64,000 nucleotides of DNA from Sthenelais limicola (Eukaryota > Annelida > Polychaeta > Phyllodocida > Sigalionidae), in assembly GCA_942159475.1 (NCBI GenBank), contig OW804095.1, forward strand, positions 87,929,740 through 87,993,739. Reading direction: 5' to 3'. Below, piece after piece: positions 1 to 64,000 of this stretch (position 1 is its first letter; each line of letters begins with the position of its first letter). The notes under the pieces are model-generated. The model was given only the letters and a program-made list of their open reading frames with translations. It ran no database searches and was not told where the DNA came from. The translations under genes were made by a program, and so were the position numbers.

Positions 1-1180
1 TTGATTTCTTTTTGCGTGTGATCGCCCTTTCCTTCATTAAAACCAGTACAGTCCCCATATGATTACTCAGGTTTATATTAATTGGTGCAGAAAAAGCAGC
101 AAACCTCAAGTTAGATAACATCAAATCGATACATGAAGAGTGATTTGGAGTGTACCTAGTTGGTTCGGTAATGTGTGAAGTAAGACCTAGATTTCTTATA
201 AAATCATTCATACGGTCAGAATTTGGACTTCGAGTAAGCATATTTATATTAAAATCACCCAAGAATAATAATGAGTCCCTTATCCCTAATATCATTAAAG
301 GTAGCAAATAAGTGTTCAACGAATGCTTGTTGGCTCCCCGCCGGGGGACGATACACTAAGATTAGACCAAACTTAGCTGGGCCCTGAGGCCTTATTTTAA
401 CACTCATTGTCTCAATATTGTTATTTCACCTCGGGAATGGAGTGCCCATAGACTTTGTATAGGCGTGTTATATACGAGTGAGCGGGAAGAAATATGTTTC
501 ATTCGTCCCTAGGGACGAAACAGATGACCCAGTTTCTCCATCTGCGTTTTCATTGGTTAGAGGGAAAGTAGGGCAGGGTTGTCATGGCATCGTCAACGTC
601 ACGCCCGGCGTCAACGACGGCCGTCATAAACTCAAGCGCCACTGGAACGATGCCACTCCCTTGCCGTGTTTCTCTCACATCAAGTTACCGTAATTAAAAC
701 CATTCCAGCACATTTAAAATCATTCGTAAGAGGTCAAATAAATCTAGAACTAACCTTAGTTATGTATTTCCGATCATTCTTCACCTCGTTGGAGGCAGGA
801 GGGGTCCCTCGGGTCTACGCTACGCTCCGACCCTCGGGAACCCTCCCGCCTCCAACTCGGTGAAGAACGATCGGAAATACATAACTGCGGTCAGTTCCAT
901 CTATGTATCAGATATATAGGTTAGACATTTCTTCAACAATTATATTTTTCAATGTATAGATCATAATCCCACCCCCATTCCCATTCAGTCTATGGTACAA
1001 TCTTAACATGTTATAAACTTTCATTTCAAACATGTGATCTGGTAAGGATGGCTTTAGCCAGGATTCAGAGATGCCAGAATATCAATATTGGTATCATATA
1101 ATAACATTCTAATCTCGTCTAACTTATTAAACAGCGACCGGACATTTAGATGAACAATCCTGAAACCTTTTAAGTTAGTC
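1..1180 (-). pseudogene. LINE ORF2 EEP endonuclease, interrupted, continues off the left edge
   Basis: This is the apurinic-like endonuclease/exonuclease/phosphatase domain that nicks target DNA for target-primed reverse transcription. From about 1170 downwards the minus strand reads HLNVRSLFNKLDEIRMLL, then a degraded SESWL-like step and NGGGIMIYT. After the inserted block it resumes near 425 with VKIRPQGPAKFGLILVYRPP and, near 250, LGDFNINMLTRS. These are the usual EEP signature blocks in the usual order. A frameshift separates the YRPP block from the GDFN block, and at least one stop lies near 910. The catalytic SDH block and the RT are outside the window. Confidence 0.85.
425..886. mobile_element. 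Inserted block with long hairpin, splitting the EEP domain
   Basis: The endonuclease reading stops at about 890 and resumes at about 425, so these roughly 460 bases are an insertion. Its right end is an inverted repeat: 759-814 pairs with 831-886 (outer arms AGTTATGTATTTCCGATC and its complement with few mismatches) around a short GC-rich loop. The rest is GC-richer than its surroundings and contains a near-palindrome, CGTCCCTAGGGACG, near 510. No transposase frame is visible; a non-autonomous foldback or MITE-like element fits best. Confidence 0.55.
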
Positions 1181-1452
1181 AGCTGATTAACTTCAATACA
1201 CATCAGAAAGTTCTAAGCCAATGATAAGTTGTACAGAGCAGATTTGGAACAGCATAATGCCTAACATTGAAGCAATTGTGACATATATTAAATACATTAT
1301 TTGGCATACCCGACATCACCAGTATACTCAGTTTGTTTAGAATAATTGTCCGGTGGATCAGTTCCACGCAGCCACTCGGTATCTGCATGTCGGTCGGCGG
1401 CATTATGGGTTGGCGGAGAATAAGTTCCTCTCACCAGAGTATGCGAAAATGA

Positions 1453-2073
1453 TCAAGGAAGCGGTTGGCTACGCAGTATATGAAATCTCTCAATTTTCTT
1501 TGCAATTTTCAGTTTAAGTTCTTCACTGTAATGTAAACCATCGGTCAGTAGGTGGGTTTTCAATATCAGATTCCACGCAGAAGACTATACAGAGAAGACT
1601 ATACAGGGAGTTGTGGTTAGGCGATCATTGTTCAGGGAATATGTGTGCTGGTTAATGGCAGATATTGCATCGTATATGATCTGCTGTTGTCGTTCATTTA
1701 CATAAGAACTTTGATTATACTGGGTGAGTACCATCGGGATTTTACCCTCCATTGTGATGTACGTTCCCGGGTATTTAGATACCAGGTAGCTAAACCCAGA
1801 GTCAATTCGGTCAATTACCAACTTGCTAAGGGAATCCGCAGTATCAGACGCAGGCGTAACAGTCCATGTTTTCCGATTTAGGTTTGTGCAATCATTGATG
1901 CCCGCCGAAATAATCACTGAATTGTAGCGGTGGTGGGAGGATAGAATATCATCCAACTCCCTAAAAACATTTGCAAGACATGTTCCTTTTCTGAAGCTGA
2001 CTGAAATATCAGGGTTGTTTAAGTATTTACACAATCCATCCCCTCTGGAATCCATGACGATTAGAGTTTGCAT
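1453..2073 (-). pseudogene. SGNH/GDSL-type esterase domain of LINE ORF1
   Basis: An SGNH-fold hydrolase of the type carried by ORF1 of some CR1-like LINEs, where it is thought to act as a lipid or ester hydrolase. The N-terminus reads LIVMDSRGDGL (block I, catalytic Ser), the middle VIISAGINDCT (block III, GxND), and the C-terminus LLTDGLHYSEEL (block V, D-x-x-H). All catalytic blocks are present. One in-frame stop sits at 1585 between blocks III and V, next to a 14-base tandem duplication (1579-1606). Without the stop the frame runs on to 1453. It lies between the NADAR domain and the EEP endonuclease on the same strand. Confidence 0.8.
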
Positions 2074-2283
2074 GATGAATACGATAGAAACAAGTTATTG
2101 AATAGTAGGTGTGATCTAAGAACCACCAACACTGCCAATGCTACCCGTTAATGGGGGAGGGTAGTTGTAGTTGGGACGTACCTGTCCGCCCTGTTGATAT
2201 TCGAAGGTTTGTGCAGGAACAGTGGGCCCTGGGAAACAGACCTGAGGTGGATAATTGGGAGTGTATTGGAGTCTCATATTCTG

Positions 2284-2910
2284 TTAGTCCATTGGCATGT
2301 GTTGTGGCTGTGCTGGCCTGGATTGGAACAATTGGCTGGCAGTATGATTGAAGTCATAGTTCTGTTGTTGTTGTTGATGATGGCCCGCCCAGATGGGCGT
2401 GGCACTCAGATGCATAACATCACATGGCGGTAGACCTGGAGGTTTTATGGGTGTATACAGAACATTTTGCCAGTTTTGGCCTGAGTTGATGGCCGTGCGC
2501 ACATTCTCTAAGATTTGACCCAAATGGTTTTGCCCTGTATAGTAGCCACTTTGCAAATAGGTGGAATCCAGTGTTGCATTCACTCCCCAAAAGGGGTCCC
2601 TGGTTGCCTCGATGAGTGGTTTATTACCAGTGTTAATTAGGAACTCTCTTAGGGACTTATTCTGTTGGAACTTGGCATATGAAATTACTCGCATCTTCTC
2701 AATTTTGTCCCTTTCCCATTCTGGGGTTATTTTAGTAATCAACTTTGAGATGACTCGAGCGTCTCTTGCAGTAGGAGCGTGGAAAAATTAAGTCGCAGAG
2801 TTTAGGCTGGCAATATGTCGCCTTAGTGTATTGAAACGCATGCTCTGCTGATCGGAAATCCTGATCATGTTGGTTAATGTTACATTCTTTGAAATTTGAT
2901 AGCGGGGAGT
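2284..2910 (-). pseudogene. NADAR (YbiA-like N-glycosidase) domain in LINE ORF1 region
   Basis: NADAR domains of the YbiA/RibX type cleave N-glycosidic bonds in riboflavin intermediates or ADP-ribose-like compounds. The N-terminal half (about 2800-2905) reads YSPLSNFKECNI and FRSAEHAFQYTKA, the family's LSNF and S-x-EH-x-xQ blocks. The C-terminal half (about 2490-2742) reads KFQQNKSLREFLINTG, LIEATRDPFWGVN and GQNHLGQILENVR, the family's KF-Q, D-x-xWG and GxNxLG blocks. The halves are joined through about one frameshift near 2815. One stop just upstream (near 2912) separates it in frame from the ORF1 C-terminal domain, so it was probably fused to it. The tail (2284-2480) is Gln/Pro-rich. A host NADAR copy captured by chance is less likely, because ORF1, SGNH and EEP parts flank it in one orientation. 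Confidence 0.8.
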
Positions 2911-2911
2911 A

Positions 2912-3136
2912 TTAGCTCTGGAATAACACTTTGTTCTGATATACTTTTGTCTTGACATTTTGGAGCAACAAATCGTTATCAAGCAGGTCTAATTCACGGT
3001 GTGCGTATGGGACTCCGTCCACTATAAGTTTCTCGCCTTTGATTCTGACATCATCTCTAATCTGTCCTTTGGCTGCTTTCATAATAGCCACCATGTCAGA
3101 TCTGCGCCAGCTGGAAATCTCAGGCATGTCATTCAC
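2912..3136 (-). CDS. LINE ORF1p C-terminal domain fragment
   Basis: About 74 codons, starting MNDMPEISSWRRSDM and containing IRDDVRIKGEKLIVDGVPYA. This resembles the C-terminal nucleic-acid-binding domain that follows the RRM-like part of L1-type ORF1 proteins (a basic strand, then a conserved GVPY/PYxHREL-like turn). It lies directly downstream of the coiled-coil/RRM part, shifted in frame by a few bases. It runs in the same frame into the NADAR N-terminus through one stop codon. I read it as the middle of one ORF1 polyprotein broken by mutation, not as a separate gene. Confidence 0.6.
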   Translation of the reverse strand: MNDMPEISSWRRSDMVAIMKAAKGQIRDDVRIKGEKLIVDGVPYAHRELDLLDNDLLLQNVKTKVYQNKVLFQS

Positions 3137-3145
3137 CTCATCACC

Positions 3146-3616
3146 TCATTCTTTATGCGCTAGGATCTCACAGTTTCGTAATAAAGCATCTTTCATCCAT
3201 TCTTTTGTAAGAATAACTCTTACCGTCCTTGGACGGGGGCCTCTCTGCAACCCCAAACGATAGATGTTTCCTATATCATTGAGGGAAAGCTCAGGGACAG
3301 CCTGACTCAATTTATTATATGCCTGGACCATAAGTACCTCCTTTGTTTTGTCATCACTCTCAGGTAACCAATCAATCCCGATCCTCTTTTCATAGAGAAT
3401 GGTTTCAAGCTTGACAACATGGTCCTCTAGATTGTCCAGCGATATGTGCTCATTTTCCAATGCACTTTCGAGCTGACTAATCCTTTTGTTTGAGGCAGGA
3501 GCAAGTTCAGATTGGGTGTTCATTTGAGCTGTTAACAACTCGATCGCAGAGTGCACCATTTTCAATGAAGCAACAGTACCCTCTAATGTAGGTTTTTCAG
3601 TGTCATTCAGTTTCAA
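3146..3616 (-). CDS. LINE ORF1p coiled-coil and RRM-like part
   Basis: A 156-residue frame. Roughly residues 10-75 have heptad-like spacing and charge alternation typical of a trimerising coiled coil (SQLESALENEHISLDNLEDH). Residues 80-156 resemble the RRM-like RNA-binding fold of transposase-22/L1 ORF1 proteins, ending RTVRVILTKEWMKDALLRNC. Such proteins coat element RNA and act as chaperones. The apparent first codon is not a canonical ATG, and the same frame stays open upstream to about 3690 (Ser/Leu/Gly-rich), so the true start is unresolved. ORF1 C-terminal, NADAR and SGNH parts follow downstream. Confidence 0.65.
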   Translation of the reverse strand: MKLNDTEKPTLEGTVASLKMVHSAIELLTAQMNTQSELAPASNKRISQLESALENEHISLDNLEDHVVKLETILYEKRIGIDWLPESDDKTKEVLMVQAYNKLSQAVPELSLNDIGNIYRLGLQRGPRPRTVRVILTKEWMKDALLRNCEILAHKE

Positions 3617-3699
3617 TGCAGGGAGGTTATGTAAATCGATCTTCTTGATCTGACTTGTGCTAGATGGGGAGCCTAATAGGCTGGATAATCCACCGGGTT

Positions 3700-5504
3700 T
3701 GGTGCAAAAGCTCCATTGTTATTCGCCATACTTCAGAATTTTGGCCAAACTTTTCAGGAAAAATGGAGAAAAACTCCTCAACAAAGTCACTTATCATATG
3801 TCTAAAGGCATGAGTAGGTTCCCGGTTCCAAGACAAGACTAATGATGTAATTTTGGGTAATATCCGTTTGGTGTAGCAGGCTGTGCTCGGAAAAAAACAC
3901 AGAGCGTTTTACGTGCGACTGGCCAGTCCGAACACAAAACAACAGATAATAAGACATGTAGACCTACCATCCCACTTACTAAATATGCATTTTTAATACA
4001 AGATATATACTGAACAATATTATAGAATGAGATAAAGGCCAAACTAACAAAACCGCAAAATATTTAACAGGTTGTTTTCATGTGTTGTCTAGCTATCAAT
4101 TTCCTACTATTCAGTACAGAAATTACATTTTTTTCTTGATGCATTTCATCATACTATTTTAAGCAGTATCATCATACACTATAATGATTATAATATACTT
4201 GAAAACTGATTCGCTCAAACACATCAAAATGGACATTCCCAGGTTGCGCGGATGCACTTAGGATGCACAGCCCTTGCACAGCCATGGACTACTTCTGGAT
4301 TCAGGGAAAAGTGCAGCCAGTGTAAGCCAGCCTTGCGCATCCAGCTGCACTTTGGCTGCAGTTGGCTTGGATGTGCAATGGCTGCGCAAGGGTTGCACAT
4401 CCGGCTGCACTTACACTGCAGCTGGATATGAAGGGGCTGCACAAATTGGCAGGACATTTTTTAGCATGGCTGGTGCAGGCATGGCTGTGTTATTATTATA
4501 AGATTTTACTTCCATTTCACATATACAATCGTTGTCATATATATTAAGTGCAAAAAGATAAAGGAAAAAAATGGAAAAGGAATCATTTATTATCAGCACT
4601 GGCCCTGCATGTTCGCAGACCTTTCCAGCTCTCACCTTGCAATGATAGAAGTAGATGATGAAACCTGGGTCCACTTAGGATACTATACAATATGGATGTG
4701 CATGATGGAGGGGTGTTGTTATTACACCCTCTCTAAAATATCACATACATTAAATACACAATTAGAATATACAATAATGATATCCAAAATGTTTTTAATT
4801 ACAGAATGATTAATATATATAGTGCATACATATTATATATTTGCTTTACTAAGGTTTTCAACATAAAGGAATTAGTAATAATGAGGGGCTGGCTCATGCT
4901 GCCATCTAGTGTTATAGGTGGTGCCATCTGGTGTGATAAGTGGCGCAATGGTAAATGAATGGCAGGATTGGGCACAATGATTAGTCTATGATCAGTATAT
5001 CAGTACACATAAAGAAAGCAAATGGGATATCATTTAAAGACTTAGTTATGAGTATAGTTAATTACACAGTCAACAACGAACCAAGTATACGTAAAAATTG
5101 TTACCATACGTAGTTGTCACATTGCCATTAGAAGCTGACATCTAGTTATGAGGTTGCATGTATGCGGGGAATCCCCTAACCACAAAGTGCGTGAACCTAT
5201 TCGGGTGCTGATGTCACCCAGTGTACGAGGATCTGTTGAATGCGACTTGACCCAGAAAATGTATCCCACTTTGAAGTTTCAACTCAACAGATCATGCACA
5301 GAGTACGCACAGACCCTATGCCCAGGCCATATGTACATGTGATGGGTTTTGGGTAGAGGAGCAGCAGGCAGAGGCAGCGAGCATTGCACACACAGGCACT
5401 CACTCATGAACACTCACCACAACCTCAGTCACATACACACAGGAGTCAGACACAACCGGACATCACATTAAATAATTGATTCTATATCATATTCCTATAT
5501 ACTA
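3700..5504. other. No gene seen; one short-period repeat patch
   Basis: Mostly A+T-rich sequence with no recognisable reading frame. The only structure I see is the CTGCAC/TGCGCA-rich patch at 4235-4450. The phrase TTACAGAATGATTAATATAT near 4800 recurs in similar form near 26045, hinting at a shared decayed repeat. Confidence 0.5.
4235..4450. repeat. Degenerate TGCAC/CTGCA-rich repeat patch
   Basis: Imperfect reiterations of words such as GGATGCAC, GCTGCACTT, TTGCGCA and GGCTGCA, in both orientations, over about 215 bases. Reading frames across it on both strands are Cys/His-rich by composition only. A decayed minisatellite is the simplest explanation. Confidence 0.55.
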
Positions 5505-5715
5505 AAATAATATATGAATGTTTATATGTTTAACAGAAATCAATACTAAAACTAACCCTAAATCTAACCTCAAATTGGTTGTCCTAAGTCTGTAAATTGG
5601 TTGTCATGAATGTTTATATATCTTTTACAGAAATCAATACTAAAACTAACCCTAAACCTAACCTTAAATTGGTTGTCCTAAGTCCGTAAATTCGTTGTCC
5701 TAAGTCTGTAAAGGG
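5505..5715. repeat. About 98-bp tandem duplication with CTAACC-type words
   Basis: Two consecutive copies of a unit starting near ATGAATGTTTATAT and passing through CAATACTAAAACTAACCCTAA, then AATTGGTTGTCCTAAGT. The second copy ends with an extra partial TTGTCCTAAGT unit. The telomere-like CCCTAA words occur once per unit and do not form an array. Confidence 0.75.
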
Positions 5716-5727
5716 AATCTCGTTGGT

Positions 5728-6465
5728 TTAAGGAAGGGAGAAGTGGATGAATCGAGTGCTGAAAGGGCAACTTGCAATCTGGCAACTTGCAACAGTGTAA
5801 CTACGAGGGGCAACACCAGAGAAGTATGCTCTACTGTCAACAAAAATGTTGCTTTCCACTAAATAGCTCATAGCTCCCTCAAAATTCTTCCAATCTAAAT
5901 ATAAAATGATTCTGTTGGTATAAAGAATCACTCAAGTCGGCATCTTAGAAATGTTCTCTTTTATTCCAATATTTCGCCCAGATGGGGGGCTTCTTCAGGA
6001 ATAATACAAGAGGGTTTCGCACGCCTTTATATATGCTGATAATGTGTAGTAAATGTGTAACTCTCCAGCACATAATGTTTAGGAGGCGACACATAATGTG
6101 TCGTTAATGTGTAACTTATATCGGTGAGGACACAAACCGGTTGGAGAATTCATGATAGTTTAATAAGATGATATCTCAATAAATGGTGTTTCAATGTGGT
6201 CTTGATAGTTTTAAGGAAAAAAAACAAAATTATCACTGAACCCCCTGACTGTCAGGAAGACATCCATACTTTAGGATTTATAATCAAACAGTTAGTTCTT
6301 AAGAAATAAATTATTTCCGTTGGCCACATCAAGTCGTTCAATATAAATAACGAACATACGATATAAATAATATAATAACTTGTAAAAACTCAAAAATATT
6401 GCTCCTACTAGATAGCACATAGCTCCCTCAAAATTCTTTCAATCTGAATATAAAATTTATCACAT
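5728..6465 (-). mobile_element. Penelope-like element terminal repeats (tandem, partial)
   Basis: The phrase CATAGCTCCCTCAAAATTCTT appears at about 5868 and again at about 6418. Unit sequence from about 6227-6350 (TTTATAATCAAACAGTTAG, then AATTATTTCCGTTGGCCACATC) recurs at 12150-12230, beyond the LTR element inserted here. The block at 5955-6000 has the look of Penelope-like element ends: on the minus strand CTGAAGAAGCCC, a short loop, then GGGCGAAATATT. No RT or GIY-YIG frame remains. Tandem partial units (pLTRs) are usual for Penelope-like elements, but the assignment rests on motif memory. Confidence 0.45.
5955..6001 (-). ncRNA. Hammerhead-ribozyme-like core motif
   Basis: On the minus strand: CTGAAGA, then AGCCC, a C/T-rich loop, GGGC and GAAA. 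This matches the hammerhead core CUGANGA, stem II, GAAA, with one unpaired A at the base of stem II. Hammerhead motifs are known in terminal repeats of Penelope-like elements. I did not establish stems I and III or the cleavage site, so activity is unproven. Confidence 0.35.
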
Positions 6466-7084
6466 TGAAGAAATGCGGGCCATTCTTCGTAATAATTCAG
6501 GGTCAGTAGTTGGGCGAGAAATTAATCAACGCAACACACAGAGATGTATGCTTCGAATCAGTACCAGCCTCGGAAGAGACCGATTCTCATCTTTTCTTTA
6601 TTCTTATACTAGACAGATTAGAACGAATACACTGGTCCTGCGCTGATTGGCTTTGGTCCCGTTGGTCCAATTAATTGACAGGTTAGATTAGAGATCCAAT
6701 CAGCCACAGGATAACAATGACAGACACTTATTAAAACGAGGCTCAGAGTGACCACTGCCACTCTGACCAATCTCTTTGGGTGGTGACCAGGTCACAGGGT
6801 TATCTCCCCTCCCCTCTCCCTCCCACTCTTTAATCAGTATTCCCTCCCCTCCCCTGACCTGGCGGTCAGCCCCTCCCCTCCTTTCCCATGTGATCGACTT
6901 TGAGATAACGGTCAGACCTGGACCTCACCTGTACCTTTGGACTTTGGGATGATAAGAAATCCGCGAGCGTTGTGGCGGTAAGAAAGTGTGGGTAGCCTTC
7001 TGGCTGGTAGGGGCGCGACGAATGTCTGGCTGAATGAGACAACTTTAACTCAAAATTAGACAATTTAGGCTTGTCAATTTTACA
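6466..7084 (-). repeat. 3' LTR
   Basis: Begins TGAAGAAATGCGGGCC and ends TTGTCAATTTTACA on the plus strand, 619 bp. Preceded by the target duplicate ACAT. Contains a long CCCCTCCC-rich tract near 6808-6890. Confidence 0.95.
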
Positions 7085-8567
7085 TACATCCCAATCTCAT
7101 TTGGTTTGGAGAACTGTGTACAACATAGTTCTCCGAACCACTCTAAGGAGCAGACAATACATCGACGCAACCCTCATTTTAGTTTCTGGCCGACAACCCC
7201 CGAGCAACCCCGAGTATCACCGAGCGGCGACCCCCTTGGCTGACCGAGTTCTGCCGAACCGGAACCCCCGACCTAGAACCATAAGTGGGCTTCACTTTTC
7301 TTCCACTCACGAATCCACTGCCATCCTCAGTCAAATTCTACCCTCGTGCTTCATTAGATTTGGAAGTTTTGATGCCCTATATCTAATTCCACATGAGAGA
7401 CCTTTATTTACGTTGGGGCACCTCGATCCGGCATTTTTAACCACTGGATTTTTAACCTTTGGCCCGCCGGACGAATTCACAGCGGCCATCCCTATGTGGA
7501 TCGAGGCTCCCTTTCTCCCGTAAGTACCTACATGTTTATACAATTGAAAAATGCAAAAATAGGACAATCTAGAGAAGTACAGAGGAAAAATCAACTCCCC
7601 TAAATCAAAATAATAGCTAAAGATTTTACAATGCCTTAGCGTAAAATTATTACTGAAGCACGGCGAACCCGCCTCGGATAATTTGTAAACACAGTCTCTT
7701 AAGAGTTTTCACTAGGTGGCATATTACCGCACTGTCTTTTGAGTTTAATGTATTGTTCATCAATATCTCGGCTTTTCTTGTCTATGGGTTCTCCCCGTAG
7801 AAACGTCTCAGGCATTTTCACGCAGTCTTTGAATATTGCCTTATATTTTTACTCGTTTTTGGGCTGCCTATCACTACTTAACGTCCGTAAGGTGGCAGCA
7901 TGTATCTTATACACTTTCTAGGTACCTGTCGCCGTGAACATCCTCAAGGTGGCGACACTGGTACATACTTATACATTTCCTTTGGGAGCCTGGCTCCTCT
8001 GGTCTAGAAGACTGACAAGATTCTTTTATATTTTCAGCCCTTCTTTCGACCCAAAAATGGCCCGCTGAGGTGTGCACATCGGTCTAGCGACTACCGACCG
8101 TTCCTAGGCTGGTCTCCGTGGTATCACTACTCCATCAACAACGTGACAACCTCCCATCTTTGCTTCACCCTACTTTCAGAGAACGGGTCCTTCATCGTCC
8201 TCTCTCAAGTGGTGGCTTATTCCTTCACATAACAGCTAGCTTTCTCGCCCTAACTTGAGCAGAACAGTGCGTCCCACTGCAAGCTAACACCGGGCGTACT
8301 TACTAGGTAGGAATTGGTGACTAGACCAATTAATTAAATTCTATGAAAGGGGTGAGGACTTTGTCCACAGTCCAGCACTAGGCCTGCTTTAGAGTAAACT
8401 AAACAGCTTTCGTGACAACACCTCCTTTGTAATTATTACCATTAGATTCCAATTAAATTAGCACTACAAAACATTTTAAAATCAGAATCTGCTCACATTT
8501 GCACTTAAGACTAACATTATATCGGCTTAATTTTATCTCACACCACATATTCATCTGAGTCGTTGTT
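7085..8567 (-). other. 3' untranslated part of the LTR element
   Basis: About 1.5 kb between the env stop and the 3' LTR, without a recognisable coding region. An inverted repeat at about 7099-7140 (GGTTTGGAGAACTGTG against CATAGTTCTCCGAACC, 5-base loop) lies just inside the LTR. The minus strand before the LTR is only weakly purine-rich (AAATGAGATTGGGATG), a poor but possible polypurine tract. Confidence 0.6.
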
Positions 8568-9666
8568 TTAACACACTACTCCACGGGGTACTGCAGATCT
8601 TTGTTTCATATCCATCGATCGAGGGGGTTTTGGGGGTGTATTCTGTCTAAAGGAGGATAAGGGGTCAGTTTGGAGGGGTTGGGTCTCCGGGTTTTCGAGA
8701 TCGTCAGTACCGCCAAGGGACTGGGGTTCAGAATCTTGCAGTGGAATCTCTTCAGCGGGTTGCTGTTGGGATGGGTATAAATTAGAAAAGACATTGGGGA
8801 AGGAGGGAAGAGGGGCAGAAGGTTTACTGGGTAGTCTATTTAGACTCTGGTTAGGACGTTTACCTAAGAGAGGGAGGCAAGAGCCGTCTCTCTTCCTCTT
8901 CACATACACCACCACTCCTATCAATCCAATCACGATTGCTAGGGTGAGCATGAGGGTCGCGAATCCCCATGTGGTAGATGCGGAGAAGGAAAAAGGTTGT
9001 ACCGTCGGAGGAAGGGGAATATCGGTCAGAGAAATTAGGGGGACGTCGATTCTGCTGTTGAACTGGAGTTGTTGCTTCAGCTCAGGATAGTCTTCGAACT
9101 TTCTATAGGTTAAGTTGAGAGAGGGTAGGGACAGGGCTTTGGGGGGTGGAATTCTGATCGTGGAATTCCCCGTGTCAATCTCCATGTATACATCTTTTAC
9201 TATGCCTAATTTACCATTTTTGCCAAAAACTTCTGGGTATCTTTCCTCCCAGATTTCTTCCTCTGTTTTGAGGGAAGCAAATTCAGAATCTATTTCTTCT
9301 TCTACCGCTTGACTTTTATATTCTCTACCTCCTAGACGTATGATTCTTTTTCTGTGCCAGATTACTGAATCCAAAATGTCCAGAGCATCGTCCCCTAGTA
9401 GGAGATCGTGTTGGAGGTTTTTAACAATGTATACAGGGAGATGACTACCCCCAGCCTTAATTATCGCCCTGCCTTCTGACTGCAAAGCGTGACCACTCAG
9501 TGACCGTAATTGTTCACCTTGTTCCAAAATTAACGGTCGGTGGTTTACCTTATTGAAATGTTTCCACAAATCATACTTAACTAAACTTCTAGTGGCGCCG
9601 GTGTCGATAAGTGCTTGTGCTTTCCTTCCCGCCACAGGAAGGGCCACACGAAACCGCTTATCCGGC
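8568..9666 (-). CDS. Protease fused by deletion to envelope membrane anchor and tail
   Basis: A 359-residue open frame. Residues 1-100 are a retropepsin: catalytic LIDTGATRSLV at 13-23, with the distal LLLGDDALDIL at about 82-92. Residues 130-170 look like the linker that leads into a Ty3/gypsy-type RT (IWEERYPEVFGK), but no RT follows. From about residue 180 the sequence changes to an envelope C-terminus: a hydrophobic segment ATLMLTLAIVIGLIGVVV at about 230-247, a KRKR stop-transfer, and a Pro-rich cytoplasmic tail with PPKPPR. Pol and most of env were therefore lost in frame. The protease frame lies -1 to gag, with a G-rich run at the overlap near 9672, consistent with ribosomal frameshifting. 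The product would be an unusual membrane-anchored protease. Confidence 0.85.
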
Positions 9667-9670
9667 GAAT

Positions 9671-10897
9671 TTATTCCCCCGAAGGGAGAACAAAGGGGTT
9701 TGTGGGAACTCTGGGAGTCAGGGCTTGTATAGCCGCTATAACGGGTTGCATTTTGTTATCCATTACTTCTTCCATGTCTGGCCGTACAGCCGCTCTCATT
9801 TGTGCGAATCGAGTAGGGCATTCTCTAGCAAAATGTCCCTCCAATCCACATTCATAGCAAGTATTCTTACCTCTAAACCTTTTTCCCCCCTTCTGTGCCC
9901 CTCCCTTCCTTTTCTGACCCTGTTGTGACTCTACCTGATTAGAATTGGCAACCGGGGCAGGGTTTGGAACGCTATAAGGCGGAAATGTAGGCAAATAGGA
10001 TGGTTGCACAAAGGGAAACTGAGTCTGGTTCTGAACTGGTGGTGCATGAACTGTTACCGATGAAGGTTGAGATCTTTCCCTCCCCAAGAGCTCTACCATA
10101 TTTCTTAATGCTTTTAATTCGTCCATCATAGCTTTTGTTCCAACATTGGTCTCCCCAGTAGAGGTCGGTGGAGTCAGAGTTTGGGTTGGCGTCCGAAGTT
10201 TTGGGAGTAAGGCGCCTATTTCCATAGGTTCCTCTCTCCTTTCACCTCTAGCTGGAGCATCGGCTAACGTATGGGTATACGCTGCCGTTGTTGCCAGGTC
10301 AATTGCTTCCCCCAAAGTCTCTGGTCTGGTTGAGAATACCTCGCACCATACCTGTCTATCGGTGAGCCCACGTATAAAATCTCAAGCTAATTGTGACTGA
10401 ATTACAGGCAAGGCCAAAATGCCTGGTTCATAAGCCCTTAGAACTGTTTCCTGGTATTTACGGCCATAAAATCGTATGTCTTCGTATGGGAGTTGATGGA
10501 TCCCCTTCAACTTCTCTCTAAGTTGAGTGGTCTCCTCTTCTCCCATAAACAAGCGAATTATTTCCTGTTTTACACCCTCCCATGTGCGTTCCGCTCCCTG
10601 TGCTTCTACATAAGATTCGATGGAACGTGCTAATGATCCCTGCGCTAACAATATAACTGCTTCTATGGCTATGTTATCATGCGCTCCTACTGTGATTCTA
10701 ACTCTGTCCAACCCCTCTAACCACTCTCTGAGTGATTCTTTGTTGGTCCCATCGTTAGGACCCAGCAAGGTTGCATGTCTCTCCATACGCCTTCTAACTA
10801 CTTCTATTGACGCATAGTGCGCTTTACGATCAGCATCATTGAGTGCATTTACCTCTTCGGCGGTGATTTCCCAGTTAATGGGTGTTGTCAACACCAT
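9671..10897 (-). pseudogene. Gag polyprotein, one in-frame stop
   Basis: Structural capsid/nucleocapsid precursor of the LTR element. It starts at 10897 with MVLTTPINWEITAEEV. A single TGA near 10382 interrupts an otherwise continuous frame, which goes on to a Pro/Gln-rich region and the zinc knuckle CYECGLEGHFARECP (C-x2-C-x4-H-x4-C, near 9850). Basic residues precede the knuckle (KRKGGAQKGGKRFRGK). The middle portion (EGLDRVRITVG to GIHQLPYEDIRFYGRKY) has the look of a retrotransposon gag domain. It ends in LPSGE* just before the protease frame. Only the stop prevents full-length Gag, so it must be a recent mutation or be bypassed. Confidence 0.9.
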
Positions 10898-11084
10898 TTT
10901 GGAGGTAATTGAATTAGCTGATTATGTGTAAAGATGAATTACTATTACCTGCTTGATTTGGAATATTCTATTTCTATATAGAGAATTTGGAATATTAATT
11001 TTTGCCTAGATCCAACGTAACAATTTTTGTGCAGGTATTTCCAAAAACAACAATTTTGATCTCTTTAGTCCCTATTCTTACCCA

Positions 11085-11294
11085 TTACATTTTATCCCAA
11101 TGGTAAGACATAGTGTCTAGCTGTTCAATGCTGATCTGAATCACACTTTCAGAGGTGCCTACGCAGTCGTTCCAATCCTCAGGTTCTGCGATCTGTGGAT
11201 AACCATCATTGAATATCTCCTCTAGGAAAATATCCTCAGCTTGGAGGTATTGTGGGAACTCTTCCACATACTCAATTCTTTCCGCCGGTGGCAT
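11085..11294 (-). CDS. Small acidic leader ORF in the LTR element
   Basis: 69 codons between the primer-binding site and gag, starting MPPAERIEYVEEFPQYL, strongly acidic (many Glu/Asp). I know no family for it. It sits where some retroelements carry upstream ORFs, so it may be a leader peptide or chance. Confidence 0.3.
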   Translation of the reverse strand: MPPAERIEYVEEFPQYLQAEDIFLEEIFNDGYPQIAEPEDWNDCVGTSESVIQISIEQLDTMSYHWDKM

Positions 11295-11491
11295 GTCTAA
11301 AATACTATCTCTACAGGATAAAGTAAGATAATACTTGTGTGATCAGCTAATGCACCTTCCAATAAAAGCCCAGCTCAGAGTCCCAAACATACAACACCCA
11401 TAAATACAATGGCAGTTTTGAAAAAGGCACACTCACCTGACTACTTTTGCTTGCTTCCAAGGTCGGCTACTGATCTGACCAACTAACTAGT

Positions 11492-11509
11492 CCCTAATCA
11501 TGGTCGCCA
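11492..11509 (-). promoter_or_regulatory. tRNA primer-binding site
   Basis: Immediately inside the 5' LTR the minus strand reads TGGCGACCATGATTAGGG. The TGG start pairs with a tRNA CCA end, as expected for a minus-strand primer site one base from the LTR. I did not assign the tRNA. Confidence 0.75.
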
Positions 11510-11510
11510 A

Positions 11511-12129
11511 TGAAGAAATGCGGGCCATTCTTCGTAATAATTCAGGGTCAGTAGTTGGGCGAGAAATTAATCAACGCAACACACAGAGATGTATGCTTCG
11601 AATCAGTACCAGCCTCGGAAGAGACCGATTCTCATCTTTTCTTTATTCTTATACTAGACAGATTAGAACGAATACACTGGTCCTGCGCTGATTGGCTTTG
11701 GTCCCGTTGGTCCAATTAATTGACAGGTTAGATTAGAGATCCAATCAGCCACAGAATAAAAATGACAGACACTTATTAAAACGAGGCTCAGACTGACCAC
11801 TGCCACTCTGACCAATCTCTTTGGGTGGTGACCAGGTCACAGGGTTATCTCCCCTCCCCTCTCCCTCCCACTCTTTAATCAGTATTCCCTCCCCTCCCCT
11901 GACCTGGCGGTCAGCCCCTCCCCTCCTTTCCCATGTGATCGACTTTGAGATAACGGTCAGACCTGGATCTCACCTGTACCTTTGGACTTTGGGATGATAA
12001 GAAATCCGCGAGCGTTGTGGCGGTAAGAAAGTGTGGGTAGCCTTCTGGCCGGTAGGGGCGCGACGAATGTCTGGCTGAATGAGACAACTTTAACTCAAAA
12101 TTAGACAATTTAGGCTTGTCAATTTTACA
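11511..12129 (-). repeat. 5' LTR
   Basis: 619-bp copy of the repeat at 6466-7084, same orientation, about five substitutions (for example GGATAAC against GAATAAA). Followed by target duplicate ACAT at 12130-12133. Confidence 0.95.
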
Positions 12130-12497
12130 ACATAACTGCCTGACTATTAGGGAGACAGCTATGTTTCAGATTTATAATCAGACGTTTAGTTTTTCCGTAA
12201 TAAATTATTTCCGTTGGCCACATCAAGGAATTGGAATCGATATAAACCACCCTATTCTGCGCCCGCACATTTTTTTTATAAATTTTATAAATTTATAATT
12301 TTTTCAAAGTGATTTATTCACAAGATTTCTTTTTTGAAATCTTCCTATTTTTTTAGGGTTTATTCCTTCTCATCATATAAATATGTGTACCAAATCTCAA
12401 GACATTGCATTGAATATATCATTGTGTTTTGAAGGTTATTGTAAGCCTGCAGCATAACTCAGGTACATGATATTAGGAGTGTATTCCATGGGAATGT
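12130..12497. other. Continuation of the Penelope-like unit, then A+T-rich sequence
   Basis: 12130-12240 resembles 6227-6345 and so is the pre-insertion neighbour of 6465. The rest is A+T-rich with no gene seen. Confidence 0.5.
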
Positions 12498-12965
12498 TAG
12501 TCAAAGCGTCCTGGTGTCAAAGCGTCCTGATCAAAAGCGTACTGTATCATTGGTCATAGTGTCCTGTGCTGTGAGTCAAAGCGTCCTAGGTGTGAGGGGA
12601 AAGCTTTCCCGCTTAGCCTCAGGTATTGAATGTAACTTATGAACTTCCATAGTATGGCTGTACGAAGGACGTGCCACCCAAATGTGGCCGCAGACTGTAG
12701 TATTCTGGTACTTTTCCCTCATTGGACGGCAGTTGCCGTGTTACTCGGGTTAAATTCTACTCTACTCTTTTCTACTCTAGTCAAAGCGTCCTAGGTGTGA
12801 GGGGAAAGCTTTCCCGCTTAGCCTCAGGTATTGAATGTAACTTATGAACTTCCATAGTATGGCTGTACGAAGGACGTGCCACCCAAATATGGCCGCAGAC
12901 TGTAGTATTCTGGTACTTTTCCCTCATTGGACGGCAGTTGCCATGTTACTCAGGTTAATTTCTAC
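12498..12965. repeat. 205-bp tandem duplication plus TCAAAGCGTCCT mini-array
   Basis: The word TCAAAGCGTCCT and variants occur at 12501, 12517 and 12531. A longer unit then starts at 12575 (GTCAAAGCGTCCTAGGTGTG) and repeats at 12780 with a 205-bp period and few differences. Each long unit contains GGGGAAAGCTTTCCCGCTTAG, a short palindrome. Confidence 0.85.
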
Positions 12966-13059
12966 TCTTTCTGTCTGTCTGTCTTTCTCACTTCACTCAC
13001 CAAGGAGATCGGGTTACTTTAGTGTTTTACCAGCGGTAAATAGATAGATATAGACGTTG

Positions 13060-16000
13060 TATTACCCTACACAGTATCAAAAATTTGAATCTGACAGGGA
13101 TATTTAAAAGTTGTCTGAGTGCCCTGCGGAAATTTCATAATCTCACAAGAAAAATATGAATAACCTATTAATAAATATTTTTTATTTATATTTGCGAAAT
13201 ACACCGTCAGTTGGGACATGTTGGCCTATCATCAAACCTTTCAAAAAATGAACAATTTAGATGAAGTACACTTATCTATGACATTGCATGATAACCATTG
13301 GAAAGGAAAGGAGCTGTGTTGTCTCGTATACAATATTTTCATGAATTGTATTTCTTTCACTTTTTCTTTTAAATTTCGAATGAACAATTATTATAAAAAA
13401 GTTAGTCTCAGCTCCTTTAATCACAAAGGGGAAAATACAAAATGCAAATAGTTTTTTGTCTCCTATATTTAACATGAATACATGGATTCACTTTTCATTG
13501 GATTCAACCATTGTGAGCTATTCTAAACTTTATTTTAAACTTTATTTTTCTTTGGCCAAGAAGTGGCAATAAAAAGAATATCTCCTATATTGTTCCCCCA
13601 AAACGTTTAGTAAATGGTCGGATTCCTGTTATGAAGTAGAAAATATTGGCTCTACAATCCAAGTGCCGAAAGCACTTGTTCTATATAATATGGAGAAGAA
13701 ATACGTCATACATGGTCATACATCATTTCTAAAGATACTCAATCGATACCCATCTTGTTGCCTGGATTGGTTGCCATGGCTACATCGACACCCAAACGAG
13801 TAACATCCAATGTGTGTGTCCCAGAGACCCGACGTAATCTCACCGCTCTCCATCTAAACTGCCTTTGTCAGATTAAAGATCAAAGTCTGGGCGTTTTTCC
13901 TTGTTTGTTTGACAAGGTAAGGACCCAGGCAAAGAACTGTCATAGACCTATGGCTTTCCACACTTCAGTATGGCATCTGAACATCTTTGCAATTCATATC
14001 ATATATGTCATAAGTTATTTTGAATATGGCATGAGAAATTTATATAGGGACCTTGTTTATTAATTAAAGGATTGGGTCGTCACAAAATGTAAAAACGGCA
14101 GCTTTAAACACTTAGTAAATTCTCCTAAATGAGGGTAAAAATGTAAAATGCCAAAAATATATTTGGTATTGCATTGATTTTAAAAAGACAGTTCGGTTAT
14201 GTCAATTGAACTGTTTGATCCTCATTTTTGTCCTAAACTAGGGTTATTTGAGAGGATTGGTGAAGGAGAATAGACGGTGGTATAAGAGTGTAAAGCAAAG
14301 GATACTGAGTGGCATTGCAACGGTTTCAATTGAGAATAGAAGTCATTTTGACTTTTTCCATGGAAAAAAGCAAAATGTTTGTAACGTTTTGGTGGAGAAG
14401 CCAGGCAGGACACAGGACAAACCTGTTGTAGAGGGAGGCTTGAAATTGAAGAAACTTTGGAATTGACCGTGTTTGTTCAGGAGGAGAGAGAATCGTTCAG
14501 GTTGGAAATTGTAGCTTGCGCTTGGAAATTATAAGCACAGATAGCTACAGATGTGAGAATTATAGTGAGTAACAATTTTAGAGAGAAGCACATCACGTTT
14601 GTAATACCATTGTAGGTTAGCACTGCTCTGAACTTGTATTTAACCACCCGGAGCAAGCAAGACACTTACATTTGGTTCTGAGATCTTCTAGTCGAAAGGA
14701 AATATCCCTTTTTTCTTTTAATTTTTTATTCATTTTAGGCCAATAATATTATGTTTAAACCTCTTGCACCTCCAAAACCACACATGTAGCAGTAACAGCC
14801 ACCATTGATTAAGCGATCCCTAACCTAACCTAACAAGAGCATAGAGGAATATATTGATGATGTAACATGGCACTGGTCGACATGGCAGCGTTTAGCTAAG
14901 TGCAGGAGAAAACTCTGTTTATGGACGTATACTTAACTTACCTATATCTAACCAAGGGAATCCGAGTAACTAAGTGCTAGGAGTCTACTCATACCTTCAT
15001 TTGATACAATATAAAGGTACAGTGACATTAATAACTGACATTCTTCAATGAATCAAACACCTCATCCACCTCCGTTATCATCGCTCACTAACACTGCTGA
15101 CTCAACAACAACACCGGCACTACCACTAGCTATTAGAAGAGTATTCCTCATGTAAAGGAGAAAATTTAAGGTAATTATCCACCTGCAAAACCTGAATCTC
15201 CAGCTATAGAAGCAGGGTCAATGTCACCAAATGTACCTAATCCTGACTATAGCTTGGATTAGGAATCACAAGATTTTAAATGACTGTCAAAGACGGTTGA
15301 TAATTCGATAGCATATCAATGGCATATCAGGCCACAATAAATTTCAATATATTGATTCTGACACCACTCTTGAACCAAAACCAGCTCAGACCCCAGTAGG
15401 CCCTACTTCTGACACTGAGCATCAAACACCTGACCTTTTGACCCCACTGACGTACACTTTTGATCACTCACAAATCTTTTTTTCAAAATTGTTCAAAATG
15501 GTGGACTCAAGCGAGAAAGCCCCTTGCTACAGTTACGCTGAAAGTTGTATCTTTGGACTAGACTAACACAATTAATAGTTCTTTTTTTTCAAAGTTCAAA
15601 GTTCCATTTCAAAGAGATTTACATATTTTTGGATGCAAAGTTCGGTTTGTTTCCTGTGTATCCACACTGTACAAACAGCGTGGTAGATCTTTGTGTATTG
15701 TCGCTTCTTTGGGGGTCAAGGACGTTTTAACCGGAAGTAAGGCTCTCACACTGGTGGCCTTGACCTTTCGGTAACTTCAACAAAAAGTCTTTAAAATGCT
15801 TTATATGTCATATACTGAGCTTTTCAAGGTGTCAAGGTGTTATGGCTGGAATATCAAAGCTTCATATCCTAGTAAAAGCAAGTATTCAGTGGTGAAGGTC
15901 CTGCTGTGTGTCTCTCTCTGTCAATGTTTGAGATTCTCCCTACCTCGCTAGCAATGCTGAAGGCTTAGCCGGGCACCAAAAGATGAGTGTCAACCAAAAG

Positions 16001-17275
16001 CAAGGGTAATTGTCGAAGTGTTGGATATAGTCACAATCCTGATTAGCTTATAGTCATATACTGAAAGCGTTGGCTGTTCAAGTATGATTTCCTAGAAAAA
16101 AACCTGAAAATAAATGGGGAGCGATCCCCTTCACTCCTATTGACTCAGAGTAGCCACCGGAAGTTCTCACTCGCAATTTCAAGTTAATCCTAACAAATAT
16201 GATGACTGAACTTAAAAATCCCAACACCACGATTCAAACAACGCAGACAGAAACTTTGATATCTCAAAATGTAACCATGGTAGTTGAGATCAAACAACTA
16301 TCATCTGATCTTTCACAGCATAAATTACATTACAATTATTATTATTATGAAACTTTTATTCAGTTTACATATACATCAAATTAAAACATGAAATGGACAA
16401 GACCTTCTTTAATGTAGATCGTCCAGGCAATCCATTAAATATAGTTGGATGTATGATATAGACAAAGCGAATATAAAGAATACGAAAGTGTAAACCGTTA
16501 TAAATATTAGGAAGTGTCCGTCATATAGATATAATAATCACGTGGCAATGTTCTTTCTCTGCTTTTTTCTTGCATTTTTATATTTTTCTTGTACTATGTA
16601 GTTGCTGTTCTTCAGGCTGTAGAAGGAGCTGCTCTTCATTGTCATGACTATCCTTTTAGCTGCTTTGTTGATGTATTGTCAGTTTTTCATGAGTAATAAC
16701 TGTTCAAGGAATTGTTTCATAAGTAATAACTCTTTAAATATCAATATCCTGAACAATGCTCTAATACTTTTCACAATGGTCTGTAATAATTTAGACTCAG
16801 TTGTTATTTTTCTGTATCTCGTCTTCAATTCTTATTAATAGTATAGTTTTAATTGGCTACATCAATCCATCTACTGAGTGATGATCAATCGGTTTGATGA
16901 GTAGACATAATCATAAATTAATCAATGATGGACATATTTAAATGTAGTTTTCTAGACTGATTTCGTAATTTATAAAACATGAAAGATCCAAACTATACTG
17001 TTAGGATTTACAGATTCACATCATTAAACAAACAATTATTAGAACTTAATTCATTCATAATGGTTTGGTTTGTTAGAAAAAGTACAAATTCAACAAGTTT
17101 TCCCAGCAATCTTTCCCTCATGTGCTTACCGTCCTAAACCAGCCTTACCAGCCTTAAAACATAGGTCCTATATGCCTATTAGGTCCTACATGCCTATTTG
17201 CTCCCCTCCAATATCCCCGTCCCTAGTTGCCTAACAGAAATAGTTTTGCAGCAATCTTATCACAGTTAAAGCATG
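13060..17275. other. Long stretch without a recognisable gene
   Basis: A+T-rich. A dispersed repeat copy lies at 14095-14275. The segment 15045-15480 is Pro/Thr/Ser-rich in broken plus-strand frames, and 16199-16330 encodes a Thr/Gln-rich possible coiled coil (TELKNPNTTIQTTQTETLIS). Both could be decayed ORF1 or gag remnants, but I cannot support that. 16335-16390 looks like an A/T-rich retroposon tail. Confidence 0.4.
14095..14275. repeat. Dispersed repeat, copy 1
   Basis: Shares ordered phrases with 24595-24790: TTGGTATTGCATTGATT against TTGGCATTGCATTGATTC, then TTGAACTGT, and GGGTTATTTGAGAGGATTGGTGAAG against GGGTTATTGGAGAGGATTGG. No coding capacity; a decayed retroposon or MITE family. 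Confidence 0.65.
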
Positions 17276-17279
17276 GGCT

Positions 17280-17925
17280 GGGTATCCCCAACCTTCAGAT
17301 ACTGGTCGGCTTCCTTGGGATAGATATATTTTAGACACCTCTTAAAATCCTTCCTGGTTTTAATTATTCTTGACTTCTGTGGCAAATCGTTCCACAATAT
17401 GGACATCTTATAAATATGATCTTTTAAAATGTTCACTTCTTCTCGGTTAAGGTACTTTCAATATTTTCCCAGAAGCTAGACCTCTGAGAGTGATTGCTCT
17501 GATATCAACATTATCCATTTTGAGCGACTGTCTGAGGGCTAACTCAAGGATATGACTCTGTCTTCTAGTGACCAATGATGCCATATTAGTATTTCTTTGT
17601 ACTCTTATATTTGGGATGTTTCAGTGAGATTTTTATGGCTGCGTTTTGCAGTGACTGTAATCGGTCCAGATATTTTTGTGAAGCCGCTTGATAAAATATA
17701 TCGCCATGATCAATATGTGGCGATAAATTAGTTTTAAATATTAATAATAGTCTTTTTTCGTCACATACTTCATAGAGTTACGATAAAGAGTTTATCTTAA
17801 CTCTTAATGTATCTATCTTTTTTTCCAGGAAAGTTTTAAAATTTAAATGCTTGTCAATCTCAATCCCCAGGAATTTATAGTACCCTACCTCGTCCAGAAC
17901 AGTCTCGCCTATAGTATAGTATAGT
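17280..17925 (-). pseudogene. LINE RT thumb and C-terminal remnant
   Basis: Broken minus-strand frames read VLDEVGYYKFLGIEID, LNFKTFLEKKIDTLRVKIN, then PHIDHGDIFYQA and DRLQSLQNAAIKI, and finally WNDLPQKSR-like words, matching the end of CR1/L2-like reverse transcriptases. Many frameshifts. Confidence 0.75.
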
Positions 17926-17928
17926 ATA

Positions 17929-18305
17929 TGTTAACACTTTTCTTATTTGTATGTAGATACAGCTACATTGGGTATGGAGTTACAGTCTATTCCACCAGGG
18001 GTTTGCCACAGTGCTTTATGTATACTCCTATATGGACCAACAGATGTCCTTCTTATGCACTGCAGCTTATATTGCTAATTACTACTATATTGTATTATAC
18101 TCTGTGTTCTCTGTGTAACATATATATTGTAATGTGACACCCCTATGTATGTTTTATCTACTGCCCCTCTGTGGCAAGGGATAGGCAGGCTCAGTACTCA
18201 CTACTCTGTTTAGTACTGGCCTCCCGAGCCATGTTTATGTGTGTGGAGAATAAAGGGTAATTGTTGACAAGGACCAAGAACCTGAGTTAGTGTTCAGTCA
18301 CTACA
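17929..18305. mobile_element. LTR-like block inside the LINE
   Basis: The right part (18130-18305) starts TGTAATGTGACACC and ends AGTCACTACA, whose complement TGTAGTGACTGAAC makes a short terminal inverted repeat. It contains GAATAAAG and a CAAGGACCAAGAACC motif typical of LTR R/U5 regions. No target duplication is visible at the LINE junctions. The true 5' boundary may be 17929 or 18130. Likely a solo LTR combined with deletion of LINE RT. Confidence 0.5.
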
Positions 18306-18309
18306 CTGG

Positions 18310-18950
18310 TAAACCTATGCAAGAGATTGGCCTATAATTACCTGTATTACTTCTACAACCCTAATGGTGTAACTACTGCAGTTTTAAAATCGACTGGTAC
18401 CTTTGCTGTTTGTATTGATAAATCATACAGATAAGCAAACTGTTTACTAAGGGCTCTCATACATGGTTTCATACATAAATTTTATGCAAGACACTTTATA
18501 ATTATCAATCTTAGATAGAGATAGTTCATCAGCAATGTTGGTTATATTTATGAAGTTACATCTGCTTTTTATATCATCAGCTACATTCCCTCCTTTACAG
18601 GAATCTTCCTTGATTTTCCTTGCCAGGTCGGGCCCAACATTTACAAAATATCTATTAAATTCTTCTGCTTCTTGCTTCCCAGTAAGTCTTTCATCCGGTT
18701 TTGTTGATACTATAATTTCATTACTCCTATTCTTACATTTTTCTATTGACATAATAGGTTTAATGATATCCCAAAACTTATATGGGTCTGATCTGGTAAG
18801 CTCAATTTGTCTTTTCATATAATTATTTTTGGATTTCTTAATTTCTTCATTTAACCAACACCTCTGTCGCCTTGCTTTACTCCACTTGGCACTTAAGCCA
18901 GTAAGCATTCTGGGGTTCTATTTACTTCTTTAAAAGTTTGTATAGGGCAC
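18310..18950 (-). pseudogene. LINE ORF2 linker and RT N-terminus
   Basis: The frame at 18447-18908 reads WLNEEIKKSKNNYMKRQIEL, YKFWDIIKPIM and EEFNRYFVNVGPDLARKI, the well-conserved EEP-RT linker of CR1/L2-like LINEs. Leftwards it continues, with shifts, to QFAYLYDLSIQTAKVPVDFK and NTGNYRPISCI, the start of the RT fingers. It ends at the LTR-like block. Confidence 0.85.
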
Positions 18951-19054
18951 ATTCTGTTTAAATATAATCCTATAGTAAGTATAACAACCTCCACGCTTCA
19001 TCAACATCCCTAGTAAGATAAAATTCAGCCCAGTCCAGGTCCCTTAATATTTTT

Positions 19055-19480
19055 TTTTAATGATTTTATTTATCCAGCTTCTCAAGACAAATATGCACGA
19101 TACAGTCGAGAACAGGTAACACAATACAAGTCTGTGGCGTTCTACCTGCTGCTGCAGTCTACTTGGATTAACATATAATGATAGGAAAAACTACTACATT
19201 TTTGGTGAATTAGATGTGATGTAATATAGTACAGTGCAATAAATGTAAAACATTGAAACTTCAAAGTTGAAACAATATAGAAAAACAGTATAACGAATGG
19301 TAACAAAACTAGAAAACAGTGGTGACATTCCCGGGTACGTGATTATTGGTACCTCTAATGGGTGTTTGATGCAGAAATAATAGACAGAAGACTAGGGTTT
19401 ACAGAAGGTGATTTAGACAGTATACAGTAGGTGTTAAGATGACTAAGGTGAGTGACCTTACCGACCCGATTTCAGGATTA
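19055..19480 (-). mobile_element. Possible short retroposon inserted in the LINE
   Basis: The LINE linker (DLDWAEFYLTRDVDEAWRLL) stops at about 19050, and endonuclease-linker sequence resumes near 19490. The block between is non-coding, and its left end is a run of T, which is a poly(A) end on the minus strand. A SINE-like insertion fits; no target duplication was confirmed. Confidence 0.35.
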
Positions 19481-19559
19481 GTAGGGCTTTGTTTTCTTGT
19501 AAAATTTTGATATCAAGGTTTTTCGTGTTCCTAGCCTCAAAAGTTTCTTGAATATACAT

Positions 19560-20078
19560 ATTCCTTTGTTTTTTAATCTGTAGAAATACCAGTTGGTAAG
19601 TGGTCACTAATATTGATATTTAATGTGCTGCTAGCATTAGTATTTTTTGAATCAGTATATATGTGATCAATTTTTTACGTGGAATTCTTACTGATCCTGG
19701 AGTGTACCTTGATAGTGTGATGCAGGTTGAACTTGCCAAGCAATGTATTAAACCTGTCAGCGTGTTTTGTTTTACTTAACTCAATTACATCGGTATCATA
19801 GTTAAAATCTCCTATTACTAAGATAGTGGAGTCTATGGCATTCAATGCAGTTTCAAGCTGGGCTATTGCCTCCACCATGCATCCTTGTGGCTGTTTATAA
19901 ACATTAAAAATGGTCTTTGTTTTCATAAACTTTTTGGGCAATTCTATAACTTGTATTTCTATGTTCTTGTTAGATACTGTGAGATAATCATTTTCTCCAT
20001 CATTGACCTCAAGAGACTTATGCACATACATGGCAAGGCCTCCACCTCTTCTTTTTAACAATCTTTCAAACTTTATAA
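19560..20078 (-). pseudogene. LINE EEP endonuclease remnant
   Basis: Reads FERLLKRRGGGLAMYVHKSL, NKNIEIQVIELPKKF, VYKQPQGCMVEAIAQLETAL, VIGDFNYDT and, after a stop near 19675, KIDHIYTDS and ISDHLP. These are the EEP GGG, YRPP-like, GDFN, LDHI and SDH blocks. The N-terminus is cut by the Ngaro-like insertion at about 20079. Confidence 0.85.
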
Positions 20079-20181
20079 ATGCTATAGAAACACAATAGAT
20101 GAAGACAAGAAGAATGAGAAGTAAGGCAAGAATTAATGTGCGGAATTCTTCTTTCAAGAAGCAGGGAATCAACCAAACCCC
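20079..20181 (-). repeat. Split direct repeat B2
   Basis: Starts ATGCTATAGAAACACAATAG, contains GAAGACAAGAAGAATGAGAAG and ends AACCAAACCCCC. Matches B1 at 20449-20550. Adjoins LINE endonuclease on its left. Confidence 0.9.
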
Positions 20182-20222
20182 CTTCTTTATTCATAAAGAA
20201 AAAAAGAGAAAAAAAAACAACG

Positions 20223-20387
20223 AACCAATCCAAGTCTTTGAATCTTTTCCACATCTGACTCACCAGATCACTAGCTGGCCTCTGAGGAGGTAAGGGTAAG
20301 GCATGTCAGGAGAGAGTCTAATATTATATATATATATCTGGTCACATAAGGCAGTTCGGTAGTAGGTAGTTGGTGAGTGTCGATAAA
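20223..20387 (-). repeat. Split direct repeat A2
   Basis: AACCAATCCAAGTCTTTGAA to GTGAGTGTCGATAAA, matching A1 at 23323-23483 apart from a longer TA run and a few substitutions. Confidence 0.92.
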
Positions 20388-20448
20388 CTCTTCCAGCATT
20401 TATAAGCAGATTAACAAAGTCAATCTTAACAAGTCAATCAAAGTCAAA

Positions 20449-20550
20449 TGCTATGGAAACACAAAAGGTGAAGACAAGAAGAATGAGAAGCAAGGGGAGT
20501 ATTTACGTGCAAACTTCTTCTTTCGAGAAGCAGGGAATTGACCAAACCCC
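20449..20550 (-). repeat. Split direct repeat B1
   Basis: TGCTATGGAAACACAAAAGG to GACCAAACCCC; same family as B2, lying between recombinase gene and A2. Confidence 0.9.
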
Positions 20551-20646
20551 AGCCATAATGGAAAAATAATATAATGTATATGAATATTAACACCAGAGGC
20601 AAAGGGGGTATTGAAGAGTGAGCAGGATCCATCAATGGGTGAAATA

Positions 20647-21397
20647 CTAAGACAATGAAGCAGCCACATCTTTCTCAACTAGTACCATATGATCCAGTGG
20701 AGGACAGACATAGTCCAAAGCGGCCATTGACGCCCAATCGCCTGCTCGTTTTATCTGCTCAAGCGGCACTCCTTGTAGATGTAAATAAGTCGCTGCCCCA
20801 TTAATGAGTGCATTCCCACGTCCTTGTTCAAGCCTGCATCTGACGCCCAGGATTTTAATAATGCCAAAGCAGTAGTATAAGGCACTGGACCCTTGTCAGT
20901 CGATATCAATGTAGAAGCATCACCACCTGGACATCTTTGAAACAAATGACGCAGCCAAGTGACTAAACACAGGTCTCCTCCATATGCTGCCACAGGAGAC
21001 TTGAAGACCCTGGAGGCAAACTGGTTGGTCTTTGAAGACTTGCATTGAATTATGACACCCCACTCTGTAAATTACACGTCAGATCTGTGGAGTATATGAG
21101 GATCAGGAGGACTTATATATGACACTTCCTCAAAAGTGTTCGAAAACACAACACAACCCCTGTCCACATTGCCAGCTCCACATTATTGGCTAAATTTACT
21201 TTCTGAAAAATCTTGACTAAATCTGCAAGCAATAGCGGATCTTTAGGGCTTGCTTTTACTCCTAGTCGATGTTTTATTCCAGCCAGAACCGAAGAAACAG
21301 CAAAGTCCTGCCTCATATCAGACCTTCCATGTGCTTTAGACAAATAATTCACAGCCAACAGAGCATTGTTGATGGATACATAAGCACGAGTTGACAC
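20647..21397 (-). pseudogene. Tyrosine recombinase of the Ngaro-like element
   Basis: Integrase of DIRS/Ngaro elements, which inserts a circular cDNA. The N-terminal part (21397-21113) reads ALLAVNYLSKAHGRSDM and ends VVLCFRTLLRKCHI, where the Arg of the FRTLLRK block is the first catalytic Arg. The C-terminal part reads GLNKDVGMHSL (the H-x-x-R box with its Arg lost to a frameshift), then in a shifted frame AATYLHLQGVPLEQIKRAGDW and SMAALDYV, which carries the nucleophilic Tyr. Stops near 21113 and around 20800 inactivate it. Confidence 0.85.
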
Positions 21398-21422
21398 CTA
21401 GCTGGCTAAATATCTGCTCAGA

Positions 21423-22252
21423 TTAATAGAGTCCACAGGCAAGGGAGCAAGGCCATATTTCGTGCAAAATTAAAAATATGAATTCCAACTCTCTCAAGCA
21501 TGTTATTAAAGTTAACTGAGCCTTGACACCTTCCTCATATGTGGTAGTTACACAGACAAAATCATCAATGTAGGCGTAGCATATCCACACCATCTTCTTC
21601 ATCATTCGAGCCACAATGTTTGTCACCCTTGTAAATATATACGGAGCAGCTCGAGCTCCGAAGCAGATTGAATTATCATTGAGAAAACATTTTTTCCCAT
21701 CAAAAGTCAATCCTAGGCCAAAGAATTTTCTATCCATCGGCGAAATCAACAAAGATCTATATATGCACTCTTAATGTTGAGGGTTGAAATGAAGCCTCCA
21801 GGCGAAATAACTGATATTTTCTCCTCTATGGTTGTATAACTGAAGGTGGCAAAGACATTATTCGTATAAGCATTTACTGAAGCTTCAAGTGGGCGTTTAC
21901 AGTCAAAATCAGACAATAATTTCCATCTTTCCTGGGTATTGCTCCCATGGCGTGCACAACAAGGTCTCTGCAGAGCCACAGAGAGCTTTCCTTGAGATAA
22001 TTCAGATAATTTATTTAGCTTTTTCTTGGCCTCAGCAACAAAACAAGCGCTATAATTTTTGCAGTAGTATGGTTGAATAATAGAGCCTGGGTCCACAGGA
22101 TGAAAACCATTCACAACTCTGTCCAAGATGAAATGTGCATCGGGGTCCCATCTTTTATGCAAAAATAGCCACTTTAACCAACCTAGAGTCTTCATTTGAC
22201 ATCGAATATTTTGAAGCAAGTCATTGTCTGTAATTTTGCATGCCAAACTCAC
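21423..22252 (-). pseudogene. Reverse transcriptase of the Ngaro-like element
   Basis: The first frame (22252-21746) has VNAYTNNVFATFSYTTIEEK and GGFISTLNIKSAYIDL, the fingers/palm start with the first catalytic Asp region degraded (N in place of D). The second frame (21752-21423) has FGLGLTFDGKKCF, CFGARAAPYIFTRVTNIVARM and YAYIDDFVCV, the YxDD catalytic box in the YIDDF form typical of DIRS-like RTs. The frame breaks at the overlap. The thumb and RNase H that should follow LRELEFI are absent. Confidence 0.88.
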
Positions 22253-22299
22253 CAGATTTTCAAAGTTCTGATCCGTGACACAAGAATTATCAAAATTTG

Positions 22300-23285
22300 T
22301 TAGCCTCCATGGCTCTGACTCGACATGTTGGCTGCCATGACACCATTATGGCATTTCCGGTTTCCAGTGAGTGAGGAGGGTGTCGCGATCTTTATGCACA
22401 TCCTCAGCGCAGTGATTCTCATTGCAAAAACCACACACATGTCACCTATAACCTGGGTATTGACACCTTGTGTATGTTTTACTTGGACAATTCCAATATA
22501 CATCTGGCCAAGATTTTCAATCATAGAAGGGGTCATATGGATATTTTTGGTCCGAAGCAGACAACGAGATGCGAGAATATTTCCTGCGACCCATACCTGC
22601 CACTTCCGGCTTGCTTGGTGAAACGTAAACATTGGGTCGGACATGATACTCAGGATCCAGGTATAAAGCATTTGATTCCACATCAATGGCGGGCCAGTCA
22701 GACAAATCACCTTCCAAGACTTTAGTCATGGAAGCCTTGTACAATATATAAGCGAGGTGATCTACGTAACCCTGCACTCTATCTCCAAGTTTACATAAAT
22801 GCTATACAAGAGCTCCACAACCAACAACTGCGTATATTTCTGCCTGAACAATAGAATTCTGGTCTTAGCTTACTCATTTCATCTTGATTACGGCCACCAG
22901 AAGCACCCTGGTCACCAATGAAGCTTGTGTTTCCCATTCTCTGCTGACTATCCCCACTTTCGGAGACGTGGACACAACTAAGTCGAAGATGAATATCACT
23001 GATCTCCATCTCCAGCTTCAAAGTCTTATAAGAACCGTCCGATTTTGTGAGCTTATCTTTCTGATCCGTCAACACCTTCTCCAACAAGGGACTATATTCC
23101 GTATCGCCACAAGCAGATAGGTCCTCAGGTTTCATTTCAGCCATAGTGGCCAACAAACCTCTGCTCAGCGCCATTTTCTTTTTATCACCGGTGTCAATCT
23201 TGGTTATTCCAGAGGCCTTGTATCGTGTCCAGCTAGGTTTGTAGTGTTTACTACAGCAACCACTACGATTGATGATATGGGGCAT
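22300..23285 (-). pseudogene. Gag-like ORF1 of the Ngaro-like element
   Basis: Broken frames upstream of RT: 23285-22791 is polar and charged with little similarity I can name. 22777-22517 reads ALYLDPEYHVRPNVYV. 22450-22390 reads VCGFCNENHCAEDVH, a Cys/His cluster at the position of the DIRS gag zinc finger. Function inferred from position and the Cys/His motif only. Confidence 0.6.
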
Positions 23286-23322
23286 ACAATATACTTATGT
23301 TTTTTCCTTGAATCCCCCCAAA

Positions 23323-23483
23323 AACCAATCCAAGTCTTTGAATCTTTTACATGTCTGACTCGGCTGATCACTAGCTGGCCTCTGAGAAGGTAAGGGCAAT
23401 GCATGTCGGGAGAGAGTCTAACAATATATATATCTGGTCACATAAGGCAGTTCGGTAGTAGGTAGTCGGTGAGTGTCGGTAAA
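23323..23483 (-). repeat. Split direct repeat A1
   Basis: AACCAATCCAAGTCTTTGAA to GTGAGTGTCGGTAAA; the copy upstream of the ORFs, partner of A2. Confidence 0.92.
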
Positions 23484-23757
23484 GAGACATGTTAAGATTG
23501 GTCATACTTAATAAGAGGACATTTCATCCGCTAGATTTTAGTATATGGCAACTTTCGTAACAGTGTATCAACAAAAACAAGTAAGCGTAGGTGTACGGCC
23601 TACAGTGGGTCAGCGGCCGTATGGTCAGAGGCACACACACACCTTTGCATGTCCACCGGGAGACCAGGTGGAGGGAGCCCGGTTTGGCCCACATAGCTAG
23701 GTGAGTCATGCTGGGCATGCGCACAGTGGTAAAAGTTAATCCCGCAGTCACGTTGCG

Positions 23758-23991
23758 TTGACAAACGTTGACAAACGCATACTGGAAAGGAACTACCGTC
23801 TGAGGGAAGATAGATGTCTGAATTTTGAAGTAAACCATCCAAACTGCAGCATGTACCAATGTTCAATGACCTACACTGGGATACAGATGTGGAACAACCT
23901 TGACGCCAAGTTAAAGGGTATCCAAGTTCCTTTGAACTTTAAAAGCAGACTAAACATCCTTTCTAGAACTATTATCATCCCAGATTACTAA
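23758..23991 (+). pseudogene. LINE ORF2 C-terminal end
   Basis: 77 codons reading RNYRLREDRCLNFEVNHP, MWNNLDAKLKGIQVPLNF and KSRLNILSRT, then a stop. The MWNNL...FKSRL pattern is the standard C-terminus of CR1/L2-like ORF2 proteins. No RT precedes it, so this is a heavily 5'-truncated LINE copy. Confidence 0.75.
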
Positions 23992-23994
23992 AAA

Positions 23995-25028
23995 TATCTT
24001 ATAGTAAACAAGCTCCCTGAATAAAGATATGTAAAAAACCCCGAAAAACCTCACCTCCCGTCAACACAATATCGTGTGAGTTGGAATAGTCAATGGTATC
24101 GATTGCCACCATAAGGGTGAAGGACAAACCGGACAAACCGGACAAACATACATCAGGAGGATAATCCTTGCCTCTATGAGGAGTGATATTTTTCATTCTT
24201 TGCATGGTGTTGCGTCCCAAAGTAGACATATGTACAAATGATGAAATCGGTACAGACTTTTCCTCTGTGGTACATGCTATTTCACATACTATAGTTCTTT
24301 TCCAACTGCTTTCTTCCTATTTCCGGGAAGATTTTACTATTTCCAGAACAAAAAGTTCCATGTCAGTGTCGATTTTCCCATGTCAGCCTCCTTTTCCACT
24401 ATTTCCCTTAGATATTCACCACCGAAAAGTATATCACTGCACCTTTTTCCTATTTCCCCTACATGAACAGCCATGTCTAGCTGCTGTGACTCCTATGTCT
24501 AGATTTGGCCATCTTTTCTCATTGGTGTCCTCCCTGGGACACTCCTTTTCTACCCATACAAAAGCAGACATGGGTCCGATTTTCAGAAATGTACAATTGG
24601 CAGCTGTACACATTTAGTATATTCTGCTAAATTAGGCTGCAATTTGGTCAATATTATGTAAATACCTGTACATTTGGCATTGCATTGATTCTAGCAATCT
24701 GTTTGGTTAGGTTGAACTGTAGTTTGAACTTTATTTTGGTCTGAAATTTGGGTTATTGGAGAGGATTGGTGAAGATGAATTGTACATTTTCTGAACATCT
24801 AACCCACATGAGTAGTGGCTCAGTGTTACGTAACATTATCCACTACCCCTGAGTGGGGGCCCACCAGCTATCTTTGTAGTGTAGCAGTGTTACATAACAC
24901 ATCCAATACATCTTCTCTTCCTTTCTCTTTCTCCCTCTCCCCTCCCGCTCACCCCCCCCCCACCTCCCTCGCTCACTCTCCTTCTCCCTCCCATGTTGGG
25001 GTAGGAATACATCATGGTACATTTGGGT
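23995..25028. other. No gene seen; dispersed repeat copy inside
   Basis: Contains three GGACAAACC units at 24122-24148 and a dispersed repeat at 24595-24790. Short frames here show no domain. Confidence 0.5.
24595..24790. repeat. Dispersed repeat, copy 2
   Basis: Same order of phrases as 14095-14275: GGCAGCT, CACATTTAGTA, GGCATTGCATTGATTC, then GGGTTATTGGAGAGGATTGG. Confidence 0.65.
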
Positions 25029-25215
25029 GAAAAGGAGTGGATATTTGGAAAAGGAGTGGATATTCGGAAAAGGAAAAGGATATTCCAAAAAGAAAAGGAT
25101 ATTCCAAAAAGGAAAAGTATATTCCTAAAAGGAAAATGATAATCCGAAAAGGAAAAGGACATTGGCAAAAAGGAAAAGAAAGTTGACAAAAAGGTATTGG
25201 ATATTCCAAAAAGAA
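25029..25215. repeat. Degenerate GGAAAAGGATATTCC minisatellite
   Basis: About ten imperfect units of roughly 15-18 bases built on AAAAGGAAAAGGATATTCC. Purine-rich on the plus strand, so minus-strand frames are Phe/Leu-rich artefacts. Confidence 0.85.
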
Positions 25216-25329
25216 AAGTCTTGGATATTTTGTATTTTTCCTATTTCACGTTTATATCCTTTCAGACTGGGGACAAAACACATGGTTCTGAAGGCCCTTT
25301 TGGTAATTTCAAGTCCAGCTGGAAGGCAA

Positions 25330-25995
25330 AAATGAAATATTTTTGGCCTGGAATGCGGTATGATTTGAAATGATGATTGAGGGCTTGCCCTGCCTGTAAT
25401 ATGCGGAAGACGAGAGATGGATGTGGCATAACGCCATTGAAGAAGGAGATCCATGGTGAAAGGTGGAGTAGGTTGGCCTTGGACATTATTGGTCCACTTA
25501 AGACTACCCCTAGAGGCAACAACTACGGGATGGTGGTGATGGATCATTTCTTGAAATGAGCTGAAGCCTATCTGATGCCAGATCATACAGTGGAAAGGTG
25601 TGCAGACGTTCTATTCAGGGAATGGATTTTGAGATTTGGTTGTCTGGTTTCACTGCAGAAAGACGGGGCTCCTGAATTTAGATCTCAGCTGTTACAAAGT
25701 TTGTTGGATATGTGGATATGTTGGGAGTCAAGAAACTGACCACTCTCCCTTACAGGCCTAGGTCGAATGGCCAGGCAGAGAGGTTCAACCATGTCTTGGT
25801 TGAGCAGCTTTCTTGCCTGACTGACTATTCAGAAACGGATTGGGATTTACTCGTTCAATGTATAGTTCATGCTTACTGGGGGAATGTGCATGCAAGTACT
25901 TTTTTGGTAGTCTTTGCGACTGAGCTTGGGACTCCAGTGGACTTGGTCCAACAATGAGAGAGAATCCTCCAAAATTTTGCTCAAATGACTTTTAA
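25330..25995 (+). pseudogene. Ty3/gypsy integrase remnant
   Basis: Core of an LTR-retrotransposon integrase. A decayed zinc-binding end reads MKYFWPGMRYDL and ACPACNMRKT (the CxxC). The catalytic core follows: LALDIIGPLKTTPRGNNYG (first Asp), a stop near 25556, then SLQKDGAPEFRSQLLQSLL (second Asp), then after a frameshift near 25705 LTTLPYRPRSNGQAERFN (the Glu after NGQAE). The tail reaches about 25995. No LTR or RT is adjacent, so it is an isolated fragment. Confidence 0.88.
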
Positions 25996-26084
25996 AAGGC
26001 GGAAAAGAATGGAAGAAAGTATAGAAAATACCGTAGTTTAATGATTACAGAATGATATATATAGCGCATTATTCCACAATTTGA

Positions 26085-26121
26085 GTGAGAGTGAAGTATA
26101 ACAAATATACTTCACTCTCAC
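26085..26121. repeat. Perfect 15-bp hairpin
   Basis: GTGAGAGTGAAGTAT pairs with ATACTTCACTCTCAC around a 7-base loop. Confidence 0.9.
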
Positions 26122-26498
26122 GACCAGTGAAGTATTTTTTGCTCATTAGCACCTAGTATCAAAAGTACCTGCATTGTAGTCCTGTTTCTTTCGGCTCCCT
26201 CGTGTGGTTGTACAAATGTAATAAACAAACATACCATAAATTTATTTATTATATGCACATTCCATTTGAGAGGTGCAATAAGTGTGGTGCAATAAAAGTA
26301 TTTTTATGGTATATATGTACCAATCCAAATTAGAATTGGGTTTTCTTTTTTTCTCTTTTTTTTAAAAGGTTTTATTCAATATAGACTACAATTGGGATTA
26401 CTTTTAGCTTTTAGATACTTTATGACGATTTAAAACCAAAAAGAAAGGTTTATATATCAATATGTGTCTATGCTAGGGGCATATAATAAATATTTAAT

Positions 26499-26559
26499 GG
26501 AACTCAGTACTAGTAATTGAATATTGATAATAGATATTCAATTACTAGCACCTCGTTCC
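26499..26559. repeat. Imperfect long hairpin
   Basis: CTAGTAATTGAATAT pairs with ATATTCAATTACTAG, and outside it GGAAC pairs with GTTCC, giving a 61-base inverted repeat. Could be a small MITE end or internal foldback. Confidence 0.8.
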
Positions 26560-27579
26560 ATTCTCTCTCTATATATAAGTATGGTGTAAAACAGGGTGTA
26601 AACTGGGTGTAAAGCACCCAATTCCACTCTTAAACAATCTTCATCTTAATTATTGCTCCCACACAGTGAAATAATCTTATTGTGCCCTAAAAGAACACAT
26701 CCAGAAAACAAACCAAAGGAAACTTTTTCAAAGCAGTTTCTCAATGCAGGTTATGGAACATTTCTGAGTAATGGCTTGGAGCAAGATGTGTTGACATCTG
26801 TTTCCACTTCTGTTGGTTCTTGCCAAATTTTCACTTCTTACCCGCATTGCCTGAAAAGCTGGCCACTCTGCCAAATGCAAAACAGAAACGCAAAGTCACC
26901 TTTTGTTCCACAGCTTGAGGAAGGTCATGGAAAACAAACATTTGTCAGGTTCTGTTCAAGCTTTGGGAATGGTAAAGGTTTGTTTACATTTTTACCAGAT
27001 TGGAGAATCTGAATCTATGGCTATGGTGGAATAAAGCGGTTGCAATGCTCATAGTAAACTAGAAAGTTTGTTGGGGAGAAAAATAATGAATTTTAGGATT
27101 CATTGTAAATCATGTGTTTGAAAATTAGAAAAAGGCCGGTTTTTCTTAACATGTGTTTTTCATTCCGGACTGGTCCAGGCTCAGACCTAAGAATCCCTCC
27201 AAAGTTAGGGAAAACCTCTCGCTCCAAACGGCAAAATGCCATTAGAATAGCCGACCATTAAGGTGGCTACTACAAGGCTGGGAAAGCCATTAGCCCAGTA
27301 GGCGTCCAATCACTGACATACCGTTTTTGTCTGATCTGAGCGGCTTTGAGCCTAAACTTTGACAGTATATATACATATAGCTGAAGAATCGTTTGTAACC
27401 ATATTCAAAGAGTAGATTCAACCGAGAGAAAACTACCGCCGATGAGCGATAATAAGTGAAGCCACCGCAGGAAATGATTTTGACCGGTCATATAAATGTG
27501 GCTTTTCATAAAACCCCACAGCCAAAACAACCAGAAGAAATCCTCCAAGCTTTTATCAAATGACTTTTAGATGGGTTTG

Positions 27580-29722
27580 AAAGGAACTGATCAAACAACA
27601 ACTTGGTTTTCAATCGGGTCACTCGACCACGGAAGCTCTAGCGGAATATCTCCTTGACTTAAACAAATCATCCTATAGAAATGATTTTATGTTAACCTGC
27701 TTTATAGATCTAAGTAAAGCTTTTGATACTGTGGTGCCTAAAATTCTTATGGAAAAATTGTCTGATTGTGGATTGCCCCCTAGAGCTATATCATGGTTCG
27801 ATTCTTACCTCTCCAACAGAAAGCAAAAAGTTGTTATGAATGGGAACGAGTCAGACACACAGAACATTGCCTATGGAGTACCACAAGGTTCTATCCTTGG
27901 ACCGACGCTATTTTTATTGTATGTTAATGATTTAAAATATGTAAATTTAAAGGCTAATATACTGCAATACGCAGATGATACGATCTTATATCTTGCAACC
28001 CCAGACCTAAAGGATGGTATTAAAATTATGAATGAGGACCTAGGGAAGTTTGATGACTGGTGTGTTGGTAATAAGTTGCAGGTGAATGCTAAAAAAACTA
28101 AAATTATGGTCTCAGGTAGGAAGAACAAGGTGGATAAGGTAGTGGTAGATGTTCGCCTCAATAATGTTCAACTAGAACAGGTGAAAAGATATGTTTATCT
28201 TGGTATAACGTTTGACCCAAGTACTACTATGGCGTTACAATATAATAATCTGGTTAGCCAACTGAATCATAAATTGTTCATCTTTAGGAAAATTCGACCT
28301 CTCTTAACAAAATTTGCTGCTATAACGATTGCTAAATCAAAACTCCTGTCCATTTTCGACTATAGTCTATTCTGTCTCACCCCCCTTACTGTTACACAAA
28401 TGAAAAAACTCCAAGTTCTCCAAAATAAGGTCCTGAGGGTTGCCTTGCAATGTGATCATTTAACTCCCACTGATGAAATCTACACCACAACAAAGGTGAT
28501 GAGGTTAGAAAACAGGATAAAGTTTAATATTAGTAAAATGGCCCATGATGATGTATATGTAAAAGGTCGTGGCGTAAACCCAATCAGAGCCACTAGACAA
28601 GCTGATGCCCCTACTTTGGAGGGCTTTGCTCCCCGAACTGAAAGAGATAGAAAATGTCTAACAAATCAACTTGCTAGTATATGGAATAATCTTCCCCCAG
28701 AACTTAGAAACACTCGTGACAGGAATTACTTCTGTAGTGCCCTTAAACGGCATATTTTTGCTATACAAGCCAATCCCAATCATATTCCCTAAACACCCCA
28801 ACCGTGACGTATCTCGCCATGGTTGAAAATAAATTCATAACTCTGGTCTCATAATAAATATACATAAAATGATATGTAGGTAATGGTGATTTTCAAAATC
28901 CTCCCTTCCCTTATGCTTGTCATGATTGATTGAAACATTGTGTTGACCTGATTCTACACTGTACTGATCCTGATCCGTACTGGTTGCTTTGCCCCCTCTG
29001 ATCTATGATCTTGTATCCTTTGATCTTGTCCAAAATACCCAGCTGTATATATTAGTCCTCATGTTTAGGACACATGTATGTAATTGATCTTGAACTGTCT
29101 TCCTGTAAATAATACAAGTTCACCTCTCACTGCTTCATCTAATTTAAATCTCATTTCGACTATAAATGTATCAGCTACTCAACTGTACTATGTACTTAAA
29201 ACGACACAAGATGTATTTATATGACACAAAATCCTTACCCCATCCTGCTGTTATCCGCAATTAGTGTCTGTTATCCGCAACTAGTGTCTTGAAAACACAC
29301 CAAGCGATATTCTGTATTGTCAGTGTTATTCTCACCATAATTTTGTCAAGTCTATAATAACTACGGTCTGTATGATTACTTGGTAGTAGTCCCGGTTGAC
29401 TCCCCCCCTACTCCAACCTCACCATACTCCCTCCCAAAATAGTGTATACGATACAAAATAGTCAGTAGCTATCACACCCATTCTCATCCCATCAACACTA
29501 ACCCACCAAGCTTCACCAAGTAATCATTACTTCATGATTTGTTAATTTATCAAAAAATTTGCTTATGTATATGTCAGTAAACCTCATTCAATAATTTACG
29601 TTTATCCCTGCTAAGATAAGTTTGAAACACATTGCGTCAGGGCATTACGAAAATCACTTGCATTTGTGAGACCTGTCTTGATGTTTATTGAATAAAGACT
29701 TTCAAAACGTGAAAAAAAAAAA
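27580..29722 (+). mobile_element. 5'-truncated LINE with intact RT and 3' UTR
   Basis: Begins inside the RT fingers near 27583, keeps one open frame to 28792, then about 920 bases of 3' UTR ending GAATAAAGACTTTC and a short A-rich tail at 29708-29722. 5' truncation and an A-rich 3' end are the expected products of target-primed reverse transcription. Confidence 0.88.
27583..28792 (+). CDS. LINE reverse transcriptase, C-terminal two thirds of ORF2
   Basis: Non-LTR reverse transcriptase, open without a stop. Blocks in order: LGFQSGHSTTEAL, CFIDLSKAFDTV (first catalytic Asp), YGVPQGSILGPTLFLLYVND, LQYADDTILYL (YADD), WCVGNKLQVNAKKTKIMV, YLGITFDP, then the thumb and the C-terminal SIWNNLPPELRNTRDRNYF. 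The first ATG is at 27689 but the conserved frame enters from 27583, so the start is lost by truncation. Endonuclease and ORF1 are absent. The lack of stops marks a young copy. Confidence 0.93.
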
Positions 29723-29724
29723 CA

Positions 29725-30700
29725 AACAAACCATAGGAAATCTTTTTGTTTGATGTTATGGGCCTAGACTTGCTTTCAAGTGCAACTTTACTCATTGCCA
29801 AGTTATGTTCGAAATATGCGATTAGAAATAACCCAAACTACTTATATATATATATATATATATATATTAAACAATATATTATATTGTTAAAAGATTGTGA
29901 CAAAAGACAATTTCTGAAAATATTTTGGACCATGTGTTTGTCTAAAATTAGTTTTAATTTGAAGTTTTCGTGAAGTTGAATTGTACATTTTCAGCTGCAC
30001 GCTCTCTCTGCCACCAATTGTGACCAATTGTGCTCTCTCTCCCACCAATTGTGACAAACTGAGTTAATTAGACAATTTCTGAAAATATTTTGGACTGCAT
30101 ATAAAATTAGGTTTATTTGGAAGTTTTTGTGAAGTTGAATTGTACATTTGTAACTAATGTACATGTACAGTATTATTTCTGAAATTAAATATTCTTCAAT
30201 AAATATGCATTATAGGTGAATAGATTAAGATAGGGTAGAGACCTAATTTGAAGTAGGCTATGAAGAAGAATGAGCAATCCCATTTGTGGACTACCTCGTT
30301 TAATGTTTAATCACAGGGTAAAAACGAAGCTAGTTTATTTCTCAAAGAAATCAAACGCTTTGAATGTAGTGGAGAGCTTGTTCCATCAATTTCTAAATCT
30401 AGGCTAGCCTACCTTGTTACCGGTCCCAACAGCATTCTTTGTATGTTGTGGCCAATAGTCAGTGCAACAAGTTGTTTTGAGATGTCACCAAGGGGGGTAA
30501 AAGTAGAGGCTCAAGCAGGTGAGGTTTCCTAGATGAGCAACTAGGTCATTTAGTTGAATAGTTAGGTCACTGAGGGGTTGATTGGCCGGTAGGCCAAGCA
30601 GGGGTTGATTGGCAGATGGTTGAAATGGATCATTAGTGTGTGGGACATGGGAGGGTGAGGGCGTGTGTGTTTGCAGGGGACCTGTGGGTATAGTGGGGTA
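29725..30700. other. No gene; direct repeat pair and TA microsatellite
   Basis: A (TA)n run lies at about 29841-29868. GACAATTTCTGAAAATATTTTGG to GTGAAGTTGAATTGTACATTT occurs at 29908-29986 and again at 30069-30151, with ACCAATTGTGAC repeats between. Confidence 0.7.
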
Positions 30701-30704
30701 GGGT

Positions 30705-30905
30705 GTGGGTAGTGGTGGGAGGAGAGGGAGAGCGGGGAGGAAGGGAGATTGGGGAGAGGAGGAGGGGAGAACGGGGAGAAGGAGAATGGGGAAAGGGAGA
30801 GAGGAGGAGGAGGAGGAGGAGGAGGGGGGCGAAGGTGATGTTGGTTGTGAAAAGGTGTCATTAGTGTATGGGAGGTTGAAGGGAAATCACAGGTAGGGAG
30901 AGGGA
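30705..30905. repeat. GA/AGG-rich low-complexity tract
   Basis: Reiterated GGGGAGA, GGAGG and (AGG)n. Open frames on either strand (Gly/Arg/Glu-rich or poly-Pro) are products of composition. Confidence 0.85.
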
Positions 30906-31019
30906 GAGGGAAAGTGGACACTCACAGAAACGTGCTATGATATGCGCGCATACACTTGGTGTATGTTTTACCATAAATGAATAGACTTAAATGAATACAA
31001 GATGGACATGATTACAAGA

Positions 31020-31345
31020 ATAGAATGAAATTAATGAATATAACTTTGATATTCCACTCCCTTCAGCATTTTCAAAGCGTGGGTGTACCCATACCTTGTA
31101 AACACATCAAAGGCTACAAGGAAATATCAGTAGGAATCATTACTATCTTGTAGCCTGACTAAGTGGGTGCTATCCGCGTCAATCTGATAGGTTTTTTTTG
31201 CTGCAACCATGCATCATTTGGGTTTAGGCGCAGAAGATTCGTTGTAAATAGTATTTGTTTCCCCGCCCTCCAAAAGCTTTTCCACGTCTTCAATCTCTAA
31301 TCTGTTATATTTGGCTTCTTTGTGCAATTGTCACACAGTGCCGAA
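31020..31345 (-). pseudogene. Polinton-type integrase fragment
   Basis: One minus-strand frame, with stops, reads LHKEAKYNRLEIEDVEKLL, then KKTYQIDADSTHLVRLQDSN, and YFLVAFDVFTRYGYTHALK. The pattern of a D-containing strand followed by YFLVAFDVF-R-G and AL-K-K is the RVE integrase core (first catalytic Asp region) as in Polintons. The second Asp and the Glu lie beyond the break at about 31020. Two stops lie in the frame. Confidence 0.65.
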
Positions 31346-31364
31346 TCCAGAAGGGTGCGATGGG

Positions 31365-31772
<408 letters not shown>

Positions 31773-31861
31773 TATGTAAGGCTTAAAAGATGCTCTCTAA
31801 TGGGGTGAAAACTGTTAATAATCCTTCCTTTATTCTTTTGAATCAATTGAGCTCTTGTCTT

Positions 31862-32173
31862 TTAACTTTGATTATTAGACCCCAGCTTTTGAAGTAATTT
31901 TTTGTTTCTGCTCACCTCTCTTTTAGCGTTGGGGTTCAGGGGTAAATGTAGCAAGTTCCACACAATTTCACTCAGCGCTTTTACCTGCTTCTTTGTAGCG
32001 GTCGATAGTAAAGCCTCTGCTTGGATCTTGGTTGGAGTTGAAAGAAGCAATGTCAAATAGGCTTTTTCTTTAGATAGAGTCATCGCTGTCCTTGTCTGGT
32101 CCATTACACACTTCCGAAAATGAACTTGCAGCAGGAGCTGAGCTAAATGCATATCCAGCATGGGGTGAACCAC
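31862..32173 (-). CDS. Small Polinton-associated protein with helical C-terminal motif
   Basis: 103 codons. The C-terminal half, ALLSTATKKQVKALSEIVWN then LPLNPNAKREVSRNKKLLQ, resembles a short conserved segment of a small unnamed protein recurring in animal Polintons: helices ending in a basic run, with LL-x-P-L-x-P-x-AK. Role unknown, possibly virion-associated. The N-terminal half overlaps the upstream ORF in another frame, so the start may be lower. Confidence 0.5.
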   Translation of the reverse strand: MVHPMLDMHLAQLLLQVHFRKCVMDQTRTAMTLSKEKAYLTLLLSTPTKIQAEALLSTATKKQVKALSEIVWNLLHLPLNPNAKREVSRNKKLLQKLGSNNQS

Positions 32174-32380
32174 TCAAGGTGGGGTTGTTGGGCAGTTGAG
32201 CCCAATGGTAGCACAAGGATGAAATTATATTTCTCTGGAGCCCCTCTACTTTTGACCTTAGCTGGGATTTTTGAGACTTGCACTCATCAACTTTTTCAAC
32301 TAACTTCAGCATAGCCTCCACTGAGTAACTTAAATCCAAAAGCTTTCTTTTAGCGGCCTCGCATTTAGGAGAATGAAAAG
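32070..32380 (-). CDS. Unknown ORF between ATPase and helical small protein
   Basis: Starts about MDLSYSVEAMLKLVEKVDEC (32339), with Lys/Glu-rich coiled-coil-like N-terminal 40 residues and a Ser/Pro/Ala-rich tail ending DKDSDDSI. I recognise no domain. Same strand as its neighbours and almost abutting the ATPase. Confidence 0.35.
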
Positions 32381-32386
32381 TGTGCT

Positions 32387-33080
32387 CTACAGCAGGAATG
32401 CCTTCGCTCTAGGAGCCGAGTTTGACTGCACTGAATCCTTAGATCCTGTGAAGAAAAACCTGTTGCCCCACAAAGAATACTTGGTGGCAAAAGGCTGATA
32501 CCAATGCCTATAAGTCTCCAAGCGACTTCCATACTCACTCATCGATGGGTGTTTAGGCAGCATGTTATTAATCACTGTAAACCACAGGGTTTTCTTCAGG
32601 GAACACGCTAGTCCAAAGTTAAAACTCTGAATGATTCCGTGGAGCAAGTCAACAATTAAATACCCCCAAGGCCTGCTGCTTGCATCTTTGTTTCGTGAAG
32701 TAGTCCTTCCATGCCCATTTGGCAGTCCAGTTGAGATATTTGTAAAACATCCCTAGGGTTTTTAAACAGCACATTGTAATGGTTGTTCAAAGTTATCGTT
32801 CTGCTCGATTTTCCTTGGCAAAATATTTGTTCACTCAAGTAAATGATGGTCAGGTTTTTTGTGGTGACACCTTTGAGTAAATAATCGATACGCTTCCTTG
32901 TTGTTTACTACGTCATGCATCAAGTCATCTATCATCCAAACAATGAGGTTTAAGTTTTAGCTCATCAAATTATTGGATAGTACCTGAATAAATTCCATGT
33001 CCAGCATGTCATTAAACCCGTCCTGCCAAATGCCGTAAAAGTAAATGACTTTCAAAGGCGGTAGGCTAAACATGGCTGAT
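32387..33080 (-). pseudogene. Polinton-type packaging ATPase (FtsK/HerA fold), broken
   Basis: DNA-packaging motor of Polintons and related viruses. Minus-strand blocks: KVIYFYGIWQDGFNDM (near 33030), LIVWMIDDLMHDVVN (Walker B, near 32935), EQIFCQGKSSRTITLNNHYN and VLFKNPRDVLQISQL (32830-32730, sensor region), then DASSRPWGYLIVDLL (near 32650). The Walker A segment would lie right of 33080 and is missing. At least two frameshifts and a stop. The last part (32647-32387) continues as an unrecognised C-terminus. Confidence 0.8.
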
Positions 33081-33106
33081 CTGTTCTTTAACCCATTGGG
33101 GACGGG

Positions 33107-33126
33107 AGGCTGCCTGCAGGCAGCCT
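33107..33126. repeat. 20-bp perfect palindrome
   Basis: AGGCTGCCTGCAGGCAGCCT, followed by two GGCCTGCTATA words. It lies just outside the Polinton remnant. Confidence 0.9.
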
Positions 33127-33645
33127 GCTATAAGTGGCCTGCTATAATAACCATATCTTTTAAAATTCTGTAAACGAAAAGAAAATTACTTTATATGAGT
33201 TTTGTAGTTCTTTGCCTAAAGAATTATATTCAGATTTGCTAAAATACCACTCTATTCCACCCAAACTAGATACTTGCTAGAAAATGTCTTCCATGCTGTT
33301 GCTACAACAAAATAAAACCTATTGTTGATTGTGTGCCACAAGAAATAGGAAATATAATCAGGTACAGAAAATATCAAACCGAGTATATCAGTTCTGAACA
33401 TACATGTATTCATGTATTTCATAGCATTTCACAGATGTCCATAGCATACAAAGGAAGAATCAGGTTAATGTTTGACCTACATATATATCTTGCTTCGAAC
33501 TGATCAGCTGATGAGAAAATCCTGACACACATTCATTGTTTCTGTCCATAGTTCTACGCTGACCACTGTCAGACATTATACACTTATGTTATACCCATAC
33601 TAGCAGGCCAAGAGTATGGAGATCACAAAGAGGAGCAAAAAGTAC
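33127..33645. other. No gene seen
   Basis: A+T-rich, without coding signal or repeat that I can identify. Confidence 0.5.
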
Positions 33646-33649
33646 ACAA

Positions 33650-33965
33650 TTAAAAAAAAATCCATCACGCATCAGGGACAGTTCCCGAGGCCAAGGAGAG
33701 CACCCGGGAGAGCCCACACCCCATTCTTAGTTTCCACATTGTTGAATAAATGCTCCTAAAATTTAGAGGCCAAATTTAAAATTCTTTGGGTCATCCAGTG
33801 CTTTAATCCGGGGGGACAGAGCATTCCAAATAATTTTGACTCTACCAAACATACCCTTCCTAATACTCTCCTTGACCCAGCCATCCACCTCAATATTCTA
33901 GGGGGTCTCTCAACCCATAAGGGCCTCTCATGCCAGTTAGCATGTCACCACTACTATGAAATAAG
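33650..33965 (-). pseudogene. LINE ORF2 C-terminal end
   Basis: The minus strand reads WVKESIRKGMFGRVKIIWNAL, then SPRIKALDDPKNFKFGL, the W-NAL-P-IK-L-D...FK signature of a LINE C-terminus. No RT on either side, so a short 5'-truncated copy. Confidence 0.7.
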
Positions 33966-34366
33966 TTCATTAATCTACTCATTCGCATTTAACATAGTGG
34001 CAACAACTTCACCATGGAATGGAGGGTAATATTATTAACTCTACAGGCACCTCTTCTGGTGCGATGGCAGTTTATGATTCTAAGAAAAAAATTTGTTGTA
34101 TTATTTGCAACCTTCTAGAGTTCTGCTGGGTTGCTAAATCAATAACTATTCAACCATGCTCTAAAATTGGCAGTATATGTAACCTTATATGTTGTCAAAG
34201 ATATAACGTGTATATATTTATGTTCCGTTACCTGAATGTGGTTGCCGGGTTGTTGTCAGGGACGCATTCGTGCCAACCCCTCATTCCCGCAACTGTGTTT
34301 GAGTTGGATACACCTGTGTTTTTCTTCTCGAGCAAGATTGGCTTTGAATTATATTGAACTCTAATT

Positions 34367-35590
34367 ATGGTGGCTTGTACAGCATGTGGACATGAACATC
34401 CTCACCCTGGTACTTCGGCAACTGCTACTTGTAAATACTATCATGAGGCATGTGATAAGTCAAAAGTCAACACTGGGGAGATATCTTCCTGGTGTCTATA
34501 CCTGGACACAGCTGCCATTGAAGCGGCTAACAAGTCTGGGTCCGTGGACGGTTTCAGCAACAGAGTGCCCAAATGCAAACTATGCTGTCTCAAATGTCTC
34601 AACTTACGATTGACTTCCAGGCCGCTATGACTTGTAATGTTTCTGGTGGTGGCAGTCCTGGTGGTTCACCGGGCTCCGGGCAGAAACAGTCTCAGCAGTC
34701 ACCCCCTGGTCAACAGCCTCAGGGCCACGGGCAACAGCAGTCAAAGCAGTCACCCCCTGGTCAACAGCAGTCACCCCCCGGTCAACAGCAGTTGTACTCG
34801 GTCAACAGCGGTCTCCTGGTGCTTCTCCGTCGGGACAGATGTGGCTGGCAGATCCAGTTGTTTCTGCTCTTCTTCAAATTAATGCTACTGTGGATCCCGA
34901 GTTGGTCCGTCGTAACACTGGTTACCAACATTGTCTGAATTCCACTCAGGTTAAAAATGTCGATCATAAGAAATTGTCCTACAGACTCTGGTTCCGCGGG
35001 TCAGGGTCAAGGCCGCTGCAACAGCTCTACTGGTACTGGGAAGTACAAATCCAAGAACAAGTCAAAGGACTCCATGACCTACAAAGATAAAACCACCAAG
35101 GAAGTTGGATTTAGATTCAACAATGAAATGATACTAGAAGAAGATGCATGGATGAAGATGACAGCAGCAAAGGTTAGGATATGTGAACTATCTCCACCTA
35201 ACATGATCCCTCCCATGGTTATCTTTGGTACCACCATGGGGGTTGATCTAATAATATACAACCAATATCTGGCAGCTAAATCACCAAGTCTTCAGAAACT
35301 CCTTACCTCCTATAAGCTGGTGTCTATGCCAGAAGATCAACTACTGCTTAACAAACAAGTTGTCGTCTACAATAAAATGGTGAAACGTTTTAATGGGACA
35401 CAAGGAGTACCCACCCCCTACATAGGTAATATTATACATATGAACAGATCTGGTTGCAAACACAAGAGAACTAAAACCCCCACATATACAGCCATGTATG
35501 GTATGCTAGCAGCAGACGCTTGTCACTGCACGCCCCAACTGAAGGAAAGAGTGTCGATTCTGATAATTACCTCATATCGCAAAATTTAAA
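34367..35590 (+). pseudogene. Gag-like ORF1, N-terminal part
   Basis: Begins MVACTACGHEHPHPGTS, a Cys/His-rich start. Then comes a shifted frame with QQSPPGQQ repeats (34690-34800), MWLADPVVSALLQINATVDP (34839 on), and the frame 34957-35589 containing EEDAWMKMTAAKVRICEL, DLIIYNQYLAAKS and GMLAADACHCTP. Low-complexity Gln/Pro repeats between an N-terminal zinc-like motif and an alpha-helical domain suit a retroelement gag. A host origin cannot be excluded. Several frameshifts. Confidence 0.5.
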
Positions 35591-35646
35591 TATGTAAATT
35601 AAAGTTCTTTCCGCATTAATCATAAGGAAAGGTAGGATCTGTCTCA

Positions 35647-35841
35647 ACAGGCGCTTTCTCCGAGCCCGATAGTGACTTAATCTGTTCCCTAACCTTTACC
35701 AATCAATATGAACCGCTGAGTCAGAATAGAATTTGTCATGACAGGCGCTTTCTCCGAGCCCGACTACAACTCATCTGGTTTTCTGCAAAAATTAGAAGGT
35801 TAGAAAGGATTTGTCACGACAGGCGCTTTCTCCAAGCCCGA
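35647..35841. repeat. Three ACAGGCGCTTTCTCCGAGCC units
   Basis: The 23-base core ACAGGCGCTTTCTCC(G/A)AGCCCGA occurs at 35647, 35741 and 35819. Units 1 and 3 are followed by TGACTTAATCTGT. The array ends where the LINE begins. Confidence 0.88.
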
Positions 35842-35864
35842 ATGTGACTTAATCTGTCCCTAAA

Positions 35865-38005
35865 ATTATATACCTTATACGGTATTAAAGGGGCTTCTCA
35901 GACATCGATTGAACATATTATTGATGTTGATGGGAACACATTAACGGGTCTTGATGCTGCAAATTACAGCAATAGGTATTTCTGTAATATAATGCCGAAA
36001 TCCTCTGTCGAAGTTTTCTCAGTTAATGAAGACATGGTGAATAACCTTGATGTTTTTGAGTGGGATGGGGAAATTTCCAGGGACGATGTCGTAAAACATT
36101 TTCAGAATATCGATGAAACCAAGTCTAGTGGAATCTTAGATGTAAATACATCTTTTTTGAAACTTGCCTTGCTATCGTGTGCAACCAAATTTACCTCCCT
36201 ACTTGACAAAATTCGAATTTCTGGATCCTTCCCACAGTCATGGAAGATTTCACTTTGCACCCTGATTCCAAAAAAGAAAAATTCAAAAGACATAAATGAT
36301 ATTAGGCCCATCTCGATAGCCCCCATGACCAGTAAGATATTTGAGAAGATTCTGTCAGAAAAAAATTCCGGCTACCTTTTTGATCGAAATTATCTTGCCC
36401 CATCCCAGCATGGTTTTAGGGTGGGAAAAAGTGTGGACACTGCCATCTATGAATTCATGAAATTAGTTGTTGAAAAAGACCAAAGCCTAGATACAGTCAC
36501 AACATATTTTGATCTTTCTAAAGCTTTCAACTCAATAAATATTAAAATCTTGATGCATAAATTGAAAAAATTGGGCTTTGGTCCACGGCTGATATCTCTT
36601 TTGAATTCCTATTCAACAAACCGAGAACAGATGGTCTGTCTGAATGGCAATATGTCTGATAGGCTCTTCATTCATGCTGGCGTGGCCCAAGGCAGTATCC
36701 TGGGACCATTATTGTTTGTTTTGTACATAAACGATGTAGTTGATATAAACTTTGCTGGGAAAATAATTTTATACGCTGATGACTGTGTTCTTCTCCATTG
36801 TATAAGATCTAATAGAGACTTGGTCAATGTCCAAGAAGATGTGAACAAATTTAAGACCTGGACAGAAAAAAATGGTTTGACTATTAACAACTCTAAGACC
36901 AAATTGCAAACCTTTTATGGCATAATATATAATAATAGGGTCCAGATTGATAATGTCCAAAGCTTTAGGTATCTCGGATATCTCCTTGATAGTGGATTAA
37001 CGATGTCTTGTCACATAAACAATGTTTGTGTAAGAACTAACTTATTGTACAAAAGGCTGGCGCGAATTAGACACTATATTAGTAGAGACATTGCACTCCT
37101 AATATTTAAGACATATATCCTTCCAGTGCTAGAATCAAGTACTCTAACTATGGATTTAGGTAGTCCAAAGGGCCTGAAAAGACTCCAGGTAGCTCAAAAT
37201 AATTGTCTTCGGTTGTGCATTGGTGTTAAAACCAGAAGAGGGGCTTACAGGATTAATAATGTAGAATTACATAACAGTCTAGGAATTATTCCGTTATGTT
37301 ACAGAAAACTACAAAAATTCTTTGATGTTTTCTGGAATAGTCATAACTTTGAGGAGGATTTTCCACAACATGACTACAACATGAGGGAAAATAGGGTGAT
37401 ATTAACTCCCTGGCACAAAGAAAGGATTCGTAAGAGTCTTTTTGGCAAAATTCTAAGTTTCTGGAACTCCCTTCCTAGAGAAGTAAAGGTGAATAATGAT
37501 CATACCTTTTTTAAAAATCAAATAAAGAACATATGTAAAAATGCCTTCTCAAATACCCAAAATGTATGGGAGATTCCAAATCCTGAGGGCTTAATATGAA
37601 TGACTACAAATTAGTGCCCAATAACCGGTTGATTTATTAGTATGTCGTCAAAGGTTTATGCTTGTATGAAATCACCCTTTCAGTCTTGATGGCTAATATC
37701 AGCTTATTTCTTGAAACTTACTTTGTTCCTTTGTATTTTGATTGATATTTGAGGGTGAAACGATGCTCCTAGGAATGTTGTTAAAGGATGCTGCCCTAGG
37801 TGATGGTTTTTATTTTTATTTTTCTATCTTTCTTTTGTATAATTTAGCTATTTTTGCATGATAATCATGCCTAATTGGCTCTATTTGTCAAGCTGTCGCT
37901 GTGTCGACTGAATAATTTTTTGTAACATTTTTCTAATATCAGCATGGAATGAGAATAGTGTACACACTACATAATTTCGCTTTGCTGAATAAACATCTTA
38001 AAACA
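35865..38005 (+). mobile_element. 5'-truncated LINE with near-intact ORF2 RT
   Basis: Coding from about 35867 to 37599, then about 400 bases of 3' UTR ending near the double AATAAA at 37988-38010. Inserted in the tyrosine-recombinase element. Confidence 0.85.
35867..37599 (+). CDS. LINE reverse transcriptase (linker, RT, C-terminus)
   Basis: Open for over 570 codons without a stop. N-terminal linker GASQTSIEHIIDVDGN and ANYSNRYFCNIMPKSSVEV. RT fingers DVNTSFLKLALLSC and WKISLCTLIPKKKNS. Palm QHGFRVGKSVDTAIYEF, TYFDLSKAFNSIN, GVAQGSILGPLLFVLYIND, IILYADDCVLLH (YADD). Then FRYLGYLLDSGL and the C-terminal ILSFWNSLPREVKVNNDHTFF. The endonuclease is missing by 5' truncation, so no genuine start codon exists; the first ATG is at 35992. 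A young copy to judge by its open frame. Confidence 0.93.
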
Positions 38006-38019
38006 AACAATAAAACTTT

Positions 38020-40194
38020 CAAATTTACTCCTATAACAAGGGCAGCGGTAGAACTTTCCCTCAAAAAAGCATCCGATATTAGTTCATTGCTGACGAAAAT
38101 ATTGAAGCCTTGCATGTTAGCTCTCAGTAAACAATTTGCCTTTCTTTACAACTGTAACAATTCCAATATATTATATTTCCATTTCCATCGAGCTTCGGGT
38201 AGCTCAGGATCTGGACACATCTGTCTCTGTCTACCTCCGGGTAGTTCCTCCGGATTCCACCAGGATGTTCACTGCAACCAATGACGATATTTGCAGTTTA
38301 TATATTATGCGATTAATTTATCATTAATTAATGATTCATATTATTTCATCCGGACTTTAACCATGATGGTTATTACATATTTCACTATTTATGTTCAAGT
38401 TTGTACTTATTTCATTATTATATTTATTTATTTAGTTATTCCTGTTTTGTATTGCAAACGTAATGATCTCTTGTGTTGAAAATCATTGATATACTTGATG
38501 TACCTGTTCATTAATCGGGTTGAGGAGCAAGGTCTTCAACCCAGCACACAAGGAGGACTAAAGGGAATATATGACAGAAGTATTTCACTCTTGATGTTCT
38601 ATCTCGGAGCTGCGTTTTGAACATAGAATAACTCCACCCTTGGTCCTTTAACTTTCATATTATCCAGTCGCTTTAGTTCATTTCTCCTGCTATTGATATT
38701 TATAATATATTTATTCTCGCAGAAGTAAACCTATATGATCAAGAAATATCATTATTTAATAACAATTAATATTATGCCGGAGCTGAAACACAGATATGCA
38801 ACGATGGCCACTCAGACATTGGAAAGAACATAGGCAAGAATCGCAACACAACCTTTCCATAGAATATTGCAGGATTCCACAATTATTTAAGGATGCCATT
38901 GTCACCCCTCTTTATAAAGAGGGTGACAAAAGCTGCCCCTACAGACCTGTATCTTGTATATCACTCCCGGCGAAGATTTTAGAAAGTTGTATCCAGAACC
39001 AGCTCTCAGCCTACTTTGAAGTAAATAATTTTCTAAACGAAGGACAATTCGGCTTTAGGAGGGGCAAATCAATTATTGAAGCCCACGATAAATTATTACA
39101 CACAGTCTACAATAACATTAATAGCAAAAAACAACAGACTTGATATTCCTTGATTTTTGAAAAGCCTTCGATACCGTTAATCACAAACTATTAATGAAAA
39201 AGCTTGAGTGGTATGGGGTTTGGGGTAAGGCTGTGGAATGGTTCTGGGATTACTTGACCCAAATGACCCAAAGGACATTTCTTGTAACATGTGGAGTGCC
39301 ACAGGGCACCTCGTTATGCCCAATCCTCTTCATTATGTACATAAATGATTTGTTAGATGTTATACAATATAATAAAGCACAATTATTCACCGATGATATG
39401 GTTTTATATGATTGCAGGTCAACCAGTGAAGGGGCGGTCTACAGTTTACAAATTAATCTTGATAATATTGTAGAATGGTGTAGATTGAACCAGATATCAT
39501 TAAATACAAAGAGGTGTAAGACGGTTTCTATTTGCTCCAAACCAACCAAACAAAATTTGGCAGAGTATTCCATAAATAGCTATAGGCTTGAATCTCTTGA
39601 TAGGCTTGACTCATACAAATACTTAGGAATTTAGCTTGACCGCCAACTGAACTTTAAACAATTTCTTGACCGGAAAATAAATATAATAAAAGTGAAGATT
39701 AGGGCAATGTCTAAGCTGTATAATGTATGTGAGAAAAACACGTTACTTCTCTTATATAAGACTATGATATTACCACATATTGATTACGAAGATGTATTTT
39801 ATAACACTGACGCTACAATCTCTTCCGAATTCATCATTAAAGATCATGCTGGTGCTTCCCAAACTATCCAGTACGATTCAGATACATAGATCTAAATATG
39901 CCATCCCTACAATCTAGGAGGGAGAACCATCTTTTGGATCAAGCATATTTGAGGTCTAGGAGAGAGGAAAATATGGATAACAGAGCCCTTAATCTGAGAA
40001 ATCTTGCCAAAGGAAAGAAAATGCTGGTTCATCTACCAAAGAATGAAATATTTAAGAAATCATATATCTACTCTATGCCAACCCTATGGAATAGTCTGCC
40101 ACCAGAAACACAATTATTGAAGACAAGGAAATACTTTAGGTCTTATCTGCGTCAACAATATTATATCAATAATGACCCATTTCTAAAAGAATGA
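38020..40194 (+). pseudogene. LINE reverse transcriptase, broken
   Basis: Reads ITRAAVELSLKKASDISSLL and ALSKQFAFLYN before the LTR. Then LSIEYCRIPQLFKDAIVTPL, RPVSCISLPAKILESC, EGQFGFRRGKSIIEAHD, FLDF-KAFDTVNHKLL, LVTCGVPQGTSLCPILFIMY and LFTDDMVLYDC (catalytic box FTDD instead of FADD/YADD), YKYLGI, and the C-terminal SMPTLWNSLPPETQLLK. Stops or shifts occur near 39142, 39634 and 39890. The Thr in the catalytic box is unusual. Confidence 0.88.
38153..38848. mobile_element. Solo LTR with 4-bp target duplication
   Basis: The segment starts TGTAACAATTCC and ends AGAATCGCAACA (TG...CA) and is flanked by CAAC at 38149-38152 and 38849-38852. Removing it joins FAFLYN to LSIEYCR in the LINE RT. 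696 bp, no coding. Family unknown. Confidence 0.78.
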
Positions 40195-40901
40195 GTGCTT
40201 TGTTAAAAAAGGTGTATAATACCTATATTAAGATCGAGATATTGATAACCAGTCACAAAAAAATATTAACAAATTGTACCGATTCGCATTTCGTTAGATT
40301 TCATGGCGTGACTTTTCTTCAAAAGTCTTCTATATTAACTGTATAAATTATAAATTATTGTTGTTCATAATCTTCCCAAGATATTGACCGGAATTACATT
40401 TTGAAGAATTTAACACTTGAAGAAACTTATTGTATAAAATACATAACAGAAAACAACTTTGCTGTTTGTTGGATAAAGAAAAATATATTAATACTGATAT
40501 AATGATGTAGTTACCGGAATGACTGTGACAGTATTGTAATTTTAGTGACAGTAATCAAGTCACTATTTTCCAGGATATTGTATTATTGTACAACTTTAAT
40601 GTCTAAATGTGTCGGAAATAAGTATTGTCGTCAACGATTGTATAGTATTATAAATATCAAGTAATCATAGGATAAGACCACACTAGTTTGGTGGCACAGA
40701 TAATAATGTAGGTTTCATGTTTAACCTCATATTCCATAAATAACAGTACAGAGAGTGATGTACCTGAGTCTTGACTTAAATTATTTGCTACGCTATGTTA
40801 CACTTTTCATTTAGGACAGGCTGGAAGACCTACTTGTAGAGGCACAAGCCCTTTTCTGTATCATTTGATTGATGATGAATAAAAATTCCATATATATCCC
40901 T

Positions 40902-41048
40902 GAGGACCACCCGTCCGACAATTGCTATCATTGGAATTATCGCACATGTACAGTGGATAATTGTCCTAAAGAGCATTTATGGCATATCTGCAAGCAGAAG
41001 CATAAAGCTCTGGGGTGTCCCAGTGAGAAAAGGGATTCCTCTCATTGA
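40902..41048 (+). pseudogene. Gag zinc-finger end of the second recombinase element
   Basis: Frame reads EDHPSDNCYHWNYRTC, then TVDNCPKEHLWHICKQKHK and ALGCPSEKRDSSH*. The spacing C-x7-C-x4-C...H-x-C...H-x4-C is that of the DIRS-like gag C-terminal Cys/His cluster, which probably binds element RNA. It lies directly downstream of the LINE insertions. Confidence 0.65.
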
Positions 41049-42905
41049 CCTCAGCATTCTTCGGGGAACTGGGGCATCCCTGCCTGTCATGGCAGCCATG
41101 CACTTCCGGATGTTTATCCGCTTGCTTCAACTATGTCCTCTCCTGTTGATGGTGATGAAGTTTCACCATCTATTGACCGTTCTGCTAACCAATTACCTTC
41201 TAACTTCATTTCCCTTGATGCTGGTATGCCCGAAGAGTATGTATTTCTTGAACTTTCTGCTGATTCCACTGCTCAATATCGAGAGTGTGCCATCGCTACT
41301 TGTCAACAATGTGAGTCCCCTGAAGGCCTCGACTCACCGTACCATGCTAATGATTATTTCGTCCCTGAAGATGATAATGAACTATTACTTGAAGATTGTA
41401 CTACTGCTACTTGTGTAATGATGCTACCAATTGTTTGTGCAAAATGTCTTGCTCATGTTCATGTATTGATGGTACCTTGTTTGATAATCAGTTGATTGAC
41501 AATGTATACTTTGATAGCGTGGGTGTCTATGTCGCTGAATCACACATTGATTTTGTTCCTACTCAAGTATGTAAGGATTTCCCCTTATTCAGGGGGCCTA
41601 TGTGTAATGATACTGTACTGGGTGGTATTGCAAATCAGATGAACGCAGAAATTTGGCTTCAAGAGTTGCATTTTGAAAACGATTACATACTCAAAGATTA
41701 TATTGCTAGAGGCATTGTACACAGTTTTGATATCATTGACTCTGTTCAGGAGCTTACCTCCTATGATTGTTGCAATTAAGATTCTGTTCTGACTTTAACT
41801 TATCAATGCTTTTGACTTCATCAATAAGCTACTGCTTGAAGAGGTTTGTGATGGTAAATACCAAATAGTATCTAGTAAACCATTGTGTATACACAGGTTA
41901 GGAGCTGTTAATAAACCAGATGGGTCCTATAACTGATTGCTGCCGACCCATTGGGGTTTTGATTAATAACCATATGAATGTTACTGCTCGTCCATTCAGG
42001 TTTACTACTTTAGATTATGTCTCCTCACTGCTTGAACTAGGTTGTTATTCATCTTCAGTAGACATAATGGCGGCATACCGCAGCATCTCGGTTAACCCCA
42101 ATCATCGTGTTGTACAAGGTATTATATGGGTATTAGATGGCAAAACTACATTCATGGTAGATACCAGGTTGTGTTTTGGATTGAGGTGCGCGCTTTATAT
42201 ATTCAATTCAGTTACCAATTTCTTAGTGAGATGAATGTACCACAGAGGTTATGATAAGGTTGTTAAATTTCTAGATGATTTCCTTTGTGTAAATGATTCC
42301 TTTGATGAATGCCAATCATGTCAGCGTACTCTAATATAACCTATTGCGTAGCTTGGGTTTCCACATTGTGTGGAAAAAATGTACTACTCCTTCAGTCTGC
42401 ACCAGGCGTGACCCGCCAAGCAGAAAGGTACCTTCCCGCGGGAGTTATAGTTCCTGGTATTCCCGCTAGGAGTCACATCATATTCATGACGTCACTGTCA
42501 CAAATGTTTATATTAGTAATTCTGAGAGGGAGGTAACTTTGAAAGTCTGTAACTTCACTAATTTTTGGAGTATCAACAAAATTCTTTTCACTTGTATAAT
42601 GCCCATTTCCCCTTCTGTACATCCCTGTCATTTTTTTAAAAAAAAAATAGATATTTATTTTGTGTACATGTGATGTGTCACAGGAAAATGAGTCACTTCC
42701 CCAACCTATTTGAGATCATCTATTGAAAACTGACATAACTTTACAAAAAATATCTCGGCAAATTCTGGGAATTTTCAACTATTTTTTTTTGGTTATTGAC
42801 TCAGGAGTACACGCAGATTCAGAATCTGTAATAAACCCAAATTTCAAAATTTGGCCCTGGAGTCCCCTTTTTGCTTGGCTGGTCACAGGTATTTAGTTAG
42901 GTGTG
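41049..42905 (+). pseudogene. Reverse transcriptase of the second recombinase element
   Basis: 41133-41495 is an acidic linker (EDDNELLLEDCTTATC). 41490-41779 reads FPLFRGPMCNDTVLGGIANQ and LHFENDYILKDYIARGIVHSF. 41880-42234 carries RLGAVNKPDGSYN, RPIGVLINNHMNV, SSVDIMAAYRSISVNPNHR and CFGLRCALYIFNSVTNFLV. Near 42267 a broken frame has VKFLDDFLCV, the catalytic xxDD in FLDDF form, and then LGFHIVWKKCTTPSV. A MITE splits the LGF and LGVE blocks. The RT ends in the frame at 42924. Multiple shifts. Confidence 0.85.
42406..42885. mobile_element. MITE-like insertion in the RT
   Basis: The ends are inverted: left GTGACCCGCCAAGCAGAAAGG, right complement TGACCAGCCAAGCAAAAAGG. The RT block PSVCTR joins YLG when it is removed. 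CAG on each side may be the target duplicate. Inside, GTGATGTGTCACAGGAAAAT near 42670 resembles the terminal repeat of the MITE at 51312. No coding. Confidence 0.65.
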
Positions 42906-42923
42906 GAATAAGACACCATTGAA

Positions 42924-43430
42924 ATGGTCCTAAGGTTACCTGCTGAAAAATTGACTAGGTTTCTTGATGAACTGAAATTTTTCTGTGATAAGACTCAAGC
43001 TACAAAGGGTCAACTACAGAGGCTTGCTGGTATTTTAGCTCACTGCTCGCGTATCATCAGGGGAGGTAGAACGTTTTCTCACCATATCATTGCCTTACTA
43101 AAAGGGTTGTCTGATAGAAAGAGAATTAGACTCTCAGCCGGGTTCAGGGAGGACCTGGACTGGTGGTTGAAGTTTTCCATGATCTTCAACGGTAAGGCCA
43201 CTATTATCAAATATAACTTTGGGTCAGGACCCGTGTGTTACACCAATGCTAGTTCCACTGGGTATGGTTTTGTTTTAGGTAACTTGTGGCTAGCTGGTTA
43301 CTTTGACTCTAGTGATGTCCCAGACTACATAAAACAAATCGATCAGCACGGTCACTGGATTAATCAGCCAATTCCAGCCTTGTCGGTGGTAGACAGCAAC
43401 ATTAACTTGTGGGAGTTGATTCCCATCTAG
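42924..43430 (+). pseudogene. RT thumb and RNase H, N-terminal half
   Basis: 168 codons. LRLPAEKLTRFLDELKFF and TKGQLQRLAGILAHCSRII are the DIRS-like RT thumb, GFREDLDWWLKFSMIFNG the connection. VCYTNASSTGYGFVL is the RNase H start, with Asn where the first catalytic Asp (YTDAS) belongs. It ends NLWELIPI* where a frameshift breaks the E-containing block (expected ELIP-x). Confidence 0.85.
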
Positions 43431-43436
43431 CTCGGG

Positions 43437-43742
43437 TTGACAGTGTTTGCAACTCATATGTCGGATCAACATGTAGTCCTATTTACTGAGAACACTCTGG
43501 TCCTTTCGATGATCAACCATGGCAGGAGTTCGAACAACTCTTGTATGATGCTCCTACGCCAGATTTTCTGGACTTCTGTAGTTCACAACATTTATATCAC
43601 GGCTTGCCATGTTAAAGGGGTTGACAACTGTTGTGCTGACATGTTATCAAGGATTTCTCCGGACTGTAATTTTGCCTTTATGGAGTCTTTCTCCTTATAT
43701 TGCAGCACTACGCCTCTCCCTGTAGGACAAGAAGCTGACTGA
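43437..43742 (+). pseudogene. RNase H, C-terminal half
   Basis: Continuation in a shifted frame: VLFTENTLVLSMINHGRSSN (the D/E-N motif of the third catalytic block), MLLRQIFWTSVVHNIYITAC and HVKGVDNCCADMLSR (the H-x-KG-x-N-x-AD-LSR block that closes DIRS and gypsy RNase H). Removes RNA from the cDNA hybrid during replication. Confidence 0.85.
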
Positions 43743-43748
43743 AGTGGT

Positions 43749-44671
43749 ATGCTCTGCTCAGCTTGGGCTGACAACACTCTAGCCACTCGAGGATCTCAGT
43801 GGTGTCGCTACACTATGTTCTCCATAGACAATGGGTTGACCTCCTGTCCTGCTGAGTCTACTATGGTTGCTCGGTTTCTGGTTCAACTGAGTGACTCATG
43901 TGTCTACACAACCATAAATAACTATCTCAGTGCTATCATCACGCTGCATGAGTTGCTTGGCCATCCTACACCTTTTTGGGAGATTTACTTGATCAAAGTC
44001 ATCTTGGCCAGGCTTAAGAAGATATTGGCCCCTAATCATGTGCATCGGCTGTATCTGACCCTGTCCCAATTGTCTAGGATGTACGCCAGGATGCCAAAAG
44101 ACCCCCTACATGACATTTATTGGCTTGGCATTATTATATGCTTTTGGACCCTTCCCAGGAATAGTAATTTGGTGTCCACCAGTAATAACTCTAACCATGT
44201 GCTGAGATCCGATGTTGAATTTTTTCCTGACTTTGTTTTGTTTAAGATCTGCTCGCCTAAGACACATGGCCAGGACAGCACTAAATTGTACTTACCAGTT
44301 CATTTCTGTACCAATCACATCTTTGACGTCTACACTAGACTGCATTCCTATTTGAGCATTTATCCAGCTGACCCCGGTATGCCCTTACTTCGCCGGCCCT
44401 CTCCTACAGGGTTGGTACCTGTGAAGTACAACAAACTATTGGTATTCTTCAAGACTCTACTGTCTTCTATTGGGTACACTGCCAAATATACTGGGCTTCA
44501 CTCCCTTGGCGGAGTGACGCCATGTTTCTCCAAAAGCTAGGGGTTTCACTCCAGGATATTAAATTCATGGGCCACTGGAGATCCATGGCCGGGCTGATTT
44601 ATTTATCATCACCCTTAAATAGGCTCATGGATGTGGATAAGTGTGTTGCTTCTGGGTTGGCTTCAGTTTAA
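43749..44671 (+). pseudogene. Tyrosine recombinase of the second element
   Basis: 263 open codons plus a shifted tail. N-terminal SAM-like domain: LATRGSQWCRYTMFSIDNGL, FLVQLSDSCVYTTINNYLSA. Catalytic core: WLGIIICFWTLPRNSNLV, where the first catalytic Arg motif (FRTLLRKSN in relatives) reads FWTLPRNSN. Then YTGLHSLGGVTPCF, where the H-x-x-R box reads HSLGG, and, after a frameshift at 44540, GVSLQDIKFMGHWRSMAGL and IYL with the H/W box and Tyr region. Lost catalytic residues show that it is inactive. Confidence 0.85.
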
Positions 44672-44767
44672 TGGGTTGTTGGGCGGTCACACAGACTGTC
44701 ACTCCTTGTGCCACCCTGTGTGTTTGTTTACTGTATTGCTTCATAACTATATGAATATAGGCGAATT

Positions 44768-44943
44768 GCCACCCGGTAAAAAGCCACCCGGTAAAACGCC
44801 ACCGGTAAAGTGCCACCCAGTGAAGTGCCATCCGGTAAAAAGCCACCCTGTAAAAACCCACCTAGGTAAAAACCCACCTAGGTAAAAACCCACCTAGGTA
44901 AAAACCCACCTAGGTAAAAACCCACCTAGGTAAAAACCCACCC
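44768..44943 (+). repeat. GCCACCCGGTAAAAA array, left
   Basis: Six variable 14-16 base units, then five identical 16-base CCCACCTAGGTAAAAA units at 44857, 44873, 44889, 44905 and 44921. The identical block points to recent expansion. Confidence 0.93.
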
Positions 44944-44944
44944 A

Positions 44945-46185
44945 TTCCACCCACTTTCTGGTGTGAAAGTTGTCAGCTATCCAGAACCATTTTCATATAA
45001 AAAATTTATAGGGATGAAAGTACATATATACATGTATACTCTGATCGTATAGACATACACATGGTATGTATGGGTTCCTTGGATTCTATACCTATTTCCG
45101 CCACTGCGTTTCCCCTACACCTCTTCGCTCCACATACCTTTCTCCGCCTATGTGGAGTCATAAGGAGTTTACCTATTTCCTCCACTCTGAGAACTGTTTG
45201 TACGTTTTCGCTCTACCCTATTCCACTGCACTGTGTGCTATGCTCCGCTCTACGAGCCCGTCGCTTGAACCCCCGTCAGGCATTGTTTCGCGGAAATAAT
45301 CACTCCAAATGTTTAGACGTCTATCTCAAGAACTATCCAACATTTTCTCAATAGAAAAACTGTATTGTATAGCTACACATGTCCACTCTAGTCTGTGAAA
45401 GTTACGTTATTATAGACCTATTATTTCTACCTATTTTCTTGATAGTCGCACAGACACTATATAATGTGTTTTAACGGCGCTAAACACATTCCATGCTCTA
45501 CTGTAAGCGCCCCCCTGCATATGACGCTCTATGACATGTGTTATGTTGAAAAGTGACACCATCAAAAGGTGAACCAATCATTTAGGGAGGTGTATGAACA
45601 CATAAGTTTTACCCAGATATGGTGCTAAAGCTGCTGAAATATCAGCTTGTATTTGATTTGACAAAATACTCTATGCTATTTTGATAGTTGATCTAATCTG
45701 CGAAATGCAGGTGGAGCGAAAATGCATGGGGGGAAAGGGGAGAATAGGGAAAAAGGTTCTGGAGTGGCAGGGTTCTGGAGGAAAAGTGTTGGTCACAGGT
45801 TCCTTGGGGTATACCCTTTCTAGGTTTATTTCAAGAATATATAAGGCTAGTATAATAATCTTAAGGCTAGTATCGCTATTGTAATGTATAATTGACAGGC
45901 CTGAAATAATCCATCCTTCGGTGATATGATATTGTACCTGAATGCATTGAATATGTACGCTTATCCTGGTGCCTATTTATGATTCGCCGAAATAATGTCT
46001 GAAATGATCTCCTAATGATCTCCTAATTCTTATGATGTCTGAAACGATCTCCTAATACATATATGCTCGTTACTAAAAGTATATTTGAGCCTTTTCCAAA
46101 ATTTAAATTGTATTAAATACCCTAACATATTTCTGTGTCTTTCCCCTAAAGTCTTATGACAATAGAACAATTATTTGCACCTCAT
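44945..46185. other. No gene; segment related to 51031-51167
   Basis: 45319-45462 shares phrases with 51031-51167 (ACACATGTCCACTC, TTATTATAGAC, TCGCACAGACACT, ACTATCCAA...), but with the two halves in swapped order. 45681-45790 shares GGTTCTGGAGTGGCA with 52743. 45995-46050 has ATGATCTCCTAAT repeats. Confidence 0.55.
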
Positions 46186-46189
46186 TTTG

Positions 46190-46605
46190 CAATCGTTGTC
46201 AGTAAATTACTGTTTGTTTTATTCATAAATTTTATTCTATTCATAAATGATGTTAACAACCTTGGAGATATCAAACCATTATGGTGATGATACTGTCTTG
46301 ATTAATGTCGAAAAGTCCTATGACAAGTTGATAGAATCCACTAACAGAGATTGTAAAAAGATTATTAACTGGAACAATTTCAACAAACTCAGTATCAACA
46401 TAAAGAAGACCAAAAGCATGTTCATAGTTAATAGGTCTCAGCTTAATTAAGATACATAATATTGAGACAACAATAATAATTAGTAATCTTTTCTCTACCA
46501 TGGGGCTGGTATCTGGAACAACCTACCACCCAATATCAGACAAACTCAGAACCCACTATAGCTTTCAAAAAACTGATTAAAGAAACCTTCCTTTAAACAC
46601 TTGTA
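46190..46605 (+). pseudogene. LINE RT fragment with internal deletion
   Basis: Reads FINDVNNLGDIKPLW, then in a shifted frame YGDDTVLINVEKSYDKLIES and WNNFNKLSINIKKTKSMFIV (RT catalytic box, here GDD after the shift, and the following block). It jumps at about 46450-46495 to IWNNLPPNIRQTQNP, the ORF2 C-terminus. The thumb is deleted. Confidence 0.78.
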
Positions 46606-46609
46606 CTAT

Positions 46610-47370
46610 TTTACAACAATATGTTATGTTCAACCTCTGAATGTACATCTCACCTCATATCATTCCCCATCCACAACATAATCCCAACACTATTACAACA
46701 ACAATAACCTAAACAATAACCTCACGTTAACATCACCCTTAATTAATAGTCAAAAGCAACTCAGCGGGAGGACACAAAGATACGCCAGACACAGTGTCTC
46801 CAATAAGACAGTAAAACGATAGAAATCCAACTGGCCCGCCCTTTGTCTATGCTCCCATTTGTAGGCACACCCTATGCCGAATCTACCCATAATATTATTA
46901 TATATTTTTCCTATCAGTACTTTTGGTGTAAATGCTATATAGCTTGGGATGCAGTCCTTCTATTTAATTTTACATTTTCATCCTCCTCTTCTATAATCTC
47001 CTATGATACATTTAGTTGAGAAGTCTAGTACTAACTCATATATATAATATATGCGATTTTATATGTTCTGTAACACTTTTGATTTATGGACATTTCTGGT
47101 CATATTTCTACATATATATTTGCCAAGGATCGATCTCCATACCCTATCAAACTCTCTATGAATGTCCTTGTGGTATTACCTGATATATTGATTCGGAATA
47201 TATATCTTAAAACTAGGCTGGGCTTCAGTAGGATTTTATAAAGCACAAATAAATGATTTACTTAATAATAAGCATATGAAAATACCTAAATTATTTAAAT
47301 GTACGCATTGGTGTAGGCAGAGATATTTTTTATGCAATTTTTTACATTCTTGCCATTTCTCAACATGTCT
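46610..47370. other. No gene seen
   Basis: A+T-rich sequence, possibly LINE 3' UTR at first, up to the right minisatellite array. Confidence 0.45.
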
Positions 47371-47372
47371 AT

Positions 47373-47542
47373 GGGTGGCTTTTTACCGCGGTGGCTTTTT
47401 ACCTAGGGTGGCTCTTTACCAGATGGCTCTTTTCCAGGTGGCATTTTCCCGGGTGGCTATTTCCCAGGTGGCTTTTTACCGAGTGGCTTTTTACCGGATG
47501 GCTTTGTGGCCGGGTGGCTTTTTACCGGGTGGCCTGTTGAGA
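47373..47542 (-). repeat. TTTTTACCGGGTGGC array, right
   Basis: About ten degenerate units of GGTGGCTTTTTACC, the complement of the left array. Less homogeneous than the left block. Confidence 0.93.
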
Positions 47543-47589
47543 CCTTGACTAAGTGAATGATGAATGATAAGGCAGGAGTGGCCAGGAAA

Positions 47590-48645
47590 CCAACTAACAG
47601 CGATGGATTATTTCCCAATCAAATACAGTTACAATAAATAGAATAAAGGTAAGAACAAAATTCTTTTTTTCCACAACGGGAAACACCTCCGCACAGTGCA
47701 GAATCAGGAGGAAAGTGTGTATATTGGAATGATGTGCGTATGACGTAACAATGGCATAGGATGCCAGTCGCCACACACCCATTATGACGTCACAGGGAGG
47801 GGGCGTGGCTGTGGAGTGGAACAAGGGTCTCCGGAATACCTCCATCGATGGTTCGATTATATAGATTAAGGTAGCAATTTCTCTCGATACGAACTGTCTG
47901 ACGATACATAGGCGCCTGCACAAGAGGTTTGCCTTATAACAAGTTGAATTGATGTGATACACCATATTAAGATGAGAGTCAAGCTGGTAACCAAGGTATT
48001 TGAAAGTATCAACCTTGATCGATTGTTAATATACACATTCATCTGGTTGAGTTAACTTCTTTCTGCCATTAAAAATTAGCATTTTAGTTTTTGGTTCATT
48101 TACAGTCAGACCATTATTACCAACCCAAGATCCAAAAGTATTTATATCCAGCTGAATCTGTCTAAGATGGTCAAGTGAACTATAAGAATGGAGAAGGACG
48201 CAGCCATCCGCATACATAATCATCTTGCTGGTATAATTTTGCTAGCAAAGATCGTTAATATAAATGTACATACAAAAGCAAACCCCAAGATACTTCCCTG
48301 CGCCATGCCTGTACTCAACCTTTGACTGTCTGAGACAAAATTACCAAACCTAGTAACCTGCTCCCTGTCCATAGAATAACTTCTAACAAGATCAAGCATT
48401 TGATTATCATAACCCAGCAACTTAAGTTTATACATCAAGATCTCGATGTTAATAGGATTAAATGCCTTGGATAGGTTGAAATAGATAGCTGCAGTATCAG
48501 AGCCTGAGTCTGTATTCACTAGAACAAAGACACACATTCATAAATAGCAGTGTGTGCTCTTGCCAGGACGAAAACCATGTTGGCAGTTAGAAAAATACCC
48601 AATATCTTCCGTATGGTCACTAAGTCTTTTCTGTTAAGGGAACAT
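47590..48645 (-). pseudogene. LINE RT fragment, palm domain
   Basis: Minus-strand blocks: a decayed QHGFRPGKST-type block near 48570, SDTAAIYFNLSKAFNPINIE (Asn in place of the first catalytic Asp), TGMAQGSILGFAFVC, IMYADGCVLLHSY (YADG where the family has YADD), NGLTVNEPKTKMLIFNG, NSTCYKANLLCRRLCIVRQF. Ends near 47865; 47590-47860 is unrelated or very decayed. Several shifts and two lost catalytic Asp residues. Confidence 0.85.
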
Positions 48646-49150
48646 TACCTTCATCTGCATTGCAGACGGAGGTAACATCGGCACAGCATAACAGGAATTA
48701 AAGATTAGTAATCTATTATATATTTTTCATGAAGATGGGGCTATGTCCTTCCCATTGATATCCATAATATTCCTCTACCTTCATTATTGCATGTGATATT
48801 GAATGTTGAATGGAAGGTGTTACACTTCTGTATGTCCAATAATACACAGGTTATACCTCATATGTTGCCTGAGGCTCATTGATATTGAAATGGTTTTATT
48901 TATAATATTCTGTGAAGACAATTCTCCAGCTGGATGGGAGGTTTGCCAGTTTTCTCTGGTCTTACAGTGGTGTAGCAGTGAACAATACCGCTACCGTCAA
49001 TGACTGGAAGCGGCCCACTACTATTATTCAAATTCTGATATCTTACAGTTCCTAATAAAATGGGTATCGGCGTGCAGTATGATATTGAGTGATTAATTAT
49101 TACACTCTCAAATGTCATTATACTAACAATTGGCTCTAAAAACTTGGTAC
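48646..49150. other. No gene; small hairpin
   Basis: An imperfect hairpin lies at 48647-48677 (TTACCTTCATCTGCA against TGCAGACGGAGGTAA). Otherwise nothing recognised. The part near 49150 may be LINE 3' UTR. Confidence 0.45.
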
Positions 49151-49186
49151 AGTGGTAAAGGGGGAAAGTCAGAAGTCAATCAATAA

Positions 49187-49641
49187 AGTTATTATCGTTC
49201 CAGATGTATGTGGAGTTATTATCGTTCCAGATGTATGTGGTTTTTGCTTTGGTCTTAAACATGGTTGTATCAATGATTTTGTGGGCCTCCGTCGCGAGCG
49301 CATTCCAGGAAAAGGGTATTCTATATAGAATTGATTTCCGAGTTTGTTCGATTTTTTGGAACTTTCTGTTTTAGAGTTTTTCTGCCAAAGGCAAAGTTTC
49401 TCGTGTTAATAGCACGTAGGTCTAGGTATCCTGGAATTTGCGCCAGACGGTGGCCCGCTTGCAGAATATGCAGTGGTCTCCCATGCTTTAGGGGAAGAAC
49501 GCCCTTTCTAACATGCAATTCATCTACATTGGTTCTCGATGGAAGGTTGTAAATTGATCTTAGTATTTTGTTATGAATTATTTGTAATTTGTGTGTGAAA
49601 TTTGTTGTATGGGAGTCATGATAGATGTCTGCTTGGTCTAT
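49187..49641 (-). pseudogene. LINE G ORF2 C-terminal part
   Basis: Starts IDQADIYHDSHTTN at the transposon junction. Continues LQIIHNKILRSIYNLPSRTN, VDELHVRKGVLPLKHGR, YLDLRAINTRNFAFGRKTLK and FSWNALATEAHKIIDTTMF. A 27-base tandem duplication at 49187-49240 doubles TYIWNDNN near the C-terminus. One stop near 49321. Same family as LINE H (shared INTRNF, W-LA-AHK-ID). Confidence 0.88.
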
Positions 49642-49654
49642 TACCCGATGTGCA

Positions 49655-50617
49655 TTGGAAATTCTGCCAGTGCATGCACAAGTGCATCTGACCAGTCACA
49701 TAAGTGCAATCCGCTCAAAAAAGCAGTTTTGCACCTGATTATGCACCTGATGCAACGTGCATCATCTGATCCACTCCAAAATGCATATCAAAGTTATGTA
49801 TCAAAATCGGGTGTAAATGCATTTTATCTGTATGCAGTTGAATTATTCTATCAAGTCATGAACAGATGGAAAATATTTGGGCCTTTACTGCAAAACTCAT
49901 ATGTGGTGTGTCACAAGATAATGAGCCACAAATAAAGAAAATCGTCTTTTCAAAATCATTTTAGGCATGCTTAGCGCTGCTAGTAGTATGAATACATCTG
50001 CCAAATTAATTCCAAGACTATTCAATATATCTGTGGTTATCTGAAGGATATTTAACTATACTTTATTATGATAATTAACCATCAAGTACTTTAGGTAACC
50101 TTGTTCATACATAGAAATATATAGAAGTGCCTATTATAGATGGGTTAACGTTTACCATCCTTGAATCCCCGTGATCCCATCTTTACAAATCATCGCCTTG
50201 CCTAAACCTTGAGTACATAAAAAAAATCACCAGCCATACTTGATTTAAAAAAAGCGATAACTACCACATTTTATGAGGTGGGGGTGTCAATGTAGTGCGA
50301 ATCCACTCCCATGCAGGGTAACCCTGACGCACACACATAATGCAGGCACACACTCTTAGCAAAGCTTTAACACCTTTAAGAAGCCCGTCACAATGGACAG
50401 TCAGGTACAGTTGAAACTGTTATGTAGTGTATTCTTATTCTGTAATACTTAAACCCTCAATGCTTGCTCCTTTTTTCTCTCTTTCTCTGTCGCACATATT
50501 CTGTTTGCCTGTTTCCTCCCTTTTTCTAACTCCCCCCCCCACCTCCCCTCTTGCTCTTGCTTCCTTGGTCTTTCCCATTCTGTCCTTATCTCTCTCTTTT
50601 CTCTCTTTCCCACTCAC
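49655..50617. other. Left arm of the TA-flanked transposon, no gene
   Basis: Contains GTGCATC/GCACCTGATGCA-rich words at 49665-49790 and a pyrimidine-rich tract at 50470-50610. The phrase GTGTGTCACAAGATAATGAG near 49903 resembles the MITE terminus at 51312. Confidence 0.6.
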
Positions 50618-51311
50618 CACTGGAAAAAAAATCGCGTTTACACCATGAGTATCTGCACTAGTGAGTATCCCCGTGTATCTGCAGTAGTGAGTATTCCAGT
50701 GTATCTGCAGTGGGAGTATCGCCGTGTATCTCCAGTCTCCCACTGCCGATACACGTGTTCAGTGAGCCGTGACTAAAGCCAAAAGTTTATGGTACAGACG
50801 CTGGTGTAAGTCAGCAAAACCCAGTGAAGTAATTGGGTCAAAACTAATCCTATTACTGAATAAACACAAACTGTCCATGCTGGATTTGGATGTATGAAGT
50901 TGGTTTGTCTTTCTGGTTTGGCTATTCAAGCATAGCCTACATAGTAGCAAGGTATAGGGTTGATAGTTTAGCTATAGACTACCCATATAATGGTAGGGAA
51001 GCCATTCAAAACACAATGACTAATTCATTGTTACACATGTCCACTCATATCGGCGAAGGTTACATTATTATAGACTTAATTTTTCCACCTTTTCTCTTGA
51101 TCATCGCACAGACACTGTATCTCAAAAACTATCCAAGATTTTTTCCAAAATCGAAATTGTATTACATAGCCGGACATATGTATACTAATAAAATAATCTT
51201 TGCAGATTTGAGTAGTGCAGCCTATAAGCTATACAGCCATGTTGCTTATTGTCGGTATATGAAACAATTGTATGAGTATATTATATAGGCCTATAACTGT
51301 AACTACTATTA

Positions 51312-51720
51312 GTGATGTGTTTCAGGAAAATGAGTCATAAGTCGCAAAAAATAGATTTGGAGATACCATTACATTTGAAAAAATGAGATCAGGCCGATTC
51401 CAATTGTAGTTAACAGTCTTATAATCTAATAATTAATTCTAGATTTCAAGTTTGATATTTTCATCTTTGGAAAAAAAAAGTTTCCAATATTTCTTGGGTC
51501 AATAAACAGTAAAGTAATTAAATTTAGTCCATATGTGGACCTTTAAAACCAAAGGATATATTACATGGATTTTCCTGAAATTTGGTACATTGATCGATAT
51601 ACCTATAAGTGACACACTCCCTAAATATCAGAACATTCCAATAATGTGATCTTGTGAAAAAAAATGCTTTGAAAAATATCAATTTTGCGACTTATGACTC
51701 ATTTTCCTGAAACACATCAC
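51312..51720. mobile_element. MITE nested in the CACTA-like element
   Basis: The inverted ends GTGATGTGTTTCAGGAAAAT (from 51312) and complement (to 51720) extend through GAGTCATAAGTCGCAAAA, about 38 bp. TA flanks both sides (51310-51311, 51721-51722). Non-coding, 409 bp. Confidence 0.85.
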
Positions 51721-52186
51721 TATTTTATTTTTCGGCCTGTTTTCGCAATCATTGGTAGTGGGGTATTATAGATGCTTGATATCTTACCATATGAAATAGA
51801 TTAGATATGAACTAAATGCACAAATCATGTATTTCTTACTTATAATAATGAAGTCCTTGCAGAGTTGAAATGTCTATGTTACACAATAACAAAAGAATTC
51901 CCTCTGTAAACGCAAGAGAGATCAGTACCAGATCCGTATTGATAAACCCAATCGTTGCGGAAAAAAATACCGCTTTTTGTGGCATTAAAACATCATCAAA
52001 TTGCATAAACCCACAGATTATCGGAAAGAGAAGAGTTTAAGCTTGCATTTGATTTTAATTGTTTTCATATACCTACATTATTCATGGTGTGAGAGATGGG
52101 TGAAAACTATGTATTCTTTGCGGCCGCTAACAGATTTTTTTTTAAAACATTTTTATTAGGAAGATTTCCACAATGTGGTAGGTCTC

Positions 52187-52230
52187 ATCTCCTACAAAAG
52201 GTATACGTATATATACCTTTTGTAGGAGAT
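52187..52230. repeat. Perfect 19-bp hairpin
   Basis: ATCTCCTACAAAAGGTATA pairs with its exact complement around a 6-base loop. The stem-loop could form in RNA from either strand. Confidence 0.92.
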
Positions 52231-52690
52231 ACATATTTAATTTAACACATATCATTTCAGTTAGGTTACAAAAGTTATACTCGATACAGAATTTCATGAC
52301 GAACTATTACATTTCAGGACAAACTTTACCATTTACGTGACAACAAGTCACAACTCTTTTTTTTTATAGGCCCAATAATTAAGAACATCAAACAGATTTC
52401 ATTCGCTTATGATAAAAGAGATTTGTTTCATATTACCACTGATTTTTGACATCACATACAATATGCCATTCTCTTTGCATTATGTAAATCCTGTACGACA
52501 GGAGCAATCAAAACACATACATATTTATATCATCCAATTTTCGTCGACCTTCATATGATTTTTGAATCATTTTTGAATGATTTTTGAAATATGAGGCGTG
52601 CTTAATGTGGAGCAAATATATACATACATGAGGAAAGATGTCTGTGTGTGAAAGGCAGGTGGGACGACAAGGTATATGGGGAAAGGGGAA

Positions 52691-52740
52691 ACTGGGGGAA
52701 ACTGGGGGAAACTGGGGGAAACTGGGGGAAACTGGGGGAA
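52691..52740 (+). repeat. Five ACTGGGGGAA units, G-quadruplex-prone
   Basis: A perfect 10-bp tandem repeat, preceded by GGGGAAAGGGGAA. G5 runs spaced by five bases would allow quadruplex folding. Confidence 0.92.
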
Positions 52741-53515
52741 ACGGTTCTGGAGTGGCAAGGTTCAAGGGTCAATTTATCTGTGCAAAAGTAAATACGTTTA
52801 CAGTATTTGTTATTTCTCTTGCAAATATTCTCCCTCCTTTCTCTCTACCATTTCTCCCCTCCCTTTCTCCCTGCCAACAAATAAGTATTTGGTTTGTAAC
52901 TGTAAGTCTTTCTCAAAGTAGGCAACTAATCTTATTATGAAGTTGGTACTTCTATATATCACAGGAATTAAATTAGATAAATGTTTCTTCAATGGTTAGA
53001 CCTACTGTGAATAGTAAAGTTCATTGTTATAATTCCTGTTTATTTCAGCCGGGTTGATACCTCTCTCCTCCCACCCCACTCCTCTCTCCCTCCTCTCCAC
53101 GGGGGACAGCCGCACAAACGTTGTACCACTGCCCACATACATGTAAATAATTAATCTCTCACTAGCTGTAGTAAAAGAATCAAATACACAGTACTCCTTA
53201 GGATAACCTTGGATATGCATTAGTTGTGACACTAGCATGGATGGTTACCTCCATGCATCCCAAATATAAGCCCACCCCAGCCTGGATGTTTGTGTAGTAA
53301 TTAATCCGCTACACTGTGGATAGATGGACATACACCACTCGTTTGAGGATACATGAGGATACTCACAAGTGCAGATACACCACTGCACTTTGTATACACG
53401 CAGATACACAAACTCAATTGGAGATACACGCAGATACTCACACAGTGCGGAGTGCGGATACACCAGATTTCCGACGCAGATACTCAAAGTGTAAACGCGA
53501 TTTTTTCCAGTGCAC

Positions 53516-55343
53516 ACTCATGAATAACATGGTTGCATTCTCCCTAATCTGAGCTTTATTCTGATAGTAGGCACTTTATATTTAAACCAATTCGAAAGGG
53601 AGATACTTACTCATAATGTTGATTGGTAATTCCACCAATGCATGGAAAGTTACATAGTAACAAAGAGTTCTGCACCTGGTTTTGCACCTGATGCAAAGTG
53701 CGTCTATTGAAGCACTTCAAAATGCATATCTAAATAAGGTGTAAATACACATGCTGCATACTACAATTAAATTATTTCAACAAGAGATTACTATATGAAG
53801 TGTTTGATTGAAGAAGGATGTTTTGATGTTTTGTATATGGTGAGTCGGTGTGAAATACATATTATAGGAAGCATATCTGTGTCTGTGTTTCTTTTCTTCT
53901 CTCTCTCTCTATCCCCCCCCCTGGTTCTGCCCATATTTCCTCTCTCACTCTAACACATGTCCCATCTGCATTTTCCCCATTTTTTCTGTGTATCTCTCTC
54001 CCGTTCAGCATAATATTAACTAGTAAGCTACTCAAATGTACCAAATTGGTATAGTTTGTCACAGATCAGCGATTTTTCTAAACTTGCCATGTAATCCTCT
54101 TGTCAATTGCAACATAACGATGCTTCACAGGGTCATCTTATAATGCATTTAACCACAATAACTATGAAAAAAATCGATTTGCAATCATCACTTACACATG
54201 TACCTGGCAGATGGGTAGTGGGTAGAAGAGGTGGGTGTGTCAATCTATATTATTGATGTCTAAGTATATATGAGTAAAGATATCATAAATTCTTTTTGTT
54301 TGGTCTCAGAGCCTAATCTATACATAGAAAAGCAATTCTACATATGTTCGAAATAATGGGAATAGCCCTTGTCTTCTTTATGATCATGAACATTGATATG
54401 CGTGGCAGATTCTTAACAGGCCGTCCGTTTTGCACTGACAAGAGCCTACTGTTTATGGCAGACTTATTATAATTTATTTGTTTGTAGCAGCCTTATTATA
54501 AATACATTGAAACAATATCCTATTTGTTCCTTTAATTAATTGCCATAACACCACAAATCATTCATGATGTATCTTGCCATAGGACATTATGCCACTTGCT
54601 TTCACCAGGTGGCGGTACTGTTTTCAGCAGGGGGCGCAGCTGGTAACTGGGGTGGAATTACAATTTCTTTTACAATGAAAGTGCCGCTAATTCACTTATG
54701 TGGAATTTATACCAATATAGATATTCCATATCATGTACATGGGAATGTTATAAGTGATATACCTCTATAGTTTATTTGTTTACTTTAGTTGCTTGATGTG
54801 GAAAAATGTTTCGCGGACGAAACGAATGACCCCCCATCATTGCATACTTCATTAGGCCAAGTAGACTGGGCCACCAAGGTCTTGTGTACAACTGGAACAA
54901 CCCTTCTAGGGGTGCTGCCTGGCAATTGGCTGCCTAACACAATGGAAATATTGATGAAATAACTGATGTATTTTCATGCAAAGACATGGTAACACATCTA
55001 GGTATAAACTCTCTGTATTATATAGGGGTATGTGTTTTTGTGAAGGAATTATCAGCCTAAATTCTGCTAATGTACAGAGGAATGAAACCGGCCTCCCTGA
55101 GTGATCATAATTGCATTTTATAACCTGGTTAGTAGAGCATCTTTGACAGGTTCAGAACCGCATTTTATAACTTGGTAAATAGTGCATTGTTGAGTGCATG
55201 AGAACCGCATTTATAAATCGGGTCCATAGAGCATTGTAAAATCAAGTTTGAGCCACACAACTGTTTACGATTTCCACTGGTAAAGCACCAGGTCAGAATC
55301 AGGTGTGAATGTCCTGGTAAAAATCATGTTAGAACTGATCTAT
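53516..55343. other. Right arm of the TA-flanked transposon, no gene
   Basis: 53669-53800 resembles 49728-49880. A threefold 47-bp repeat lies at 55113-55250. ATGTTTCGCGGACGAAACGA near 54807 resembles the palindromic word near 495. No coding signal. Confidence 0.6.
55113..55250. repeat. Three 47-bp subterminal units
   Basis: GCATTTTATAA(C)...GAACC units begin at 55113, 55160 and 55207, the last diverged. They lie about 100 bases from the transposon end. Confidence 0.75.
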
Positions 55344-55356
55344 TGCACATCGGGTA

Positions 55357-56378
55357 GTGGCAGGACCATGACTTTAGAGATTAGCAAAAGGGTTGATGTT
55401 GGTACTTTGTTTTTTAATTTTGTTATCTGCCAGCTTTTGTAGTTTAATAAGTTTATTAGCTTTTGAAATTGTGATTTGAATTTTAAAGTATTTTCAATTT
55501 CAATACCTAAATATTTGTAATTGTCAACTTCTTGAAGCGATTGTCCATTGAGAACCAATGTGTTTTCAGGCCTCAGGCACAGTTCATCTTTTGTCCACCT
55601 CAATCTCAGAACCGAATTTCTAAAAAAGGTTTGAATCTTGGATTTACTTAGGTTTAGCGATATTTTATTATCCATGTACCAGTAGTTCATGGCATTAAGG
55701 TCTTCTTGTAATTTTTTCGTTATGTCTATTGGGTTATTCCCTGAAAGATAAATTATGGTATCGTCAGCGAACATCTGAATTTTTGAATTTTTTATATAGT
55801 TGGGGAGGTCATTAATTAATGTATATGTTGAATAATAAGGGGCCCAGGGTTGTACCCTGGGGGACCCCGCAGGTTATGTTTGTTTCAGAGGAGGTTAATT
55901 TGTTAACTGATACCATTTGATGTCGGTTTGCAAGGTAATCTTTAACCCAATCTAATTCTTTATCTTTTATTCCGAATGTCATGAGTTTTTGAATGAGGCA
56001 TTGGTGATTTACCGTGTCAAAAGCTTTTTTGAGTTGAGGTAGACTGCCCTTGTTACGAGGTTATCGTTAAGGGCTTCATAGACACTCCACAGATACTTTA
56101 ATAAAGCATCTTGTGTCGATTTCCCTTGCCTGAAACCGTATTGATGACCACATAACCACATGACCACACTCCTCCTCCAAATAATACATGATTTGCCTGT
56201 GCGTAACCTTTTCCATAACCTTAGCTGGTAGTGGGATAGCTGAAATAGGACGATAGTTGCCTGGGTCAGTGATGTCACCTGCTTTAAATAACGGGGTAAC
56301 CCTGGAAACCTTCCAACTAGATGGTATGCTTGATTGAGTATAAGTTAGGTCAATGATATGTTTGAACTGGGAAGCCAA
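55357..56378 (-). pseudogene. LINE G reverse transcriptase
   Basis: Blocks: IIDLTYTQSSIPSSWKVSRVT, GNYRPISAIPLPAKVMEKV, QYGFRQGKSTQDALLKY, a decayed VYL-KAF block near 56040, TCGVPQGTTLGPLLFN near 55850, QMFADDTIIYLSGN (FADD), WYMDNKISLNLSKSKIQTFF, YKYLGIEIENTLKFKSQF and LLLISKVMVLPL, where the TA-flanked transposon cuts in. Frameshifts near 56080, 55990 and 55800. Confidence 0.9.
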
Positions 56379-57044
56379 CTGGTATTCTTAGGGAGGATTT
56401 CAGCAGCCAGGATGGAAGGTCTTTGATTCCAGATGATTTACTAGAGGGTATATTCTTTATTATTTGTTTTCGATCTGCTAAGGTAACTGGGTTGTAAGTA
56501 AAAGTGGTTTGTCTGGGGTTTATCTGTTGAGCGTTCAGGGTACCCGAGTACTTAAGTTTTTGGTCTGCACTTGGTATTGGTATGAGGTTTGCCAATTTGT
56601 CACCTATTGAGGCAAAATAATCGTTGAATTCACCAGGGACTTTTTGCGAATCAACTTGAATATTATCTTTTGATATTTTAATATCTATTGAGGCTTTTTG
56701 TTTTTTATTTATGAGTGGTCCTAGTTGTTGCCAGAATTTTTTTGGGTTATCTTTATTAAGTTCGAGTTGTGATCTTGTATAATTGTTTTTCAAATTTCTG
56801 GCTTTAAAATCTGGTTGACTCGTCTTCTCACTGCTTTTGCTTTGTCTAGTAATTGGGGGTTCTTTAGCTTCAATGAAGCCTTCAAGAGCTGGTATCTATT
56901 TTTCATTAATTCAAATTTTTGCCTTTACATTTTTCATCTCTTTCATTGGGCAGAGTATGTTAATTTTCTCAGTTATAACCTGAAGCATATTGTTCCAGCA
57001 GTCGTTTGGGCTTAGTGATTTTAAAAGGTCATCGCAGTTGCAGC
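56350..57044 (-). pseudogene. LINE G EEP-RT linker
   Basis: The frame at 56350-56793 reads NNYTRSQLELNKDNPKKFWQ, FNDYFASIGDKLANLIP and ADRKQIIKNIPSSKSSGIKD, the conserved linker before RT. 56800-57044 continues upstream in broken frames (NNMLQVITEKINILCPMKEM). Confidence 0.85.
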
Positions 57045-57412
57045 TCAGGAGCAGACATTCCAATTGGGTTTCGTTAAAATTCTTATATGAGCGACATCTG
57101 AAGCTGATTTTTTATATTCTTCTTTGTTTTTTTTTATGATTAAGAAGGTTGCTTTATGATCGCTTATATTCAGGTCCAGAATTCCACATTTCGAAATAAA
57201 CTTTGTGTTGGTGTAAATTAAATCTATTAAGGTTGAACTTGTTGTGGTTTGTCTGGTTGGGAGATGAATAATCTGCCTTAGAGCGGTGTTATTTTCGAAG
57301 TAATTAATGTTTAAGTCACCTGTTACTATTAGTTCCCCTTTGCTGCCTAATTTACTTAAAGACGACAATAAAGAATCAACTGCGGCTGGAATAGATCCAC
57401 TAGGTGGCCTGT
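57045..57412 (-). pseudogene. LINE G EEP endonuclease, C-terminal part
   Basis: From the duplicated target ACAGGCC the frame reads RPPSGSIPAAVDSLLSSLSK, ELIVTGDLNINYFENN, STLIDLIYTNTKF and ILDLNISDHKATFLI: YRPP, GDxN, IDLIYT and SDH endonuclease blocks with the catalytic D, N, D and H. The codons just upstream in the same open frame (KVYQTKPN and before) belong to LINE H's 3' tail. Confidence 0.88.
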
Positions 57413-57694
57413 TTGGTTTGGTTTGGTATACTTTTATTTGCAGACTTGCTGCCAATCGAGGATTTCTCCGAACAATAGGGAGGTCTTCGGGCACCTCATT
57501 AGCATAATTTTGTATTCATGATGTAGGTTTACTCCCTCTCAGTCATTGACTGCTGAGGTTCGCTACAAGAATGTCTTAAGTAATTATTTTTGCATGTGAC
57601 TAGTAACAACAATTTGGCACCTTTAGATAATACACAAGGGTAATTCTATCTTTCTTTTGCTTGATGTTTCAGGCATACTTATATAAAATATTCA

Positions 57695-57975
57695 TCATTC
57701 CAGACATATACATTTATAATCAATTTGTTTATGAGCCATTGCCAGGAGCCTATTCCAAGAATATGGTAATTGATGGTATATCGACTTTCTTATCTGTTCA
57801 GTCTTTGGGATATCGTGTTTCAGGATTTTTTTACCATCTCTGAAATTACGTGTATTTATTGTTCTAAGATCAATATTTCTTGGGTCTTGGGCCCGGCAAT
57901 GGCCCATTTGTAGCAGGTGGAGGCGTCGTCAATGGTAACAGTACTTTTGTAATATGCAGTTCATCAACATTTGTC
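57695..57975 (-). pseudogene. LINE H ORF2 C-terminus
   Basis: Reads IDLRTINTRNFRDGKKILKH and YSWNRLLAMAHKQIDYKCI, parallel to LINE G's C-terminus. A frameshift near 57940 separates it from the RT frame. Confidence 0.85.
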
Positions 57976-58938
57976 CTAGACGGTATTCGATATTATAGTT
58001 CTTAAAATACAGTTTTGTAGTATTTGGAGTTTGTGGATGGTGGTGTTTCCACATGATTCTAACAGTATATCTGCTTGGTCAATGATCGGCAGCACCATCA
58101 CTTTGTAAACTAACAACAGTGTTTTTTGAGTTAGTTTTTCTCTTAACTTAGTGAATTGCCAACTTTTGTAGTTGAGCATATTTGTTAACTTCTGAATCAT
58201 TGACTTAAATTTCAGTGCACTGTCGATCTCAATACCTAAGTACTTATAAGTTGTGATATGTTCCAAAATTGTACCGTCAAGGGACACATGGTACTGGGGT
58301 TGTATTCCCATATTTTCGGAGATCCACCTTGACCTGAGCATTGGCCTTGGAAAGATGGTTTGTACTTTTGATTTATCTAGATTTAAAGATATTTTATTTA
58401 ATTTACACCATTGGCCCATTGAGTTCAGATCAGACTAGAGATCGTTAGTTATCTGTGCAAGGTTTGGGTCTGAATTATATATTATAGTATCGTCCGCGAA
58501 CATTTGAATTTTGGAGTTGCGAATATATCTAGGTAAATCATTTATATATAAATTGAATAATATTGGGCTGAGAGTAGTTCCTTGTGGCACGCCACAGCTT
58601 ATTATTTTTGGGCTAGAAAGGATGTCATTGACATAAACTTGTTGACTTCTATTCGTTAGATAGTCTTTAAACCATCTATGTTCCTTTCCCGTGATTCCGA
58701 ATAATTTTAGTTTTTCCAGTAGTCTTACGTGATTTACGGTGTTGAAGGCTTTTCTCAGGTCAAGGTAGATGGACCGTACTGCACAATTTTTGTTCAATGC
58801 TTGATACACTTCATTTAAATATGTTATAATAGCATCTTGAGTTGACTTTCTAGTTCTAAAACCGAATTGGTAGTCGTACAACAAGTTATAATCATTCAAG
58901 TATGTTGATAATTGGGTATGGACTACTTTTTCTAACAC
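57976..58938 (-). pseudogene. LINE H reverse transcriptase, one stop
   Basis: Two frames in phase, separated by a stop at 58435. Blocks: VLEKVVHTQLSTYL, YQFGFRTRKSTQDAI, IYLDLRKAFNTVNHVRLL, ISCGVPQGTTLSPILFNLYI, QMFADDTIIYN (FADD), WCKLNKISLNLDKSKVQTIF, YKYLGIEIDSALKFKSMI, VMVLPIIDQADILLESCG. Fingers and endonuclease are absent through 5' truncation. The VLPIIDQADI block is the intact version of the site where LINE G is interrupted. Confidence 0.92.
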
Positions 58939-58948
58939 TTTGGCCTGT

Positions 58949-59383
58949 ATACATTAAGGATTGTTATTGTTTTAATCTTGTTTTGTTGTAACTTAGTTAC
59001 TTGAATTTCAATGTCCCCGTTGCAAACCTGTAACTCATCACTGACTGGCTCTAAAGTATAAGTTATTAAGCCACCACCAGTTTTTTTTAGGTATTTCTAT
59101 CGTTTCTATGGATGGAATATCCATCAATGCTTATTAAATGGTCATAGATTTTGTGGTTCAACCAAGTTTCAGTTAGACACAGAACCTGACATGGAATAGT
59201 TTCTACTAGAGCTTCGATTTCTTCGATTTTACTGAGTAAACTTCTGACATTCAGACTTAGTATTTCAAAGCCTTTCGTGTTATCAAATGATTCTGATTGT
59301 GAGAGTGATATCTCTTCATTTTGTATATTGCTTGCGTTTGGTAACACCCTTTGGGAGTGACACTGGGGATCGGATTGCCTCAC
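58949..59383 (-). pseudogene. LINE G EEP endonuclease, N-terminal part
   Basis: Starts MRQSDPQCHSQRVLPNAS at 59383, then GFEILSLNVRSLLSKIEEIE, VLCLTETWLNHKIYDHL and, past a shift near 59090, GGGLITYTLEPVSDELQVCN and KTITILNVY, where LINE H enters. The SLNVRS, TETWL and GGG blocks are standard EEP. An ORF1 upstream is not visible; 59390-59640 has no domain. Confidence 0.87.
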
Positions 59384-59390
59384 ATAATCA

Positions 59391-59825
59391 CTTTAGGACC
59401 ATTGTTATTAGTTTCCATGAAGCCTTTTGGCAACTAAAATTATTAATAATGTAGTTTTTTAATTTTACTTTTACTTGGGGCTTCCATGAAGCCTTGATAT
59501 TCACTTAATTTCTTTGTCGGACAATTTTGTAACTGGAGTTGTATTTTGTAGCTATTGTAGCCACATACCAGAAGTATCGAGATAGCTTAAAGCTTTGATA
59601 AGTTATGTTAAATACGTGTAGGTGACCCGTCATCGATTATATTATCCGAGACCTTGGTGACCGATGCGGTAACCACGGCCCCCGCGTGTGTTTACATCAC
59701 GTCATAGTACGCATCGTTCCTTCCCCCATTCATTCCTCACTCTACGCCCATCTCCCGATCGGCAGGCACGCCAGAAAATTTTTTTCTGCTGTTTTGTTGC
59801 GATATTGTCAGAATTTTTAGTCAAC
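59391..59825. other. Non-coding, including putative leader of the gag-like gene
   Basis: 59640-59825 is GC-richer (CGGCCCCCGCGTGTG, CACGTCATAGTACGC) and may be the 5' end of the element carrying the next gene. No TATA box is evident. Confidence 0.4.
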
Positions 59826-60475
59826 ATGGGTCATTGCAGTCATTGTAACACTGTTCATGACGGGAAGACGGGAAAGAATTGTACGAGGCCAAAGAATAAC
59901 GACATACCTGAAGAAATGTCTGCTTTGGAGAAGGCTGATGTGTTGACGGGGCGTGTCAACGGCCTAGAGGGCATGATGAAGACGATTTTGGCTACGGTAG
60001 AGAAGTTAGATAAGAAGTCCGACAATCCAGTGACTGCTAGTTCCAGTTCTTCATCTGAGGTTATGTTTAACTCTCGTATCTCCAGGTCGATGTTTAATGA
60101 GGATCATGAGGACAGACATCGTGATGAGAGTGTAGAAAGTTCGATTTATGGCATACCTGTGCGTCGAAGGAGGAGTTCATCTCGGAAGAGAGTTGGTTGG
60201 TTCGACCGGGAGCAGTTTCTCGATAAGGGTGAGGTGATAGAGAACTTTGACACTTTATTATTGTTGAACCTACAGTTGTTGGAGAACATGCTTGGTGATT
60301 CACGCCCTCACGATGAACTTTTGGGCGTTCTATCTCACTGTATAACGATGACAGAGAAGAACTCATCGTCTATGTATACTTTAAAAGCTTCTCTAATGTA
60401 TGATGCGGCTGTGATAGTGGGGGAGGAAATTGGTGAATATCATAAGAATCGTGCAAATCACGACACCTTTTTTAA
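59826..60475 (+). pseudogene. Gag-like gene of a recombinase-type retrotransposon, truncated
   Basis: The start at 59826 (MGHCSHCNTVHDGKTGKNC) is preferred over upstream in-frame ATGs because the Cys/His motif begins there, as in the gag-like ORF at 34367 (MVACTACGHEHPHPG). Residues 35-65 look coiled coil (KADVLTGRVNGLEGMMKTIL). Then come a Ser-rich stretch, a basic RRRRSSSRKR near residue 120 and a helical region REQFLDKGEVIENFDTLLLL. The frame is cut at about 60470 by the next transposon, which supplies the last codons and stop. Function inferred: RNA-binding structural protein of a DIRS/Ngaro-like element. Confidence 0.5.
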
Positions 60476-60980
60476 ATTTTGCATGTTGATAGTATAGACC
60501 ATGAGGTATTCAAAAACCACCGGCTACACGCTGGCAACCCCCCCCTGGTGGCCAGTAGCTACAAAATTCAAAATGGCTGACCAAAATATCAAATGTACAA
60601 TATCTTCGCTTTTACTGACTGTATCGTCAAGTGTAATACCAATTTATAGATGTTTTTGACTATGAGGAATCCATTTCCGAAGATCATTTTTAGATTCAAG
60701 GTCATTTTCAAGGTCAAAATCCAAAATGGCTGCCGCTGTAGAACAAGAATCTCATATCTCCACTACAACCAGCAACATACACTTGTATAATACCATATTT
60801 CTATGTTATATGTTGTCAGCAATCTATTTTAGAAATCATTGATCTGTTTGTAGGTCACTTTTAAGGTCAAATTCAAGGTCAAAATGCAATACGGCCACTA
60901 TTCAAAACAATAGGACCCTATCTCAGCACTTACAATCATTATATCTATGTGTGATGCCAGTTTGATTTAAGGTGTGTGAT
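60470..60980 (+). repeat. Left terminal inverted repeat
   Basis: Begins about TTTAAATTTTGCATGTTGAT. Built of diverged subunits of about 150 bases, each ending AAGGTCAAAATCCAAAATGGC or similar. Complement of 63560-64000. Confidence 0.85.
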
Positions 60981-61540
60981 TTAAATTTTGCATGTTGATA
61001 TTATAGACCATGGGGTATTCAAAAACCACTGGCTACATGCTGACAACCACCCTGGTGGCCGGTAGCTGCAAAATTGAAAATGGCTGACCAAAATAGCATT
61101 TGTACCATATCTCCGCTTCTATTGACTGTATCGTCAAGTATAATACTACTTTACAGATGTTTTTGAGTATGAGGAATTCATTTCTACAAGTTATTTTAAC
61201 TTTCAAGATCATTTTCAAGGTCAAACCTCAATATAACCACCACTGATAAACCAAAATGTCATATTTCAGCTCCACTTTACACCATAAACATAGACCAGCT
61301 TGCCTATGTTTTAGGTTGCAAGGAATCCATTTTGCTAACTCATTATTCTGTTCCAACTGTATTTCCAAGGTCACAATCCAATATGGCCACTACAGGGTAC
61401 AACAAATGTCATATCTCTGGTCCTGTTTGCATTGCATCTATATGGTGTTGTACATAATGAAGTCTATGTTTCTTTTTTGCACTTTTTTTGATCTCAGCCC
61501 TAATATAAGGATCAATATACAGATATGACACATGAGGTTG
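60981..61540 (+). repeat. Second, partial copy of the left repeat
   Basis: Restarts with TTTAAATTTTGCATGTTGAT, CAAAAACCACTGGCTACATG, CTGGTGGCCGGTAGCTGC, followed by more AAGGTCA...CAATATGGCCAC subunits. The left end is thus duplicated in tandem; the right end shows one copy within the window. Confidence 0.8.
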
Positions 61541-61679
61541 GGGTGATTAAGTCACTCACTTATAAATAGCCAGCACAACCACCACCTGTCATTCTTTAGT
61601 ACTCCAGAGTTGGGGAAAGAGAACTTGTATTTCTATCTCTGACTGAAGACTATCATAGGTGCTACACAAACCTGTATTG

Positions 61680-63505
61680 CATATACTGCCCTTGTTTTGC
61701 CTTTATACTCGAGTTCATACCATGGGTCTTGACCAAAGCCAAAAGCATAGTATTAAGTTGCTTAAAGAGAACAGTGGTCCAAAAAGCCTTTATGGCCAGG
61801 TTGAAGAAAAAACTAATTGAACTCTCAAAGGCAGAAGTTCTTGAGGGTCTTGGGGTGATTGAGAAATTTGAATATGCAAGCATCCATACAACTACCTCTG
61901 ACTCCATTGAACACCTGAAAAGCTTTGTATGTGAGCAGCAGAAATTCCTTAATTACCTCAAACTTCTGCTTGACCTTGTAGATCAGGAGCTAATCATCAA
62001 TCCTTATGAACAGACATGCACTCTTTGGAACTGCCTTCAGGATTTGCCAACTATTGGAAAAGCCATGTATTTAAAATTTGTAATTGAGCAGATTGAGGAG
62101 TGTACCACACCACTCTGATCTCATCCCCAAGGCAAATCTCTATATCTTCCTCTGATGACCTGCAGTGAACTTAAATAAATGCAAAGACAAACTGGCATCA
62201 TTGAAAGCTTCTGCAGCAGTTGTGACACAAATGTTACACATGGCTGTTGTAATACATATCATTAAACCACAGTGAGCCAATGTCTTTGATGAATATGCTG
62301 GTTTACATCTCCTGCCTTTCATGATAAATCAGATCAATACATGTGCCACAAGAATAGATGCCATCTGGGATTGCTATCCTCAGGATTATCTAAAATATCA
62401 ATCACATGTGAAACGTCTTGGTGAGACAGTTGCTCAAAGAACAAGAGTTTCAGAAAAGGTCACCATCTCCCAACAGAAAAGATTGGCAGGCTTTCCTGAA
62501 AGTTAGTGAGAATAAAGATCAACTCCAGTTTCTATCTAATGAGCTTGTGAAGGCAACTTCCAGATCCAATTATCAGCTCTTGACAATAAAGGGAGAACTT
62601 GTGCTGTCTAACAAGCTATTAGAATTGTCTGACATCACTCCATGTGAGCATGAGGAGGTAGACTCACGGATGAGGCTGCACATGTGCCATGCTTCCATTG
62701 GTGGCCATACGAAAACTTTCCTCTGGACTGTTGATTCTGATGTCATTGTACTGTCTGTCCACCGCTTTACAACAGTTCAAAGCCTGGGGCTTATTGAGTT
62801 GTGGGTTGACTTTGGAAGCTGACAGGCATACACTGATATACCAGTTCATGAACTTTCTATGCAGCTAGGCCCCGATAATTGTAAATCCTTCCATTTTTTC
62901 ATGCCGTTACAGGTTGTGACATAACATCTAGCATGTTAGGCATTGGGAAGAAATCTGGACAGAATGCTTGGATGAACTTTTACTGAAGTAACTGGAACAA
63001 TGGTTGGCTTAATTGAAAATCTGCAAGAGCTGACAGAGGATTCCCTCCATATGTAGTGCATGGAGCAACTTACAGTGCTCATATACTGTCAGAACTGTTG
63101 CTGGGTAACAGTAAATGCTGCACGAAGACTTCTGTTCACTCACTGTCTTAGGTCCCTAGAGAGCATACCCCTAGTGCAGCCTTGTACCAGCATGTTAAAA
63201 GAACAATTTTGGTGTCCGCTTTCATTTGGCATCCAGCCTTGGAGAAGCAATTATGTCTGCCAGATCCTGCAAAGTATGCTTGGGAATGGAATTGATGCCT
63301 CGAGACATGGGTCCCATATTGGACTGACTTGGGAGACGCTAGTGCAACCTGTTCACTAATGCTTCACTGCACTTGCATGAAAGCATGTAAACGGAGGTGT
63401 GAATGTTTCAAAGATGGATTGAGGTGCCCACCATCGTGCAAATGTCAGGGTGGATGCTACAAGAATTTTGCAGAATTTAAACTTTTTTATCCTTAATATT
63501 GAACT
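61680..63505 (+). pseudogene. Transposon-borne protein with C-terminal CXC domain
   Basis: Broken plus-strand frames of a large protein common in invertebrate genomes. 61729-62118: helical N-terminal part (AFMARLKKKLIELSKAEVLE). 62320-62506: IDAIWDCYPQDYLKYQSHVK. 62500-62820: WQAFLKVSENKDQLQFL, CEHEEVDSRMRLHMCHAS, FLWTVDSDVIVLSVHRF and IELWVDFGS, where acidic residues in EEVDSR and VDSDVI are candidate catalytic sites. 63060-63360: CRSLES-type VNAARRLLFTH. 63373-63480: CTCMKACKRRCECFKDG and CPPSCKCQGGCYKN, a tesmin/TSO1-like CXC zinc-binding domain. At least five shifts or stops. A transposase role is inferred from its place between TIRs. Confidence 0.75.
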
Positions 63506-63559
63506 AAAAAAAATAAAGAGTAATAGCTTTGGACCTTAGAAATGACCTTGAAATGCAAA

Positions 63560-64000
63560 AAGGGCCCCAGAATTGGATTCCTTACACCTTAAATCATAGA
63601 CTAACCGGTATCATACATAGATATAGTGATTGTAGGTGCTGAGGTCCTATTGTTTTGAATGGCTGCCATTTTGCATTTTGACCTTCAAACAGATCAATGA
63701 TTTCAAAAATAGATTGCTAGCAACATATAACATAGAAATATGGTATTGTACAAGTGTATGGTGCTGGCAGTAGTGGAGATATGAGATTCTTGTTCCACAG
63801 CTGCAGCCATATTGGATTTTGACCTTGAAAATGACCTTGAATCTAAAAATAACCTTTGGAAATGGTTTCCTCATAGTCAAAAACATCTATAAATTGGTAT
63901 TACACTTGACAATACAGTCAATAGAAGCGGAGATATGGTACATTTGCTATTTTGGTCGGCCATTTTGAATTTTGCAGCTACCAGCCACCAGCGGGGTTGC
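63560..64000 (-). repeat. Right terminal inverted repeat, runs off the window
   Basis: Complement of 60530-60980: TTGACCTTGAAAATGACC, CATCTATAAATTGGTATTAC, AATAGAAGCGGAGATATGG and GGTCGGCCATTTTGAATTTT correspond in order. Confidence 0.88.

Follow-up and report, generated by a model that had tools for sequence, protein, structure and literature searches.

A LINE clade of Sthenelais limicola with a predicted NADAR domain in ORF1 and a usually separate SGNH hydrolase ORF

A decayed LINE copy in the window

The window, as we call the whole stretch of 64,000 nucleotides analyzed here, begins inside a decayed, 5′-complete LINE copy, which occupies positions 1–3935 of the minus strand and extends past the left edge. 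As the element runs off at position 1, its RT lies outside the window. The 5′ end near 3935 is set by alignment to two family-A copies of the same genome, L010 and L011, and is common to the family-A copies L010–L014; over the 5′ 3 kb, the window copy is ~80% identical to L010 and 74% identical to L011. Translation of the minus strand yields a coiled coil, an RRM and a C-terminal domain (CC-RRM-CTD), NADAR, a Gln/Pro-rich tail, an SGNH-like ORF, and an endonuclease, confirming the one-strand order from coiled coil to endonuclease that the original prediction had read from the letters alone.

The ORF1 remnant (2116–3729, minus strand) contains stops and a frame change. Its terminal stop at 2116–2118 aligns with the ORF1 end of intact copies, which read …GGS before the stop, and the SGNH hydrolase is thus predicted to be a separate ORF in the subfamily of the window copy. 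The CC-RRM-CTD lies at 2942–3703 (minus strand) and is recognized with 239 bits by our own profile, while Pfam Transposase_22 has no match in the window or in 10 members of the family. Its classification as an L1-type ORF1p is indirect. The CC-RRM-CTD of the genome family scores 99.4% over 220 columns in a profile–profile comparison with the ORF1-NADAR proteins of the database, and a profile of 22 such database relatives matches LINE-1 ORF1p (2yko, E = 6.4e-11) in addition to 8bau and YbiA. Through these intermediates, the RRM-CTD of the window would be homologous to the L1 type. A direct search of the PDB with the CC-RRM-CTD profile returned influenza HA2 coiled coils as the best 60 of 126 matches, which we take as an artefact.

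NADAR, of the YbiA type, follows at 2476–2932 (minus strand) in two frames and is identified by PF08719, our own profile, and its residues. As predicted, its first half (YSPLSNF…SAEHAFQYTK) continues in the frame of the CTD after one stop; that reading was incomplete in that the second half lies in another frame, which it shares, with stops between, with the SGNH ORF. PF08719 matches the single ORF 2284–2742 with E = 5.4e-19 and 69.5 bits (cut-off 35.1) and the two joined half-frames with E = 1.2e-26, and the intact NADAR of L011 reaches 95.3 bits against the same cut-off. In the PDB, the joined domain matches YbiA (2b3w, E = 3.3e-5) and a NADAR protein (8bau, E = 0.0034). YbiA-type NADARs act on riboflavin intermediates too. 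The catalytic positions E, K, and E are present in the window: the first Glu and the Lys are spaced by 7 residues, as are E88 and K95 of E. coli C7 NADAR, and the last strand carries Glu rather than Asp or His at a position which we assigned from the alignment.

The SGNH hydrolase remnant at 1297–2073 (minus strand), whose intact relatives start with their own ATG, is interrupted by two stops, one within the domain and the other in the tail. Pfam detects it only below its cut-offs (GDSL, E = 0.0032), whereas a profile of same-genome relatives scores 244 bits at 1336–2085, and the SGNH blocks keep their Ser, Gly, Asn, Asp, and His. Foldseek lists the esterase structure 4c1b (E = 2.8e-5), which superposes poorly (TMq 0.34); the AlphaFold model of the window SGNH, computed from a single sequence, has a pLDDT of 38. 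Across the relatives, Pfam GDSL, a profile that helps detection but does not define the fold, peaks at 26.5 bits in L020 (cut-off 32.9), and the SGNH ORFs of L011, L027, and L028 match no Pfam family. Among 18 SGNH ORFs, leaving out the damaged ones of L018 and L024, Ser, Gly, and Asp are invariant, His is found in 17 (Arg in L011), and Asn in 12, being replaced by Cys in the remaining six, all of group C. The product of this ORF has the flavodoxin-like SGNH fold. Of the three Pfam families by which the original prediction was to be checked, NADAR is therefore found, SGNH/GDSL stays below cut-off, and Transposase_22 gives no match.

The apurinic-type endonuclease (2–1206, minus strand) represents the 5′ part of the EN-RT ORF and survives in pieces in several frames; PF03372 remains under its cut-off (E = 3.2e-4), and our own profile matches piecewise over the entire interval. 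It is interrupted at ~420–906 by a hairpin-bearing insert of 487 bp, with inverted repeat arms at 747–815 and 829–897, which has no counterpart in L010 and L017 and is missing from L011 at that point. By its sequence, the feature in the window is a copy, old and broken, of a LINE that is autonomous and belongs to a large three-gene clade.

Architecture of the family in the genome

Querying the 1.13-Gb genome with the NADAR ORF gave 3700 first-look candidates, 150 of which were scored, all 150 being matches. These comprise the window itself and 16 sequences with 76–85% identity over most of the query, while the others mostly range from 35 to 57%, with a few partial ones higher; many reside in open frames of ~490–690 aa. 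Twenty-eight loci (20, then 8) were opened, picked for long open frames and spread and hence not at random, with NADAR, and not its neighbor domains, as the selection criterion, and scored with profiles built from the first loci. NADAR is present in all 28 and is followed in each by SGNH; CC-RRM-CTD precedes it in 27. The fusion of NADAR to ORF1 as a genuine part of the LINE, which the original prediction had argued from one copy and would have given up if no other copy had NADAR between ORF1 and SGNH, is therefore borne out. EN-RT is detected in 27 loci, and EN or EN-RT follows SGNH in 26; L016 has an EN-RT match only upstream, the stretch of L033 ends shortly past SGNH, and those of L030–L037 could contain the EN part only.

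SGNH forms its own ATG-initiated ORF in 23 of the 28 loci and is damaged in four (L018, L024, L035, and L037). At 11 measured junctions, its ATG is located between 23 nt before and 79 nt after the ORF1 stop, with an overlapping ATGA in two, and its frame differs from that of ORF1 in ten, L011 being the one that shares it. Only L033 has a single intact ORF of 834 aa comprising CC-RRM-CTD, NADAR, and SGNH. The predicted order of NADAR and SGNH stands, but their union in a single protein is the exception: as read from these loci, NADAR is the C-terminal domain of ORF1, placed before a tail that looks disordered, and SGNH is usually a separate ORF.

In L011 and L012, all three ORFs are open (540, 258, and 943 aa). 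The EN-RT protein of L011 contains RVT_1 (E = 2.1e-33) and EN (E = 1.5e-11) and matches L1, R2, and group II intron types in the PDB. Full-length family-A copies measure ~5.9 kb, five of them (L010–L014) having the one 5′ end, and terminate with AATAAA and poly(A); a simple search of these five revealed no clear target-site duplication. An EN-RT query produced 26518 first-look candidates, 48 of which were scored. Eight opened copies that were missing from the NADAR list proved to be one full-length copy with NADAR and seven 5′-truncated ones, in which similarity to full-length copies ends at varying points downstream of NADAR. With its EN-RT ORF, lack of LTRs, 5′ truncation, and poly(A) tail, the element is a non-LTR retrotransposon, and the loci together define what is, judged by its ORFs, a three-gene LINE clade with ORF1, an SGNH ORF that is usually separate, and EN-RT. 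We hold the ORF1-NADAR-SGNH architecture, and the membership of NADAR in the LINE, to be nearly certain. A fourth ORF between SGNH and EN-RT (185–253 aa; open in L019–L021, L025, L028, and L029) is not claimed because identity between families is 24–29% and dN/dS in one close pair, L019/L020, is 0.69.

Conservation and history of the NADAR domain

In 20 genome ORF1s, which include many close copies, both catalytic Glu positions are invariant, and the position between them is basic in 19, with Lys in eight and Arg in eleven, the latter in families B and C; L010 has Glu. The 21 database rows, which omit the truncated P0009, have E in 20 and D in one at the first position, K in five, R in 14, and M in two at the second, and E in 20 with one gap at the third; P0027 carries Phe at the Lys position. 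According to PMC11543638, mutation identifies E88 and K95 as catalytic; the form with R in place of K still hydrolyzed in vitro yet failed to rescue cells. In the BC4488-type enzyme of that study, the second Glu is dispensable; equating that residue with the Glu of our LIEA motif is our own assignment. For the YbiA family, PMC11125620 gives Glu as the catalytic residue.

NADAR has a lower dN than CC-RRM-CTD in 13 of 14 pairs, which share loci and in most of which dS is saturated, the exception being the near-identical copies L019/L020 (NADAR dN/dS 0.26). In L016/L018, NADAR dN is 0.009 and dS 0.337. SGNH dN/dS amounts to 0.07–0.15 in three family-A pairs and to 0.26 in L019/L020. NADAR identity also exceeds EN-RT identity in five of five pairs (42% vs 31% for L011 and L028). 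NADAR appears to be among the best-preserved parts of the element and therefore probably matters for its copying. Since the catalytic positions are conserved and the domain is under purifying selection, an enzymatic role is likely, and we consider the NADAR of the LINE ORF1p quite probably catalytically active.

Trees of EN-RT, NADAR, SGNH, and CC-RRM-CTD were built from 12 of the first 20 loci, eight being dropped. EN-RT and NADAR share every split that separates families or lies within group C, with moderate NADAR support for two of these (66/75 and 71/82), and differ only within families A and B. The main split and the majority of pairs recur in the SGNH tree, which nevertheless unites L026 with L027 (95/94), in conflict with the EN-RT tree, which places L027 with other group-C loci to the exclusion of L026 (92/94); some exchange of SGNH may have occurred within group C. 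CC-RRM-CTD reproduces the main split and leaves family B without resolution. From the agreement of the EN-RT, NADAR, and SGNH trees, it follows that NADAR and SGNH were most likely present before the clade radiated.

Searches of protein databases with the window's own protein returned one match each, one of them P0001. With P0001 as query, 26 proteins including itself were retrieved, 22 of them with NADAR, and 12 of those have at least 400 aa. In P0027 (563 aa), NADAR stands behind a Cys/His stretch which, read by eye and without a Pfam match, may be a zinc knuckle. A NADAR tree groups the genome's LINEs with P0027 (97/98), itself a long branch, and not with the P0001 set. A single clade of all LINE NADARs, that is one capture as opposed to several, is not rejected (p-AU 0.19), in a tree and test which include only three cellular or phage NADARs and omit P0005, P0007, P0008, the truncated P0009, P0010–P0015, L019, and L024. 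Scans of viral contigs found NADAR in one large phage contig only, which served as outgroup; a separate scan of genome contigs found none.

Related elements and possible role of NADAR

A NADAR in a LINE ORF1, which the original prediction did not know to be established, is already in print: one sentence of PMC12477816 reports that ORF1s of several Crassostrea gigas Tx1 LINEs have a YbiA-type NADAR of unclear role, and P0027 may be such an ORF1. Compared with that source, which describes the ORF1 and in whose main text the terms “SGNH”, “esterase”, and “three ORF” are absent, the present ORF1 is a CC-RRM-CTD protein usually accompanied by a separate SGNH ORF. The same article places NADAR at the N-terminus of Pol in Ectocarpus Gypsy elements, likewise retroelements that recruited NADAR, but of the LTR type. 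An SGNH hydrolase upstream of EN-RT resembles the esterase ORF1 of ZfL2-1, CR1, and RTEX (PMC3905857; PDB 4c1b). In those elements, ORF1 itself is the esterase, preceded by a coiled coil and lacking structured RNA-binding domains; the present LINE encodes its hydrolase in an additional ORF that follows an ORF1 with RRM-CTD and NADAR. According to PMC3905857, an enzymatic function sets esterase-type ORF1ps apart from all other ORF1ps. The stand-alone GDSL ORF3 of bdelloid elements is comparable as well, but belongs to LTR and Penelope-like elements for which NADAR is not mentioned in the text available (PMC5408684). Among the ORF1 types already described (PMC4120745), the order of coiled coil, RRM, and CTD resembles that of LINE-1 ORF1p (2yko). 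The present ORF1 differs by its NADAR: to our knowledge, LINE-1 ORF1p has no enzyme domain. In the literature we covered, beyond which Repbase and preprints may hold named entries, no LINE with a CC-RRM-CTD-NADAR ORF1 and a separate SGNH ORF was found; NADAR in a LINE ORF1 is known in part from PMC12477816, while the full architecture was not found in print.

NADARs reverse guanosine ADP-ribosylation of RNA and DNA (PMC11833690, PMC11125620, PMC11543638) and are, according to PMC11833690, the only hydrolase family found to do so on RNA. As the best explanation, and with somewhat better than even confidence, we propose that the NADAR of ORF1p frees guanines in the element's nucleic acid from ADP-ribose. 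ORF1p would coat the element's RNA, as that of L1 does, and its NADAR would hydrolyze ADP-ribose off guanine bases of the bound RNA, the nascent cDNA, or the target DNA, leaving the template readable for RT and undoing guanine ADP-ribosylation from the host or the environment. The SGNH protein would work apart from ORF1p, perhaps at membranes as proposed for ZfL2-1. The role suggested in the original prediction, removal of ADP-ribose-type marks from the RNP or a counter to host ADP-ribosylation defense, remains speculative. Fusion to a putative RNA-coating protein favors the element's own nucleic acid; that guanine in nucleic acid is the main substrate, we regard as an even chance. A bolder and rather doubtful extension is that guanine ADP-ribosylation of retrotransposon RNA or cDNA serves animals as a defense, which this clade would long have countered with a dedicated eraser, fused to the protein that coats its RNA.

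An unlikely, though serious, alternative is that NADAR blunts host innate defense by acting in trans, its substrates being ADP-ribosylated proteins or small signals derived from ADP-ribose or NAD, much as PMC9503650 proposes host ADP-ribosylation as the target of animal RNA-virus NADARs and small ADPr signals as that of phage NADARs; however, the position behind the RRM-CTD (27 of 28 loci, and database ORF1s of 400+ aa) better fits a nucleic-acid substrate, and NADAR activity has been demonstrated on guanine ADPr in DNA and RNA (PMC11125620, PMC11833690). Still less probable is that NADAR persists in ORF1p without catalysis, as a module that binds nucleotides or serves a structural purpose. 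Replacement of the Lys in L010, P0027, and two database rows would agree with this, as would the Asn-to-Cys exchange in group-C SGNH, from which it appears that enzyme-like domains of these elements can change active-site residues, but the near-constant catalytic positions of the genome ORF1s and the slow evolution of NADAR relative to the rest of ORF1 speak against it. A single bifunctional ORF1 protein with both NADAR and SGNH, as the intact ORF of L033 and the shared frame in L011 and the window might suggest, is very improbable in view of the own ATG of SGNH and its differing frame, and a fused ORF is rejected as the rule. A one-off host-gene insertion or nested chimera, compatible with the broken window copy taken by itself, is ruled out for practical purposes by the shared architecture, the 5′ end common to five 5.9-kb copies, and the agreement of EN-RT and NADAR trees between families.

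Some animal “NADAR genes” in surveys may in fact be LINE ORF1s. A second enzyme domain, kept through deep divergence of the LINE clade and with a conservation that exceeds that of the EN-RT protein in the compared pairs, points to a hidden step or threat in retrotransposition. Moreover, since NADARs clean ADP-ribosylated guanosine in RNA (PMC11833690) and PMC11209040 reports guanine ADP-ribosylating activity from six clams and also from butterflies, the element offers a testable route to nucleic-acid ADP-ribosylation in animals.

Other elements in the window

The top match to the EN-RT profile within the window (525 bits) is an RT fragment at 27560-28783 on the plus strand, which, judged by its sequence, is another element of the same superfamily as the NADAR LINE. 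Upstream of this fragment, no match to the ORF1 or SGNH profiles was found. More distant LINE RT remains lie at 35863-37563 (plus strand) and at 55304-59314 (minus strand). Outside 1336-3703, the profile search of the window (E < 0.01) returned zero NADAR, SGNH, or CC-RRM matches.

Within the endonuclease of the NADAR LINE, a 487-bp hairpin-bearing insert at 420-906, with arms at 747-815 and 829-897, may represent a small non-autonomous element. Further, a putative LTR element occupies 6463-11807, where two LTR-like 300-bp direct repeats, 99% identical to each other, flank a candidate CCHC gag-like ORF (9671-10315) and a candidate retropepsin-like ORF (8568-9647), both on the minus strand and with their domains named by eye. 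This element looks young.

ORF organization and NADAR variation in related proteins

Among the 28 opened NADAR-bearing loci, only L033 (G000:C7:33980900-33985500, 754-3258 within) fuses NADAR and SGNH in one ORF, an intact frame of 834 aa with the order CC-RRM-CTD-NADAR-SGNH. In six loci (L019-L021, L025, L028, and L029), an open frame of 185-253 aa roughly fills the interval between the stop codon of SGNH and the start of EN-RT; its sequence is not conserved from family to family. The database protein P0027 (563 aa; ENA, 8615-base contig), possibly a Tx1-type ORF1, carries a Cys/His-rich stretch ahead of NADAR and Phe at the position of the catalytic Lys.

SGNH active site in group C

In six group C ORFs (L023 and L025-L029), the oxyanion-hole Asn of SGNH is replaced by Cys, with Ser, Gly, Asp, and His retained. 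Based on these residues, the esterase activity of the six ORFs could possibly be altered or lost.
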